This document shows positions 1 through 64,000 of a stretch of 64,000 nucleotides of DNA, piece by piece. Source of the DNA: Brachyhypopomus gauderio (taxonomy: Eukaryota > Chordata > Actinopteri > Gymnotiformes > Hypopomidae); the NCBI RefSeq assembly GCF_052324685.1, contig NW_027506904.1, positions 62,001 to 126,000 on the forward strand, in the 5' to 3' direction. Under the pieces are notes generated by a model. The model saw nothing but the letters and a program-made list of their open reading frames with translations, made no database searches and had not been told where the DNA came from. The translations under genes and the position numbers were made by a program. Within the stretch, counting starts at the first letter, position 1; every line of letters begins with the position of its first letter.

Positions 1-3000
1 CTCATGGGCACACCAAACCAGAGACATGAACTCTCTTCAGCAAGATCACAGCCTCCAACATCTTTCAAGCAATTCCATCACATAAACCAAGCTGTTTGGG
101 CTAGGACAAACATTCACAAGTTCCTGATCCAAAGAGACCATAAAGTCTACATACAAAGCCGTACATAACCCATGAGTAGTCCATAAGTAGAATATCAGCA
201 AAGGCTCCTGCATATAGAGCATGTGTGCTGCAATATTCCACACACCACAATGATGTATGCCATCCTTTTAAGAAAGCACTTGTCTACCAACTTTTACTCC
301 AGTGCAAACCACAATATAGCAAAATGCACATGTTTAATCATTTATTAAGCTGATTAGTCTTTGCAATACATTATTCTTATCATTCTTCCGTCATGCAGCT
401 AGGCTACTTCCGTTATGCTTTCCATTCCACAATCTAGAGTCTTAAAGAATTCAAATTCCTGCTGTGTGACCTTCAGAGTCGCCTGCTTCACAACCCATGT
501 GAGCTGTCTAGAACCACACAGGTGCTTCACTCTGGTAACGTTATTTACAGGTGGCAAGGGCAGCATATTTCTCCAGCAACATCTTTAGAGTTTGGCTTCC
601 AATACCACTGACCATTCTCATGCGCTAAAGAGTCACAAGCATATTTTTACAATCACAATGATTGGCACCTTTCATGACACTTTTAAAGCCACCTGTGTTG
701 AAAATCGTGCCCATGTCTCTAAGCAGCCATGTCTCAACACAGAAGATACTTCTCCAAAGCTCATGGGCACACCAAACCAGAGACATGAACTCTCTTCAGC
801 AAGATCACAGCCTCCAACATCTTTCAAGCAATTCCATCACATAAACCAAGCTGTTTGGGCTAGGACAAACATTCACAAGTTCCTGATCCAAAGAGACCAT
901 AAAGTCTACATACAAAGCCGTACATAACCCATGAGTAGTCCATAAGTAGAATATCAGCAAAGGCTCCTGCATATAGAGCATGTGTGCTGCAATATTCCAC
1001 ACACCACAATGATGTATGCCATCCTTTTAAGAAAGCACTTGTCTACCAACTTTTACTCCAGTGCAAACCACAATATAGCAAAATGCACATGTTTAATCAT
1101 TTATTAAGCTGATTAGTCTTTGCAATACATTATTCTTATCATTCTTCCGTCATGCAGCTAGGCTACTTCCGTTATGCTTTCCATTCCACAATCTAGAGTC
1201 TTAAAGAATTCAAATTCCTGCTGTGTGACCTTCAGAGTCGCCTGCTTCACAACCCATGTGAGCTGTCTAGAACCACACAGGTGCTTCACTCTGGTAACGT
1301 TATTTACAGGTGGCAAGGGCAGCATATTTCTCCAGCAACATCTTTAGAGTTTGGCTTCCAATACCACTGACCATTCTCATGCGCTAAAGAGTCACAAGCA
1401 TATTTTTACAATCACAATGATTGGCACCTTTCATGACACTTTTAAAGCCACCTGTGTTGAAAATCGTGCCCATGTCTCTAAGCAGCCATGTCTCAACACA
1501 GAAGATACTTCTCCAAAGCTCATGGGCACACCACACCAGAGACATGAACTCTCTTCAGCAAGATCACAGCCTCCAACATCTTTCAAGCAATTCCATCACA
1601 TAAACCAAGCTGTTTGGGCTAGGACAAACATTCACAAGTTCCTGATCCAAAGAGACCATAAAGTCTACATACAAAGCCGTACATAACCCATGAGTAGTCC
1701 ATAAGTAGAATATCAGCAAAGGCTCCTGCATATAGAGCATGTGTGCTGCAATATTCCACACACCACAATGATGTATGCCATCCTTTTAAGAAAGCACTTG
1801 TCTACCAACTTTTACTCCAGTGCAAACCACAATATAGCAAAATGCACATGTTTAATCATTTATTAAGCTGATTAGTCTTTGCAATACATTATTCTTATCA
1901 TTCTTCCGTCATGCAGCTAGGCTACTTCCGTTATGCTTTCCATTCCACAATCTAGAGTCTTAAAGAATTCAAATTCCTGCTGTGTGACCTTCAGAGTCGC
2001 CTGCTTCACAACCCATGTGAGCTGTCTAGAACCACACAGGTGCTTCACTCTGGTAACGTTATTTACAGGTGGCAAGGGCAGCATATTTCTCCAGCAACAT
2101 CTTTAGAGTTTGGCTTCCAATACCACTGACCATTCTCATGCGCTAAAGAGTCACAAGCATATTTTTACAATCACAATGATTGGCACCTTTCATGACACTT
2201 TTAAAGCCACCTGTGTTGAAAATCGTGCCCATGTCTCTAAGCAGCCATGTCTCAACACAGAAGATACTTCTCCAAAGCTCATGGGCACACCAAACCAGAG
2301 ACATGAACTCTCTTCAGCAAGATCACAGCCTCCAACATCTTTCAAGCAATTCCATCACATAAACCAAGCTGTTTGGGCTAGGACAAACATTCACAAGTTC
2401 CTGATCCAAAGAGACCATAAAGTCTACATACAAAGCCGTACATAACCCATGAGTAGTCCATAAGTAGAATATCAGCAAAGGCTCCTGCATATAGAGCATG
2501 TGTGCTGCAATATTCCACACACCACAATGATGTATGCCATCCTTTTAAGAAAGCACTTGTCTACCAACTTTTACTCCAGTGCAAACCACAATATAGCAAA
2601 ATGCACATGTTTAATCATTTATTAAGCTGATTAGTCTTTGCAATACATTATTCTTATCATTCTTCCGTCATGCAGCTAGGCTACTTCCGTTATGCTTTCC
2701 ATTCCACAATCTAGAGTCTTAAAGAATTCAAATTCCTGCTGTGTGACCTTCAGAGTCGCCTGCTTCACAACCCATGTGAGCTGTCTAGAACCACACAGGT
2801 GCTTCACTCTGGTAACGTTATTTACAGGTGGCAAGGGCAGCATATTTCTCCAGCAACATCTTTAGAGTTTGGCTTCCAATACCACTGACCATTCTCATGC
2901 GCTAAAGAGTCACAAGCATATTTTTACAATCACAATGATTGGCACCTTTCATGACACTTTTAAAGCCACCTGTGTTGAAAATCGTGCCCATGTCTCTAAG

Positions 3001-3217
3001 CAGCCATGTCTCAACACAGAAGATACTTCTCCAAAGCTCATGGGCACACCACACCAGAGACATGAACTCTCTTCAGCAAGATCACAGCCTCCAACATCTT
3101 TCAAGCAATTCCATCACATAAACCAAGCTGTTTGGGCTAGGACAAACATTCACAAGTTCCTGATCCAAAGAGACCATAAAGTCTACATACAAAGCCGTAC
3201 ATAACCCATGAGTAGTC
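1..3217. repeat. 759-bp tandem repeat array, left block
   Basis: Head-to-tail copies of a 759-bp unit, nearly identical to each other, begin at about 1, 760, 1519, 2278 and 3037, and the last copy is cut off where the sequence changes at about 3217. A diagnostic site reads ccaaacc or ccacacc, giving the order A, A, C, A, C across the five copies. The units carry short open frames on both strands (111, 65 and 60 codons). They repeat only because the DNA repeats, the 111-codon frame starts at TTG, and no protein family is recognisable, so I treat the array as non-coding. More copies lie at about 9391-10623, 22638-23588 and 27100-27774. Confidence 0.95.
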
Positions 3218-4180
3218 CATATACTGTTCACTAATTATATTTCTTATTACATTATATCCAGTCATCTTACAACAGTCCTCAGGACACGTATACTTCAAAA
3301 ACGATAATAATTATCATTGGTCATTCTATAAAAAGAAGAAAATGTGAAATGTATTCTCACTATACCTGTTTAGAACAGTTTTGTAGATGTCAAAACTCAT
3401 TACAAAGGCACAGACTTTATCAAAATGACAAACTTTAGAGGTTAGAAAGTTAACACTATTTAATTTGTAAATGAACAAAAATGCACGAGTGTCGCTTTAA
3501 TTTGAAAAACGAATTGTTTTGTCTTGATTTGTTGTCCCGTTGCCTTGGTAAAATGCCTATAGCCTAAGGGCACGGCCTCCTTTTGATTATTCTTTTATTA
3601 ATCTACAAAATAAAACTTTTCAGTCACATAAACAGACACAGGGCAAGGTAATCTAAATGGCACACATAATTACAGACATATTTAAAATAATTGTACATTA
3701 TCGTAACGTAATACAGATGAATAGCGCAGCCACGGGGGCGCATGGGTAAGTGGGGAACGCCCCATTGGACCGAGGCAAATTACCCAAGAGGCCCCAGCGC
3801 GGCTCAGTTAAAAGATAGGTTTTACATGATGGTTAGGTTGTACAATTATTAAATACGTGTGTAATTGTTAGTATCATTTAGTTTAGCTTGCCTTGTGTCT
3901 GTTTATGTGACTGTACAGTCGTTGTCACTCCCGCCATGTTTGTGTCGCCATGTCATTAGACGTGTTCTTATATATCTTTTATGTGTAATTTAAATAAAAG
4001 GCGGAGTTTTCACATATCGACCATGTGTGCAGCTGTTTTCCAGTGACTATAATCAAGTCCGTCTCCCTTTTAATTTGTAGATTTACAAAAACGCACGAGT
4101 GTCGCTTTAATTTGAAAAACTAATTGTTTTGACTTGATTTGTTGTCCCGTTGCCTTGGTAAATTGCCTATAGCCTAAGGG
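3218..4180. repeat. Longer repeat block containing a hairpin segment, copy 1 (left of gypsy)
   Basis: This block follows the 759-bp array and continues after the gypsy insertion at 8887. The same sequence starts again at 26251 and 27777. A 105-bp segment ending 'gcctatagcctaaggg' occurs twice here (about 3466-3570 and 4070-4180), so this copy has an internal duplication of about 600 bp that the other copies lack. Positions 3950-4065, between the two segments, hold AT-rich sequence not seen elsewhere in the window. No coding potential is recognisable. Confidence 0.85.
3621..3913. repeat. Long imperfect inverted repeat (foldback), copy 1
   Basis: The left arm starting 'cagtcacataaac' is the reverse complement of the right end 'gtttatgtgactg'. 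Pairing continues inward through the 'gacacagggcaagg' and 'cttgccttgtgtc' segments, then the 'cagacatatttaaaataattgtac' region, then 'catgggtaa' with 'ttaccca'. The whole stretch of about 290 bp could fold into one long hairpin. Other copies lie at 8942-9231, 26649-26941 and 28175-28467. It may be a foldback MITE that was absorbed into the tandem repeat. No target duplication was identified. Confidence 0.75.
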
Positions 4181-4354
4181 TGTCGTGTATTCTGGGTTCT
4201 CTATAACTGTGGGTCAATGACTCTAGCGACAACTTGGGTAGCGGTTTAAACGAGGACCACTTTATTGAACACACCCCGGGCTCTCTCCCGCCTCAGCCCT
4301 TCACCCCGACACCCTCGCTCGTGGGCGGGGCCTGTGATAACACATAATACCACA
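4181..4354 (-). repeat. Gypsy LTR (3' LTR in element orientation)
   Basis: This 174-bp LTR begins 'tgtcgtgtattctgggttct' and ends 'cataataccaca' on the plus strand, and is identical to 8713-8886 as read. It is preceded by the AAGGG target duplication. The element is transcribed leftward, so this is the downstream LTR. Confidence 0.95.
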
Positions 4355-4366
4355 TCTCCCCTTTTA
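4355..4366 (-). other. Gypsy polypurine tract
   Basis: On the minus strand the sequence AAAAGGGGAGA lies directly against the start of the 3' LTR, the expected site for plus-strand priming in an LTR retrotransposon. Confidence 0.75.
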
Positions 4367-4657
4367 AGTACAATCAGGCAAATACTTAAATTAGATCTGT
4401 TGCTTTTTTTAAAGAAAAACAACACACCAGTTCTATGGACCCTATTTTAAACATACAACTTAAATGCCATCAATTTTAGAAAAACATTCTGACAGTTATA
4501 AATCAGGCATCTATGCAGAACACATCAGAAAACAATTTATTTTTTCCTTTTCTCTATCTGGAGGTCAGGGTGGACTACCTGAACCTCCTGAGTCAGCTGA
4601 GGGATTATTCTGCCCCTTCTTGCCAGCTGCTCAGAGCAGACTAATATTACTTGTCTG

Positions 4658-7600
4658 TTATAAGTCCAGTTTTTGTGGCTTTACAATTGGCCTCCCAGAT
4701 CTGGTTCTGAGTATTGTGAGCTCTGATGTGGCACAGGGTGTTTGTGCCTTTTGAGTCTCTATGGTTGCAGAGTTAGTGAGACCCTGAGAGCTACTCTGAG
4801 CAGTGTTGTTGCTCTCCGCTCCATCCATAGGAATGAGATGGTGTCGATTCCTGCGAACGGTCCCATGGGGAACTTCGACCATGTAAGAGCGTGGTGTTGA
4901 GTGTTCTCCTAACACTGACCCTGTGACCTTTTGGTCTGTGACCCACACTTGTTTGCCAGGAAAGAGCTTATTTAAATTGTGTACTCTGTGACGTTTATTA
5001 AAGCGCATTTGGTCTGCACTTCTCCTCTCTCTCTCCCTTGAGCCTACAGTGGTGGCGTCGGGAAGTGATGGGTTCAGCACAGATGGCAGAGTCGGCACCG
5101 TAGTACGAAGTTGACGTCCCATCAGCAACTGCGCTGGACTGTAGCCATTTTGGAGAGGTGTCGCCCTATATGCCAGTAAGGCAAGATACGGGTCCGATGC
5201 CTTCTTGAGAAGATTCTTAACAGTTTGTATGGCCCGTTCTGCTTCCCCATTGCTGCGGGGGTATCTTGGACTACTGGTAACGTGTTTGAATCCAAATTTT
5301 GCTGCAAACTCCGCAAAAATACTTGATGAGTACTGAGGACCATTGTCGCTGACAACAGTCTCCGGGATGCCATGTCGAGCAAAAATTGACTTAAGATGAA
5401 CAGTGATGTCAATGGACTTCGTGAGGGAGAGGTTCACCACCTCGACATACCGGGAGTAATAATCTACTACCAGTAGGTATGTTTTCCCTTTCAAGGTAAA
5501 CAAATCTGTCCCCACCTTCTGCCAGGGTCTCTCAGGAAGTTCTGTTTGGATTAGCGGCTCTGTGTGGTTTGTACGTTCTTTGATGCATGTTCTGCAATTC
5601 AGTACAAGTTCGTTAAGCTGTTGACTCAATCCAGGCCACCAAACACTGTTCCTTGCGCGCTCCCGGCATTTCACCACACCTTGATGTCCTTCGTGCAGTC
5701 TTGCAAGAACGTCGTTCCTTAAGGCAGAAGGAATAACAAGTCTTTTTCCTTTAAGCAGGAGACCATCATGCACTGTAAGGAAGGCACGCTCCTCCCAGTA
5801 ATGCTTTTCTGGACCTATGCAGCGATTGAACTCTGGCCAGCCATCCTGACACATACTCATAACTCTAGAACACACACTATCTGCTTTGAGATGTTCCCTC
5901 AGTCCATCCAAATAAGATGTGGTTGCTGGAAGATGTGCCATGATGCTGTCCACATAGATGTTTGTACTCTCCATGAGCTCATCATCTGTCCTGACTGTTT
6001 CTTTCTGCAGCGGTGCACGTGACAGCGTGTCTGCTGTCCATAGACTTTTTCCCGGAACGTGAATTATTTTATAGGAATAACGCATGAGTCTCATCCTAAA
6101 GCGTTGTATGCGAGGGGGTAAGGCATCTAGCGCTTGAGCTCCCAGAAGACTGAGAAGTGGCTTGTGGTCAGTCTCCATTTCAAAGAAGCGGCCTATCAGG
6201 AAGTCTCTGAACCTTTCACATGCCCAAGTGAGCCCAAGGGCTTCTTTCTCTACCTGAGCATATCTCTGTTCAACTGGTGTGAGAGACCGAGATGCATAGG
6301 CTACTGGCCTCCATTGTGCACCCCATTTCTGCAACAGAACGGCACCCAAACCGAAGGATGATGCGTCTGCAGACAATTTTGTCTCTTTATTTGGGTCATA
6401 CAAAGCGAGTACGGGTGTGGATGTCAGATCCTTTTTCAAATCCGTAAATGCTTTGACTTGGTCAGGCCCCCAAAACCAGCAGTTCTTCTTGGACAGAAGG
6501 TCTCTGAGGGGTTTGTCTTTTTCAGCTAGCTGTGGTATGAATTTACCCAGTTGATTGACCATCCCCAGAAAGCTCCTTAGCTCACTGACATTGGCTGGCT
6601 CTGGCATGTCTTTGACTGCTGCTGTTTTCTCTGGATCAGGCCTCACGCCTGTACCAGAAAGGATGTGGCCCAAGAATTTCACCTCACGCTGTGAAAGGGC
6701 ACATTTTTCAGTGTTCAGTGTGATGCCAGCGTTCGCCATCCTTTCCAACACAGCAAGAAGGCGTGCATCATGCTCTTCCTGGGACTGGCCCCACACTAGC
6801 ACATCGTCCATGTGACAAACCACACCCTCCAGTCCTTCTGTGACTTCCGTGACCATTCGATTTTGGAAATGTTCAGGAGCCGAGGCTATTCCAAACGGCA
6901 GGCGGTTAAAAAAATAACGCCCAAATGGCGTAATAAAAGTTGTGAGCTTAGCAGACTCCTTAGCCAGAGGAATTTGCCAAAAACCCATGTTTGCATCTAA
7001 TTTGCTGAAAATTTTTGCACCTGCTAATAGGCCAAGTGTCTGTTCAACTGAGGGGAGGATGTATTTTTCTCGCTGTACTGACTCATTAAGCTTTGTAAGG
7101 TCAACGCATATACAAGGATTGTTCCCTGATTTTTTTGGTACTACCACCATTCCCGAGCACCATTCAGTTGGTTCCTCCACCTTGCTGATAACTCCCAACG
7201 TCTCCATACGCTCCAGTTCATCCTTGACTTTGGGCATAAGGGGTAATGGTATACGTCGTGGAGTGGTCAAGGAAAATGGCTCTGCCCCTGGTTTCAGTTT
7301 AATAGTGTATGGCTGCTGTATCAGACCTAGCCCGCTGCATAACTTTGGATAGCATTCTTTTAATGACTGGATGGTTAAGCTATCCACACGTGTGACCAGT
7401 CCTAGGCTAGTGATAGCAGGTCTACCTAATAGAGCTGCATGCAAACTTCTGATTACATACACTTCCTCCAGTGACTGCTTCTCATCTTTCTGTAGGAGCA
7501 AATGTGTGACCCCCAACACATCTAGTGGGGCGTGGCCTGGTCCCAATAAGTGTTTGGACACTGGCCTGAGCACTGGCTTTTTGTGGGCCTTGAACACACT

Positions 7601-8662
7601 ATGAAACATGTGCTCTGGCATGACAGTAACATCCGCACCTGTATCAATTTTGAACTTCACTGTACTGTCTTTGATTTTAATATCAACCCTCCATGGGTCT
7701 CCACCAGCTTCTACTGTGCCAAGAAATATGGCATCATCAAGCTCTTGAACTTCGTTCACTTTTTTGGATGATAAGCACACTTTCTGGTAATGTCCTTTCT
7801 TTCCACACTCATGGCAAATTATTGCGTTTGCTGGGCAGTGAGCTTTAGGATGGAAAGGGCTTTTGCCACATTTGCGGCATTTTAATTGTTTTTCTTTAAC
7901 AACGTGGCTGTTCTTTGCTCTCTGTCTGGCTTGATATGGCCTGTTTTTGCTTATAACACGGTCCACTGAGCCGGTTCCCTTGCTATAACTAGCGTCGCTC
8001 CGCAGGCTACTCTGCTGCTGCTTTACCGCTTCCGACTGTCTAGCCATTTCAATCGCCTTTTCCAGCGTGAGATCTTTGTCCAGTTGCATACGTTCGGACA
8101 AACGCATATCAGAAAGCCCTACAACTAGCCTATCTCTGATCAGCTCTTCACGCAGCGTACCGTACTTGCAGTGTTCCGTCAACGAATACAGCGCCGTAAC
8201 AAAGGAATCTACTGATTCGCTTTCGCTTTGCTTTCTCATGTTAAAACGTGCTCTTTCATAAATCACATTTTTCTTCACAACAAAGAAAGCCTGGAATCCG
8301 TCTTTTACCGCATCGTACTGTCGTTGTTGCTCCGCAGTCAAGTTCAGTCCCTTTAGTATGTCGTCTGACTCATCCCCCATGCAGTACATGAGCGTATTTA
8401 CCTGGTTATCTTGAGAAGAAGCATATAGATTACTGGCCTGACGGAAACGCTCAAACCGTCTGATCCATTTTTCCCATTCATGTGGTTTGGTGAAGTCGAA
8501 CGGCTCCGGCGGCTGTATGCTGAACGTAGCACTTGGGCCCGGCACAGGTGGCTGAATGCCCCCCGCGGCCGCATGGCCTGAAGCTTGGTCCAATTCCGAG
8601 GTGCTCATGTTTGCTAACTGGCTAGATTCAATGCCAACCACGCTATTTAAAGCTTGCTTCAA
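4658..8662 (-). CDS. Ty3/gypsy Gag-Pol polyprotein (1,334 aa)
   Basis: One open frame encodes all proteins needed for copy-and-paste transposition. In order it shows a Gag capsid-like region (about residues 50-220), two zinc-knuckle-type cysteine motifs (262-276 and 283-296), an aspartic protease (D340-T-G-A), reverse transcriptase with D556 in LDAN and the active-site motif HMDD at 617-620, RNase H (D766, later ETDHKP at 830), an integrase zinc-binding motif (H990, H993, C1023, C1026) and the integrase DDE triad D1053, D1106, E1142 with exactly 35 residues between the last two. A chromodomain is not apparent. HMDD differs from the commoner Y-x-D-D but keeps both aspartates. Gag and Pol are fused without a frameshift or stop. 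The start is the first ATG of the frame, 50 bp inside the 5' LTR boundary. Confidence 0.95.
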   Translation of the reverse strand: MKQALNSVVGIESSQLANMSTSELDQASGHAAAGGIQPPVPGPSATFSIQPPEPFDFTKPHEWEKWIRRFERFRQASNLYASSQDNQVNTLMYCMGDESDDILKGLNLTAEQQRQYDAVKDGFQAFFVVKKNVIYERARFNMRKQSESESVDSFVTALYSLTEHCKYGTLREELIRDRLVVGLSDMRLSERMQLDKDLTLEKAIEMARQSEAVKQQQSSLRSDASYSKGTGSVDRVISKNRPYQARQRAKNSHVVKEKQLKCRKCGKSPFHPKAHCPANAIICHECGKKGHYQKVCLSSKKVNEVQELDDAIFLGTVEAGGDPWRVDIKIKDSTVKFKIDTGADVTVMPEHMFHSVFKAHKKPVLRPVSKHLLGPGHAPLDVLGVTHLLLQKDEKQSLEEVYVIRSLHAALLGRPAITSLGLVTRVDSLTIQSLKECYPKLCSGLGLIQQPYTIKLKPGAEPFSLTTPRRIPLPLMPKVKDELERMETLGVISKVEEPTEWCSGMVVVPKKSGNNPCICVDLTKLNESVQREKYILPSVEQTLGLLAGAKIFSKLDANMGFWQIPLAKESAKLTTFITPFGRYFFNRLPFGIASAPEHFQNRMVTEVTEGLEGVVCHMDDVLVWGQSQEEHDARLLAVLERMANAGITLNTEKCALSQREVKFLGHILSGTGVRPDPEKTAAVKDMPEPANVSELRSFLGMVNQLGKFIPQLAEKDKPLRDLLSKKNCWFWGPDQVKAFTDLKKDLTSTPVLALYDPNKETKLSADASSFGLGAVLLQKWGAQWRPVAYASRSLTPVEQRYAQVEKEALGLTWACERFRDFLIGRFFEMETDHKPLLSLLGAQALDALPPRIQRFRMRLMRYSYKIIHVPGKSLWTADTLSRAPLQKETVRTDDELMESTNIYVDSIMAHLPATTSYLDGLREHLKADSVCSRVMSMCQDGWPEFNRCIGPEKHYWEERAFLTVHDGLLLKGKRLVIPSALRNDVLARLHEGHQGVVKCRERARNSVWWPGLSQQLNELVLNCRTCIKERTNHTEPLIQTELPERPWQKVGTDLFTLKGKTYLLVVDYYSRYVEVVNLSLTKSIDITVHLKSIFARHGIPETVVSDNGPQYSSSIFAEFAAKFGFKHVTSSPRYPRSNGEAERAIQTVKNLLKKASDPYLALLAYRATPLQNGYSPAQLLMGRQLRTTVPTLPSVLNPSLPDATTVGSRERERRSADQMRFNKRHRVHNLNKLFPGKQVWVTDQKVTGSVLGEHSTPRSYMVEVPHGTVRRNRHHLIPMDGAESNNTAQSSSQGLTNSATIETQKAQTPCATSELTILRTRSGRPIVKPQKLDL

Positions 8663-8697
8663 ACCGGGGGAAAAAAAAAATAAAAACTTCCTCTGTA

Positions 8698-8712
8698 CCT
8701 ACTCTGACACCA
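8698..8712 (-). other. Gypsy primer-binding site, tRNA-Leu-like
   Basis: Directly next to the 5' LTR the minus strand reads TGGTGTCAGAGTAGG. The first nine bases match the complement of a tRNA-Leu 3' end (…CTGACACCA) and the rest matches imperfectly. The assignment to leucine tRNA is from memory of tRNA 3' ends. Confidence 0.6.
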
Positions 8713-8886
8713 TGTCGTGTATTCTGGGTTCTCTATAACTGTGGGTCAATGACTCTAGCGACAACTTGGGTAGCGGTTTAAACGAGGACCACTTTATTGA
8801 ACACACCCCGGGCTCTCTCCCGCCTCAGCCCTTCACCCCGACACCCTCGCTCGTGGGCGGGGCCTGTGATAACACATAATACCACA
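8713..8886 (-). repeat. Gypsy LTR (5' LTR in element orientation)
   Basis: This 174-bp LTR is identical to 4181-4354 as read and is followed by the AAGGG target duplication at 8887-8891. It would hold the promoter for the leftward gag-pol transcript. Confidence 0.95.
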
Positions 8887-9390
8887 AAGGGCACGGCCTC
8901 CTTTTGATTATTCTTTTATTAATCTACAAAATAAAACATTTCAGTAACATAAACAGACACAGGGCAAGGTAAACTAAATGGCACACATAATTACAGACAT
9001 ATTTAAAATAATTGTACATTATCGTAACGTAATACAGATGAATAGCGCAGCCACGGGGGCGCATGGGTAAGTGGGGAATGCCCCATTGGACCGAGGCAAA
9101 TTACCCATGAGGCCCCAGCGCGGCTCAGTTAAAAGATAGGTTTATGATGGTTAGGTTGTACAATTATTAAATACGTGTGTAATTGTTAGTATCATTTAGT
9201 TTAGCTTGCCTTGTGTCTGTTTATGTGACTGTACAGTCGTTGTCACTCCCGCCATGTGTGTGTCGCCATCTCATAACACCTGTTCATATAAGAGTTTTAT
9301 GGGTAAATTCAACATCATTAAAAGCTCCTACTTGTTTACCCTGTGTGCTACCATATTCCACCAACCACAATTATGTCTGTTATTCTTTTA
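8887..9390. repeat. Longer repeat block, copy 1 continued (right of gypsy)
   Basis: This continues the block broken by the gypsy insertion. It holds a second foldback segment (8942-9231), then a segment ('gtgtgctaccatattccacc') that is a diverged relative of the 759-bp unit, and passes into the 759-bp unit at about 9390. No gene is seen. Confidence 0.85.
8942..9231. repeat. Long imperfect inverted repeat (foldback), copy 2
   Basis: Same structure as 3621-3913, with arms starting 'cagtaacataaac' and ending 'gtttatgtgactg' around a GC-rich centre with 'ggggaatgcccc'. Confidence 0.7.
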
Positions 9391-10623
9391 AGAAAGCACT
9401 TGTCTACCAACTTTTACTCCAGTGCAAACCACAATATAGCAAAATGCACATGTTTAATCATTTATTAAGCTGATTAGTCTTTGCAACACATTATTCTTAT
9501 CATTCTTCCGTAGTGCAGCTAGGCTACTTCCGTTATGCTTTCCATTCCACAATCTAGAGTCTTAAAGAATTCAAATTCCTGCTGTGTGACCTTCAGAGTC
9601 GCCTGCTTCACAACCCATGTGAGCTGTCTAGAACCACACAGGTGCTTCACTCTGGTAACGTTATTTACAGGTGGCAAGGGCAGCATATTTCTCCAGCAAC
9701 ATCTTTAGAGTTTGGCTTCCAATACCACTGACCATTCTCATGCGCTAAAGAGTCACAAGCATATTTTTACAATCACAATGATTGGCACCTTTCATGACAC
9801 TTTTAAAGCCACCTGTGTTGAAAATCGTGCCCATGTCTCTAAGCAGCCATGTCTCAACACAGAAGATACTTCTCCAAAGCTCATGGGCACACCACACCAG
9901 AGACATGAACTCTCTTCAGCAAGATCACAGCCTCCAACATCTTTCAAGCAATTCCATCACATAAACCAAGCTGTTTGGGCTAGGACAAACATTCACAAGT
10001 TCCTGATCCAAAGAGACCATAAAGTCTACATACAAAGCCGTACATAACCCATGAGTAGTCCATAAGTAGAATATCAGCAAAGGCTCCTGCATATAGAGCA
10101 TGTGTGCTGCAATATTCCACACACCACAATGATGTATGCCATCCTTTTAAGAAAGCACTTGTCTACCAACTTTTACTCCAGTGCAAACCACAATATAGCA
10201 AAATGCACATGTTTAATCATTTATTAAGCTGATTAGTCTTTGCAATACATTATTCTTATCATTCTTCCGTCATGCAGCTAGGCTACTTCCGTTATGCTTT
10301 CCATTCCACAGAGTCTTAAAGAATTCAAATTCCTGCTGTGTGACCTTCAGAGTCGCCTGCTTCACAACCCATGTGAGCTGTCTAGAACCACACAGGTGCT
10401 TCACTCTGGTAACGTTATTTACAGGTGGCAAGGGCAGCATATTTCTCCAGCAACATCTTTAGAGTTTGGCTTCCAATACCACTGACCATTCTCATGCGCT
10501 AAAGAGTCACAAGCATATTTTTACAATCACAATGATTGGCACCTTTCATGACACTTTTAAAGCCACCTGTGTTGAAAATCGTGCCCATGTCTCTAAGTAG
10601 CCATGTCTCAACACAGAAGATAC
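9391..10623. repeat. 759-bp tandem repeat array, second block
   Basis: About 1.6 units of the 759-bp repeat. The second unit has a 5-bp deletion near 10310 ('ccacagagtc' against 'ccacaatctagagtc'). The unit is broken at ATAC (10620-10623) by the ERV and resumes at 22638. Confidence 0.93.
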
Positions 10624-11166
10624 TGTTGGGAATTTTCTTCTCCGACCCAGACGGGCCCCAACACCGCCCCGATGAACCGACTGGTTTTTGACTGAGTGGT
10701 CCAAGCAAAGTCTTGACAACAAAAGTTCTTTTAAAATGATTTATATAGAATATAATTGAATGCAATATAATAGAAGTATTCGTGGTACAAACTCTTCAGT
10801 GCACTGGTGCTAGTTGCCTAGGAATCTACCTAACCCAAGTGGATCTCAGCAGTGTCCAAGCGAAAAGCCTCTCGTGCTGGGCGATGTCCTTTCTTTCATA
10901 CTCTCTGTCCATAAGTTTCGAATTGTTAAGTTTCGATAACTCCCCCAATCCTGGCTGCTCTCCATGGAAATTCACCTGCTCCTCTTCTCCCAGCCTGTGT
11001 GCCTGGTTATCTAAAAACTGCTTGCTACACATCCTGCACTGAATAGGCCCCTTCTGTTCTCCTCAAGGCCACTGAGGCCTCCTTACTCCTGCTTTCCCAC
11101 AGTCTTCCTGAAAAACACTAAATTGACACATCAAGTTATTAGCCTTTAATTTTCTTTTTTCCAACA
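10624..11166 (-). repeat. ERV LTR (3' LTR in element orientation)
   Basis: 543 bp, beginning 'tgttgggaattttcttctcc' and ending 'cttttttccaaca' on the plus strand. On the minus strand a TATATAAA box lies at 10740-10747, about 117 bases before the U5 end, which implies short R and U5 regions. Confidence 0.95.
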
Positions 11167-11178
11167 TTCCCCCTTTTA
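11167..11178 (-). other. ERV polypurine tract
   Basis: The minus strand reads TAAAAGGGGGAA directly against the 3' LTR, as expected for the retroviral plus-strand primer. Between here and the env stop (about 11180-11644) lies a 3' untranslated region in which I see no convincing gene. Confidence 0.8.
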
Positions 11179-11644
11179 GACCAAAACATTGGTCTAACTC
11201 TAGTCTAATACTAAAATCTATCTAGCCCAGTGCACTTATTAAAAGAAAGACAATCATAAAAATCCCTAAATGTGTATACATTCATAGTGTGACTATGTCA
11301 GTTAGTACAACGTCTATGTGTTCTTTTATGTGATTTGTGGGTTCTGGATCACTCCCCAGTCGTGGGCCGAGACCTTTCAGACTATTCGGAGATGCCCCCC
11401 TTCATCTCCCACGGTCTCGTGACTTGACGTTGTCCCCGAGACCCAGGTCCCGCCTGGTGGGAGATCACCTCGACCCGTTCTATTAATGTGCCCATGTGTC
11501 ATGCGTATTACTTTTAAGCTAGTGAATCAGCTTTCATGTGCTGTTGGTTGTGCTCTAATGTGTGGTGCGTCTTCATTCTTCATCAGTCGCTGACGCTGCC
11601 AATACCTACAAAGCAAGCATAATTAATCAAAAACAACAAGTTTT

Positions 11645-13879
11645 TCACACAGAACCGTCTTCTTCAGATGATATGTCATCATCATCCTCCGCCATCAGTG
11701 GCATAGTGTATGGTGGTGGGTTCTTTGCATCCCCCTTCTCAATCGCGGCTGTGATCAACCTTTGGGTGAGAGATCTGATACATGGTATACAACAACATCC
11801 ACAAATAACAACAATTGCAATAAACACTGCTACTGACATAAACAAGGACATAATTAGTGCCTTCCATTTCCCAAACACCTTCGTGAACCACTCCTCCATG
11901 GGGTTACTGATACCTGAGGCCTCCTGCATCTCCTTAGATAAAGCCTTCAGTCCGTCCAGAGCTCTGGTCACCGACCCGTCCGGTGCGGTGTTATTGGGAA
12001 TGAAGGTACAACAGTTGTCGCCAAACATGAAACATACACCCCCTTTTTCCGCCAGGAGCATATCTAGAGCCATTCTGTTTTGTACGGCCATCAGTGAGGT
12101 AGCTCTCAGTTGTTCGCTCAGCCCCTCTATTGCGTCTCTCGTTAGGTTGGTTAATCTCAGCACATTGTAATGGACAAAGTTGATCCTATCTACATTCTTG
12201 TTCGGTGTTACTGGAAACAAGGCTGATATAATTGGAATGTTCTCAAAGCCCGTAGCTATTTGATCAACTAGCTTGTATTCATTGGGAACCCCCCGAGGCA
12301 CTCCTATGGAGTCAATGTATGTTGGTGACCCTATGGACAAATCAAAGGCATCACGCTTCTTTCTCCCTTGGGCTATAGCAGGCTGCGGTGTGATTTCCCT
12401 CAGCCCTATCATTGTTATTGGTGTGATTAGTCTAACCATAGCACAGATTCCTTTAGCTTTTCCTGGTATTAATGCCAGCAGAGTGTGTCCTCCGCAGTAC
12501 CACCAGATCCCTGCCCGGGCTACTCTCCCTATCCCCGGGACCTTCGTTGTGGCGTTACACCAATCTGGTTCCATTTCTCCCACACTCATGATTGCGTCTT
12601 TCTCGGTCAAGTTAAAACATTGGTACTGTCCTTTAAGTTTTACTGGCACGAAAGGAGCGTTACCTCCTTCCAAATTTTTGACGTACGGAAAAATACTGTC
12701 CAGGCTGGAACAATTTGAGGTCGCAGTACTTTTCACCTTAGTTAAATTCAACATACACTGATATCCTACTGGATCTGTTTCAGGATTCAGTGGGGCTGGT
12801 GACGTCATTAACGCGGGTCGGGCCGCTGCACAGGCCACACAACCTTCTAACCCATTTTCTCTACTGTTTTGTTCTAGCCATGACAACCACAAATTCGAGC
12901 CGCTGTAACCGGTTGCTAATTCTATTAACTGCTGGGACGATAATTTAGTGAAATCTGTGGTTAGAGTGAACTTGTCTGCTGAATCCTCCATCTTCTCTAT
13001 TTCTGCCTCAGGTTTTGCTGGACTGAGCAGCTTGGGTTTGGCTAAATAGTTGAGTTTAATTATTCCCCATATGTCACGTCCTGATTGTTCCACCCCCAGG
13101 GTGAAGTACAACGGTCTGTTATTACCCCATATCTGCCCATTCCATTTGACAGAAAAAGTTACTGGATTTTGGGACACGTGATAGTCTCGCTGAAACGACA
13201 CATCGACCCACCATTTGCTCAAAGAGGTCGTGGACGGGTTACCCTTCTTATCTCCTAATGTAGGTTTCCATCTCCCCGAGTACTTTATCACTGACCCCCA
13301 ACCAGGACACCAGTCTGCACTATAGAAACTCCCCCTTCCTTGACAGCCCGCATTAACTTGATTGGTCCAACATATGTACAAATCACATCCTCTGTATGAG
13401 GCATTGGCTCCCCCGCAGTCCACTACCTCACATAAGTCAAAAGTCCAGCTCGAGGCTGTACCATCTCTATAACTCAATTCCACACCTCCGTATGTCCGTA
13501 CACACCGGTCCTTGGATTGTCCTACTGGCCTGGTTCCAGCTTCTCTTGGTTTTCTTACTTTAAAGTCTATTTTCTCTGGTTTGGTCGCGTTTACTAGCGG
13601 GTTAGGGCTGTGGATCTCATCGGGCCTCACCTCTTTGCAGACAGTGTGATTGTCGTCCCACCGACACAAAGTTACGTTCACGTTATTGGGTTGTTTCTGA
13701 TTTCCTACACTAAATATTACCACCGCTCCTATTATCACCGCGGCTAGAAACGTTCCCCCCCATAGCCAAGTCCATGTTCTCAAAGTTAATCTCCCTACTC
13801 TAACATATTGTTGGTACTGAGCCTCATCTGGACGTCCGACACGTCCCGACAACATGTCTCTTATTTCCCACAGTTCCAT
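11645..13879 (-). CDS. env: ERV envelope glycoprotein (744 aa, open)
   Basis: This uninterrupted frame encodes a class I retroviral envelope precursor. An N-terminal segment of about 38 residues rich in charged and aromatic residues precedes a hydrophobic stretch (about 39-57), so the signal or leader peptide looks long. The surface subunit is cysteine-rich with several N-x-[ST] sites and a CXXC motif (CVAC, 347-350). A furin-type RKKR at 506-509 marks the SU/TM boundary. TM has a CX6CC motif (C616, C623, C624) after a gammaretrovirus-like heptad and immunosuppressive-domain-like region (about 590-616), a membrane anchor (about 674-697) and a cytoplasmic tail with PPPY (721-724). The start ATG lies one base after the pol stop codon, so expression probably needs a spliced mRNA. 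Viral Env mediates entry. Whether this copy is expressed cannot be seen. Confidence 0.93.
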   Translation of the reverse strand: MELWEIRDMLSGRVGRPDEAQYQQYVRVGRLTLRTWTWLWGGTFLAAVIIGAVVIFSVGNQKQPNNVNVTLCRWDDNHTVCKEVRPDEIHSPNPLVNATKPEKIDFKVRKPREAGTRPVGQSKDRCVRTYGGVELSYRDGTASSWTFDLCEVVDCGGANASYRGCDLYICWTNQVNAGCQGRGSFYSADWCPGWGSVIKYSGRWKPTLGDKKGNPSTTSLSKWWVDVSFQRDYHVSQNPVTFSVKWNGQIWGNNRPLYFTLGVEQSGRDIWGIIKLNYLAKPKLLSPAKPEAEIEKMEDSADKFTLTTDFTKLSSQQLIELATGYSGSNLWLSWLEQNSRENGLEGCVACAAARPALMTSPAPLNPETDPVGYQCMLNLTKVKSTATSNCSSLDSIFPYVKNLEGGNAPFVPVKLKGQYQCFNLTEKDAIMSVGEMEPDWCNATTKVPGIGRVARAGIWWYCGGHTLLALIPGKAKGICAMVRLITPITMIGLREITPQPAIAQGRKKRDAFDLSIGSPTYIDSIGVPRGVPNEYKLVDQIATGFENIPIISALFPVTPNKNVDRINFVHYNVLRLTNLTRDAIEGLSEQLRATSLMAVQNRMALDMLLAEKGGVCFMFGDNCCTFIPNNTAPDGSVTRALDGLKALSKEMQEASGISNPMEEWFTKVFGKWKALIMSLFMSVAVFIAIVVICGCCCIPCIRSLTQRLITAAIEKGDAKNPPPYTMPLMAEDDDDISSEEDGSV

Positions 13880-13880
13880 C

Positions 13881-14753
13881 CTAGGATGGAAGATGGTGCA
13901 CCACCACCTTGGTACCGGTTGGTTTAAGTAAAGTTTTAATGATTGGTTTCACAGTCCTCCAGTCTAATCCGTCTAGTCCACAACCCAGCTTCGGTATGGC
14001 TAGAGTGTTAATGTTCAATGATATTAACAATGTGGCCAGGTGTTGTATGCTTGAAATCAGATCTCCTAATTCTGGCTTCTCCCTGTAATATCTTTTGGTC
14101 ACTAAATGGAATATAATGTGTGTCTGTGTGGTTTGTGTGGCACACTTGCCTATGGGCACCTTGGCTATACCTGTAGTGCCAAACGCTTGTCTGACCTGCA
14201 GAGCCACTCCAGCTCCCAGGTTCAGGTCCGCGCTCACACAGTGTGCTATAGCCTCACAGTCAGTCTCCAACAGGTCTCCTTCACCTTCCTCCCACCAGTC
14301 CTCAGCTGTGATGTATTCTCTGTAAAAAGCTACACTGGGGTCGGTACTCACCACCAACTCCTTCCCTGGGGCTTCTCCTGTCTCCTCCAGGTGTGTCTTG
14401 ATCTCTCCTGTGGTTCTTGTTGGTTCTTTTGCTGCAACACAGTGTGAAATGTGGTACCAAGTCTTACCTTTGTCTTTCCTCACTTTCACTGAGTGCTCGT
14501 TGGCACCTTCGACCTCCCACGGGCCTGTCCACCGTGGCTCGTTCCACTTCCTCTTGTGCACCTTGATCCTTACCCAATCCCCTGGCTTCACCTTCACCTT
14601 GGGTGATTCCAGGTCTTCTTTTCCTTTTTCCTGTTGAACAGACTTATTGATTTCACAAAGCAACTTGGTTAATTCTCTCATGTACTCTGACATCTCCTGT
14701 TCCTGGACTTCCAAAGCTGGTCCCTCAATCCTCGGTCGAGGGCACCCTGGCAT
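13881..14753 (-). CDS. ERV Pol C-terminal segment: integrase C-terminal domain plus OARD1-like macrodomain (290 aa)
   Basis: This segment continues the integrase frame just after an in-frame TGA at 14757-14759 and begins with an ATG three bases later. Residues 52-108 resemble a retroviral integrase C-terminal SH3-like domain (GDWVRIK, EPRWTGPWEV). Residues of about 150-290 resemble a macrodomain of the OARD1/TARG1 or Poa1p type: a GDLL start, AHCVSADLNLGAGVA (170-184), LVTKRYYREKP (217-227) and LAIPKLGCGLDGLDW (251-265). Human TARG1 uses Lys84 and Asp125. The matching K220 and D261 here are also 41 residues apart. Such enzymes bind ADP-ribose and remove ADP-ribose from glutamate or process ADP-ribose-1''-phosphate. 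The domain ends one base before env. It may be made as the end of Pol, or separately if translation restarts after the TGA. Confidence 0.85.
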   Translation of the reverse strand: MPGCPRPRIEGPALEVQEQEMSEYMRELTKLLCEINKSVQQEKGKEDLESPKVKVKPGDWVRIKVHKRKWNEPRWTGPWEVEGANEHSVKVRKDKGKTWYHISHCVAAKEPTRTTGEIKTHLEETGEAPGKELVVSTDPSVAFYREYITAEDWWEEGEGDLLETDCEAIAHCVSADLNLGAGVALQVRQAFGTTGIAKVPIGKCATQTTQTHIIFHLVTKRYYREKPELGDLISSIQHLATLLISLNINTLAIPKLGCGLDGLDWRTVKPIIKTLLKPTGTKVVVHHLPS

Positions 14754-14756
14754 GGG

Positions 14757-15596
14757 TCATCCTGTCATGAGCTGGTGTGGTGAGAGATTGTATTCTCCCG
14801 TGGGGGTTGCTCTCATGGACATCAACACTAGTGGCAGCGCCTGAACCCAGTCCATGTCTCCTGCTGCGCACACTTTGGCCAGTTTAGTCTTAATGGTCTG
14901 GTTGGCTCTTTCCACCAACCCCTGTGACTGTGGGTGGTAGACAGTGCCAAACTTGTGGGTTAGGCCCAGCTTTTGTTCTACTTCTGCCAAGTGTTTGTTA
15001 TCAAAGTGGGACCCATTGTCACTTCTAATCACTTTTGGTAGGCCGTACCTGGGAATCAACTCATTTTGCAACCATTTTATGACTGATTTTGAATCTTCCT
15101 TTTTGGTGGGTATAGCTTCTACCCACTTGGTGAATCTGCCTACCATGACCAGCAGGTACCTGTACCCCCTTACCCTGTTGTCTGGCCCCATGTCTGTGTA
15201 ATCGATCACAATCTCCTCAAATGGCCCCGCGGGCACTGGGTATCCTCCAATTCTCACCCGGTATGGTTTCTTCACATTGTATGACTGACAGATATCGCAT
15301 TCGCTCACGTATTGCTTCACATGGTCTCTGAGGTATGGATGCCACCATAAACATTCTAATTTGGTCACCATGGCCGACACTCCGGAGTGAGTAGGCCCAT
15401 GTGCTTTGCATAGTATCAATTTCATCTTCTCTAAGGGCAAAACTACTCTCCCTTCTGGACTCCTCCAGAGTCCTTTAGTGACTGTGGCTCCCCGGTCTAT
15501 CCACAATTGCTTCTCATAGACCGTGGCTTGTTCTTGGATCTGTGCCAGGTGGCTCTCCGTCAACTCAGGCATGTTATGAGTTTCCAGCAACAACAA
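14757..15596 (-). CDS. pol: ERV integrase, zinc-binding and catalytic core (279-aa open segment of pol)
   Basis: This open segment lies between the two internal stops of pol and is in the same frame as both neighbours. It shows an HHCC zinc-binding motif (H66, H70, C100, C103) and the catalytic triad D132, D193, E229 with 35 residues between the last two. It inserts viral DNA into the host chromosome. The segment ends at TGA (14757-14759) within the region after the core. The first ATG is at 15596, but the frame is open up to the TAG at 15678-15680, so this Met is not a real start: the protein would normally be part of Pol. The integrase itself has no visible active-site damage. Confidence 0.88.
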   Translation of the reverse strand: MLLLETHNMPELTESHLAQIQEQATVYEKQLWIDRGATVTKGLWRSPEGRVVLPLEKMKLILCKAHGPTHSGVSAMVTKLECLWWHPYLRDHVKQYVSECDICQSYNVKKPYRVRIGGYPVPAGPFEEIVIDYTDMGPDNRVRGYRYLLVMVGRFTKWVEAIPTKKEDSKSVIKWLQNELIPRYGLPKVIRSDNGSHFDNKHLAEVEQKLGLTHKFGTVYHPQSQGLVERANQTIKTKLAKVCAAGDMDWVQALPLVLMSMRATPTGEYNLSPHQLMTG

Positions 15597-15677
15597 GCTC
15601 TGTGGGTTGTACCCTCCAGCAGCTTTGGCTGCTCTGTCAGCAGCTTCATTACCTCTAGAAACAAAACTGTCATTACC

Positions 15678-18515
15678 CTAATGTCCTCTTACCTTTATCA
15701 CTGCCACTTCTTTGGGTAACATGATAGCTTCACTCAACTCATGTACTGCTCTCAAATGTTTGATTGGCTGTCCTGTGGCGTTAGTGTACCCATTATCCAT
15801 CCACCTGACTAGTTCATGGTGGATGACCCCGTGCACGTATGCTGAATCTGTGTAAATGTTCACAATCTGACCTGACGCGTGTTCCAGTGCTCTAGTGAGT
15901 GCGACCATTTCTGCCAGCTGAGCTGAAGCTGGTTGTGGAACCACTCCTGATTCCACCTCCTCCCACTCTTCCCCACATGCTTGTACCACAGCGTAAGAGG
16001 CCTTCAGTTCGTTACCTTGTCTCCAACAACTCCCATCTGAACAGAGTTCCCATGCTCCTGGTTTAGTAATTCTGACCTTGTGCAGTTCTGGTCTGAGCTG
16101 AATGTATCTTTCTGTGGCGTCAGCGCAGTCATGTGGTGTCGCATCTTCGGCTACTTCAATGTTATCAGTCAGATTCACAGATTCACAAGTTGTACGTGCA
16201 GTGTTGTACGTGATGTGTGGCTGTGTGAGTATGGCTTTTATCTTGTTCTGTCGTGCTCTTGACAAAGAAAAGGCTTGTGAGTTTATGAACGCCATTACTC
16301 CGTGATTGGTGCTGACTATTAGTGGGTGACACATTACCAAGTGTGCTGTCTTCTCTATCGCTGTGGTGAGTCCTGCCATGTATGTTGTGCATGGTCCTGT
16401 TCCTATCACTGGTTGATCTAATTTGGAACTGTGAAAAAATAAAATGTTCCTTCCTTCACTCTCCCCCTTCTGAAAGAGACAAGCATGAACATGATTGTCT
16501 CTTACAGAGACATTTAAATGAAAAGGTTGTGTGTAGTCTGGTGCTGCTAATTCAGTAGCGCTAGCAAGTGCTTGTTTTAGAGTTATAAAATCCCTCTCTG
16601 CCTCAACCGTCCAGTCAAGCTCCACCTTCCCGTTACTCAGACCTTTTGACACTGCGAGTTTTCTGAGGCTGTGAGCTAAATCACTGTAGTTAGGTATGTA
16701 GTTGCGGCAGTAGCCTGTCAGGCCTAAAAATGACATCATTTGGGACACTGTAGTGGGCTTTGGAAATGACAGTATTGACTGTCTCTGATTTGGAGTCAGG
16801 GTGTGACCTTTGTGTGAGATGTTTCTCCCCAGAAAGGTGACCATCGGCCTGGCCACCTGGAGTTTTGACTTGTTCACTTTGTAACCTAATTCAGCTAACA
16901 AGGTTAGAATGGTTATGGTGTCTCTAAGGCACTTATCGGGTGAAGTACTAGCTATTAACAAATCGTCCACGAACTGTATTAGTACGGTGTTATAGTCAAT
17001 CAAATCATTGTCAGTTAATCTAGACAGATCTTTCAACAGACATTGATTGAAGATGCCTGGTGAGTCTTTGTAGCCTTGAGGTAGCCTGTTGTATGTGTAC
17101 TGTTGACCTTTAAAGGTAAACGCAAAAATGTCTTTCACATTCTCATCAATTGGTATAGAAAAGAAAGCATTAGCTAAATCTATGCATGAAAAGCTGCAGT
17201 GTTCAGTCGTTAGGTTCTGCAAAGATCGATAGGGGTCAGGTACTGGTATGTTCTCAGTTACAGTGACATCATTAATGCGCCTCAAATCATGCACCATACG
17301 ATACTCATCTTTTCCAGGTTTTTTAACAGGTAGTATGGGCGTGTTCCACGGTGACGTCGTGGGTTTCAGAACTCCAACTTTGATTAAATCTGCAATGGTG
17401 TCTGTAATACCTGCCATGGCTTCTGGCTTGATTCGGTACTGTGGCTGATGAACGACTGTTTCTCCTGGCTTTAACCTAATAGGAGCCATGTGGTGTGATG
17501 CACATCCTACATCTACCTTTGTCGTGGTCCACAAGTTGGCTGGGACCGTCTCTAGTTGTTCTTTGGCCTGGGGGTGATCCAACAGTGCTCTGCCGTGTGT
17601 GGCTGTCAGGGGCTGGTTACAGAAGTACGCCAAGTCACTGGTGTCACGTGCGACTCTCCAGTACTTACCATCCGACGTACCCTCTACCCCTGGCAGACAG
17701 GTTGGGCGAAACTGTTCCTTCATGGCAGTGGCCAGCATGGGGCCCAGCTCACGAGGTTCGTGTCCAGCCGAGACCAACAGCGAGACATGTGGTAGTGAAT
17801 CCTGCTGGTCCGGGTTTCTCCAGTACGTCATCTGTTCTCCTGTTAACACAACTAGTGCAGCCACACCTTCAGGTCCAAAAATCATTGATTCACAATTTAT
17901 ATTTTGTAATTGACCTTCAATGTTATTCCACAGCTGTCCGTAAACCCCATCCCCCCCTCTGATGTAATTAAAAGTGCAGTGTGTGCTGTCTATTGGTGGG
18001 GTCATACTCTGAAGTGACAGGAACCATGGTTTCCATAAATTAAACGTGTAAAGCAAATTTTTAGCAGTTGCTTGTTCCTCAGGATGTTGTAATGTGGCCC
18101 AGTAAATGTGAGCTGGGCCGTCCGCTGCTTGTTGATTAAGTATTCTGAGGCGCTCATCGTGGTTGGTGACAGAGACAGCTAATTTACCTTCACTCGGTGT
18201 GCATTCAATAATAGCTGAAAATTGACACAACAAATCTCTACCTAACAAATTAATTGGGCACTGTTCTGAAAACAAAAATGTGTGCTCGACCTGTGGGCCT
18301 GAGCCCACTGACACCTTCAAGGGCACAGTCAGTGGCTGCAGTGTAGTTTTTCCCAGAAATCCAGTAGTGGATAGTGACATCTTCGACAAGTAGCCTTTCC
18401 ACTTCCTGTCTGTTAAGACTGATGTGGTGGCTCCCGTGTCGACTAAGAACTCCACTGGCTCCCCCTCCACCAATAGACATACAACTGGTTCACTGCATGT
18501 GGGGGAACTGGACAT
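15678..18515 (-). CDS. pol: ERV protease, unexplained insert, reverse transcriptase and RNase H (945-codon open part of pol)
   Basis: The first part of pol is in the same frame as gag and separated from it by UGA (18525-18527). Protease has the active site D26-T-G-A. Residues of about 120-330 form an insert that is neither protease nor reverse transcriptase and contains THCTF (H179) and PHVSL (H243). Reverse transcriptase follows, with D446 in SCIDLANAF and FVDD at 515-518. RNase H has D827, E869 and D890. The frame stops at a TAG (15678-15680) inside the C-terminal end of RNase H, and the retroviral frame carries on directly after it (a GNE-AD-type RNase H ending). The ATG at 18515 is only the first Met after the gag stop. 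Synthesis would normally be by readthrough from gag. Confidence 0.9.
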   Translation of the reverse strand: MSSSPTCSEPVVCLLVEGEPVEFLVDTGATTSVLTDRKWKGYLSKMSLSTTGFLGKTTLQPLTVPLKVSVGSGPQVEHTFLFSEQCPINLLGRDLLCQFSAIIECTPSEGKLAVSVTNHDERLRILNQQAADGPAHIYWATLQHPEEQATAKNLLYTFNLWKPWFLSLQSMTPPIDSTHCTFNYIRGGDGVYGQLWNNIEGQLQNINCESMIFGPEGVAALVVLTGEQMTYWRNPDQQDSLPHVSLLVSAGHEPRELGPMLATAMKEQFRPTCLPGVEGTSDGKYWRVARDTSDLAYFCNQPLTATHGRALLDHPQAKEQLETVPANLWTTTKVDVGCASHHMAPIRLKPGETVVHQPQYRIKPEAMAGITDTIADLIKVGVLKPTTSPWNTPILPVKKPGKDEYRMVHDLRRINDVTVTENIPVPDPYRSLQNLTTEHCSFSCIDLANAFFSIPIDENVKDIFAFTFKGQQYTYNRLPQGYKDSPGIFNQCLLKDLSRLTDNDLIDYNTVLIQFVDDLLIASTSPDKCLRDTITILTLLAELGYKVNKSKLQVARPMVTFLGRNISHKGHTLTPNQRQSILSFPKPTTVSQMMSFLGLTGYCRNYIPNYSDLAHSLRKLAVSKGLSNGKVELDWTVEAERDFITLKQALASATELAAPDYTQPFHLNVSVRDNHVHACLFQKGESEGRNILFFHSSKLDQPVIGTGPCTTYMAGLTTAIEKTAHLVMCHPLIVSTNHGVMAFINSQAFSLSRARQNKIKAILTQPHITYNTARTTCESVNLTDNIEVAEDATPHDCADATERYIQLRPELHKVRITKPGAWELCSDGSCWRQGNELKASYAVVQACGEEWEEVESGVVPQPASAQLAEMVALTRALEHASGQIVNIYTDSAYVHGVIHHELVRWMDNGYTNATGQPIKHLRAVHELSEAIMLPKEVAVIKVRGH

Positions 18516-18524
18516 CGGGCAGCT

Positions 18525-20801
18525 TCATTGGCCACCAGGTGGCGCTGGCATGTATTGCATGCCAGGAGGCACAACCTGTTGTCCTTGTGTGAGTGCGGGT
18601 TTCTGCTGGTAATTTACGTTTTGGGGTTGCTGGTACTGTATTGGCTGTTGATACTGTACTGGTTGTTGCTGCTGATACTGCATTGGTTGCTGGTATGCTG
18701 GCTGTTGCTGCATCGGCTGCTGGTACAGCATTGGCTGCTGCTGCTGCGTCATCGGACAATCTCTTGCCCAGTGGCCCATCTGGCCACAACCAAAACAGCC
18801 GTTGCTTTGTGTGGTTTGGAAGTTCCCTGCTCTGCCTCCCCTGAACCTACCTTTGGCTCTGCCTCTGCCTCGGTATGGGCCTGCCTGGGCGTAGTAACCG
18901 GGCTGTTGTGGCACCGCCCAGCTGTTGACCTGTTGTGGCATAACATAAGGTTGCATCATGGGTTGTATGGGTTGCATCACTGGTTGCGCGGGTGGCTGTA
19001 CGGCCGCTACCTGTACTGGAGTGTCTTCCTTTGACACTAATTGCTTTTTAGGCTTTGAATTGTCCTTCTCCCTCAACAATTTGAGTAATGCATCCTTCAT
19101 TAACTTATCAGTGTTTTCGCCCTTCTCTGCCTCACGCTTCATATGGTGTGTAATTACAGCTTCCCATTCACCTTCTTCCTTTTGATCCAGCGCGACCACA
19201 TCTTTTAGTTTCGTTTGCACTCCCTCAGATAAACTCGCCACGACCGCTGCTCTGTACATAGCCCGCACTGGGATTGATTTATCATGCCTAACGCCAGTTT
19301 TAGCTTGCCAGATTTCTTTGCACCTATCTAAGTACGACATCGGGTCTTCATCTTCTTTAGGTTTAACCCCTGATAAGGCTGCCGTGTCAAACGTGTCCTG
19401 ATTTTGCAATCTCAGCTGTCCCCACAAAGCACTTCTTATTCTACCGAACGGGGCCTCATCAGCCAGATGCTCTGTTCCAGCCGCCTTCTCGGCTGTAGAC
19501 AAAATACTTAAAACTCCCATAGCTTTAAACAATGTCCTTATATCTCCCAAACACAACATGTCCCCAGCCGTGTACTGTTCAAATTTAGACAAGAAATACT
19601 GAACGCCCTTTTTAGGATTGGGTAATTTATCTATCATAGTGTGCAAATCTCTGTGTGTCCACGGAGCGTATGTGTGTGCGTAACTGCTCCCTGGTACTGC
19701 CATTAGCGGATAATGGCCACCAGGGGTCGACGTGTTCTTGGCTTTTGATCGCGTGACCACACCGTGCCTGTCATAGTAGGCGGGCACTCTCACCCATTGC
19801 TCGGATTCAGTCAGGTTTATACATTCATCTCCCACCTCGCTCTCCTCTGAAGAGGGAGTTTTCACTCGTCTGCTCGCCCCACCCTCGTCATTCTCCGCTT
19901 CCCATTCTAAATTTTCACCAGTCACAATCAATGTATCTCTACAGTCAGGTGCGCCTCTATTTCTCCTTTTATCATCCGCAGCGCATTTCTTTTGCTGTCT
20001 CGCACGCTCTTTTTCCAACTTAGCCTCTTCCTGCCTGATGGCTTTCTCCACGTCACAGACCACTTTCTCTGCTCTGTTCAACGTCTGTTCGAACCGGGTG
20101 GGGGCACTCAGACTCAAACTCTCATCCATTCGCTGTTCAATTCTTTGCAATGCATTATTTATCTCTGTTTCTCCAGCTTTCTCGCGCGCACAGTCTTCGA
20201 GCCTCGCTAGTCTACTCTCTATTTTATCCATAGCCACATCACTGACAACCTCCATTACCACTTGTCTCCCCTCATCACATTCACGCTCTCTCACTGATTT
20301 TGGACGTGCAGAAGCCCCGTCCACACCAACGTCACTCATTTCACTCACAGACACAGGCGCCATCAGCGCTGCACGCGGACATTGAGGAGCACTGGGTTCA
20401 CACGCTTTTTCTGCATAGGGAGGGGGCACAGGGAGTTCTGTCTTTTTGGTTTCAACTCGTTCTTTATCATTAATCTTCTGACAAATTTTCCGAAATGTTC
20501 TCACATACGACAAATAAGTTTCAGCTTCTTCCAGCTGGATTTTACGCTTTTGCTTAGTTAGGGCTCCGCTAGCCTCTAATCTTTTTTTCTCTTTATTAAC
20601 CTGTGTGACCCAATGCTTCTCGATGTGCTCCCAATCAACCTGATACACACCACGGTCGTCCGGGTCTGGCCACAACCCTTCGGATCGCATCTTCTCAAAA
20701 CATTTTTTCACATACATCACTGTGTCAGACCTCATTCTCGGCACAGCACGTTTCTCCATAGTATCAACCAAATAATCCTCCAAACCTTTAATATTATCCA
20801 T
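18525..20801 (-). CDS. gag: ERV Gag polyprotein (758 aa, open)
   Basis: Structural polyprotein of the virion. The N-terminal matrix-like part contains a PPPY late-domain motif (126-129), a type that recruits NEDD4-family ubiquitin ligases for budding. A charged, probably coiled-coil stretch follows (about 190-275), then a capsid-like region (about 365-560), a basic RG-rich stretch (644-658) and one CCHC zinc knuckle (C669, C672, H677, C682). After the knuckle comes an unusual Gln/Pro/Tyr-rich low-complexity tail (about 686-735) made of repeats such as QYQQP. The frame ends with TGA at 18525-18527 and the next frame in the same register is protease, so Gag-Pol is expected by stop-codon readthrough. 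The start is the first ATG, 1,294 bases downstream of the 5' LTR. Confidence 0.9.
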   Translation of the reverse strand: MDNIKGLEDYLVDTMEKRAVPRMRSDTVMYVKKCFEKMRSEGLWPDPDDRGVYQVDWEHIEKHWVTQVNKEKKRLEASGALTKQKRKIQLEEAETYLSYVRTFRKICQKINDKERVETKKTELPVPPPYAEKACEPSAPQCPRAALMAPVSVSEMSDVGVDGASARPKSVRERECDEGRQVVMEVVSDVAMDKIESRLARLEDCAREKAGETEINNALQRIEQRMDESLSLSAPTRFEQTLNRAEKVVCDVEKAIRQEEAKLEKERARQQKKCAADDKRRNRGAPDCRDTLIVTGENLEWEAENDEGGASRRVKTPSSEESEVGDECINLTESEQWVRVPAYYDRHGVVTRSKAKNTSTPGGHYPLMAVPGSSYAHTYAPWTHRDLHTMIDKLPNPKKGVQYFLSKFEQYTAGDMLCLGDIRTLFKAMGVLSILSTAEKAAGTEHLADEAPFGRIRSALWGQLRLQNQDTFDTAALSGVKPKEDEDPMSYLDRCKEIWQAKTGVRHDKSIPVRAMYRAAVVASLSEGVQTKLKDVVALDQKEEGEWEAVITHHMKREAEKGENTDKLMKDALLKLLREKDNSKPKKQLVSKEDTPVQVAAVQPPAQPVMQPIQPMMQPYVMPQQVNSWAVPQQPGYYAQAGPYRGRGRAKGRFRGGRAGNFQTTQSNGCFGCGQMGHWARDCPMTQQQQPMLYQQPMQQQPAYQQPMQYQQQQPVQYQQPIQYQQPQNVNYQQKPALTQGQQVVPPGMQYMPAPPGGQ

Positions 20802-22073
20802 GATATAACTCCGATTTTTAAACTACTTCCAAATTACTTTTGCTTCGATTCAGTAAATTTTAAAACTTTTTCGTTGTACTCACTAGCACTTTAATACCCC
20901 CGAATTAATTCAGTAAACTTTATCACTGTATCGTCGTGTTCGCAAGCGCTTTAATTCGCCAGCGCGCACCCCAAGGGCAGACAGACACAAGTTAATATCT
21001 CCACACTCCAAACAACTCCAGCTCAACACAGCTCGCGCGAGTTTCACTTCCAGCACTTAAATCGTACGTTTACGGAGCGTCATAAACCAAATTATAATTT
21101 CATGCATGAAGATATATGATAATTTTTGTTTTACACTTTAACCTCTTATGAAATGTTTCTCTTGTGCTTGTGTACACAATGATGAACGTCTTTCTTGGGG
21201 GCTCATGCAACTTACTCAGGGGTTCAAATGTCCTCACAGAGGCTCATGGATTTATGGGCGTGGGTTTGTAAGTCCCCCAATGAAAGGCTCTCAAGTTTTA
21301 TTATAGCACGTATGCTCAAACAATTTATACAGGTCTTTATTCAACATAAAACCACACGGTACATGAAAACCAACCCAACACTGCAAATTTGCAAACACGC
21401 ATACACAGATACAGCTGTAGTTTCACCAATCACGCACGCAATTTCAACAAAACACACGGGGGCCCCCCAAAACCGGCTTCATTTAACCGTGACCGAGCGC
21501 GTCCTCCACCGTTCTCTTTTTTTTTTTTTTTTTTAGAACAATAGTTCCCCTTTTTTTTGAACGTGGGCTACCTACTCGTCACCTGAGCGCGTCCTCCACC
21601 GTTCTTTTTTTAGAACCAAAGTTCTTTTTAAGAACGTGGGCTACCTGCTCTTTCTCTGGGCACGTCCTCCACCGTTCTCTTTTAGAACCAAGGTTCTTTT
21701 TAGAACGTGGGCTGCCTACTTTCTCTGAGCGCGTCCTCCACCGTTCTCTTTTAGAACCGATGGGCTGCCTACTCTTTAACCGTTTACTGCAGTTACAGGG
21801 TGTCCTCCTCCCGACTTTATGAGTCGTAGGGCAATCCTCCTGTCTATATATCGAGTTTGTAACACGTATACAATTTCAATACTAAATTTACAGAGAGTAT
21901 TTCGCCTCGACCATTTAGTGACTGAACTTTAATTTAGCCTATGACGTAGTAACATCAGCCAATAGGAGAGAATGGCTCCTTACCTTTTTTCAGACCGCGC
22001 GGTTTAGTTCAGTCACCTCACGGACGGATTGACCTCCTCTCTTGTCCTAATTGCAGAATTCGACTCCAGCCAA
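20802..22073 (-). promoter_or_regulatory. ERV leader (5' untranslated region) with tandem hairpin-like repeats
   Basis: A long leader between the primer site and gag. At about 21494-21772 it holds four tandem copies of a 55-90-bp unit containing 'cgtcctccaccgttct' and 'gaacgtgggct', with short inverted repeats built from AGAAC and GTTCT between them. Leaders of retroviruses usually carry the dimerisation and packaging signal and the env splice donor. I cannot place these exactly. A T-rich run sits in the first copy (21517-21534). Confidence 0.6.
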
Positions 22074-22092
22074 AAACCATCCTCTGCTACCA
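22074..22092 (-). other. ERV primer-binding site, initiator tRNA-Met
   Basis: The plus strand reads aaaccatcctctgctacca, which equals the 3' end of vertebrate initiator tRNA-Met including CCA, over 19 bases as I recall that tRNA. Three bases (ATT on the plus strand) separate it from the 5' LTR. Confidence 0.88.
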
Positions 22093-22095
22093 ATT

Positions 22096-22637
22096 TGTTG
22101 GGAATTTTCTTCTCCGACCCAGACGGGCCCCAACACCGCCCCGATGAACCGACTGGTTTTTGACTGAGTGGTCCAAGCAAAGTCTTGACAACAAAAGTTC
22201 TTTTAAAATGATTTATATAGAATATAATTGAATGCAATATAATAGAAGTATTCGTGGTACAAACTCTTCAGTGCACTGGTGCTAGTTGCCTAGGAATCTA
22301 CCTAACCCAAGTGGATCTCAGCAGTGTCCAAGCGAAAAGCCTCTCGTGCTGGGCGATGTCCTTTCTTTCATACTCTCTGTCCATAAGTTTCGAATTGTTA
22401 AGTTTCGATAACTCCCCAATCCTGGCTGCTCTCCATGGAAATTCACCTGCTCCTCTTCTCCCAGCCTGTGTGCCTGGTTATCTAAAAACTGCTTGCTACA
22501 CATCCTGCACTGAATAGGCCCCTTCTGTTCTCCTCAAGGCCACTGAGGCCTCCTTACTCCTGCTTTCCCACAGTCTTCCTGAAAAACACTAAATTGACAC
22601 ATCAAGTTATTAGCCTTTAATTTTCTTTTTTCCAACA
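22096..22637 (-). repeat. ERV LTR (5' LTR in element orientation)
   Basis: 542 bp, differing from the other LTR only by one fewer C in a C-run ('ctccccaatcc'). The minus-strand TATATAAA is at 22212-22219. The ATAC target duplication follows at 22638-22641. Confidence 0.95.
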
Positions 22638-23596
22638 ATACTTCTCCAAAGCTCATGGGCACACCACACCAGAGACATGAACTCTCTTCAGCAAGATCAC
22701 AGCCTCCAACATCTTTCAAGCAATTCCATCACATAAACCAAGCTGTTTGAGCTAGGACAAACATTCACAAGTTCCTGATCCAAAGAGACCATAAAGTCTA
22801 CATACAAAGCCGTACATAACCCATGAGTAGTCCATAAGTAGAATATCAGCAAAGGCTCCTGCATATAGAGCATGTGTGCTGCAATATTCCACACACCACA
22901 ATGATGTATGTCATCCTTTTAAGAAAGCACTTGTCTACCAACTTTTACTCCAGTGCAAACCACAATATAGCAAAATGCACATGTTTAATCATTTATTAAG
23001 CTGATTAGTCTTTGCAATACATTATTCTTATCATTCTTCCGTCATGCAGCTAGGCTACTTCCGTTATGCTTTCCATTCCACAATCTAGAGTCTTAAAGAA
23101 TTCAAATTCCTGCTGTGTGACCTTCAGAGTCGCCTGCTTCACAACCCATGTGAGCTGTCTAGAACCACACAGGTGCTTCACTCTGATAACATTATTTACA
23201 GGTGGCAAGGGCAGCATATTTCTCCAGCAACATCTTTAGAGTTTGGCTTCCAATACCACTGACCATTCTCATGCGTTAAAGAGTCACAAGCATATTTTTA
23301 CAATCACAATGATTGGCACCTTTCATGACACTTTTAAAGCCACCTGTGTTGAAAATCGTGCCCATGTCTCTAAGCAGCCATGTCTCAACACAGAAGATAC
23401 TTCTCCAAAGCTCATGGGCACACCACACCAGAGACATGAACTCTCTTCAGCAAGATCACAGCCTCCAACATCTTTCAAGCAATTCCATCACATAAACCAA
23501 GCTGTTTGGGCTAGGACAAACATTCACAAGTTCCTGTTCCAAAGAGACCATAAAGTCTACATACAAAGCCATAAATAACCCATGAATAGTCCATAT
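22638..23596. repeat. 759-bp repeat, third block (right of ERV)
   Basis: The repeat unit broken by the ERV resumes at ATAC (22638) and a further unit follows. These copies have a few private substitutions ('ctctgataacatt', 'ccataaataacc') shared with the copy at 27100-27774. The block ends at the 8-bp sequence GTCCATAT (23589-23596), duplicated around the next hAT element. Confidence 0.92.
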
Positions 23597-23734
23597 TAGG
23601 GATGCAAATTATCGATTAATTCATTAATCATTAGTTGATTGATCTTATCGATCGACTTTCGATTAATCGATAAGCGGCGTTTTCCACCTGAATTTCAGTG
23701 TTTCAATAGGGCTTTTAAAAATATTAGCTAAATA

Positions 23735-23969
23735 TACTGCTCAAAAAAATTAAGGGAACACTAAAATAACACATCCTAGATCTCAATTAATAAAAATCTT
23801 TGAAATCAGTTGAAAATCTCTCATTTCTACCCGTTGTCTGTTCCATTTGCACAAGAGCAGTTGAAATTGATTCACAATCAGTGTTGTTTCCTATCTAAAC
23901 ACGAAGTGTGGATGACTTGGAGTTACATTGTGTTGTTTAAGTGTTCCCTTTATTTTTTTGAGCAGTGTA
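23735..23969. mobile_element. Tc1/mariner-type MITE nested in the hAT
   Basis: Inverted ends 'ctgctcaaaaaaattaaggg' and 'ccctttatttttttgagcag', about 28 bp each with few mismatches, enclose a short non-coding centre and are bounded by TA. This matches the common teleost Tc1-derived MITE style. Confidence 0.82.
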
Positions 23970-24197
23970 GTTAAAACACTTTGGTCAAAAAGTATATATT
24001 ATATTATGATATATTGCTCATGTAATTATGCATTAGGAATTTTTTATGGTATAACAAAATACATTCTTTCATTTAAAAAATGAATAAATTAAGGACTGGC
24101 TCCGTTCTTGCATTTGAAACATTAGACATTTTTAAAAATGTAAAAAAAAAATTTTAAGAAGAAATTAAATAGAGAGCCAAACAGAATATTATTGAGC

Positions 24198-24660
24198 CTA
24201 TGCTTGGACAATGTTTCTAGCGTTGTCGTGAACACACGCTGTAACGCGACCGGAGAGTGCCCAAGTCTCCACAACATCATTGAGCTTGTCAGCTAAATTG
24301 TCAGCGGTGTGTCTGTCCAACGTGTTCGTCGTAATCAGCACTGCAGATTTTAGCTGCAAGTTCTCGTCAGTGTAGTGGCACGTCACGGTAATGTAACTTT
24401 ATGTTGTTAGAGTCGTCCAACAATCTGTTGTAAGGGCTACAGTAGTAGCAGTAGATAGCTTTGTTTTAGCTCACTCTTCATTTTTCATAGCGAGCTTCGA
24501 AAACGCTCGCCTTCCCAGTGTAGCTGTGATTTTAGGTTGACCAGGTGCACTGGTGATATGCAGGACAGCTGCATGCACGGTGTTCAAATGATAATCGAGT
24601 GAGCTAGTGGAACTGTTGTACTTCAATACCGCATTACACAGAGAACATTTGACTTCTTAG
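24198..24660 (-). pseudogene. hAT transposase remnant (BED finger and catalytic-domain fragment)
   Basis: On the minus strand, about 24660-24530 reads as a BED-type zinc finger with CxxC and HxxxxH spacing (LCNAVLKYN…YHLNTVHAA), and 24386-24198 as a piece of hAT transposase (CHYTDENLQLKSAVL, TACVHDNARNI). Frame breaks separate the pieces and the rest of the transposase is missing or replaced by the second hAT insertion. It is not functional. Confidence 0.75.
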
Positions 24661-24864
24661 CCTAAATTAACAATGTTGAAATTGTAGCGACTACTACTCC
24701 TCGCAGCGAGTTCCCTAACAGACAGGCACTTTAAGTGACACTGGGAGAACGGCGCCTGCGCGCGCCAGGGGAGGGGAAGAGAACAGTGCTGTTGTTTGAG
24801 TTGCGTGGAAAATAAAGTTTCCCTCCTCGGGATTTTCTGGATTACACAGTTTCTGCCTCGTTTC

Positions 24865-26013
24865 TAGTGATGGGATTTTCGGCTCTATTTTGAGATGCGG
24901 CTCTAATGGTTCTTCTTACTGTGGAGAGCCGGCTCTTGTCGGCTCCCAAACGGCTCCCCATATATATTTTTTACATTATTAATTAATAGCTTAAACCTAA
25001 TTTTATAACATTTTGTTTCATTATTGACATTGTTAAGCACTTGTGATGAGTAAAAATGCTGCATAACAATGCTTTATAAATAAAACTTTTATTATAACCA
25101 ATTATTAAATTATCACAAAATAGCACCAAAATAGAACGCAATACAGCTTGGCCAATTGCCTGCCGTTTCCACAAAAAAAGTGGAGCTAACTTTTTTTCAG
25201 TGTTTTACCACCACATTATTAACTGAAAGCTGCGTGTGATTGGTCAGATGTGTGGAGCACACGCTTGACATGCGGGCCGTGGAGACATTCTTTGCAGTGT
25301 TGTCCGAAACGATATGTGGTAGTATAAAGAAACACCCTTTAAAAACAGGGGAAGGAACATTTACCTGACACAAATTAATGTTGCATTGTGTTCCAGGTTT
25401 GAAAAGTGCTAAAGTAGGCTAAAGTACTTGAAAATGTAACTGTATTTTGTTTCACAACAAATAGCTGTCTGATTGAATCAATGTGATAAACAAGCAAATT
25501 ATTTCGAATAATTTCGAGTATATGTATAAATATTTAAGTTTAAGGTGCTGGGAAATATTGAAAATGGCCTTTTTCAATATTGAAAAGTGACGTACAAGTG
25601 CTTGAATTCCACCTTGTAAAGGTGTATGAACCCGGCATACATAACTTTGTTCATTGCGCTGAAGAGGTGCACGACCTCACTTCGCACGGGGGTCCTCACG
25701 CAGGGCGCACGGACCCTCGCGCTGGTATCAACTTAGCTTAAGCACCGACTGAGGAAATAAACTCTCCGCTCTCTACCACTGGCAGAAGCAGAGCAATACG
25801 TGCAAGGAGAGGCAGAGACAGCGAGGCACCGGAGGACAAATAAAAACGATGTTGGAAAAAAACTGGCACTTGCAGAGCACAAGCGCAATACTGAAGTAAA
25901 AAGCGGCTCCCAAATAGGATCCTAAAACGACTCCCATTGTGGAGCCGGTTCCAATCGTTCACCTCAAAGCGCCGGCTCTTAGAGCCGGATCGTTCGCGAC
26001 CGACACATCACTA
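24865..26013. mobile_element. Second hAT-type element (non-autonomous), nested
   Basis: Ends TAGTGATGGG and ACACATCACTA are flanked by a perfect 8-bp duplication CTCGTTTC (24857-24864 and 26014-26021). Both ends carry repeats of 'ggctc' and 'gagccgg' words (for example 'gagccggctcttgtcggctc'), a style known from teleost hAT families. No intact transposase frame is present. Confidence 0.87.
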
Positions 26014-26648
26014 CTCGTTTCCCGAACCCGCTTCAAAATGGTCCCACACCGCACGTCTTTTCGCCCGCTTCATTTTGTTTTCCACTCTGGTCTTTCGCGA
26101 CACGTGTTCACCTCTCGTTCTTACACTCTGTTCAAGTTACTACAGGAGCGCTCTCTAACGATTAATCGTGATTAATACATTTTGATCGAGTAACGTCTTA
26201 ATCGACAATTAATCGAAAGTCGATTAATCATTTGCATCCCTAGTCCATATACTGTTCACTAATTATATTTCTTATTACATTATATCCAGTCATCTTACAA
26301 CAGTCCTCAGGACACGTATACTTCAAAAACGATAATAATTATCATTGGTCATTCTATAAAAAGAAGAAAATGTGAAATGTATTCTCACTATACCTGTTTA
26401 GAACAGTTTTGTAGACGTCAAAACTCATTACAAAGGCACAGACTTTATCAAAATGACAAACTTTAGAGGTTAGAAAGTTAACACTATTTAATTTGTAGAT
26501 TTACAAAAATGCACGAGTGTCGCTTTAATTTGAAAAACGAATTGTTTTGACTTGATTTGTTGGCCCGTTGCCTTGGTAAAATGCCTATAGCCTAAGGGCA
26601 CGGCCTCCTTTTGATTATTCTTTTAATAATCTACAAAATAAAACATTT

Positions 26649-26941
26649 CAGTAACATAAACAGACACAGGGCAAGGTAAACTAAATGGCACACATAATTA
26701 CAGATATATTTAAAATAATTGTACATTATCGTAACGTAATACAGATGAATAGCGCAGCCACGGGGGCGCATGGGTAAGTGGGGAATGCCCCATTGGACCG
26801 AGGCAAATTACCCATGAGGCCCCAGCGCGGCTCAGTTAAAAGATAGGTTTTACATGATGGTTAGGTTGTACAATTATTAAATACGTGTGTAATTGTTAGT
26901 ATCATTTAGTTTAGCTTGCCTTGTGTCTGTTTATGTGACTG
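26649..26941. repeat. Long imperfect inverted repeat (foldback), copy 3
   Basis: Same arms and GC-rich centre as the copies at 3621 and 8942. Confidence 0.7.
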
Positions 26942-28174
26942 TACAGTCGTTGTCACTCCGGCCATGTGTGTGTCGCCATCTCATAACACCTGTTCATATA
27001 AGAGTTTTATGGGTAAATTCAACATCATTAAAAGCTCCTACTTGTTTACCCTGTGTGCTACCATATTCCACCAACCACAATTATGTCTGTTATTCTTTTA
27101 AGAACCCATATGTCTATCAACTTTTACTCCAGTGCAAACCATAATATAGCAAAATGCATAGGTTTAATCATTTATTAAGCTGATTAGTCTTTGCAATACA
27201 TTATTCTTATCATTCTTCCGTCATGCAGCTAGGCTACTTCCGTTATGCTTTCCATTCCACAATCTAGAGTCTTAAAGAATTCAAATTCCTGCTGTGTGAC
27301 CTTCAGAGTCGCCTGCTTCACAACCCATGTGAGCTGTCTAGAACCACACAGGTGCTTCACTCTGATAACATTATTTACAGGTGGCAAGGGCAGCATATTT
27401 CTCCAGCAACATCTTTAGAGTTTGGCTTCCAATACCACTGACCATTCTCATGCGCTAAAGAGTCACAAGCATATTTTTACAATCACAATGATTGGCACCT
27501 TTCATGACACTTTTAAAGCCACCTGTGTTGAAAATCGTGCCCATGTCTCTAAGCAGCCATGTCTCAACACAGAAGATACTTCTCCAAAGCTCATGGGCAC
27601 ACCACACCAGAGACATGAACTCTCTTCAGCAAGATCACAGCCTCCAACATCTTTCAAAGCAATTCCATCACATAAACCAAGCTGTTTGGGCTAGGACAAA
27701 CATTCACAAGTTCCTGATCCAAAGAGACCATAAAGTCTACATACAAAGCCATAAATAACCCATGAGTAGTCCATATACTGTTCACTAATTATATTTCTTA
27801 TTACATTATATCCAGTCATCTTACAACAGTCCTCAGGACACGTATACTTCAAAAACGATAATAATTATCATTGGTCATTCTATAAAAAGAAGAAAATGTG
27901 AAATGTATTCTCACTATACCTGTTTAGAACAGTTTTGTAGACGTCAAAACTCATTACAAAGGCACAGACTTTATCAAAATGACAAACTTTAGAGGTTAGA
28001 AAGTTAACACTATTTAATTTGTAAATGAACAAAAATGCACGAGTGTCGCTTTAATTTGAAAAACGAATTGTTTTGACTTGATTTGTTGTCCCGTTGCCTT
28101 GGTAAAATGCCTATAGCCTAAGGGCACGGCCTCCTTTTGATTATTCTTTTAATAATCTTCAAAATAAAACATTT

Positions 28175-28467
28175 CAGTAACATAAACAGACACAGGGCAA
28201 GGTAAACTAAATGGCACACATAATTACAGACATATTTAAAATAATTGTACATTATCGTAACGTAATACAGATGAATAGCGCAGCCACGGGGGCGCATGGG
28301 TAAGTGGGGAATGCCCCATTGGACCGAGGCAAATTACCCATGAGGCCCCAGCGCGGCTCAGTTAAAAGATAGGTTTTACATGATGGTTAGGTTGTACAAT
28401 TATTAAATACGTGTGTAATTGTTAGTATCATTTAGATTAGCTTGCCTTGTGTCTGTTTATGTGACTG
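28175..28467. repeat. Long imperfect inverted repeat (foldback), copy 4
   Basis: Same arms and centre as the other three copies. One arm reads 'atttagattagcttgcc' where the others have 'atttagtttagcttgcc'. Confidence 0.7.
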
Positions 28468-28945
28468 TACAGTCGTTGTCACTCCCGCCATGTGTGTGTC
28501 TCCATCTCATAACACCTGTTCATATAAGAGTTTTATGGGTTGAACATCAGTAAAAACTCCTACATGTAGACCCTGTGTGCTACCATATTCCACCAACCAC
28601 AATTATGTCTGTCATTCTTTTAAGAACCCATATGTCTATCAACTTTTACTCCAGTGCAAACCACAATATAGCAAAATGCACATGTTTAATCACTTATTAA
28701 GCTGATTAGTCTTTGCAATACATTATTCTTATCATTCTTCTGTCATGCAGCTAGGCTACTTCCGTTATGCTTTCCATCCCACAATCTAGAGTCTTAAAGG
28801 AATTGTTTACTGTCTTTTTCCTCAGGTGATGTGTATATTCAGGTACAATTGTTAGGTATCATTTGACTTTCGTCTAGTGGTTTTTCCAGCTTAGAGTACC
28901 TTGTGTTCAGGACTATCTATACTACCTTGGAGATTCCAAACAACT

Positions 28946-29020
28946 ACGTAGCACTTTTGTAAGTCGCTCTGGATAAGAGCGTCTGCTAAGTGCTATAAAT
29001 CTAAATGTAAATGTAAATGT
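28946..29020 (+). repeat. SINE/LINE 3' tail fragment
   Basis: The segment 'tgtaagtcgctctggataag' followed by 'agcgtctgctaag' and an 'aaatgtaaatgtaaatg' end is the widely shared 3' tail of teleost L2-type LINEs and their partner SINEs (family knowledge). No SINE head is recognisable directly upstream. Confidence 0.65.
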
Positions 29021-29024
29021 TATG

Positions 29025-30190
29025 TACAAGAATATGGTAAAATAAAGGAAAAGACCTACTGTCTTAAGTCATCAAAACAATGAAAAGGAATTACAATATA
29101 GACTCCTGCAGAACTTTAGAACAGATTAAAAGATTTCTGATCTACAAGTAATACATAGCCTCCTAAAAAGTTTGAAGGTTAACCCCCAGTGCAGAAATCC
29201 TCCCAATCTTAGTTTTCCTCCCTTTTCTCACAAAGTGGAAAAAAGGAAGTGTTTTCCAGCTTGGTTCCTCCAACAGATGACAGTATTAGTGAGCTGGAAC
29301 GAGGTTTGCAGAATATGAAAATCACGCAAACAGAGAAAATGTCATTATGATCTTTATTAAAAACAAACAAAAAAAACATAATTTGAAGTGTGAAAATAAT
29401 ACCACAATAATTGCAATTAAAGAACAGGGAAAAAGTAAAAAAAAAAAACGTTTAAAAGAACACCTCATTCTGTTGCTATACTTGTCACAGTATCATTAAA
29501 GGAAAGTTTACGGAATTTAAGTTTTTTAATATCACGGTTAACGCATTTGTCTGACAATCAAATTTTATACTAGTCATTTAAAGAACCAGTGTACAGCTCT
29601 CTAATCCCAGATGTTTTCATTCCTAGAAGACTTATTCTCTTCTTAAGTATAGAGTGTGAGATTTTCAGTTCCCAGGCCCATGTTCTAACAGTAGAGAAAT
29701 TCATCAAGACTAAAACTTTACTTGATGGTTATAATGATGTGATTTCTAGAATTCCTATAAGAGCATCTCCATCTAGTGGAAAGAGTGTGAACTGCACAGG
29801 TCTGCTCATAACTCTTATTCACTTAACCAAACACTTGCAATTAAAAAATTATAACTTTTTTGTTCATTTATTCAAACAGGAACAGTTGGCATGAAATATG
29901 TGAGTTTATGACTGAGCCCTGACTGATCACACAAGTAATATTATAGTGATACTACAACTACACTTAAAATTGCATGCATGACCATACAGGATCAATTCTG
30001 TGTCCACAGTGCTGGTTTATACCAGCTGGTTTATAAAGTTCCATTTCTAAAACATCTACCTACAATCCCTTAACTATTAAATTAACTTTACACAGTACTG
30101 CTCACCCGGAGCTGTGACCAAGGGGGACTGCAGAGGACAAATACAACATGTCTTATACAATGTTTCCTTTCTCCAGGTGTCACAGGTGAA
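29025..30190. other. Gene-poor intergenic sequence
   Basis: AT-rich sequence with short frames only. I found no conserved protein, RNA gene or complete transposon here. Confidence 0.5.
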
Positions 30191-30196
30191 TGACTA

Positions 30197-30570
30197 CACA
30201 CACTTTACTGTAGTGGGAGGAGTCTCCTTGCTTTACTGTAGTGGGAGGGTCTCTCCCTACGTAACTGTAGTGGGAGGTCTCTCCTTGCTTTACTGTAGTG
30301 GGAGGAGTCTCCCTGCTTTACTGTAGTGGGAGGGTCTCTCCCTACGTAACTGTAGTGGGAGGTCTCTCCCTGCTTTACTGTAGTGGGAGGAGTCTCCCCG
30401 CTTTACTGTAGTGGGAGGTCTCTCCCTACTTTAATGTAGTGGGAGGCATCTCCCTGCTTTACTGTAGTGGGAGGTCTCTCCCTGCTTTACTGTAGTGGGA
30501 GGTCTCTCCCTGCTTTAATGTAGTAGGAGGTCCCTCCCTACTTTACTGTAGTTGGAGGTCTCTCCCTGCT
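30197..30570. repeat. Minisatellite, 28-30-bp unit
   Basis: About 13 imperfect copies of a unit such as 'ctttactgtagtgggaggtc' plus 'tctccctg'. Variants differ by one or two bases in length ('ggaggtctct', 'ggaggagtct', 'gtaactgtag'). Short frames across it come from the repetition. Confidence 0.9.
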
Positions 30571-32737
30571 TGGTACAGTTTCATTTTACTCCCTGGGAAC
30601 TGTGCATAAAAGGCAATAATAGAAGGGCATGTGATTTGAATTATTGATGCTGACTGTCACTCAGATGTGCTGCCCAGCAGTCTGTAAGTCTCTAAAGAAA
30701 GTAGTGAACATATGTGTGGACATTTTTAGTCTAGTCTAGGTCCAAAATGGCTTGTCACTAAGGAGGGACCTCTAAAAGTTCCTTTGGAGGGGGTACATTA
30801 CCATACAATAGTTTAAATGTTCATTTTATCCACTTGGTGGACCTAATAGTACTTTAAACGAGACAAAACAAGTGACAATCTGTGTAAAAATCTGTGTAAC
30901 CTAGACATGAAGTTTGAATCATGATCAGTTCATCTTAGCTGTGGCCATTGTACCCACATTCTTTCCATGTCAGAAAATTCAGCTTCAGGAAAATAATGAA
31001 TACAGTCTCAGATGAAAGCTGAGCTTTGGTCACCCAGATTATTGTGTTGCGAGGAACTGAATACAAGTTCATTTCATTAAGGCAACTGAACAAAAGTTAA
31101 AAACCTAAAGGACAAATAAAGATGCATAGTGACTAAATGCAAAACAAACAGGCAGTGAAACCAATTCAGTAGTTCCCCCATCACCGTGGAGACGGATGAT
31201 GAGTGGTGATCTGTACTTTGGTGAAGGGTGGAAGTGATGTGTGTGGAGTGAAAGGGAAGTGTCTTGTGAGCTGAGGCTGTGTTTGAGTGTGTTGACACCA
31301 CCTCTGCCTGGTTGGGTGTTGGCCGAGATGTGTCATATTACAGTCCTGAGGGACCATTCACAGAGAGAAACTAAATCATACCCTGGGATATTCAATAAAC
31401 ACTAAACAAATAACAGTCAACCCTACGTCATATGACAGATTCAGGCTAAAATACTGAATATAATATTTTTATATTTGTCATTTGGATGATAGCAAGATGA
31501 CATTTAAAGTTATTTGTGTGTTTGGTCATATGAACCATGTTAGCTAATCACAACTCTTGGGTTTCTAAGAGCAATGTAGATGGACACAATGAAGTTCTTT
31601 TAAGATCACGTATAGAATTATGGTCAGGGGAGCAGGCTGGAGATAAATGCTTAACAGGAACTTGGAGAGCTGGCATACACGAACACCGGGGCATGCGTTA
31701 CACTTGTAACAAATATCTAGTTACTAGAGCTAAGTAAACAAAACAATACTTACGCCCTGGGGAAAAACTGACTACGCTACTAGAACATATAGTGGGCAAA
31801 CAGAGAACAACAGAAAAAGAACACAGAATTAAACCAAAGAACTGAAGAAAGAAGACCAGAGAGATTGGACCAGAGTCTTGGCTGCTCTCTCCAACCCTGT
31901 ACTGTTAAAAATGATTTCCTGCAGCCTGACCAATTGTGCTTGAGGTTTCAGCACCTCGGACAGCAGCCTGACCTGCATGCGTTATCTCTTCCAGGGGCGT
32001 GAACCGACTCATCGTCACAGCAACCAGATACTTAAGGTTTAATAGCCTGTAGGATAATACCAGTAGAAATGGTTTTGTGCTCTTCATTTTTAAGAGAGTA
32101 TGAAACTTGTTTTTGCACTCAGAATTGGATGCTGATTCCTCTGGGTGACCTGATTACTAAACTTGGGAGACTTTGACCTGAGAAACCCCTTGTAACAAAT
32201 CAGTAGTACGATCAAGTGCTGTCAATCTCAATATTTCTCAAAATTTCACTCGCTGTTTCAGATGTAATGATAAAGTCGTAACACTTTAATACAGTAACAG
32301 AGATGGCCACCACTAGCTCCTTTGACAGGTCTTGAACTTGAGTATCCGAAGCTTCACTCATTCACTCACTGTAGTTCCCTATATAGAAACTACCCTATAT
32401 TCAAACTACCTGCATCCAATTTTGTCCTTGCACAAGAGACCTTTGTATGTGATCATGGACTCCTCTGGCTCACAAAGAAACAGCTGAAATGGCCTAGCGG
32501 AAAGGTGCTGACCTTTTAAAGGGCAGACGACCGCAACATCTACCTCCATTTCTGTTACTTCTACTTTTGTTTTTGAGTATTTAAATGATAGAAGTCTGTG
32601 TTAGAGGGATTCCTGATGGTGTGGCAGGCCTTCTCACCCCTTCAGGGAGTTGTGATACATTAGGCGACTGCAGGCTAGTTGATAAACATTTGGAATCCTT
32701 CTTTTTGACACTACAACCAATTCTCCCCACACCTCAA
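30571..32737. other. Intergenic sequence without recognisable genes
   Basis: No frame above about 75 codons looks like a known protein. A short segment at about 32440-32480 ('ggactcctctggctcacaa') has a diverged relative at about 33297-33335, so a local duplication may span the tRNA-like sequences that follow. Confidence 0.5.
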
Positions 32738-32809
32738 GGGGGTGTAGCTCAGTGGAAACGCACATGTTTTGCATGTATGAGATCCAGGGTTCAATCCCCT
32801 GCATCTCCA
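32738..32809 (+). pseudogene. tRNA-Ala(UGC)-like sequence, probably decayed
   Basis: This 72-base segment has a paired acceptor stem (GGGGGTG with CATCTCC), anticodon loop TTTGCAT giving anticodon UGC, and an intact T-arm with TTCAATC. The D-arm is damaged: GCTC faces ACGC instead of GAGC. It could be a recent tRNA pseudogene or the head of a SINE. Confidence 0.6.
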
Positions 32810-33054
32810 TGAGTGTTGTCTAGAGATATGGGTGGCTATGTTTTAAGCCTTCGTGTTGAGCTGGGACTCAGACTGCGTGCATTTCTCTCACCCATTGCGC
32901 GCCTAGTGTTGTTTGCAGCTTCTGTTATTGATCGACGGTGCTCAATCAGTTTCCATTCGGTCATAAGTCGGTCACAATGGTGTTTTTGGTGATATTGAGC
33001 ATGTTCCAGTCACTGCTACTTTTAACACATGCTCTAAGTGTTTCACATCTTCTT

Positions 33055-33127
33055 GGCATGGTGGCTAATTGGCAAGGCGTCAGTCTTGTAAATCGAAGAC
33101 CATAGGTTTGATCCTTGCTCGTGGCTT
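33055..33127 (+). pseudogene. Degenerate tRNA-Thr(UGU)-like sequence
   Basis: An A-box-like 'tggctaattggcaagg', an anticodon-loop-like 'cttgtaa' and a B-box-like 'ggtttgatcc' occur in tRNA order and spacing. Acceptor and T-stem pairing is poor. It may be a decayed tRNA or a tRNA-derived SINE head. Confidence 0.35.
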
Positions 33128-33443
33128 TTAGACAAATGAAAGTGGACAGACAGGCTGACCACATTTGTAGAAAACACATCTACAGTACTTGCCACACACA
33201 CTTCTCTGATGACAATCCCACCGGGCTCTTCATACAGCATCTCCTTGTCTTGTACTGGCAAGGCACATGAATCCACTTCTCACATCGGATAAAAGGCCTT
33301 TGTATGTCACCCAGGACTCCTCGGGCTCACAAGGATTGAACTGTGAATGTTAACTTAATGTATGGGCTTGTCATGTGACTGCTTCTTGTGGCTTTATTTG
33401 CTGCACCTGTGTCGTTCAGAATTCAAAAGAACCCCATCTTGGT

Positions 33444-33516
33444 GGAGATGTAGCTCAGTGGTAGAGCACATACTTTGCAATAAGAACCTGGGTTCAATTG
33501 CCACTAGGATCACCAC
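33444..33516 (+). pseudogene. Degenerate tRNA-Ala(UGC)-like sequence
   Basis: The 5' half matches an alanine tRNA well ('tgtagctcagtggtagagca', then 'ctttgca' for anticodon UGC), while the anticodon stem and 3' half have lost pairing. It is likely a paralogue of the copy at 32738 that decayed in a different part. Confidence 0.5.
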
Positions 33517-33717
33517 AAACCTACTCAAGAAAGAATATTTAAAGCACAAGAATGTGCTTTAACATTAAGCAACAGTGCCTGAGAGTTTAACAAATGCTTT
33601 CAGACCCTCTCATATGACTGCACTTCAATTTGATACGAATCCCACGCCATACACAGCAGATAAAACATTTACATTTACATATACACAAACTGGCCCAAAT
33701 CCAATTTTTTTTGTTAG

Positions 33718-34058
33718 TGTAACGCTGGGTGCAGGAGGCAGACACCAAGACGTATATGGTGCACAAGCAACATTTATTGGACTCTCCACAAGTAAGCTAT
33801 GTGCGGAGCGCAAGCAGCACACAGTCACACTCACGCTGACACGTAACTTTAGACAAAGACGAGCACAAGACACTGCGCGAACGCACATTAAATAGGTGAT
33901 TAACACAAACCCTGGTGATCTCGAGACAAGGCACAGGTGCGACTACGAACACGCTCACAGACAACCCACACCCACGGAAGCACCAATATGGACATAACAG
34001 CACGCAGACAATGTAACGGCACGCCCACAGGGAAGGGTCCGGAGCTGTGACCGTGACA
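33718..34058 (-). mobile_element. Solo LTR, 341 bp
   Basis: The segment starts TGTAACGCTGGG and ends CCGTGACA, with a perfect 5-bp duplication GTTAG on both sides (33713-33717 and 34059-34063). A 'tttatt' near the left end would be an AATAAA polyadenylation signal on the minus strand, suggesting leftward transcription. No internal retrotransposon sequence is present, so it looks like the product of LTR-LTR recombination. It is unrelated to the gypsy and ERV LTRs in this window. Confidence 0.82.
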
Positions 34059-34063
34059 GTTAG

Positions 34064-34630
34064 GCTGTTCAAAATATGTTTTTGATTTATATCCAAAATT
34101 AGTCTGAACAGATGACACTCCTAAATTAACCTGAATGTACAAAAGAAGTGTTCCAAATCAGAACTAAACTGTGTTTTCCTGTTCACACTGCCACAGATAC
34201 ATATTTAATAGGGTACACAGTAATTGACTGCGGAAGTTATTGGAAGTTAGGCCAGTGTCTGAAATTTCAGTTCGATGTTGTTGTCTCTGCTTCCTGGTTC
34301 ACAGTAAGCAACGTCTTACATTATACTACATTAGTTTCTTTTCAACTATATTAGCTAGCTAAATAACTATCGCTTGCTCTCAATCTGCACCACTGTGAAG
34401 AAAATTGTCTTGCTAGCTGGCTAAGCTCTAGCTAAAGACTATTCGCTGTCATAGCTCTGAGATGGCGGAACTATCTTCCGCTAGCTGATCGGTCCACAGA
34501 GTCCTCTTGTGGTCTTCAAATGTAGACTTTTAATTCCTGTTGTTTAAGTGTGACCCTATAGTTATTTGCAGGACTAGGTAATAGCAGTGATTCCTGTAGT
34601 CTCTTTCAAAGGTATCTTGGATTCTGACCT
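34064..34630. other. Intergenic sequence, nothing recognised
   Basis: Ordinary AT-rich sequence. No gene, repeat structure or RNA could be supported. Confidence 0.45.
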
Positions 34631-34638
34631 ATCCTTGG

Positions 34639-36224
34639 CAGTTGTATAGTAATGAAGTAGAACTACTTCACTACTGTACTTAAGTACTAAAATGCTGTAT
34701 CTGTACTTTACTGGAGTATTATTTTTTTTCTCCTACTTCCACTTTTACTTCAGTACATATTTTCCATCAGTTTAATACTTTTACTCTGATACATTTTTAC
34801 GTGCTGTATAGTTACTCGTTACAATTATAAACATAATTGGCACTGGCGCTGTCACCGGGTCTTATGAGAGAACTGCGCATGCTCCGGTCGCGTCTCCTTT
34901 ACTCTGCTGTTGCCTTCACTCAACACTTGAGCTTCGTAATGACACGTTGTGACTGCCGCAAGGGTCCGCGCGACGAAAATGTCGCAATCGCGGTGGCTCC
35001 GCCCATGCGTCGATTTTTGTGCGTGCGAAGTTACAACGTGGAATTCATGCACTTGTACAGAACTTTGAAGGTCCATTTTCACCTTCAGCACCTTCAGCTT
35101 AATTTACATATTTATACAAATACACATATACTCAAAATTATTTGACATAATTCGCTCTTTATCTAATTAAAAGAGATGGTACCATGTTTGGTAACAGCAG
35201 AAGAGCAGCATAAGTGCTGCATAATAAGCTTGTTGACGTTTTAATGTACATATATTGGCACCTTCCACACCTTCAACATTGAGTGGTCGTGGCGGTGAGG
35301 AAGGAGACCATCCTGGCCCTACCTAGAGACAGTGTTTGCGTTTGCTGGAGTGAAAGTAAATTCCTATAGGATGAAGTGCCATCTCTGCCTCCCTAAAGAG
35401 GGTGAAATATTGGCCTTCCAAAATTCACCTTTGAACTTGAAGAAACACATCAATGTAAGTTATAAATATAATGCACAGAAGACACCAGCTTGAGCTGTCA
35501 GTAAGTGCTAGTTAGGTTAGATATCTTAGCTAACTAACCTAATTATGTTCATGACGTGCTGCAGTATTCACTTAACATTAGCTGGCAATCATAAAGGCGA
35601 CGTCACGCTGAGTTGTGTTTTTAGCAACAGTAAGCCGTGTCTCTTTTCATGCTGAGTAATCATGTGCCCATTTTTATAGTGTAGTGTTTTTATAGGGTAA
35701 GGGCATTTATTGAGGGTAAACGCAGGGCAGTAGGCTCACCCTTAGAATCCGACGGACGGATTTTACATCCAAAATACACCTCATTTTCTCAGCTAAATTA
35801 AGGCGAACTTGTACTTCTGCGTCAAACCTACGACGTAGCGGGACATAGGCTGTTTTTTGTGTACGAAGTGTTAAGCCCAATTTTTTAAGTTGCTACTTGT
35901 TTTTACATACAGGACACTTGTATTTGTGGTCTTTGACATATTTGATTTGTAAGTGATATATAAAAACAATTGATAATCAAACTTTGACGGCTTTGTTTAA
36001 TTAATTCAAAACACAATACTTGTACTTTTTACTTTCAGTACTTGAGTAATACATTTTAGAATAAACTACTTGCAATACACAAGTACAAAACATTCTGAAT
36101 ACTTCTGTACTTCTACTTAGGTAAAGTTTTTAAAGAACACTTCAACTTCTACTCAAGTCAATTTTTTGAGAGAGTACTTGCAGTTTTACTCAAGTATGGG
36201 TCTCTAATACTTTATGCAACACTG
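34639..36224. mobile_element. hAT-type element with BED-finger exon remnant
   Basis: A perfect 8-bp duplication ATCCTTGG flanks the segment (34631-34638 and 36225-36232). The ends start CAG and finish CTG, with subterminal regions full of 'acttaagtac' and 'cttgagtaa' words arranged in opposite orientation. The central part (35371-35454) codes a BED-like finger. The terminal inverted repeats match only partly, so the element is old. Confidence 0.8.
35371..35454 (+). pseudogene. BED zinc-finger exon of hAT transposase (fragment)
   Basis: The translation MKCHLCLPKEGE…LKKHI has the C-x2-C and terminal His of a BED finger and ends at a consensus splice donor (gtaagt at 35455). Transposase catalytic regions were not found downstream within the element. 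Not expected to be functional. Confidence 0.6.
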
Positions 36225-36232
36225 ATCCTTGG

Positions 36233-37139
36233 TAATATGTAGGGGTAGGGGTGTCCAAAGTGCAGCCCGGAGTTCAAATGCTGACCACAGCATTTTATAT
36301 TTCACCAGAAGATGACAGAAGACTTAAAAAAGCTATTTTATGTTTCACCAGAAGATGGCAGTGTTATACTATACCGTCAGACAGCAGCGTATATATATAG
36401 TGTATGTAAAATGCTAACAAACAAGTGAAACTATATATTTTGCACTTTTTAACGACATACCATTTTAAAAAATTATTTATCTTAACGTTATGCCAGTTAT
36501 ATCACGATCTATATCTGTTATATAATCATATTGAAAAATAAATTCGCCTCCACTTGAAAGATAAAATTAAGTAGGCATTGTGTGCTAAATAAACACCGCT
36601 GCTAATCTGGCTAGCTAACTAGCTAACAGGAGACTGACGATCAAAGTGGCGGGAGGCGCGAGCCACTTTTGGTCTTCAGGTTTATCGTCAGATTTCTCAT
36701 CACGTTTGAGACCAGGGAGGCTAAAATGTAAGGTGCACAGCGAACAAACGGGAACAATTAGTGTGGCTCTATATGGTTAATAATATCCGAGGACACCTTT
36801 ACAATCCAATTAATTCGCGTAACGCGTCTAGCCGGCAACATACTTCATTAGCTATCTAGCTAACTGCGTTTCCAGGCGAATGTTTCAAAGTTTACGTCGC
36901 TGGGTAGCAAGTGTGTAGAGATACGAGTAGGCGGAATGTGACTTTCAACATGATAGCTGTGTCTAAAGAGTAAGAATTATTAAGCATGGAAAATACAACG
37001 TTTCTGAAGAAAGGTGTCGCGTTAAGTCAGTCTACCTTCTGTGTTCAAATTAGAAACGTCACTACGTGAGTTTGCATCAACTTTTCCGGACCTACAAACG
37101 AACCACGAAGAGCCTCTGTTTGAGAAAATCTTTCCTCTC
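36233..37139. promoter_or_regulatory. Upstream region of rad21l1
   Basis: About 900 bp between the hAT and the rad21l1 start. It includes a short imperfect duplication ('tttcaccagaagatg' at about 36300 and 36345) and a GC-rich stretch 'gtggcgggaggcgcg' (36646-36660) with an E2F-like GGCGGGA core. The true transcription start is unknown. The promoter role is inferred from position. Confidence 0.35.
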
Positions 37140-40100
37140 ATGATGGTTTTCTTCACGGAACTCTTCACGTACAAACGAGGGTCCCTTGCCAAGATCTGGC
37201 TTGCAGCCCACTGGGAAAAAAAGATAACGAAAGCTCATGTATTTGAGTGTAATTTAGAGACAACTATCGAAGATATTATTTCCCCTCAGGTGCTTAATAA
37301 GTTACTGTCGTTGCCTATTTAAGTTAGTAGGCGCTACGGTAGCCTACAGGTCAGAAATGCACAAACTCATTTTATGTGAATGTTTTGCCAGATAATGATT
37401 GGTCTGCGAACTTCAGGTCACCTGCTTTTGGGTGTTGCACGGATCTATTCAAGGAAAGCCAAGTATCTCCTTGCAGACTGCACTGATGCCGTGGCTAAAA
37501 TCAAAGTGGCTTTTCGTCCAGGTTACCACAACTCCCATATTTTGCTTCTGTGTCCTACAACATACCCCATTACTTTTCATTTTCATCACATTTGTTGCAA
37601 GTGGCTATTGTGCCATGATGTCTACAACAGGAAATCAGCACTTAATGTGGTGAACAGTGGGCAATGTAGTAATCCTTTTAAGAATGGTAATGCTTGCTCC
37701 ATAATAACAGGACAGACAGATCTGCCAGAGGAAGGAATGGAGGCAATGTTAAAGGCCATCACATTGCCAGAAGACTTCAGCGACTTTAATTCTCTGCTGC
37801 CTGATCTCAAGTATAGAATTTTTGCCACTTTCAGAGATTGAGAGCTTTTTCCTCAAAATTCTGACTGACTTTCCACCATTTTGCTCTGTGCTGTAGCATA
37901 TGAGTTTCTGTTGGGGGTTATGTCTCTCTTATAGTACCATTGATGTGGTAGACCACTTCTCACTGAACCAATGTCACGCCAATGAAATCACTCTTAAAGA
38001 GAACCTGGGAAACAGCTTTCTCACCATAAATGACATGGGTAAGAGTATATTAACAGCACCCAGATCTAATTCCAAGTTCCATAACCATATAAACTGGGGC
38101 ACCCTACATGACACAGTTATATTCTGTCTTGCAGTAGATGACTCCCTATCTCATCAGGGACAGTTTGACCTGAGTTTTCACAGTCTGGCTACAAATGGTG
38201 ATGGGTTCGGTGACGAGGGCATGGCTTTTGATGTTGTTGGTACTGATTCCCTCTATTTAGGAATCTGTTGCAAACAAACATAAAACTGATTTATAAAAGA
38301 CAAAATCCAAGTAGACAATGTACTCTACTTTGTAAGCAAAATTGAGTTACACCATATTAATTGTTTTTCTAAAATTTCTATTTCACTATAATGATGAATA
38401 TATCTGAAATGGATTCTCTGCTTTGATCCATCATTTAACATTAGAATAACATAAAACCTAGCACAAATGTAACATTTGATTAGCTGTGTCAACTTCTCTT
38501 AACATAAATCTCAGCTTCTACACTTTTAGAGAAAATTGTTAACTGTTTGATGTTTTTCTGTGTCCAGATTTGATAATAAATGCTAGTGAGAATGATCTGC
38601 TGAATGACTCCTCTGGTCATTCACTTGAGTTTCCCGCGACTCCCCCACCGACTGCTGTAAACGCACCAGGTAATTATGGGTCTTTGGACTGGACTTTCCT
38701 GTAATATCTGTGCACCAATGTAAGGTAAGTGAACACAGTGTTGTTCAGGAATGTCCTATTATTTGTAAATAAGGCAGTCTTTTGTAGTAACTAACTATTA
38801 AATGGCTGAATAACAACTTCATAGAAATATGTAGATACGGGTCATATAGCCCAAGTTTATAAAATGTTTATCTGAAATCCTGATTTTATTTTTGCTACCT
38901 ATCAGGAGTAGGTATTTTCACTGACTGACTGACAGAGTCCTACTGTTGTAACCCACATGCATGTGGAATCTGTGCAGTAGCTAGCAAGCCATTATAGAGC
39001 TAAATTAATGGTAGACACAACAGGTTAGCAGTGAAGTCTCAAACAAAAAACATGAATAGTGATTGCTGTTCTCCAATTAAAAACATTTATCCCATAAATT
39101 ACATTCAAGACTTGATATTTTTACTAACATTAATGGGTTTGTTGGGGATAATTTATTTCTATCTTGCTGAGTTGTAATGTGGGACATTCCTCATGATTGT
39201 GATGACATTAATTAATGATTACTGAAATAATTATTAGTCTAACATTCTTCACATTGCCCAGTAAGAAAAAAATAACAGGAACCTCTGTTATCAACCCAAC
39301 CAGCTAGTGGTGTTGCCAGCATAATTTATGTTTTTAACAACATTTTAAAGTATCAACAATTTCTTAAATTCTGCAGTCCACTCCAGTGGGATGGAGGAAA
39401 AGCCTACTTTATAATTATCATTATTTCTTATATTTTTATTATTATTATATTATTGCTGAAATATGCATAAATGAGATTCAAGTACCTGTAACTTCATTTA
39501 AAACATTTATTTATCGGCTGCTGCAAAATATTTCAGTACAGAGTGGACAAATATTTTGCCACTTTCTGCAACAAATAACATGAAAGATAGCAGACCTCTT
39601 GGAACCAAGTTATATTTTGGGTCAATAAGGCACAGAAGTTGTTCAGAGGTTGTCTAGGAATGGCGGTCGTTGCAGTTAGCTCATATAGTAGTCTGGTTTT
39701 ACTGTTCCAACTTCCAAGTCTGCCCTTACCTCCACTTCAGAGGCCTCGCCAGACAGCCCATCCCTGAATGAGACCACACTGCTAGACGATGCAGTGAAAG
39801 GTTTCGCTCTCGAACCGGTGGTTGCCACACGTGAGTGTCTACACAAAGAGATTAAGGTCATTAAGGTCAGGGACGCAGCTTTTCTTTAACACTGTTGCTA
39901 ACTAAGAGCCTTCTAAGTCAGATTATGCATTTCTATCAACATAGAATGTGAGGTTTATCACAAGCATTTTGATGTATTTTGCCTGACAGTGAATAGAATT
40001 TTACTTTATAGAATATTATAAGCACCGTGCTTTAGCTAGCAGTTCTTTCTTATTTTTCAGCCTCTTCAGACAGGAGAAGAGGCAATAGGAAGAGGAAACT

Positions 40101-40970
40101 GGTGGTTGATCAGTATAAGGAACTTTCAAACGAAACCATCAGAGCACAGCTGAATGACTGCTCTGACCTTCTGACCTCACTAGACATAGCTCCGCCCACA
40201 CACCAGCTTTTGGAGTGGAAGGAAACTGGTGGAGTGGATTATCTTTATTCACATTTCTGTGTCCCAGTCATACACAGTGACTTGCAGCAGGTAACAAACG
40301 TGTGTCCTCATACACAAACTGTAGTTTGAACTATAGGTCTCTTTCCGGTATTTAAAGGGGTGGACACAGAGCAAACGGTGTAAAACCAGTGCGTTTGCTG
40401 TATCATGCAGGAGTACCAGTCACTCTCAGAAGACACCCAGAGCTGATTCTATACATTAGCTGAAAACATCTTTCGTCTCTGTCCTCCACAATTGTTAACT
40501 ACTGCACAATTACCAGCTCAGGGTCTGAACTCGGTCAGCTGTGGTGAAATACATTCCATACACCTGTATGCAAGAATGCTTGTTAAACACATTTTGCTAA
40601 ACAATTTGTACAAAAGTCTGAAAAGATGTTTGAATTAATATTTACGTACGTGTGTCCCCCCCCCCCAAAGCTCGTGTATATTGGGCCTCGATGTATATAA
40701 ACATGTTGTGAGGTGTCATTGTTCTACATGTAGCATGTTCTCTGAAACTTCTCTGTCAGTGTGGTAATAAAGCAGCCCAGCCTGGTCAACTGCCCTGTCC
40801 TCTTTCTCCCAGCTGTTCCCTAGAGACGCGTTTCCCGGGAGATGGGGGCCGTCCGTCCATGCAGGAGAGGAGAGTGACGTGGAAGGGATTAGGGAGCTGG
40901 AGAGAGAGGGTACACACACATACACACACACACATACACACACACACTCACACACACACACACACACACA

Positions 40971-41016
<46 letters not shown>

Positions 41017-41042
41017 CACACTCGCACACTCACACACACACA

Positions 41043-41094
<52 letters not shown>

Positions 41095-43283
41095 CACATT
41101 ACTCACACTGACACACCTACCCAGGGCCAGGAACATACTGTAACCCTGATACATGTGCTGATCCGCACGCGTGTGTAGACAGCGAGAGCAGCGGGGCGCC
41201 GGTGATGGACGAGCTGAGTTTATTGGAGGAGCACGTCGATGCCCACAGGAGCCTGGAGGGAGACGGCAGGCCACAGCCCTGCTCCAGCCGTACGGGGCCT
41301 TCGTGGTGCTGGGACACTGTCCATGTAAGGATGGCACACGCACAGCAGGTCATTAGAAGCACCACGTGTGCACACCACGAGCACAAGTCTGCTCTCCATC
41401 TTTGGCCAGGCACATTTTGTTTTCTGTCCTCTGGCCCTTCATCGGTGGTCAGCGTCTGTAACGGTTAGACCACCGAGACGCACCAGTCTTGACCCAGCAG
41501 GACGTTAGTATGGTGAAGTGCCACACCTGCAGCGCTGCTGATAATATACTCCCAATACCTACAACATCAGTAGTTCTGTGTGGACAATGGCTTGCCAATA
41601 AAAATAATACACACATTGGTCAGAAATTGACCAGTGATGAATGGGGCAGAAGATGACTGATGATTTGTCTATAATAGAAGTTGGAGTTCTGACTTGTACT
41701 GAGTACTGTAGATGTAAGATGGAGTTCTGACTTGTACTGAGTACTGTAGATGTAAGATGGAGTACTGACTTGTACTGAGTACTGTAGATGTAAGATGGAG
41801 TTCTGACTTGTACTGAGTACTGTAGATGTAAGATGGAGTTCTGACTTGTACTGAGTACTGTAGATGTAAGTTGGAGTTCTGACTTGTACTGAGTACTGTA
41901 GATGTAAGATGGAGTTCTGACTTGTACTGAGTACTGTAGATGTAAGATGGAGTTCTGACTTGTACTGAGTACTGTAGATGTAAGATGGAGTTCTGACTTG
42001 TACTGAGTACTGTAGATGTAAGATGGAGTTCTGACTTGTAGTCAGGCTCTACCTATAAGGTGCGTGCTTCTAATGTAGCTGGTGTGGAGTGGCTTGTATG
42101 TGTTTGTTGTGTGCAGTTTCAAGGACACTAATATGTATTTGAAATGATTTCTGCTTGGAGTTCATGCCTGTTCATCAGCATCTATTTGAAATGATGTGTA
42201 TATTTAGTCAGATGTACGTATGTAATCATGCCCCCACTCCTCACCTGCGTTCTTCATGCTATTGCTTGTGTTTTGTTCTCTGTGCTCTCCTCCTCCTCCT
42301 CCCCTTCACGCTGTCTCTTATCCTCCCACTCCTTCCTCGTTCTTTTTCTGCCACCCTATTTTTAACGTCTCACGTTGTTCCTCTCCCTCTCTCAGGAGGA
42401 GAGCAGGTTGGAGCTAACATGTCCGCTCTCTGAGGACTCCATGCTGGTACATCCATCTGGAGTGGATGGGGGAATCCTGCTGACACAAACCCAGGCACAG
42501 GTAGTGCTAAACATACACACGCTTGCTTTCTCAGCCTGGAATAAGTCGGAGGGTTAATAACTGTGAATGAACTTAATAAAGAAGAAGAATATGTCTGCCC
42601 ATAGATGTTAAAAATGATAGATAGATAAATAGATATAATAGATAGATAGATAAATAGATATAATAGATAGATGATAGATGATTGTTCTTGCCTCTCTCTT
42701 GATGTGCCTCTTTATTTCTGCTCTGCTTCTGTCTGTACTTCTTTCATCCATTCTCAGTCACACACACACACACACACACTTTATATCACACACCATCCTG
42801 TTCATTATGAAACCATTATATCCCTTCTGTTCCCTGCAGTCTTCACTGGACAGCCAGAACATCGAGGAGAAAAAAATGACCAATCGGGCTCAGAAGCTGC
42901 TTCAGGCCCTGAAAGTAAGACACACGGTGGCTGGACTCACTGACCTTCCACTGATGCAGATCAGGCCCGCAGCCCTGGGCTGATGAGGGCTGTTGAGCGG
43001 CCTTGTGAATTCAAACCGTGTGTGCGAGTGAGTGAGCGTTCACACTTGTGCGTGCGATGCACTAATGATATGTTTGTGGTAGGAGCAGCATCACAGCAAC
43101 CCCAGCGCCACCTTCAGTCTGCGCTCTCTGACTGCCAGGAGCAGCCGCTGTGAGGTGGCAGCCATGTTTTTTGCTCTGTTGCTCCTAAAGAAACAACAGG
43201 CCCTCGACCTCCACCAGAGCGACCCCTACAGCGACATCATCGCAACACCCGGGCCTCGTTTCCACAAACCTAGTAACATTTGA
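37140..43283 (+). CDS. rad21l1: RAD21-like 1, meiotic cohesin kleisin (13 coding exons, 544 aa)
   Basis: Kleisin subunit of the meiotic cohesin ring, expected to join SMC1B/SMC3 heads in germ-cell nuclei. Coding exons with matching phases: 37140-37289, 37392-37521, 37711-37810, 37935-38038, 38135-38239, 38568-38669, 39741-39830, 40061-40290, 40813-40909, 41179-41324, 42396-42500, 42840-42914, 43083-43283. They sum to 1,635 nt with no stop. Exon 1 has the RAD21 N-terminal signature [13 protein letters not shown]. Exon 2 has [20 protein letters not shown], exon 3 [19 protein letters not shown], exon 8 [20 protein letters not shown], and the last exon the winged-helix end [20 protein letters not shown]. 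Length (human RAD21L1 about 556 aa, RAD21 about 631 aa) and the snph neighbour favour RAD21L1 over RAD21. Two adjacent ATGs start it. The second, at 37143, is equally possible. Exons 5 to 7 and the end of exon 10 are the least certain. Confidence 0.92.
40911..41092. repeat. CA microsatellite in rad21l1 intron 9
   Basis: An almost pure (CA)n tract interrupted by a few 'ctcaca' and 'gtcaca' units. It begins right after the donor of exon 9 (gtacac). Long His-Thr or Cys-Val frames across it are artefacts. Confidence 0.95.
41686..42040. repeat. 38-bp minisatellite in rad21l1 intron 10
   Basis: About nine head-to-tail copies of 'gttctgacttgtactgagta' plus 'ctgtagatgtaagatgga', nearly identical apart from single substitutions ('taagttgga', 'gtactgact'). 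Each unit contains a gtaaga word, so it adds donor-like sequences to this intron. Confidence 0.93.
42610..42682. repeat. GATA-type microsatellite in rad21l1 intron 11
   Basis: Imperfect (GATA)n with 'aaatagatataatagatag' interruptions. A (CA) tract follows at about 42763-42779, upstream of exon 12. Confidence 0.85.
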
Positions 43284-43725
43284 GTCAAGCTTTAACATCA
43301 CTTCAGTCCTGGCTTCTGTGGTATAGACCTATCAAAGCACTTAAGCACTGAATGTTGGGAGACCTGCATTAATGATCAACATAAGTACAGTTTGTTATCG
43401 TTTTTGAGGCCTGGTTGTCACCCTTATAGACTGTATGCTGTCCTACCTTTTGGTCAATTCTGAGCTGTGATGATTCATGCAACTAGGCCAATGCTGAGAC
43501 TCAGAGGACATAATGAACTAGAACTTGCACTGTCACAAAATGGGTTCATCTAAACCGTAGCTCTAAAGAGCAGGATTTCTGCATCTTATTTAATAGATTT
43601 GCATTACTTAAACAACCAGACAGCAACTGTTTGTGTGTTGTATGTTTGCAGAAAAGCACCTAATGAACTTTGTGTACATTTCCTTAAAAAAGTTTTGTTC
43701 TTGCACATAAAATTTTGTGCACAAA

Positions 43726-43731
43726 AATAAA
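43726..43731 (+). terminator. Likely rad21l1 polyadenylation signal
   Basis: AATAAA lies 443 bases after the rad21l1 stop codon, followed by T-rich and GT-rich sequence ('ttttgttgtgtgctg' at about 43750). It would give a 3' untranslated region of about 460 bases. Confidence 0.65.
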
Positions 43732-43844
43732 ATTAAAGATCCTTCATAACATTTTGTTGTGTGCTGTTCAGTTTTTTCTGAAAAGTATATACATTGTCTC
43801 TAAAAACATTTCAGTTTTATGACATGACGTTTGTGTTTTAAAGT

Positions 43845-44107
43845 CCGCCCGATTGTGTGTGGGGTTCTGCACTGCGGTTGTCTGTATTTTGGCAGCCGCG
43901 GTCTCTTTAAGAGTCGCAGCATCGCGCGCCTGCATCAAACTGCTCCTCTTGTTGCTTCTGCGCATGCGCACGCTCGCGTCAGCATCCACCCGTCTCCACC
44001 GAGCAGTCGCGTCGATGCTCCGTCCACAGGTCCAACCAAAAGCACAATGTAAACTTCAGTAGTCTGTGATGGAGGACAAACCGTGCGTCGTGGAGAAGGC
44101 GGAAACT
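43845..44107 (+). promoter_or_regulatory. CpG-rich promoter and probable 5' exon of snph
   Basis: A short CpG-rich stretch lies between the rad21l1 3' end and the snph introns. It contains a perfect NRF1-type palindrome TGCGCATGCGCA at 43959-43970. The stretch ends in a good donor (gtaagc at 44108). An ATG at 44069 opens 13 codons up to this donor. Splicing to the next exon at 49257 would bring a TGA at once, so it would act as a short upstream frame and not as the snph start. The assignment to snph is inferred from position and strand. Confidence 0.5.
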
Positions 44108-44967
44108 GTAAGCTCTAGGATGTTTGTTATTTATTTATTGTTCGTGTCAATTTGTTACTGTAACTTATGGACATATGAACATAATAAGATCATCTCAATG
44201 AGTGCCTCTATAGGCCATTGCCAAATAAATAAAATTCAGACTAACGACTAATAGTTGTTATTAATGTGCGCAATGTTCCGCAAAAGGCGACAGTCTTGGC
44301 TTGTGTGACTACAGCCTGTACATACAACAGGAATCTGCATTTCAATATGAATCATGCAACGACGCGGTCCAGGAATCAGAACTTATAACCTTGAAACGCG
44401 TAAAATTGATAAAAGAATCCTTTTAAAGCTGGTCAAATATGTAACTTGCTCAATTCATAATGAATTCCGCTTCACGTTAGACTGGACAAAGAGAAAAAGG
44501 CCAACTATATATTTAATAATCGCTATGTCATGCGTTCAGTCTTGGTTATGTGAAGTGTAACGCAGTGTTTAAGCTACTACAGGTTTTCCCGCAGCGAAGT
44601 TGTGGCGTCGTAGTTCAATACCAGTAAAAACACTTAAATTTAGTTCCCACAATCATGTTTCTGTTTACAACCCTTCACCTTAGTTGACATTCTGTTTGTT
44701 TTAGGTTTCAATGGCATCCATTAAATTGCTATGCATGAATTTAACCCAAATAGGCTAACCTATTTAACCCAAGCAAACCAGACCTAAGGACGTCTGGAAA
44801 ACAAAGTATGACAATAATTAAGTCTATAATCAGCCACATCCCCTAGGAACACGTGAGCAGGACTGACCTTCTCATTCATCACGTTCTCTGAGCTTCAGAT
44901 TTACTGATGTCATCTCTATCTCATTTAATATCACCTGGAACCATGTTAATCTACATCAACAGTAGTG

Positions 44968-47900
44968 TGCCCTCTCTCTGTGCTGTCATTAACAGAGCAC
45001 AGTGACGTGTCCTCTCTCTGTGCTGTCATTAACAGAGCACAGTGGTGTGTCTTCTCTGTGCTGTCAATAACAGAGCACAGTGGTGTGTCTTCTCTGTGCT
45101 GTCAATAACAGAGCACAGTGGTGTGTCCTTTCTCTGTGCTGTCATTAACAGAGCACAGTGGTGTGTCCTCTCTTAGTGTTGTCATTAACAGAGCACAGTG
45201 GTGTGTCCTCTTAGTGATGTCATTAACAGAGCACAGTGGTGTGTCCTCTTAGTGATGTCATTAACAGAGCACAGTGGTGTGTCCTGTTAGTGATGTCAAT
45301 AACAAAGCACAGCAATGTGTAATCTCTCTCTGTACTGTCATTAACAGAGCACAGTGGTGTGTCCTTTTAGTGATGTCATTAACAGAGCACAGTGGTGTGT
45401 CCTCTCTCTGTACTGTCATTAACAGAGCACAGTGGTGTGTCCTCTCTCTGTGCTGTCATTAACAGAGCACAGTGGTGTGTCCTCTCTCTGTACTGTCATT
45501 AACAAAGCACAGTGGTGTGTCCTCTCTCTGTACTGTCATTAACAGAGCACAGTGGTGTGTCCTCTCTCTGTGCTGTCATTAACAGAGCACTGTGGTGTGT
45601 CCTCTCTCTGTACTGTCATTAACAGAGCACAGTGGTGTGTCTTCTCTCTGTGCTGTCATTAACAGAGCACAGTGGTGTGTCCTCTCTCTGTGCTGTCATT
45701 AACAGAGCACAGTGGTGTGTCCTCTCTCTGTGCTGTCATTAACAGAGCACAGTAGTGTGTCCTCTTAGTGATGTCAATAACAGAGCACAGTGGTGTGTCT
45801 TCTCTGTGCTGTCAATAACAGAGCACAGTGGTGTATCCTTTCTCTGTGCTGTCATTAACAGAGCACAGTGGTGTGTCCTCTCTTAGTGTTGTCATTAACA
45901 GAGCACAGTGGTGTGTCCTCTTAGTGATGTCATTAACAGAGCACAGTGGTGTGTCCTCTTAGTGATGTCATTAACAGAGCACAGTGGTGTGTCCTGTTAG
46001 TGATGTCAATAACAAAGCACAGCAATGTGTAATCTCTCTCTGTACTGTCATTAACAGAGCACAGTGGTGTGTCCTTTTAGTGATGTCATTAACAGAGCAC
46101 AGTGGTGTGTCCTCTCTCTGTACTGTCATTAACAGAGCACAGCGGTGTGTCCTCTCTCTGTGCTGTCATTAACAGAGCACAGTGGTGTGTCCTATTAGTG
46201 CTGTCATTAACAGAGCACAGTGGTGTGTCTTCTCTCTGTACTGTCATTAACAGAGCACTGTGGTGTGTCCTCTCTCTGTACTGTCATTAACAGAGCACAG
46301 TGGTGTGTCTTCTCTCTGTGCTGTCATTAACAGAGCACAGTGGTGTGTCCTCTCTCTGTGCTGTCATTAACAGAGCACAGTGGTGTGTCCTCTCTCTGTG
46401 CTGTCATTAACAGAGCACAGTAGTGTGTCCTCTTAGTGATGTCAATAACAGAGCACAGTGGTGTGTCTTCTCTGTGCTGTCAATAACAGAGCACAGTGGT
46501 GTGTCCTTTCTCTGTGCTGTCATTAACAGAGCAGTGGTGTGTCCTCTCTTAGTGTTGTCATTAACAGAGCACAGTGGTGTGTCCTCTTAGTGATGTCATT
46601 AACAGAGCACAGTGGTGTGTCTTCTCTCTGTGCTGTCAATAACAGAGAACAGTGGTGTGTCCTCTTAGTGATGTCATTAACAGAGCACAGTGGTGTGTCC
46701 TCTTAGTGATGTCATTAACAGAGCACAGTGGTGTGTCCTCTTAGTGATGTCATTAACAGAGCACAGTGGTGTGTCCTCTTAGTGATGTCATTAACAGAGC
46801 ACAGTGGTGTGTCCTCTCTTAGTGCTGTCATTAACAGAGCACTGTGGTGTGTCTTCTCTCTGTGCTGTCAATAACAGAGAACAGTGGTGTGTCCTCTTAG
46901 TGATGTCATTAACAGAGCACAGTGGTGTGTCCTCTCTTAGTGCTGTCATTAACAGAGCACAGTGTTGTGTCTTCTCTGTGCTGTCAATAACAGAGCACAG
47001 TGGTGTGTCCTCTTAGTGATGTCATTAACAGAGCACAGTGGTGTGTCCTCTCTTAGTGCTGTCATTAACAGAGCACAGTGTTGTGTCTTCTCTGTGCTGT
47101 CAATAACAGAGCACAGTGGTGTGTCCTCTTAGTGCTGTCATTAACAGAGCACAGTGGTGTGTCCTCTTAGTGATGTCATTAACAGAGCACAGTGGTGTGT
47201 CCTCTTAGTGCTGTCATTAACAGAGCACAGTGGTGTGTCCTATTAGTGCTGTCATTAACAGAGCACAGTGGTGTGTCCTTTTAGTGATGTCATTAACAGA
47301 GCACAGTGGTGTGTCCTCTCTCTGTACTGTCATTAACAGAGCACAGTGGTGTGTCCTCTTAGTGATGTCATTAACAGAGCACTGTGGTGTGTCTTCTCTC
47401 TGTGCTGTCAATAACAGAGCACAGTGTTGTGTCCGCTTAGTGATGTCATTAACAGAGCACAGTGGTGTGTCCTCTTAGTGATGTCATTAACAGAGCACTG
47501 TGGTGTGTCTTCTCTCTGTGCTGTCAATAACAGAGCACAGTGGTGTGTCCTCTTAGTGATGTCAATAACAGAGCACAGTGGTGTGTCCTCTTAGTGGTGT
47601 CATTAACAGAGCACAGTGGTGTGTCCTGTTAGTGATGTCAATAACAAAGCACAGCAATGTGTCCTCTCTATGTACTGTCATTAACAGAGCACAGTGGTGT
47701 GTCCTTTTAGTGATGTCATTAACAGAGCACAGTGGTGTGTCCTTTTAGTGATGTCATTAACAGAGCACAGTGGTGTGTCCTCTCTCTGTACTGTCATTAA
47801 CAGAGCACAGTGGTGTGTCCTCTCTCTGTACTGTCATTAACAGAGCACAGTGGTGTGTCCTCTCTTAGTGCTGTCATTAACAGAGCACAGTGGTGTGTCC

Positions 47901-48290
47901 TCTTAGTGATGTCATTAACAGAGCACAGTGGTGTGTCCTCTTAGTGATGTCATTAACAGAGCACAGTGGTGTGTCCTCTTAGTGATGTCATTAACAGAGT
48001 ACAGTGGTGTGTCCTCTCTTAGTGCTGTCATTAACAGAGCACAGTGGTGTGTCCTCTTAGTGCTGTCATTAACAGAGCACAGTGGTGTGTCTTCTCTCTG
48101 TACTGTCATTAACAGAGCACAGCGGTGTGTCCTCTTAGTGATGTCATTAACAAAGCACAGTGGTGTGTCCTGTTAGTGATGTCATTAACAAAGCACAGCA
48201 ATGTGTCCTCTCTCTGTGCTGTCATTAACAGAGCACAGTGGTGTGTCCTGTCTTAGCACTGTCACTAACAGTGCACAGCCATATGGGGAG
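44968..48290. repeat. 3.3-kb satellite array, unit 36-41 bp, in snph intron 1
   Basis: About 80 tandem units of the type 'gtcattaacagagcacagtg' plus 'gtgtgtcctctctctgtgct', with variants in the pyrimidine part ('cctcttagtgat', 'cttctctctgtg', 'ctgttagtgat'). A higher-order repeat of about 710 bp is visible: the marker 'caataacaaagcacagcaat' near 45296 recurs near 46006, with flanking variants in the same order. All frames across it repeat NRAQWCV or TEHSGVS words and are not genes. Confidence 0.95.
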
Positions 48291-49227
48291 TGTTGCTAAA
48301 AGATCCGTTGCCCGTAATAACAACACACTGATACTGTACCAGTTTATTACCATCAAAACATCATTTCTGCAGTTAGAAGAGCAAGCAAAAGCTAGTCGTT
48401 TTCAACAAGAGACAAGATTAATGTTTTTCATCTGTTTGTCTCAATCTTGGCTCAAATATTGATGTTTGGATGATGATAGTTTAGAGCATATATTTATTTA
48501 GAGCATATTTGTCTGTCACAAAGAAACCACTGTACAGGATATGTACATTTCTGAGCACAGTGTCCAAACCTACGCTAACCTTTAGCACTCTCATACAATC
48601 AACACTTGTCCTGCTTATCACCGATTACCATATCTGAATGTGAGCCATGCTGTGACACCCCAGCCAATGGATTGACGGTCTGTCTCGGTTTGTCAGAATA
48701 GCAGGTTTCCTGAGAGACTCAGCCTGGTGTGTGGGTGTTTGAGTGAAGGAGTTCTGTTCTTTTCATTGTGCTAAGGTTTTATTTTTACCGGGTCGTCGTC
48801 CTTGTTATGTAAGATTAAGTTTGTTCTTCCTGTCTCAGTTTTGCTATCAGACCAGTCATAAAGTGTGGTCACTAGGCAACCGTGCCTGTTATAAAGGTGA
48901 CAGGAAAGCAGTTCTTCAGCCTGTGTTGGGTCACAGAATGTTTGTCCAGTCACATATTTATTTACATTTATATGCTATTAGATCATTTGTCGTTTCACCC
49001 TGTCTTGTCAAATCTTGAGTGATATGTAGTTTGTTATGGATTAATTAGAGTTTTTTTAATTCATGTTTTTTACATAAAATAACTACTGACAAATATTTGA
49101 GTTACTTTATCCTGGGGAGACCAGAACTCAGAATATCCCCTGAAGAGCGAGGATCACATTTCAGTGCTAAACCAGGTGGTGTCGCTACACCCAATTTAAT
49201 CAGAATTTCAATAACGCATTATAATAC

Positions 49228-49250
49228 GTGTGTGTGTGTGTGTGTGTGTG
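49228..49250 (+). repeat. GT tract at the acceptor of snph coding exon 1
   Basis: A pure (GT)n tract of about 23 bases is followed directly by 'tctcag' and the exon (49257). UG repeats in RNA are binding sites for TDP-43 and CELF proteins (established knowledge). Any effect here is inference. Confidence 0.8.
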
Positions 49251-49307
49251 TCTCAGAACACTGTGTGCTGAGGAATCTGCTGGAGGCAGAGCGAGTCACG
49301 CTTACCC

Positions 49308-49609
49308 ATGTCGGTCTCATCAAACAGAAGGCCCTCTGCTGGACAACGCAGGTACTGACGCTCTAAAAATACTTCATGTCGGTCACCTGAATTCACGTTT
49401 TATAAAAAATGAACTAATATTGCTCCATGACAAGTATTATTCCTCGCAGTTTATGCTGTCATTGTGTGTGTTTTTTAGACGACCCACCAGCACAGTCAGC
49501 TCTCGGCATTCTCACGGTGACTCCTCCATCAGTAGCAGTTACTCAACATCCTGCAAGGGCTCAGAAAGCAATACCATACCCCGCTCACATCCCACTACAC
49601 CTCGGTTAG

Positions 49610-49666
<57 letters not shown>

Positions 49667-49763
49667 ATACCCCGCTCACATCCCACTACACCTCGGTTAG
49701 ACACGCACACACACACACACACACACACCATACCCCGCTCACATCCCACTACACCTCGGTTAG

Positions 49764-49808
<45 letters not shown>

Positions 49809-49842
49809 ATACCCCGCTCACATCCCACTACACCTCGGTTAG

Positions 49843-49874
<32 letters not shown>

Positions 49875-49924
49875 CATACCCCGCTCACATCCCACTACAC
49901 CTCGGTTAGACTCACACTCACACA

Positions 49925-49962
<38 letters not shown>

Positions 49963-49995
49963 ATACCCCGCTCACATCCCACTACACCTCGGTTA

Positions 49996-50035
<40 letters not shown>

Positions 50036-50190
50036 ATACCCCGCTCACATCCCACTACACCTCGGTTAGACACACACACACACACACCATACCCCGCTCA
50101 CATCCCACTACACCTCGGTTAGACACACACACACACACACTCACACACACACACACCATACCCCGCTCACATCCCACTACACCTCGGTTA

Positions 50191-50228
<38 letters not shown>

Positions 50229-51806
50229 ATGCCCCGCTCACATCCCACTACACCTCAGTTAGCAGAGGTGGGACCAAGTCAGTGTTTTGCAAGTCTCAAG
50301 TAAGTCCAAGTCTTTATACCTCAAGTCCCAAGTCAAGTCTCAAGCAAAGACACTCAAGTCAAGTCAAGTCTCGAGTCAAGACAGGCAGTAGTCAAGTCAA
50401 GTCCCAAGTCTGAAACTTGGAATTTCAAGTCCTTTCGAGTCTTTTTTTTTTTTTTTACTAATGTTGCAGGTATATTTTAAATTTTAAATGTAAATAATAG
50501 ACATGCGTTCTTTTTTAAATCTGTATTCTCCTCAAATCTTGATAAAACATGTGCAACTGAAAACACGAAGTATAAAAAAAAATAAAATTACACCTCTTTA
50601 TTGCACAGTTCAATTTGTTAAACTTAGCTGCAAAAATATTCATACTTTAAACTACAATTTTCCAGAAATAAATATTCTGTGAAAAAGTCATAAGTAGAAC
50701 TCCATGTTCAAATAAAAAGTGCTGATATTTTCACAGTACAATACAAAGAACCATAACAGCATTTTCCCTCTCTTCTCTTATCTGGTTTCTTGGAGAACAT
50801 GTGTGAGTGACACAAGACAAACAAATATAAGAACTGAACAATTAACAGGAATCTGCAACTTTAGACATTTCAGTAAACTATTCTGCATTGCATTTGCTGG
50901 CCAAAAGTCTGTATGTCATTTGTGCACGATGAATGATGTCCCCATAGCTGAAAACTCGCTCCACTTTTGTCAATATATTTTTTTCTCGACGTAGATGTTC
51001 AAATACACAATCCATGCTGAGATAGAACTGGATATTATGATGGTGACAGAGAGAGGCTCTCTTCCCCGAGTTCAGATACAGAACCCAGGGTTGCCAACTC
51101 TCACGCATTGAGCGTGAGACACACGCATTTGACCGTCTTCACACGCTCTCACGCCACACATCCGATTTCTCACGCCGGAAAAAAATCTAGTTTATTTACC
51201 TCTGATCCACATCTATGATTCAATGAGTTACTAGTTCGCTCTGGCACCAACCACTGGCGATCGATCGATCGCGATATAATACTTAATTTGTGTCCATTTT
51301 ACACCCCGCCCGGTAAAAATTTACGTTCGCCAACCCCCCATTTGATTGGTTGTGCTGCAGCTCATGCGCACACACACACGTACAGAGTGTGGAAAAGCAG
51401 AGGACTGGTCTGCGTCAGAAGGACGGAAATGAAATTAATGGGGCGCACTTTATAAATATTAATATGCGTTTTAAAATTTAGATTTGGGGTAAAAAAAAAA
51501 TCAAGTCTTTGCAAGTAAACAGGTTCAAGTCCAATTCAAGTCCCAAGTTATTGGTGTAAAAGTCCAAGTCAAGTCTAAGTCTCTGAATATTTTTTCAAGT
51601 CAAGTCAAAAGTCTTAATATTAATGACTCGAGTCTGACTCGAGTCCAAGTCATGTGACTCGAGTCCCCACCTCTGTCAGTTAGACACACACACACACACA
51701 CACCATACTCCGCTCACATCCCACTACACCTCGGTTACACACACACACATACACACACACACACACACACACCATACCCCACTCACATCCCACTACACCT
51801 CAGTTA

Positions 51807-51838
<32 letters not shown>

Positions 51839-51877
51839 ATACCCCGCTCACATCCCACTACACCTCGGTTACACACA

Positions 51878-51917
<40 letters not shown>

Positions 51918-52023
51918 ATACCCCACTCACATCCCACTACACCTCGGTTAGACACACACACTCACACACACACACACACCATACCCCGCTCACATCCCAC
52001 TACACCTCGGTTACACACACACA

Positions 52024-52065
<42 letters not shown>

Positions 52066-52105
52066 ATGCCCCGCTCACATCCCACTACACCTCGGTTAGA
52101 CACGC

Positions 52106-52155
<50 letters not shown>

Positions 52156-52454
52156 GATCTCACAAACTATGACAAAACTGATGTCCTCTGCCGTGTTCTA
52201 GATTCTGTATCAAACACGTGTGGACCCAAAAATAGATTTGGAGACTATGAAGCGGTTTCCTCTGGACTGAACCCACGTGTTGGCACACATAGTTCAGTTT
52301 GTAGTGTGAGACATTTTTAAAGTGATCATGAAAAAGGTTTTTTTTAAACCTAAAACAATTGATCATAAACCAACCTTACACATTAACTGAGAGGAGAGAT
52401 GCCCACTGTAACTTGTCACGCTTAAAGGAAGGAACAGTAGCTGCAGAATGATGT

Positions 52455-52493
<39 letters not shown>

Positions 52494-53400
52494 AAAACCC
52501 ACACGCCACAAGTTTGGCTTGTATTACCATCAGCAGCAACAACTGATTCTGTGAGAAAACAGAGATCATTTGCTTATTCAAAACACTACCAGTAAGGGTG
52601 AATAATTTGGCCGAAAATTCAAGTGTTGCTGATTCGCAGCTAGAAGCCACTAGATATGAGCACACCGAGTCCTGTTAATTTATGACAAATGGATTTAGTC
52701 CATGTTAAGCCACGACAGCGTTCCCTTTATCAAACGCGCCTTCCTGCAACAACTTCTCATCCGTTGTATACTTTACTGGTCCAGGCCAAATGTCAAATGT
52801 AACACTGAGCCCTTTGTCGGCCCGTCCCAGACGGCGAGCGAAGTATGCAGCCTGCAGCGAGAACCACGGGATCCGAGCGCCAGCGCCCGAGCAGTACCTC
52901 ACGCCGCTGCAGCAGAAGGAAGTGTGTATCCGTCACCTGCGGGCACGCCTCAAGGAGAACGTGGAGAGGCTGCAGGACAGGTGGGCGGCCCGGCCCGCGG
53001 GTCCAAGCCTCGGGTCCAAGCCTCGGGTCGCTCTGCTGCAGTGTTTTGCAATATGAAATCACGGATAATTCACCTGGCCTAAAATGCTTGCTCGCATAAA
53101 AAGCACTCGTCACGTTCACCACGAATTACGTAATGCTCCACAATGGGATGTTTGCAGTCACTATGCAAGTTTGCAGACACTTAAATATACAGTATGATTA
53201 TGTGTCTGATGCATTTGTATAAGTATCGTCATTGGAAGCGTACCTGCACAAACTTAGACCATGTCGACTTTGGCGATAACAATAAGTGATCAACTCGATT
53301 TCGTCTGTTGTCACTTTGGGGTGATTCGTGTGGGTCAAAAGTTTACAGTGTTTACCGTGTAATAATAATTGCATGGGATCCAGTGTTGGAAGCCCTAGCT

Positions 53401-53444
<44 letters not shown>

Positions 53445-54751
53445 CCATTCTGTCCTCCTGCAGGGACTCTGAGATAGAGGACCTGCGTGTGCAGCTGACA
53501 CGGATGCAGGAGGACTGGGTTGAGGAGGAGTGCCATCGCATCGAAGCCCAGCTGGCCCTCAAAGAGGCTCGCAAGGAGATCCAGCAACTCCAGCAGGCCG
53601 TGGACGCGGTCCGCTCCAACCCGGGCGGCCGTGACCCGGAGCAGTCGGACGGGGCGGTCGGGGGCAGGTTGGGCCTCCGTCTGGGAGCCTCCAGGTCGTG
53701 CGGCTGCTCTCCGGCACACGGCATCAACCGCAGCGCCACCTTCACCCGGATGAGGAGCGAGACGCCGCCCGGCTCGGAGCACGACGGCTCGCACTTCCAT
53801 CGCCACGCTCCCGCCGGCCGACGGGCCACGACCTTGCCGAGGGGCGAGGGGCGGAGTCATCTCCTTTTGGAGGCGGCCCTTCTGTCCGAGCAGGTTCCGC
53901 ACGCGCCACTTTGCTCCGCCTTGTCACGCTCCTCCACCTACGACAAGCTGCGCGGTGGCGAGACGCTCCTCCCCGTCGGCCGACCCGGCCGCACGCTCGG
54001 GGGCTGCAGCTGCTCCGCCCACGCCTACCCGCCTCACCATCACCTCTTCCTGCACCTCCCGCAAGAGGACGCGCCTCCTCCGCCCACTCCTCCGCCCCCC
54101 GCGACCTCGGCGCCCCCCGCTGCTTCGGACGTGAGCGACAGGCCCGGGTTCAGATCGCAGGCCTGCAGCCCCACCATCACCTGGATCTCGGAAGAAGAGG
54201 GCGGAGGCGAAGAGCTGAGCTTCATCAGCTCGGCACCGCCGGCACCAGACGTCATCCTCACCGAGCCGAAGACGTTTCCGCCGTCTTCCGTGACCGTCTC
54301 GCCCGCGCGGACGTCGTACCTCGCCGAGCCGTCGCCTCAAGAGAATCTCGCGGAGATAACGTCGTCCGCCACGACTACGCCCTCCGTGCCGACTCCAACG
54401 CAGATCCAGCAACCTTGTCCTAGAGCGTCTCCGCTCACACGCCTGCGACCGAACGCAGTGGAACTCAACAGAGAAGACGGGAGGGGCGGGGCCAGCACTG
54501 AGGAGGAGGGGCTTGAACAAGCTACCGAGAGGAGCCACTGGAGCCGGTACTTCCTGGTGGACCTGCTGGCGGTGGCGGTGCCGGTGGTGCCGGCGATGGC
54601 CTGGCTGTGCCGGCGGTCCCAGGATGAGGGGATGCCCGTGTACCACATGGGCTCGCTGCTCCGCGGCTGCTGCGCTGTAGCACTTCACTCCCTGAGACGC
54701 ATCGGCAGCAGTGACGCCCCCTCTGGGACAGGAGGAGCAACAACAATCTAA
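49308..54751 (+). CDS. snph: Syntaphilin (4 coding exons, 535 aa)
   Basis: Syntaphilin holds mitochondria in place in axons by binding microtubules and the mitochondrial outer membrane. Coding exons are 49308-49351, 49479-49604, 52831-52980 and 53464-54751. Phases match and the total is 1,608 nt. Exon 1 starts [14 protein letters not shown]. Exon 2 is Ser-rich, ending [10 protein letters not shown]. Exon 3 carries the highly conserved [18 protein letters not shown] block. Exon 4 begins with the coiled coil [18 protein letters not shown]…[19 protein letters not shown]. The C-terminus has a membrane anchor ([20 protein letters not shown]) followed by [17 protein letters not shown], both characteristic. 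The central part is proline- and alanine-rich. The length matches human syntaphilin (about 538 aa as I recall). The 5' noncoding part of exon 1 starts at 49257 after a (GT)n-tctcag acceptor. An adjacent rad21l1 supports the assignment. Confidence 0.93.
49566..50254 (+). repeat. Minisatellite built from the snph exon 2 end, its donor and CA tracts (left part)
   Basis: The last part of coding exon 2 and its splice donor ('accataccccgctcacatcc', 'cactacacctcg', then gttaga) are followed by a CA tract. This whole module recurs about nine more times, differing mainly in CA length. The array is interrupted at 50255-50262 by a hAT insertion and continues to about 52110. The first copy is the real exon end. 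Confidence 0.93.
50263..51675. mobile_element. hAT-type element inside the snph intron 2 array
   Basis: Ends CAGAGGTGGGACC and CCCCACCTCTG are flanked by a perfect 8-bp duplication TCAGTTAG (50255-50262 and 51676-51683). Both ends are rich in 'aagtcaagtc' words in opposite orientation. A minus-strand fragment at about 50885-50990 reads [20 protein letters not shown], like the C-terminal dimerisation segment of hAT transposases, so it derives from an autonomous element. Confidence 0.88.
51676..52152 (+). repeat. Minisatellite of snph exon 2 end plus CA (right part)
   Basis: About six more modules with 'cccactacacctcggtta' and CA tracts. The last copies carry 'ccatgccccgctcacatccc' variants. 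The array ends in a long CA tract at about 52152. Further intron sequence to 52830 includes another CA tract at 52458-52490 and nothing else recognised. Confidence 0.9.
53401..53439 (+). repeat. GT tract upstream of snph exon 4
   Basis: (GT)n of about 38 bases ends 24 bases before the acceptor of the large last exon (acceptor ctcctgcag, exon from 53464). Confidence 0.85.
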
Positions 54752-56957
54752 ATGTCCACCCAGTCTTGGTTAATAGACCCCCTAATTACATCAGTCACCA
54801 AAATGCTATATATATATATAGACACACAAGTAAAAACCAAAACAGGCCCCGGTCCAGAGCCTCATGCCACTGAGGGAGGTGCTTGCTCCGCTCCGGGTGG
54901 TGATTCATTTCCTCCTATTGTGGACCGGTTTTCCCTTTTCCTCCTCATTATTCTGCTCATAGCGACTGGTTCCTCTCATCTTAGTACAAAATCCCAAATC
55001 CCACCACCTTAAACACGAAAACAAGGCTTCTCTGAAATAATGTGTGTAGTGGACAGCTAACATTTTGGGGGGCTTTTATAAAGGTTTTTAGCCGCATAGT
55101 TTCTGGCTGTGTCTCATTAATACAAGTGTTTTATCACAAGCCCACAGCGAGATTTATCCCTCAAAGGAAAATAAACAAGAGACTGAGTAAATGTGTGTAG
55201 TGTGCATCTGGCTGAAGGAATGTCTTAAGATTACAGAACGTCTCAGGATTGCAGAGTGCCCAGCGCTTGTTCAATATATTTTATTTATTTATATTATAAT
55301 AAAGCAATCTCAGGCTGATTTCTGATTGTAGATATAGAAGGCACACTGCGTTCAAGATCATGTCGGTTAGCCAGTATGCTTCACAGTGCATCTTAAATAT
55401 AGACCGTGTTACAGTTCATATGCTGTACAGGGAAGCTACACTACTCAGTCATATGTCCAGATTAAGAGAAGACATAAGTGTAGTGCACACGGGCTTAGTC
55501 CGTTTTATAGTCCAGCGTTTTGCTTGGCGTTAAGTCACTTTATATCTCATTTACATTTTATGCTCAGTTTAGCACTTTAAATCAAAGCATATTACTTGAA
55601 ATTCAGGGTCATGTTGCATGCGTTCAGATTAGCTTGGTGTAATGTTTATCTAATTATGCATTATGACTAGATGATCAGACATGACTATGAAGCCATGCAC
55701 TCCAAAAAAGGATTTAAATCAGGGACGTCAGACTCCAAGAGCTCCATGCGTGGGCTGATTAAAGTGCATGTTGGATCAGATTCTAGTAGATGAGACAACG
55801 GACTAGTTAACTCCGTTTTAACGGACATCAGCTCGAAATGTCGCAAGATTAAGCTTCATTTACAAAAAAACGCCGGTCACTAAATGGTGTCTTACAAATG
55901 GTGTCAATAGCCAGCAAGGCCTTGAAGGAGTTTTTGGAGTAGGTCTGTTTTACTGTAAATTACTTTGTGTGATTTAAAAATAAACTATTTGCCTTTAAAT
56001 GACAATTTCCTTTTTTTTACTCAAGTCAGCAACAGCTGCTCGGCTTAATATTAGACATGCTCTTCAAATAGGTAGAGATAGATAGATACTTTATTGATCC
56101 CAGAGGGAAATTCCTGCAAATACATTGCTAAGCCCATCTGCACGGCTTTAAGAGATAAAGATGGGCAAAACTGCCCAATTAAGTCAAACAATCATGTTCT
56201 GTCTTTTTATAAACAATGTTTATTTTCAAGTAGTTTATTGTTTCAGAATTATCCAAATTTCCCCACCACAGTACAGACTACCAGCTCAGACAAGCCCTGT
56301 TGCACTGATTGAGTTTACAACACAGAAATCAAATACAAAGAGAGAGGGATAAAAGGTTTCATACTGAACATCCAGTGGGTGAGAGCGTGCCAATGATCGT
56401 GTCGAACAGGAAAGGAATAAAAAGGCAACAAAATATACAAATGGATTACGGAGCTAAGCTAAGTGGTATATCTATCAACACTAGCCCCTCTCAAGGACCA
56501 CGTGCAGGAGGCCATGTTCCCCAAAAAGGTCGACCTGCGAAATGAACGAGAAAGTGTCAGTCGGTCAACTGCCACGTGATTCAGAGAACACGTCAATAAG
56601 GATTAGGTGGTCTGAAGAGCCTGTTAAATAAACCTCAGAGGACAGCTAAGCCATGTGTTTGTCCAGGACAATAATGATCCCCACACCTGGAACAACTATT
56701 ACATGTGCGTGCTGTATCCAAGCAGTTTTTGAAAATTGTAACTCAAACTCAAGTTATACCAAGTGCTGGCTTCTCTTGTGCCCATCGAGTTTTACTTCAC
56801 AGACACAGTCAGGCTAAGCAAACTCAAAAGAAAAGTGCCATAGCTTTACACGGCCGCCGGTCAAAGACCGGAAAATGCTGCAGTTGCATTAAAAGACGAT
56901 GGCAAACTCACCCTGAAAGAATGAATAGGGAAAAACCTGAGTCGATCTGTGGACCTT
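54752..56957. other. snph 3' untranslated region and sequence up to fkbp1a
   Basis: An AATAAA at 55298-55303 is a candidate snph polyadenylation signal (3' UTR about 550 bases). A second AATAAA-like site is near 55978. At 56074-56112 'agatagatagatactttatt' followed by 'gatcccagagggaaattc' is a common fish interspersed-repeat terminus. On the minus strand an AATAAA at about 56219-56224 could end the fkbp1a mRNA. No other gene is seen. Confidence 0.5.
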
Positions 56958-58297
56958 CTACTCCAAACCCAGGAGCTCCACATCAAATATGAGGGTGGCG
57001 TTGGCAGGGATGATGCCAGGGTGCCCTTTGCTTCCATAGGCAAAGTCTGGAGTGCAGGTCAGCTTGGCTCGCTGCCCTACACTCATCTGCAACAAGAGAT
57101 TCAAGCGGCGTTAAGCATCGCTGCCCGCTCTTATAATGATGGCACCAATAGCGATTACCTTAAGAGGTACTGGGAAATACATTTCCAAATGATTAGTCAT
57201 ACTTCAAGGGTTAGGCTGTCTATGCATTTTGCAAATTGCATTTCGGTCTGTTCGAGATGATTGAAAAAACAAAAAAAAAACGAGATCAATGAGGGGTATT
57301 GATTTTATTCACCTGGGCCACTCCTTCATCCCAACCACGAATCACTTCCTGCTTGCCTATCTTGAATTTGAAAGGCTTGCCTCGGTCCCGAGAGGAGTCA
57401 AACTTGCGTCCGTTCGTCAGCGACCCTGAGGAAGACGATCCAGCACAGTTATTTCCCCACAGATAATTAAATACGCATTTTAGGGATACTGTACGTGGGC
57501 GAAACGCCAAAGTCCCGTTAGCTAAATGGATAGAGGGCGGTTTCAGTATAAACACCACTGGCAGGATGTTGATGTACGGATGTATTTGGACCGTTAGTCC
57601 CGGACTCTCTTATACGTGCATCAAATAAACACTCAGATTTACCCAACCTGACACTATTTACTGACATTATTACTGACATTATATAATTAATTAGCCCTCC
57701 AGCTAGCTCGGTGCTCATCCGCCGTTTTCTCTCATATTAAAGACGTCCTCAAACTGGGGGGAAAAAAACGTTACCGCTAAATATTTGTGTGAAATAGCGA
57801 TTACGGTTTTGCGCAGTTCCGCACAGGGCGGGAAGGGCCTGCTGTTACTGCGGCATCCCGGGCGCGTCGGCGCGGCCAGCGGGAGCGACCTGTCCGCGTT
57901 AGCCCAGCGGCTAGGCTAACTAGCCCCGACTAACGCGAGCGAGCTAACGTTAATTCGGCTCGAAGCGAGACCAACCAAGACGGGTTTGTGTTTTTCTTCG
58001 GTTTACCTTCATAGTGTACGACGCACGTCTGTCCTTTTTTGGGGAAAGTGCTTCCTGAAATTACAAAAAGGCGAAAATAAATAAATAAAAATATTACTGT
58101 GATTTTAGTTTAGCCAACTAGTGCTAAACTAGCGCGTGAGGAGAAAATTGCGGAGAAAAGAAACAAGACTAAAAAAAAATTACAGATACGTGCATGTAAC
58201 AAAACACGCTTTTTTAAAGAAATAAAAAGGACACATGGTGGTTGTTTTTTTTTTTTTTACCGTCTCCAGGAGCTATTGTTTCAACCTCGACTCCCAT
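56958..58297 (-). CDS. fkbp1a: FKBP12-type peptidyl-prolyl isomerase (4 exons, 108 aa)
   Basis: Small cytosolic prolyl isomerase that binds FK506 and rapamycin and regulates ryanodine receptors and TGF-beta type I receptors (family knowledge). Exons on the minus strand are 58261-58297, 58007-58054, 57313-57425 and 56958-57086. Together they give 327 nt, exactly the 108-residue FKBP12 length, with phase-consistent GT-AG sites. The protein starts [13 protein letters not shown], continues [49 protein letters not shown] and [20 protein letters not shown], and ends FDVELLGLE. The tryptophan of the ligand pocket (GW) is present. FKBP1B usually has GF at that place, so the 1a type is favoured. Teleosts have two fkbp1a copies and I cannot tell which this is. 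The first exon is preceded on the minus strand by a short GC-rich upstream region. Confidence 0.95.
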
Positions 58298-59769
58298 CCT
58301 GGTCGGCTGCTCTCGTGTCTCCCGGGTCTGTGCTGGAAATGCGGTCAGTAGTTCTGATTCTAGACATAAAGGTTCTGTCTCTGCCCCACAATTAGAGGTG
58401 GAGGTTCTACTGCCCCTAGCGGCCGAGCGCGGCACGGCATGTAAAACCGCTAAGTAGTGGGGAGGAAACAAACGCAACTACACCACAAGCCTTTATTTGA
58501 TTACCGTCTTCCGCTCTGCAAAGCTTTCAAAACAGGAGTGAAACGTCAGTAGGACCTGAAACTGACGACCTCGCAGGCCTTCAGTGAAAGTGGAGGCCGT
58601 CACACAAGTGTAGGCTGCATATATTTAAGAGGAATAAACTTGAGAACAAATTAGCAATGGGTTCTAGCTATGGTTTTGTTATGGTTTATATATGCAGGTC
58701 TATAAACTGATCAGTAGCTCTGAGTGAATCCTATTAACGAAGAATGATCAGAAAGAAAAACTTTATTATATTTCCACATTATATTTATTTTCAGCACTCA
58801 TACAAAATAAATCTAAAATATCCCTGCCAGTCTACAATTAGTCACAGTATACTGTTTAGAAACATACATACGTATGAATACAACCCTCCACCCCCCCCCC
58901 CACCCCCCAGCATTTTAATTGATACCCATGTAACTTTAGCCCTTTCAGCACGTGTCTCATAATAGTTCTGTGATGGCTGACGAGTAAACTGAGACGAAAG
59001 CCCAATTTTGGATCCACCTCTGAGTGAATTAAACTCTCAATTTGAGTTGCAGTCAGACCTGCTGGTGTTATGACTGTAGGGGTTTATGGTTGCATCACAG
59101 TGTTTTTGAGAAGAAAGAGAGAGAGGACACATTAAGTGGGAGGTAGGTGTTTCCGCATCCACAGAAATCATCCCGCAGGAAGACATCCCTGTTGGCCGTT
59201 TGTTGCTGGCTGCTGTGACCCATAGTGCTCTCCCACACTCAGAACCATTCCGGTCCGGGTTCTGTGGTGGCGAGAGCAGAGAGACTTCCATGAGCTCAAA
59301 ACACAGATTTGAAATGTATCATAAATAAATAAATAAACTATAGAGTGCAGATTCTGGATGTTTTCCATGTTCTTTAATTAAAGATCAAATATCGAAGCTG
59401 TGACAATGTCTAGACACATTTTTTTATTTTTTATTGTCATTGCTGTATCCTCCTTGATTTCCAGTCAGCTGTCTCGCACCTATTACACGTTGCTGATAGT
59501 CCATTTCTGATGAGCAGTTTTGTGAAGTGTTTTAACACCGTGCCTTTGGTGTGAATGTGAAGATATGACTTCATATTGGCCCGGTATCTTATTAACAGTG
59601 TATATCCTACTCTGAATTTCTGTGCTTGTGTTTTGTGTATTCAAAGTCTTAAACCCAGCCTAACCGAACTTGTGTCTCACCTGACCAAAACAGTTTTACA
59701 AAACGAAACATCCTTTAAATGTAGAAAACAGCAGAATGTCCACGGTGGTCGGGAGTTTCCGCCCGACCT
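58298..59769. other. fkbp1a upstream region and intergenic sequence
   Basis: The likely fkbp1a promoter lies just above 58297. The rest is ordinary sequence with a C-rich run near 58890. I cannot place the 3' end of the transporter gene that lies to the right. Confidence 0.4.
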
Positions 59770-60797
59770 GGTTTTCCGCAGCTCTCGTTGAATGTGTCGC
59801 CGGCATGTTTCGTAGGTACAGGGAGAAGAAAATCAGGCCCACCAACAGCAGGACCATGGGTACGTCACCGTGGCTACACGCTCCTGTTTTATAACCTGTC
59901 AGGCTTGGAGAATCAGCAGGCTCACTGTTTGGCACGACGACGTGGACCTACAAGTGTTCTCTCCACAGCACATCAGAGGAGGTCAGACATTCTGTGAGCA
60001 AGAATCGCACAAACTGACAGGAGCAATTAATGTATTCGTCCTGTATGTGTTTCATGAACCTTGCGAGCTACGAGTTCTCAACAGAGGAGTGCTATAGTAG
60101 AGACATAAATGAGAACCAGGGGAACACAGTTGTGCAAGTCCCTCAGCCTAATAGGTGGTATAAAAAAAAAACTGGCAACCTGTCCCTTTAAAAACCCCCA
60201 GTGCTCAAGCTCACTACAGTATGGTGGAGCGTAGGAGGGGGAGAGGTGACTCACTGTAGTGTCATGGTTGAGATGCCGGCAGACAGACCTCCTCCCAGCT
60301 TGTTACAGAAGCATGACCAGGAGAAGAACAGAGGCTCCAGATCCCCGTAACGCGGGTTCTGACCCGCAAACTCATCCGCCGCATCCGGCAGCATGGGCCT
60401 GACGCCCAGCACGGGGACGTTACTGAGGATGACCCGTCTATCACAGTTTCATTAAGGTTACATCCAGGACCCAGAATGCGTTACAGGACGATAAACACTC
60501 TGTATTTTCGAAGTCAGTGCAGCGGTGCAGTACCAGATATGAAATCCATTCAACGAGGCCTTAATACATTCTGACACTTGAAAATTATGAACATGGCACA
60601 ACGTAGTAGTGGAGCGTGTTGCCCTGGTTACAGGAAATGAATATTAAAGTATTAAAGATCTCAGGGCTTGGCTTCACTCACCATGGTAACAGGAAGAGTG
60701 TAGCTACGCTGGCCGCAATCAGAACACACATGACTATGTAGACTGGGAAGTTGTCTGACACAGAGACTAACACTATCAGAGCAGGCACGAGCATCTG

Positions 60798-60798
60798 T

Positions 60799-60832
<34 letters not shown>
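60798..60832. repeat. CA microsatellite near an mfsd2-like exon
   Basis: (CA)n directly upstream, on the minus strand, of the exon at 60682-60794. A second CA tract lies at 62339-62374 next to the exon at 62230-62320. Confidence 0.85.
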
Positions 60833-60838
<6 letters not shown>

Positions 60839-61246
60839 GGAGGAACATCAACAGAGCCAGAAACGTACTGGGCAATCGGCACCTTCACATCCACCCGTCC
60901 CCTCGTATGAAGTGCCCAGCGTGGTCACCACAGGAAGGACATCGTGAACGTACTCAAGGGCCAATGAAAAGCGTTCTCTTTTTCTCCAGTCCCACCACAC
61001 TCGTTTGGCACTGAGACCGCAGCAGCGATCTGGGTACAAACACGGGTTTCAAAATGATTCTATAATCATGATATATAAATGATCATGCATTTCATTACGG
61101 TCTGTGCCGAGATACTCCATGGAAGTCACCAATGTAGCCAACATGAGATACTGCAACTGAGAGCCTAATCCAGACACATAGATGCAGAACAAAGCAAAAT
61201 TCCCTATAGACATCTGAGAAGATACAGACCCAAAGGAGGTCACAGT

Positions 61247-61735
61247 GCACTTATTAAAGAGGTCATAGTGTATTCAGTCATGGCCTGGTGGTTAGGGAAC
61301 TGGTCTTGTGACCAGAGGATCGCAGGTTTGATTCCCAGACCTGAGGCCATGACTGAGGTGCCCCTGAGCAAGGCCCTTAACCCTCAATTGCTCACTTGTA
61401 TAAAAATGAGATAAAAATGTAAGTTGCTCTGTATAATGGTGTCTGCCAAATGCTGTAAATGTATTCTTTAAATATGTCATAGTGCACTTATTAAAGAGCT
61501 CATAGTGCACTTATTAAAGTGGCCAAGGTGCATTCATTAATGAGGTCATAGAGCATTCTTTTATGTCACTTTGAGTTGCATGTATTTATGAAAGGTGCTA
61601 TACAAATTAAGATTATTATTCTTTTTTAGCATTCTTTACAGAGGACATAGTGCACACATTATAGAGGTTATAGTGCACTCATATGAAGAGGTCATACTAT
61701 TATTTAAAGAGGACATAGTGCACTCACTAAAGCAA
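61247..61735. repeat. Degenerate minisatellite of about 22 bp, split by a SINE
   Basis: Recurring words 'ttattaaagaggtcatagtg' and 'agaggacatagtgcactcat' occur before and after the SINE at 61279-61463. The array may have started from the SINE target region. It lies in an intron of the transporter gene. Confidence 0.7.
61279..61463 (+). mobile_element. tRNA-derived SINE
   Basis: The head has pol III boxes ('tggttagggaactgg' as A-box, 'ggtttgattcc' as B-box). It is followed by a core 'gaggtgcccctgagcaagg' and 'cttaaccctcaattgctca' and the L2-type tail 'gtaagttgctctgtataatg' plus 'gtgtctgccaaatgctgtaa'. This is the structure of common teleost SINEs with a LINE-related tail. Confidence 0.85.
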
Positions 61736-62331
61736 AGATTTATAGTGCCACACTGAAACATTTGGGCATCTGCTGCACTGTCACTCTGATGAAATTCAGT
61801 GCTGAATTCAGTGTGATGAACTGAAGATCCAACTTATGAAGTTCCAGATATGAGCTTCATAGTTCAGCATGTAAGATCATTTCACCAATGACAATGGCCA
61901 GACAGACAGAGAACCCGTCACAAACATGGAAAGCAGGAGAGGAGAACAGGAAGCCGAGGACCGAGCACTGGTACGAGACGTGGCCAATCAGCATCTTCAG
62001 ATGGGCGAGGTAGGAGCCACGCCCCTGGGGCGGGGGAGGAGCCGGCGGAGTCCCTGGAGGAGCGCGGGGATCACATTGCACCGCACGGCTTAAAGAGCCG
62101 GTCTGATGGGTTTGGGCTTGTGTGCTCGAAGGTTCAGGTTGCCATGAAAAAGGACGAACTGCGCAGGGCGATCGACCCACCGTAGAATGTTCCAGTGCCT
62201 CCGTGAAAGAGGAAATGAGGAATACGCACCTTTCTGCTCTTTCACCCCGAGAAAGAGCACCGTGCAGCGGAGGATGAAGGCAGCCCCTAGCACCAGGGCT
62301 GAGGTCACGAAGGCTGTTCTCTGATAAAGAT

Positions 62332-62378
<47 letters not shown>

Positions 62379-62627
62379 ACCCATACAAACTTGCCCTGTC
62401 AAAGGCCTGGAAACACTCAGCCGGCAAGTTTTAAGCTGTCGCATTAAATGAGCTGGCTTATGAAATGCACACATGCAACTGAGCTGTAGCTGTGGTGTGA
62501 GTGCAGGGCGTGGTGGTGGTACTGTGGCATGCAGGGGCACGGCGGGCGGGGGCACAGTGGGTGGGGGGGGGGCGCGGCGGACGGAGACGCGAGGCTCTGT
62601 AGAAGCTCGCCGCTCTCATCCTGGTCT

Positions 62628-62630
<3 letters not shown>

Positions 62631-62675
<45 letters not shown>
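62631..62675. repeat. CT microsatellite beside an mfsd2-like exon
   Basis: (CT)n on the plus strand borders one side of the 60-bp exon at 62679-62738. A (GA)n tract at 62744-62776 borders the other side, so the exon sits in a microsatellite pair that could pair as a stem. Confidence 0.85.
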
Positions 62676-62677
<2 letters not shown>

Positions 62678-62743
62678 CCTGCCCCCTGTGCCACTGTAGC
62701 CAACAGCATCAGCATCGCCAACACCTCCGCTATCATCCCTGTT

Positions 62744-62777
<34 letters not shown>

Positions 62778-63447
62778 AAAAGACAGAATGATGCCAACTG
62801 GCAAATACAAACCTGATACAGACACATTATACGGAACCAAAAGTCAGCCAATTGATGTGCACCTCTGTCAAGGCCATTGGCTGAAGCCATTATCTGATTT
62901 ATATACAGACCAAACCGACTGGGATCCCGGGATGTTTAATTGCCCTCGTTTTAGTTCCATTGTCTCGCTGTTACCAGGGCTGTTTGTGGCCAGTACCTCC
63001 AAAGCCAAAGAGCGAGTGTGTTGTGGGAGGCGTTCTTACTGTAGGCTGTAGCAGAATCTCTGTCCCCGTCACTTCCTCCCAAGAACATGTTGAGAGACAT
63101 ATAGGGGACATGGTAGCACTGTGGAGACATACGGGGTAAGGACGCCAGCAGGGGGCGATGTAGCTATTAGCCGGTAAACTCGGGACAGGAGGCCATACGG
63201 TCAGGAAGTTCTGGAACAGACAGCTGATGGTGAGGTACCAGGGGACACTGATGGAGGAGCTCTGAGCAGAGCGGCGAGGTCCAAAGGAGGACATACGAGA
63301 GAATGACCAACGGCATGGACAGGATTGACCTGAGGGATACGAGGGAAAGAACCCAGAAACAGCTGCAGGCAACAACAGAATCCACTTCTTCAAAATGGAG
63401 AGAACATTACTCATTATGTTTGTTTTCTTCATCTGCATCTGCATCTC

Positions 63448-63523
<76 letters not shown>
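63448..63523. repeat. CT microsatellite in mfsd2-like intron
   Basis: A nearly pure (CT)n run of about 75 bases lies between the two first visible exons of the transporter gene. Ser-Leu and Arg-Glu frames here are artefacts. Confidence 0.95.
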
Positions 63524-63525
<2 letters not shown>

Positions 63526-63769
63526 ACTCCTCACCCACCAAGGTTGGAGCTTGCCCACAGGGGTCCACCTTCTCTTGCTCGCCAGATAGCCCACGAGAGG
63601 GTCGGTGATGGCATCCCACACCCGACTCACGAAAAGGACCAGAGACGAAGAACGCCTCCATCTACACGGGACGCAGACAGAGAGAACGCAGAATGAACGG
63701 TAGGGAGCCATTACCACGGACGATCGGCATTTCACCGCCTTGAACGCAAACGCAGCTGCCAAGCGCAAG

Positions 63770-64000
63770 AGGGGCCTGCACCAATCAGGGCCAGGCTCCT
63801 GCTCAAACGCGCGGGCCTGCACCAATCAGGGCCAGGCTCTTGCTCAGACGCGCCGGCCTGCACCAATCAGGGCTAGGCTCCTGCTCAGACGCGCCGGCCT
63901 GCACCAATCAGGGCTAGGCTCTTGCTCAGACGCGCCGGCCTGCACCAATCAGGGCTAGGCTCCTGCTCAAACGCGCGGGCCTGCACCAATCAGGGCCGGG
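63770..64000. repeat. 41-bp minisatellite with a CCAAT word in each unit
   Basis: About five and a half copies of 'gcctgcaccaatcagggcta' plus 'ggctcctgctcagacgcgccg' run to the window edge. Each unit contains CCAATCA. The array probably continues beyond the window. Confidence 0.9.

What the first reader, a model, noticed from the sequence alone, without database searches (positions are those of the whole stretch)
13884..14306. OARD1/TARG1-like macrodomain encoded at the end of a retroviral pol gene
The last 140 residues of Pol, after the integrase C-terminal domain, read as a macrodomain: GDLL, AHCVSADLNLGAGVA, LVTK, GCGLDGLDW. The Lys and Asp used for catalysis by TARG1 (K84 and D125) have counterparts K220 and D261 with the same 41-residue spacing. 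Viral macrodomains that reverse host ADP-ribosylation are known in coronaviruses and alphaviruses. I do not know of one described in a retrovirus Pol. It looks captured from a host OARD1-type gene and would give the virus a way to counter PARP-based defence or act during integration at ADP-ribosylated chromatin.
Basis: partly seen in the sequence, partly recalled or inferred. Interest (0 to 1): 0.87.

Follow-up and report, generated by a model that had tools for sequence, protein, structure and literature searches.

The report
TARG1-like ADP-ribose eraser in retroviral Pol
A young retrovirus family in an electric fish genome carries, at the very end of its polymerase polyprotein, a well-preserved enzyme domain that looks built to strip ADP-ribose marks; macro domains in fish retroviruses were reported before, but its type, its fusion to Pol and its conservation are worth testing.

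The parts
13884..14300 (-). TARG1-type macrodomain, residues 153-291 of the last open Pol piece
14094..14096 (-). codon of Lys221, aligned to TARG1 Lys84
   Evidence: position computed by hand from the residue number
13971..13973 (-). codon of Asp262, aligned to TARG1 Asp125
   Evidence: position computed by hand
14301..14429 (-). linker between integrase C-terminal domain and macrodomain, low model confidence (residues 114-150 under pLDDT 50)
14430..14588 (-). integrase C-terminal (MLVIN_C-like) domain
   Evidence: 26.1 bits, below the 29.2 cut-off; modelled mainly as strands
14757..14759 (-). in-frame stop codon inside pol of this copy
14760..15677 (-). integrase zinc-binding and core domains
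   Evidence: Integrase_H2C2, rve
15678..15680 (-). in-frame stop codon inside pol of this copy
15681..18524 (-). pol piece: protease, CNPase/2H-like domain, reverse transcriptase, RNase H
17535..18167 (-). region that folds as a CNPase/2H phosphoesterase (HCTFNY and HVSLLV motifs)
   Evidence: pLDDT 87.7; mouse CNPase E 7.7e-8
18525..20822 (-). gag open piece with CCHC zinc knuckle; its stop (18525-18527) is in frame with pol
11645..13879 (-). env, TLV_coat type; first ATG at 13877-13879, just past the Pol stop
22096..22637 (-). 5' LTR, TG...CA; 99.8% identical to the other LTR (the one difference is an indel)
10624..11166 (-). 3' LTR
10620..10623 (+). ATAC, left copy of a 4-bp target-site duplication
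22638..22641 (+). ATAC, right copy of the target-site duplication

Best explanation
The segment is a TARG1-class macrodomain that a lineage of fish class-I (gamma/epsilon-like) retroviruses makes as the C-terminal domain of Pol, behind the integrase. Shown here by sequence: fold class, TARG1 catalytic signature, in-frame fusion in many copies, and signs of purifying selection while the family was copying itself. Inferred: after Gag-Pol synthesis and processing it is packaged in the virion, either still joined to integrase or cut off in the flexible linker; in the newly infected cell it uses its Lys to form, and its Asp to resolve, a lysyl-ADP-ribose intermediate (the TARG1 mechanism), removing ADP-ribose from Asp/Glu of viral or host proteins, or from nucleic acid ends. 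Its most likely benefit is to undo ADP-ribosylation by interferon-induced or chromatin PARPs that would hinder the incoming virus or the integration complex.
Against: No activity was measured. Only 9 of 70 Pol-like proteins that reach the integrase C-terminal domain have the domain, so most such viruses do without it. Pfam Macro falls below cut-off or is absent in several relatives (P0055 21.9 bits, P0126 17.5, none for P0130, P0131 and the truncated P0133 at E 1). The window's domain is only 29-30% identical to OARD1, so substrate specificity may have changed. In 2 of the 15 pairs the domain is 11-12 points less conserved than RT, in 1 it is less conserved than the linker. Among the 14 most different copies dN/dS ranges from 0.05 to 0.43 on few changes. 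Register was judged by more than 100 of 134 residues identical, and 5 of 100 fetched copies failed it, so badly decayed copies are not counted. Conservation also fits a binding role. The window copy itself is interrupted by stops.
Confidence: 0.68

Rival explanations
1. One reading: fused to integrase, the domain mainly binds ADP-ribose on PARP-marked chromatin or proteins and steers or stabilises the integration complex; hydrolysis is secondary.
For: Position directly behind the integrase C-terminal domain with a flexible linker; fusion at the same place in two Pol lineages; the C-terminal integrase tail of gammaretroviruses is known to bind chromatin proteins (recalled).
Against: Both catalytic residues are kept in 95 of 95 in-register copies and in all 10 proteins complete over the site, window included, more than pure binding would seem to need; one gypsy-like element carries the same class of domain between protease and RT, not at integrase (P0132).
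Confidence: 0.17
2. Small-molecule clean-up: together with the CNPase/2H domain of the same Pol it processes ADP-ribose cyclic phosphate or other by-products of RNA end repair (2H opens the cyclic phosphate, macro removes the 1'' phosphate).
For: The same Pol folds as CNPase between protease and RT, and the two activities are consecutive in the KptA-2H-Macro route described in PMC9503650 (passages).
Confidence: 0.08
3. DNA or RNA repair eraser: like DarG, it removes ADP-ribose from nucleic acid, here viral cDNA or RNA modified by host PARPs.
For: DarG is the second-best fold and sequence class and NCBIfam DarG matches at 67 bits over residues 159-287, though far below its whole-protein cut-off of 250 (that search showed no TARG1 model for comparison); TARG1 is proposed to act on DNA (PMC9967889 passages).
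Against: The best TARG1 chains score above the best DarG chains (one TARG1 NMR model, 2eee, ranks just below DarG); the Pfam scan of the five open pieces lists no DarT-like writer.
Confidence: 0.07

Closest known systems
OARD1/TARG1/C6orf130 (cellular ADP-ribosyl-acceptor hydrolase)
   Same: fold, ligand-loop motifs, Lys84/Asp125 pair with spacing 41, signature pattern
   Different: 29-30% identity; encoded without introns as a domain of a retroviral Pol instead of a small multi-exon gene
Fish epsilon-like ERVs with macro domain or CNPase ORFs (Basta et al. 2009, seen only as cited in PMC4977317)
   Same: fish ERVs that carry a macro domain; CNPase also present
   Different: whether those macro domains are TARG1-type and fused to Pol could not be checked; the host (Gymnotiformes) differs from the four model teleosts surveyed there (recalled from the 2009 abstract)
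Pol-macro proteins P0055, P0126-P0131, P0133 (named sources Garra rufa, Danio aesculapii, Triplophysa rosa, cypriniform by recall; one Cetobacterium bin; four without a name)
   Same: same order integrase C-terminal domain, linker, TARG1-type domain at the Pol end
   Different: the six in the tree form a separate RT clade; macrodomains 30-38% identical to the window's
Macrodomains of coronaviruses and alphaviruses
   Same: macro fold in a viral polyprotein; reverse host ADP-ribosylation (PMC9503650 and PMC10499221 passages)
DarG antitoxin macrodomain
   Same: closest other class by sequence and fold, catalytic Lys at the same place
   Different: bacterial toxin-antitoxin context; weaker match

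Membership tests
TARG1/OARD1-type macrodomain | macro fold nearest to TARG1 | tested here: met
TARG1/OARD1-type macrodomain | pattern TKx(30,35)Px[IL]GxGxD with catalytic Lys and Asp | tested here: met
   residues 220-262 of the piece, x33, K-D spacing 41; pattern from PMC6397177
TARG1/OARD1-type macrodomain | adenosine and ribose loop residues GDL, HC.S | tested here: met
   GDLL and AHCVS aligned to GDLF and AHCIS
TARG1/OARD1-type macrodomain | nested among cellular OARD1 in a tree | tested here: inconclusive
   17-row tree leaves window, OARD1 and the other ERV domains unresolved; one fish-ERV clade not rejected (p 0.06 and 0.14); only two OARD1 rows available
TARG1/OARD1-type macrodomain | hydrolysis of Glu/Asp-linked ADP-ribose | not testable with these tools
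   no assay
class-I (gamma/epsilon-like) ERV | gag and pol in one frame separated by a stop, single Pol frame | tested here: met
   gag stop 18525-18527 in frame with pol; 1544-aa frames in other copies
class-I (gamma/epsilon-like) ERV | TLV-type Env, paired LTRs, short target-site duplication | tested here: met
   TLV_coat 38.4 bits; LTRs 99.8%; ATAC duplication
class-I (gamma/epsilon-like) ERV | placement with named Epsilonretrovirus species | not tested
   no walleye or salmon exogenous virus was put into the trees
CNPase/2H phosphoesterase (second domain of this Pol) | 2H fold with two H-x-T/S motifs | tested here: met
   CNPase best in PDB, E 7.7e-8, probability 1.00, but TM only 0.48-0.62 among the 50 rows shown; His63, Thr65, Pro126 and His127 of the piece invariant or nearly so over 38 rows; no Pfam match at E 10

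The most novel reading that the evidence does not exclude
Fish retroviruses have at least twice, in separate Pol lineages, ended up with a TARG1-type ADP-ribosyl hydrolase at the same place, behind integrase, and combine it in one Pol with a CNPase/2H enzyme: a two-enzyme kit, delivered by the particle, that erases ADP-ribose marks and processes cyclic or 2'-5' linked nucleotides right where reverse transcription and integration happen. It would be a retroviral counterpart of the macro and 2H domains found together in some coronaviruses (pairing recalled).
Probability: 0.35. Interest if true: 0.82.

Novelty: new variant of a known kind. Interest (0 to 1): 0.62.

Why it matters
If the domain is active, ADP-ribosylation is a front line between retroviruses and their hosts, not only for RNA viruses with cytoplasmic replicases. 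Many nearly identical copies in one living fish and relatives in cypriniform fishes make the question testable: which host PARP mark does a retrovirus need to remove, and at which step, cytoplasm, nuclear entry or integration. [quoted passage not shown]

Tried and rejected
Chance motif match: rejected by 1000 shuffles. Decayed or dead passenger: opposed by 95 of 95 Lys and Asp and the low nonsynonymous ratio. Assembly artefact or accidental frame: rejected by 16 of 20 flanked copies open through 500 codons into the domain. Recent capture from this host's OARD1: not supported, 30% identity. One origin with the other Pol-macro clade by descent of the whole Pol: rejected on the RT-RNase H tree (AU p 0.0097); recombination between viruses, or one old gain with many losses, stays open. 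A first, quicker RT tree (123 rows) needed three changes, one of them P0029, a protein of 1075 aa without an integrase match that ends too early to score. The macrodomain trees gave no answer: short, long branches, only two OARD1 rows. In one search, under two models: all fish-ERV domains as one clade p 0.059 and 0.139; window with P0005 p 0.037 and 0.040; window with the other Pol-macro domains without P0005 p 0.008 and 0.003; OARD1 with those domains without P0005 p 0.034 and 0.036. The 17-row tree left out P0128 and P0133 (incomplete domains) and two viral rows (L004, same ORF as L003, and L006). Pfam and PDB sequence searches found nothing convincing for the CNPase region; the fold did. 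Viral contigs gave seven loci, contigs of 19 to 394 kb, each with a TARG1-like frame of 140-179 aa; neighbours were looked at in two (L001, L006) and neither looked retroviral. Absence of the domain in 61 of 70 proteins is weakened by gene models that may stop early; 53 of the 61 end 5-63 residues after the integrase C-terminal domain.

Full report
What is there. The window is G000:C60:62001-126000 of an 840-contig, 797-Mb assembly. One Pol fragment of it is 99% identical to a public Brachyhypopomus gauderio protein (P0006), whose contig length, 16,216,160, equals that of G000 contig C19, so the host is very probably this electric fish. On the minus strand lies a full-length provirus: LTRs at 22096-22637 and 10624-11166 (99.8% identical, the one difference an indel), ATAC target-site duplication, gag with a zinc knuckle, pol, and a TLV-type env. 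Gag and all Pol pieces are in one frame; the Gag stop is followed by Pol in the same frame. In this copy Pol carries two further in-frame stops, at 15678-15680 and 14757-14759.

Active site. TARG1 uses Lys84 to attack the distal ribose and Asp125 to resolve the lysyl intermediate (PMC6397177, one section read; PMC9967889 passages). Both align in the window (Lys221, Asp262; spacing 41), as do GDL, HC.S and the GxG loop. The published TARG1 signature pattern is met by 10 of 133 proteins in hand, that is 10 of the 11 that carry the domain; the 11th, P0133, is cut before it.

Copies in the same genome. A six-frame search gives 121 matches (a lower bound). 47 of the 121 lie in open frames of 1443-1584 aa, 25 of exactly 1544 aa (counted from the table); 2 of the 47, one of them among the 25, have a stop inside the match. 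Of the 20 best-scoring copies, fetched with flanks and including the window's own, 16 have no stop in the 500 codons before the domain, 19 show an integrase core motif in the same frame, all 20 an integrase C-terminal motif, and all 20 the Pol stop right after the domain. I fetched 100 of the 121; 95 were full length and in register (73 distinct DNA sequences, 35 distinct proteins) and 5 were dropped (L050, L089-L092). Lys is kept in 95 of 95, Asp in 95 of 95; four of the 95 have a stop inside. Distinct variants against the window: 61 synonymous on 98.7 sites, 53 nonsynonymous on 303.3 sites, 3 stops, ratio 0.28. The two most divergent copies give dN/dS 0.21 (dS 0.29) and 0.09 (dS 0.25); the 14 most different copies range from 0.05 to 0.43. 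For the most divergent one (C6:33225604) the integrase C-terminal part gives 0.15, the linker 0.29 on four changes of each kind, and the macrodomain 0.20. So the domain was probably under purifying selection while the family spread. LTRs without substitutions mark the window insertion as young.

Relatives. A search with the C-terminal part of P0055 finds nine proteins. Eight are Pol proteins with the domain at the same place: P0055 (97 member sequences), P0126, P0127, P0128 (no source name), P0129 (from a Cetobacterium bin, probably host fish DNA), P0130 (Garra rufa), P0131 (Danio aesculapii) and P0133 (Triplophysa rosa, cut short). The named fishes are cypriniforms (recalled). The ninth, P0132, gypsy-like by my reading, carries a TARG1-type domain between protease and RT instead. 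P0005 is a zebrafish macro-domain gene model whose N-terminal part resembles the Pol linker by eye. In this other clade (6 proteins, 15 pairs) the macrodomain is within 5 points of RT identity in 13 pairs and 11-12 points lower in 2, and above the linker in 13, equal in 1 and lower in 1. Of 70 proteins that reach the integrase C-terminal domain, 9 (window included) have a macrodomain.

One origin or two. On a tree of the RT-RNase H piece (61 rows: the window and 60 proteins; 36 of 96 proteins with enough of that piece were left out because they do not reach the integrase end, and P0127 and P0128 have too little of it) the window and the six other Pol-macro proteins are apart: two changes needed, none of 200 bootstrap trees with one, single clade rejected at p 0.0097. 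The macrodomain tree itself is unresolved and does not reject a single fish-ERV domain clade (p 0.06 and 0.14). Two captures, or one capture passed on by recombination, both fit; vertical descent from one Pol ancestor fits poorly.

Host OARD1. The host's own gene was found on C21 near 1,044.7-1,045.5 kb, in at least four coding exons, with the same Lys and Asp. It is 71% identical to human OARD1 but 30% to the window's domain and 45-51% to the viral domains of the other clade. So the intronless viral domain is of OARD1 type, as expected for a captured mRNA, yet old or fast evolving; which gene gave it is not shown.

Second enzyme in the same Pol. The region 17535-18167, between protease and RT, gives a confident model (pLDDT 87.7) whose best PDB matches are CNPase catalytic domains and goldfish RICH protein (E about 1e-7, TM 0.48-0.62 among the rows shown), with the two histidine motifs nearly invariant over 38 rows. 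Sequence libraries do not see it. 2H domains in fish retroviruses are known (PMC9503650 passages; CNPase in PMC4977317).

What is known. PMC4977317 states that fish epsilon-like ERVs occasionally include CNPase or macro domain ORFs, citing Basta et al. 2009 (passages). That paper is not held. A 2022 survey of 21,191 viral proteomes (PMC9503650) uses the word stem retrovir twice, in one place, about 2H domains. A 2020 survey of viral macrodomains (PMC7729036) has no such statement in the passages found. My searches for macrodomain with retrovirus, fish, OARD1, CNPase or epsilonretrovirus (at most 20 listed per search) listed no title or abstract describing a TARG1-type domain fused to retroviral Pol; the library lacks most subscription journals. 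Hence 'new variant of a known kind'.

How it may work. Shown: identity, fusion, catalytic residues, signs of selection. Inferred: packaging with Pol, hydrolase activity, and benefit against host ADP-ribosylation at or before integration. Binding at PARP-marked chromatin, clean-up of RNA-repair by-products together with the 2H domain, and de-ADP-ribosylation of viral nucleic acid are the rivals.

Noticed in passing
window 17535-18167 (-): CNPase/2H-like domain between protease and RT of the same Pol, invisible to Pfam, found by fold.
   Followed up: yes
P0132 (database protein, 10.6-kb contig): An element, gypsy-like by my reading, with a TARG1-type macrodomain between protease and RT, a different placement of the same domain class.
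   Followed up: partly
L001 5941-6360 and 6375-7592: IMG/VR contig with a TARG1-like macrodomain gene directly beside a WGR-PARP gene (Pfam PARP 83 bits): an apparent ADP-ribosylation writer and eraser pair in a virus.
   Followed up: partly
window 4658-8698 (-): Second retroelement: uninterrupted 1346-aa pol frame with RT, RNase H-like and integrase domains; no Macro match in the Pfam scan.
   Followed up: no
window 9342-10624 and 22638-23595: The provirus sits in an array of repeats of about 760 bp; copies are on both sides of the insertion.
   Followed up: no
G000:C7:28645881, C7:29254934, C64:709619: Three copies lie in a 2077-aa open frame, longer than the usual 1544, and match only residues 1-122 of the 134-residue query.
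   Followed up: no
window 53399-54751 (+): Open frame with a Syntaphilin match, probably an exon of a host gene.
   Followed up: no
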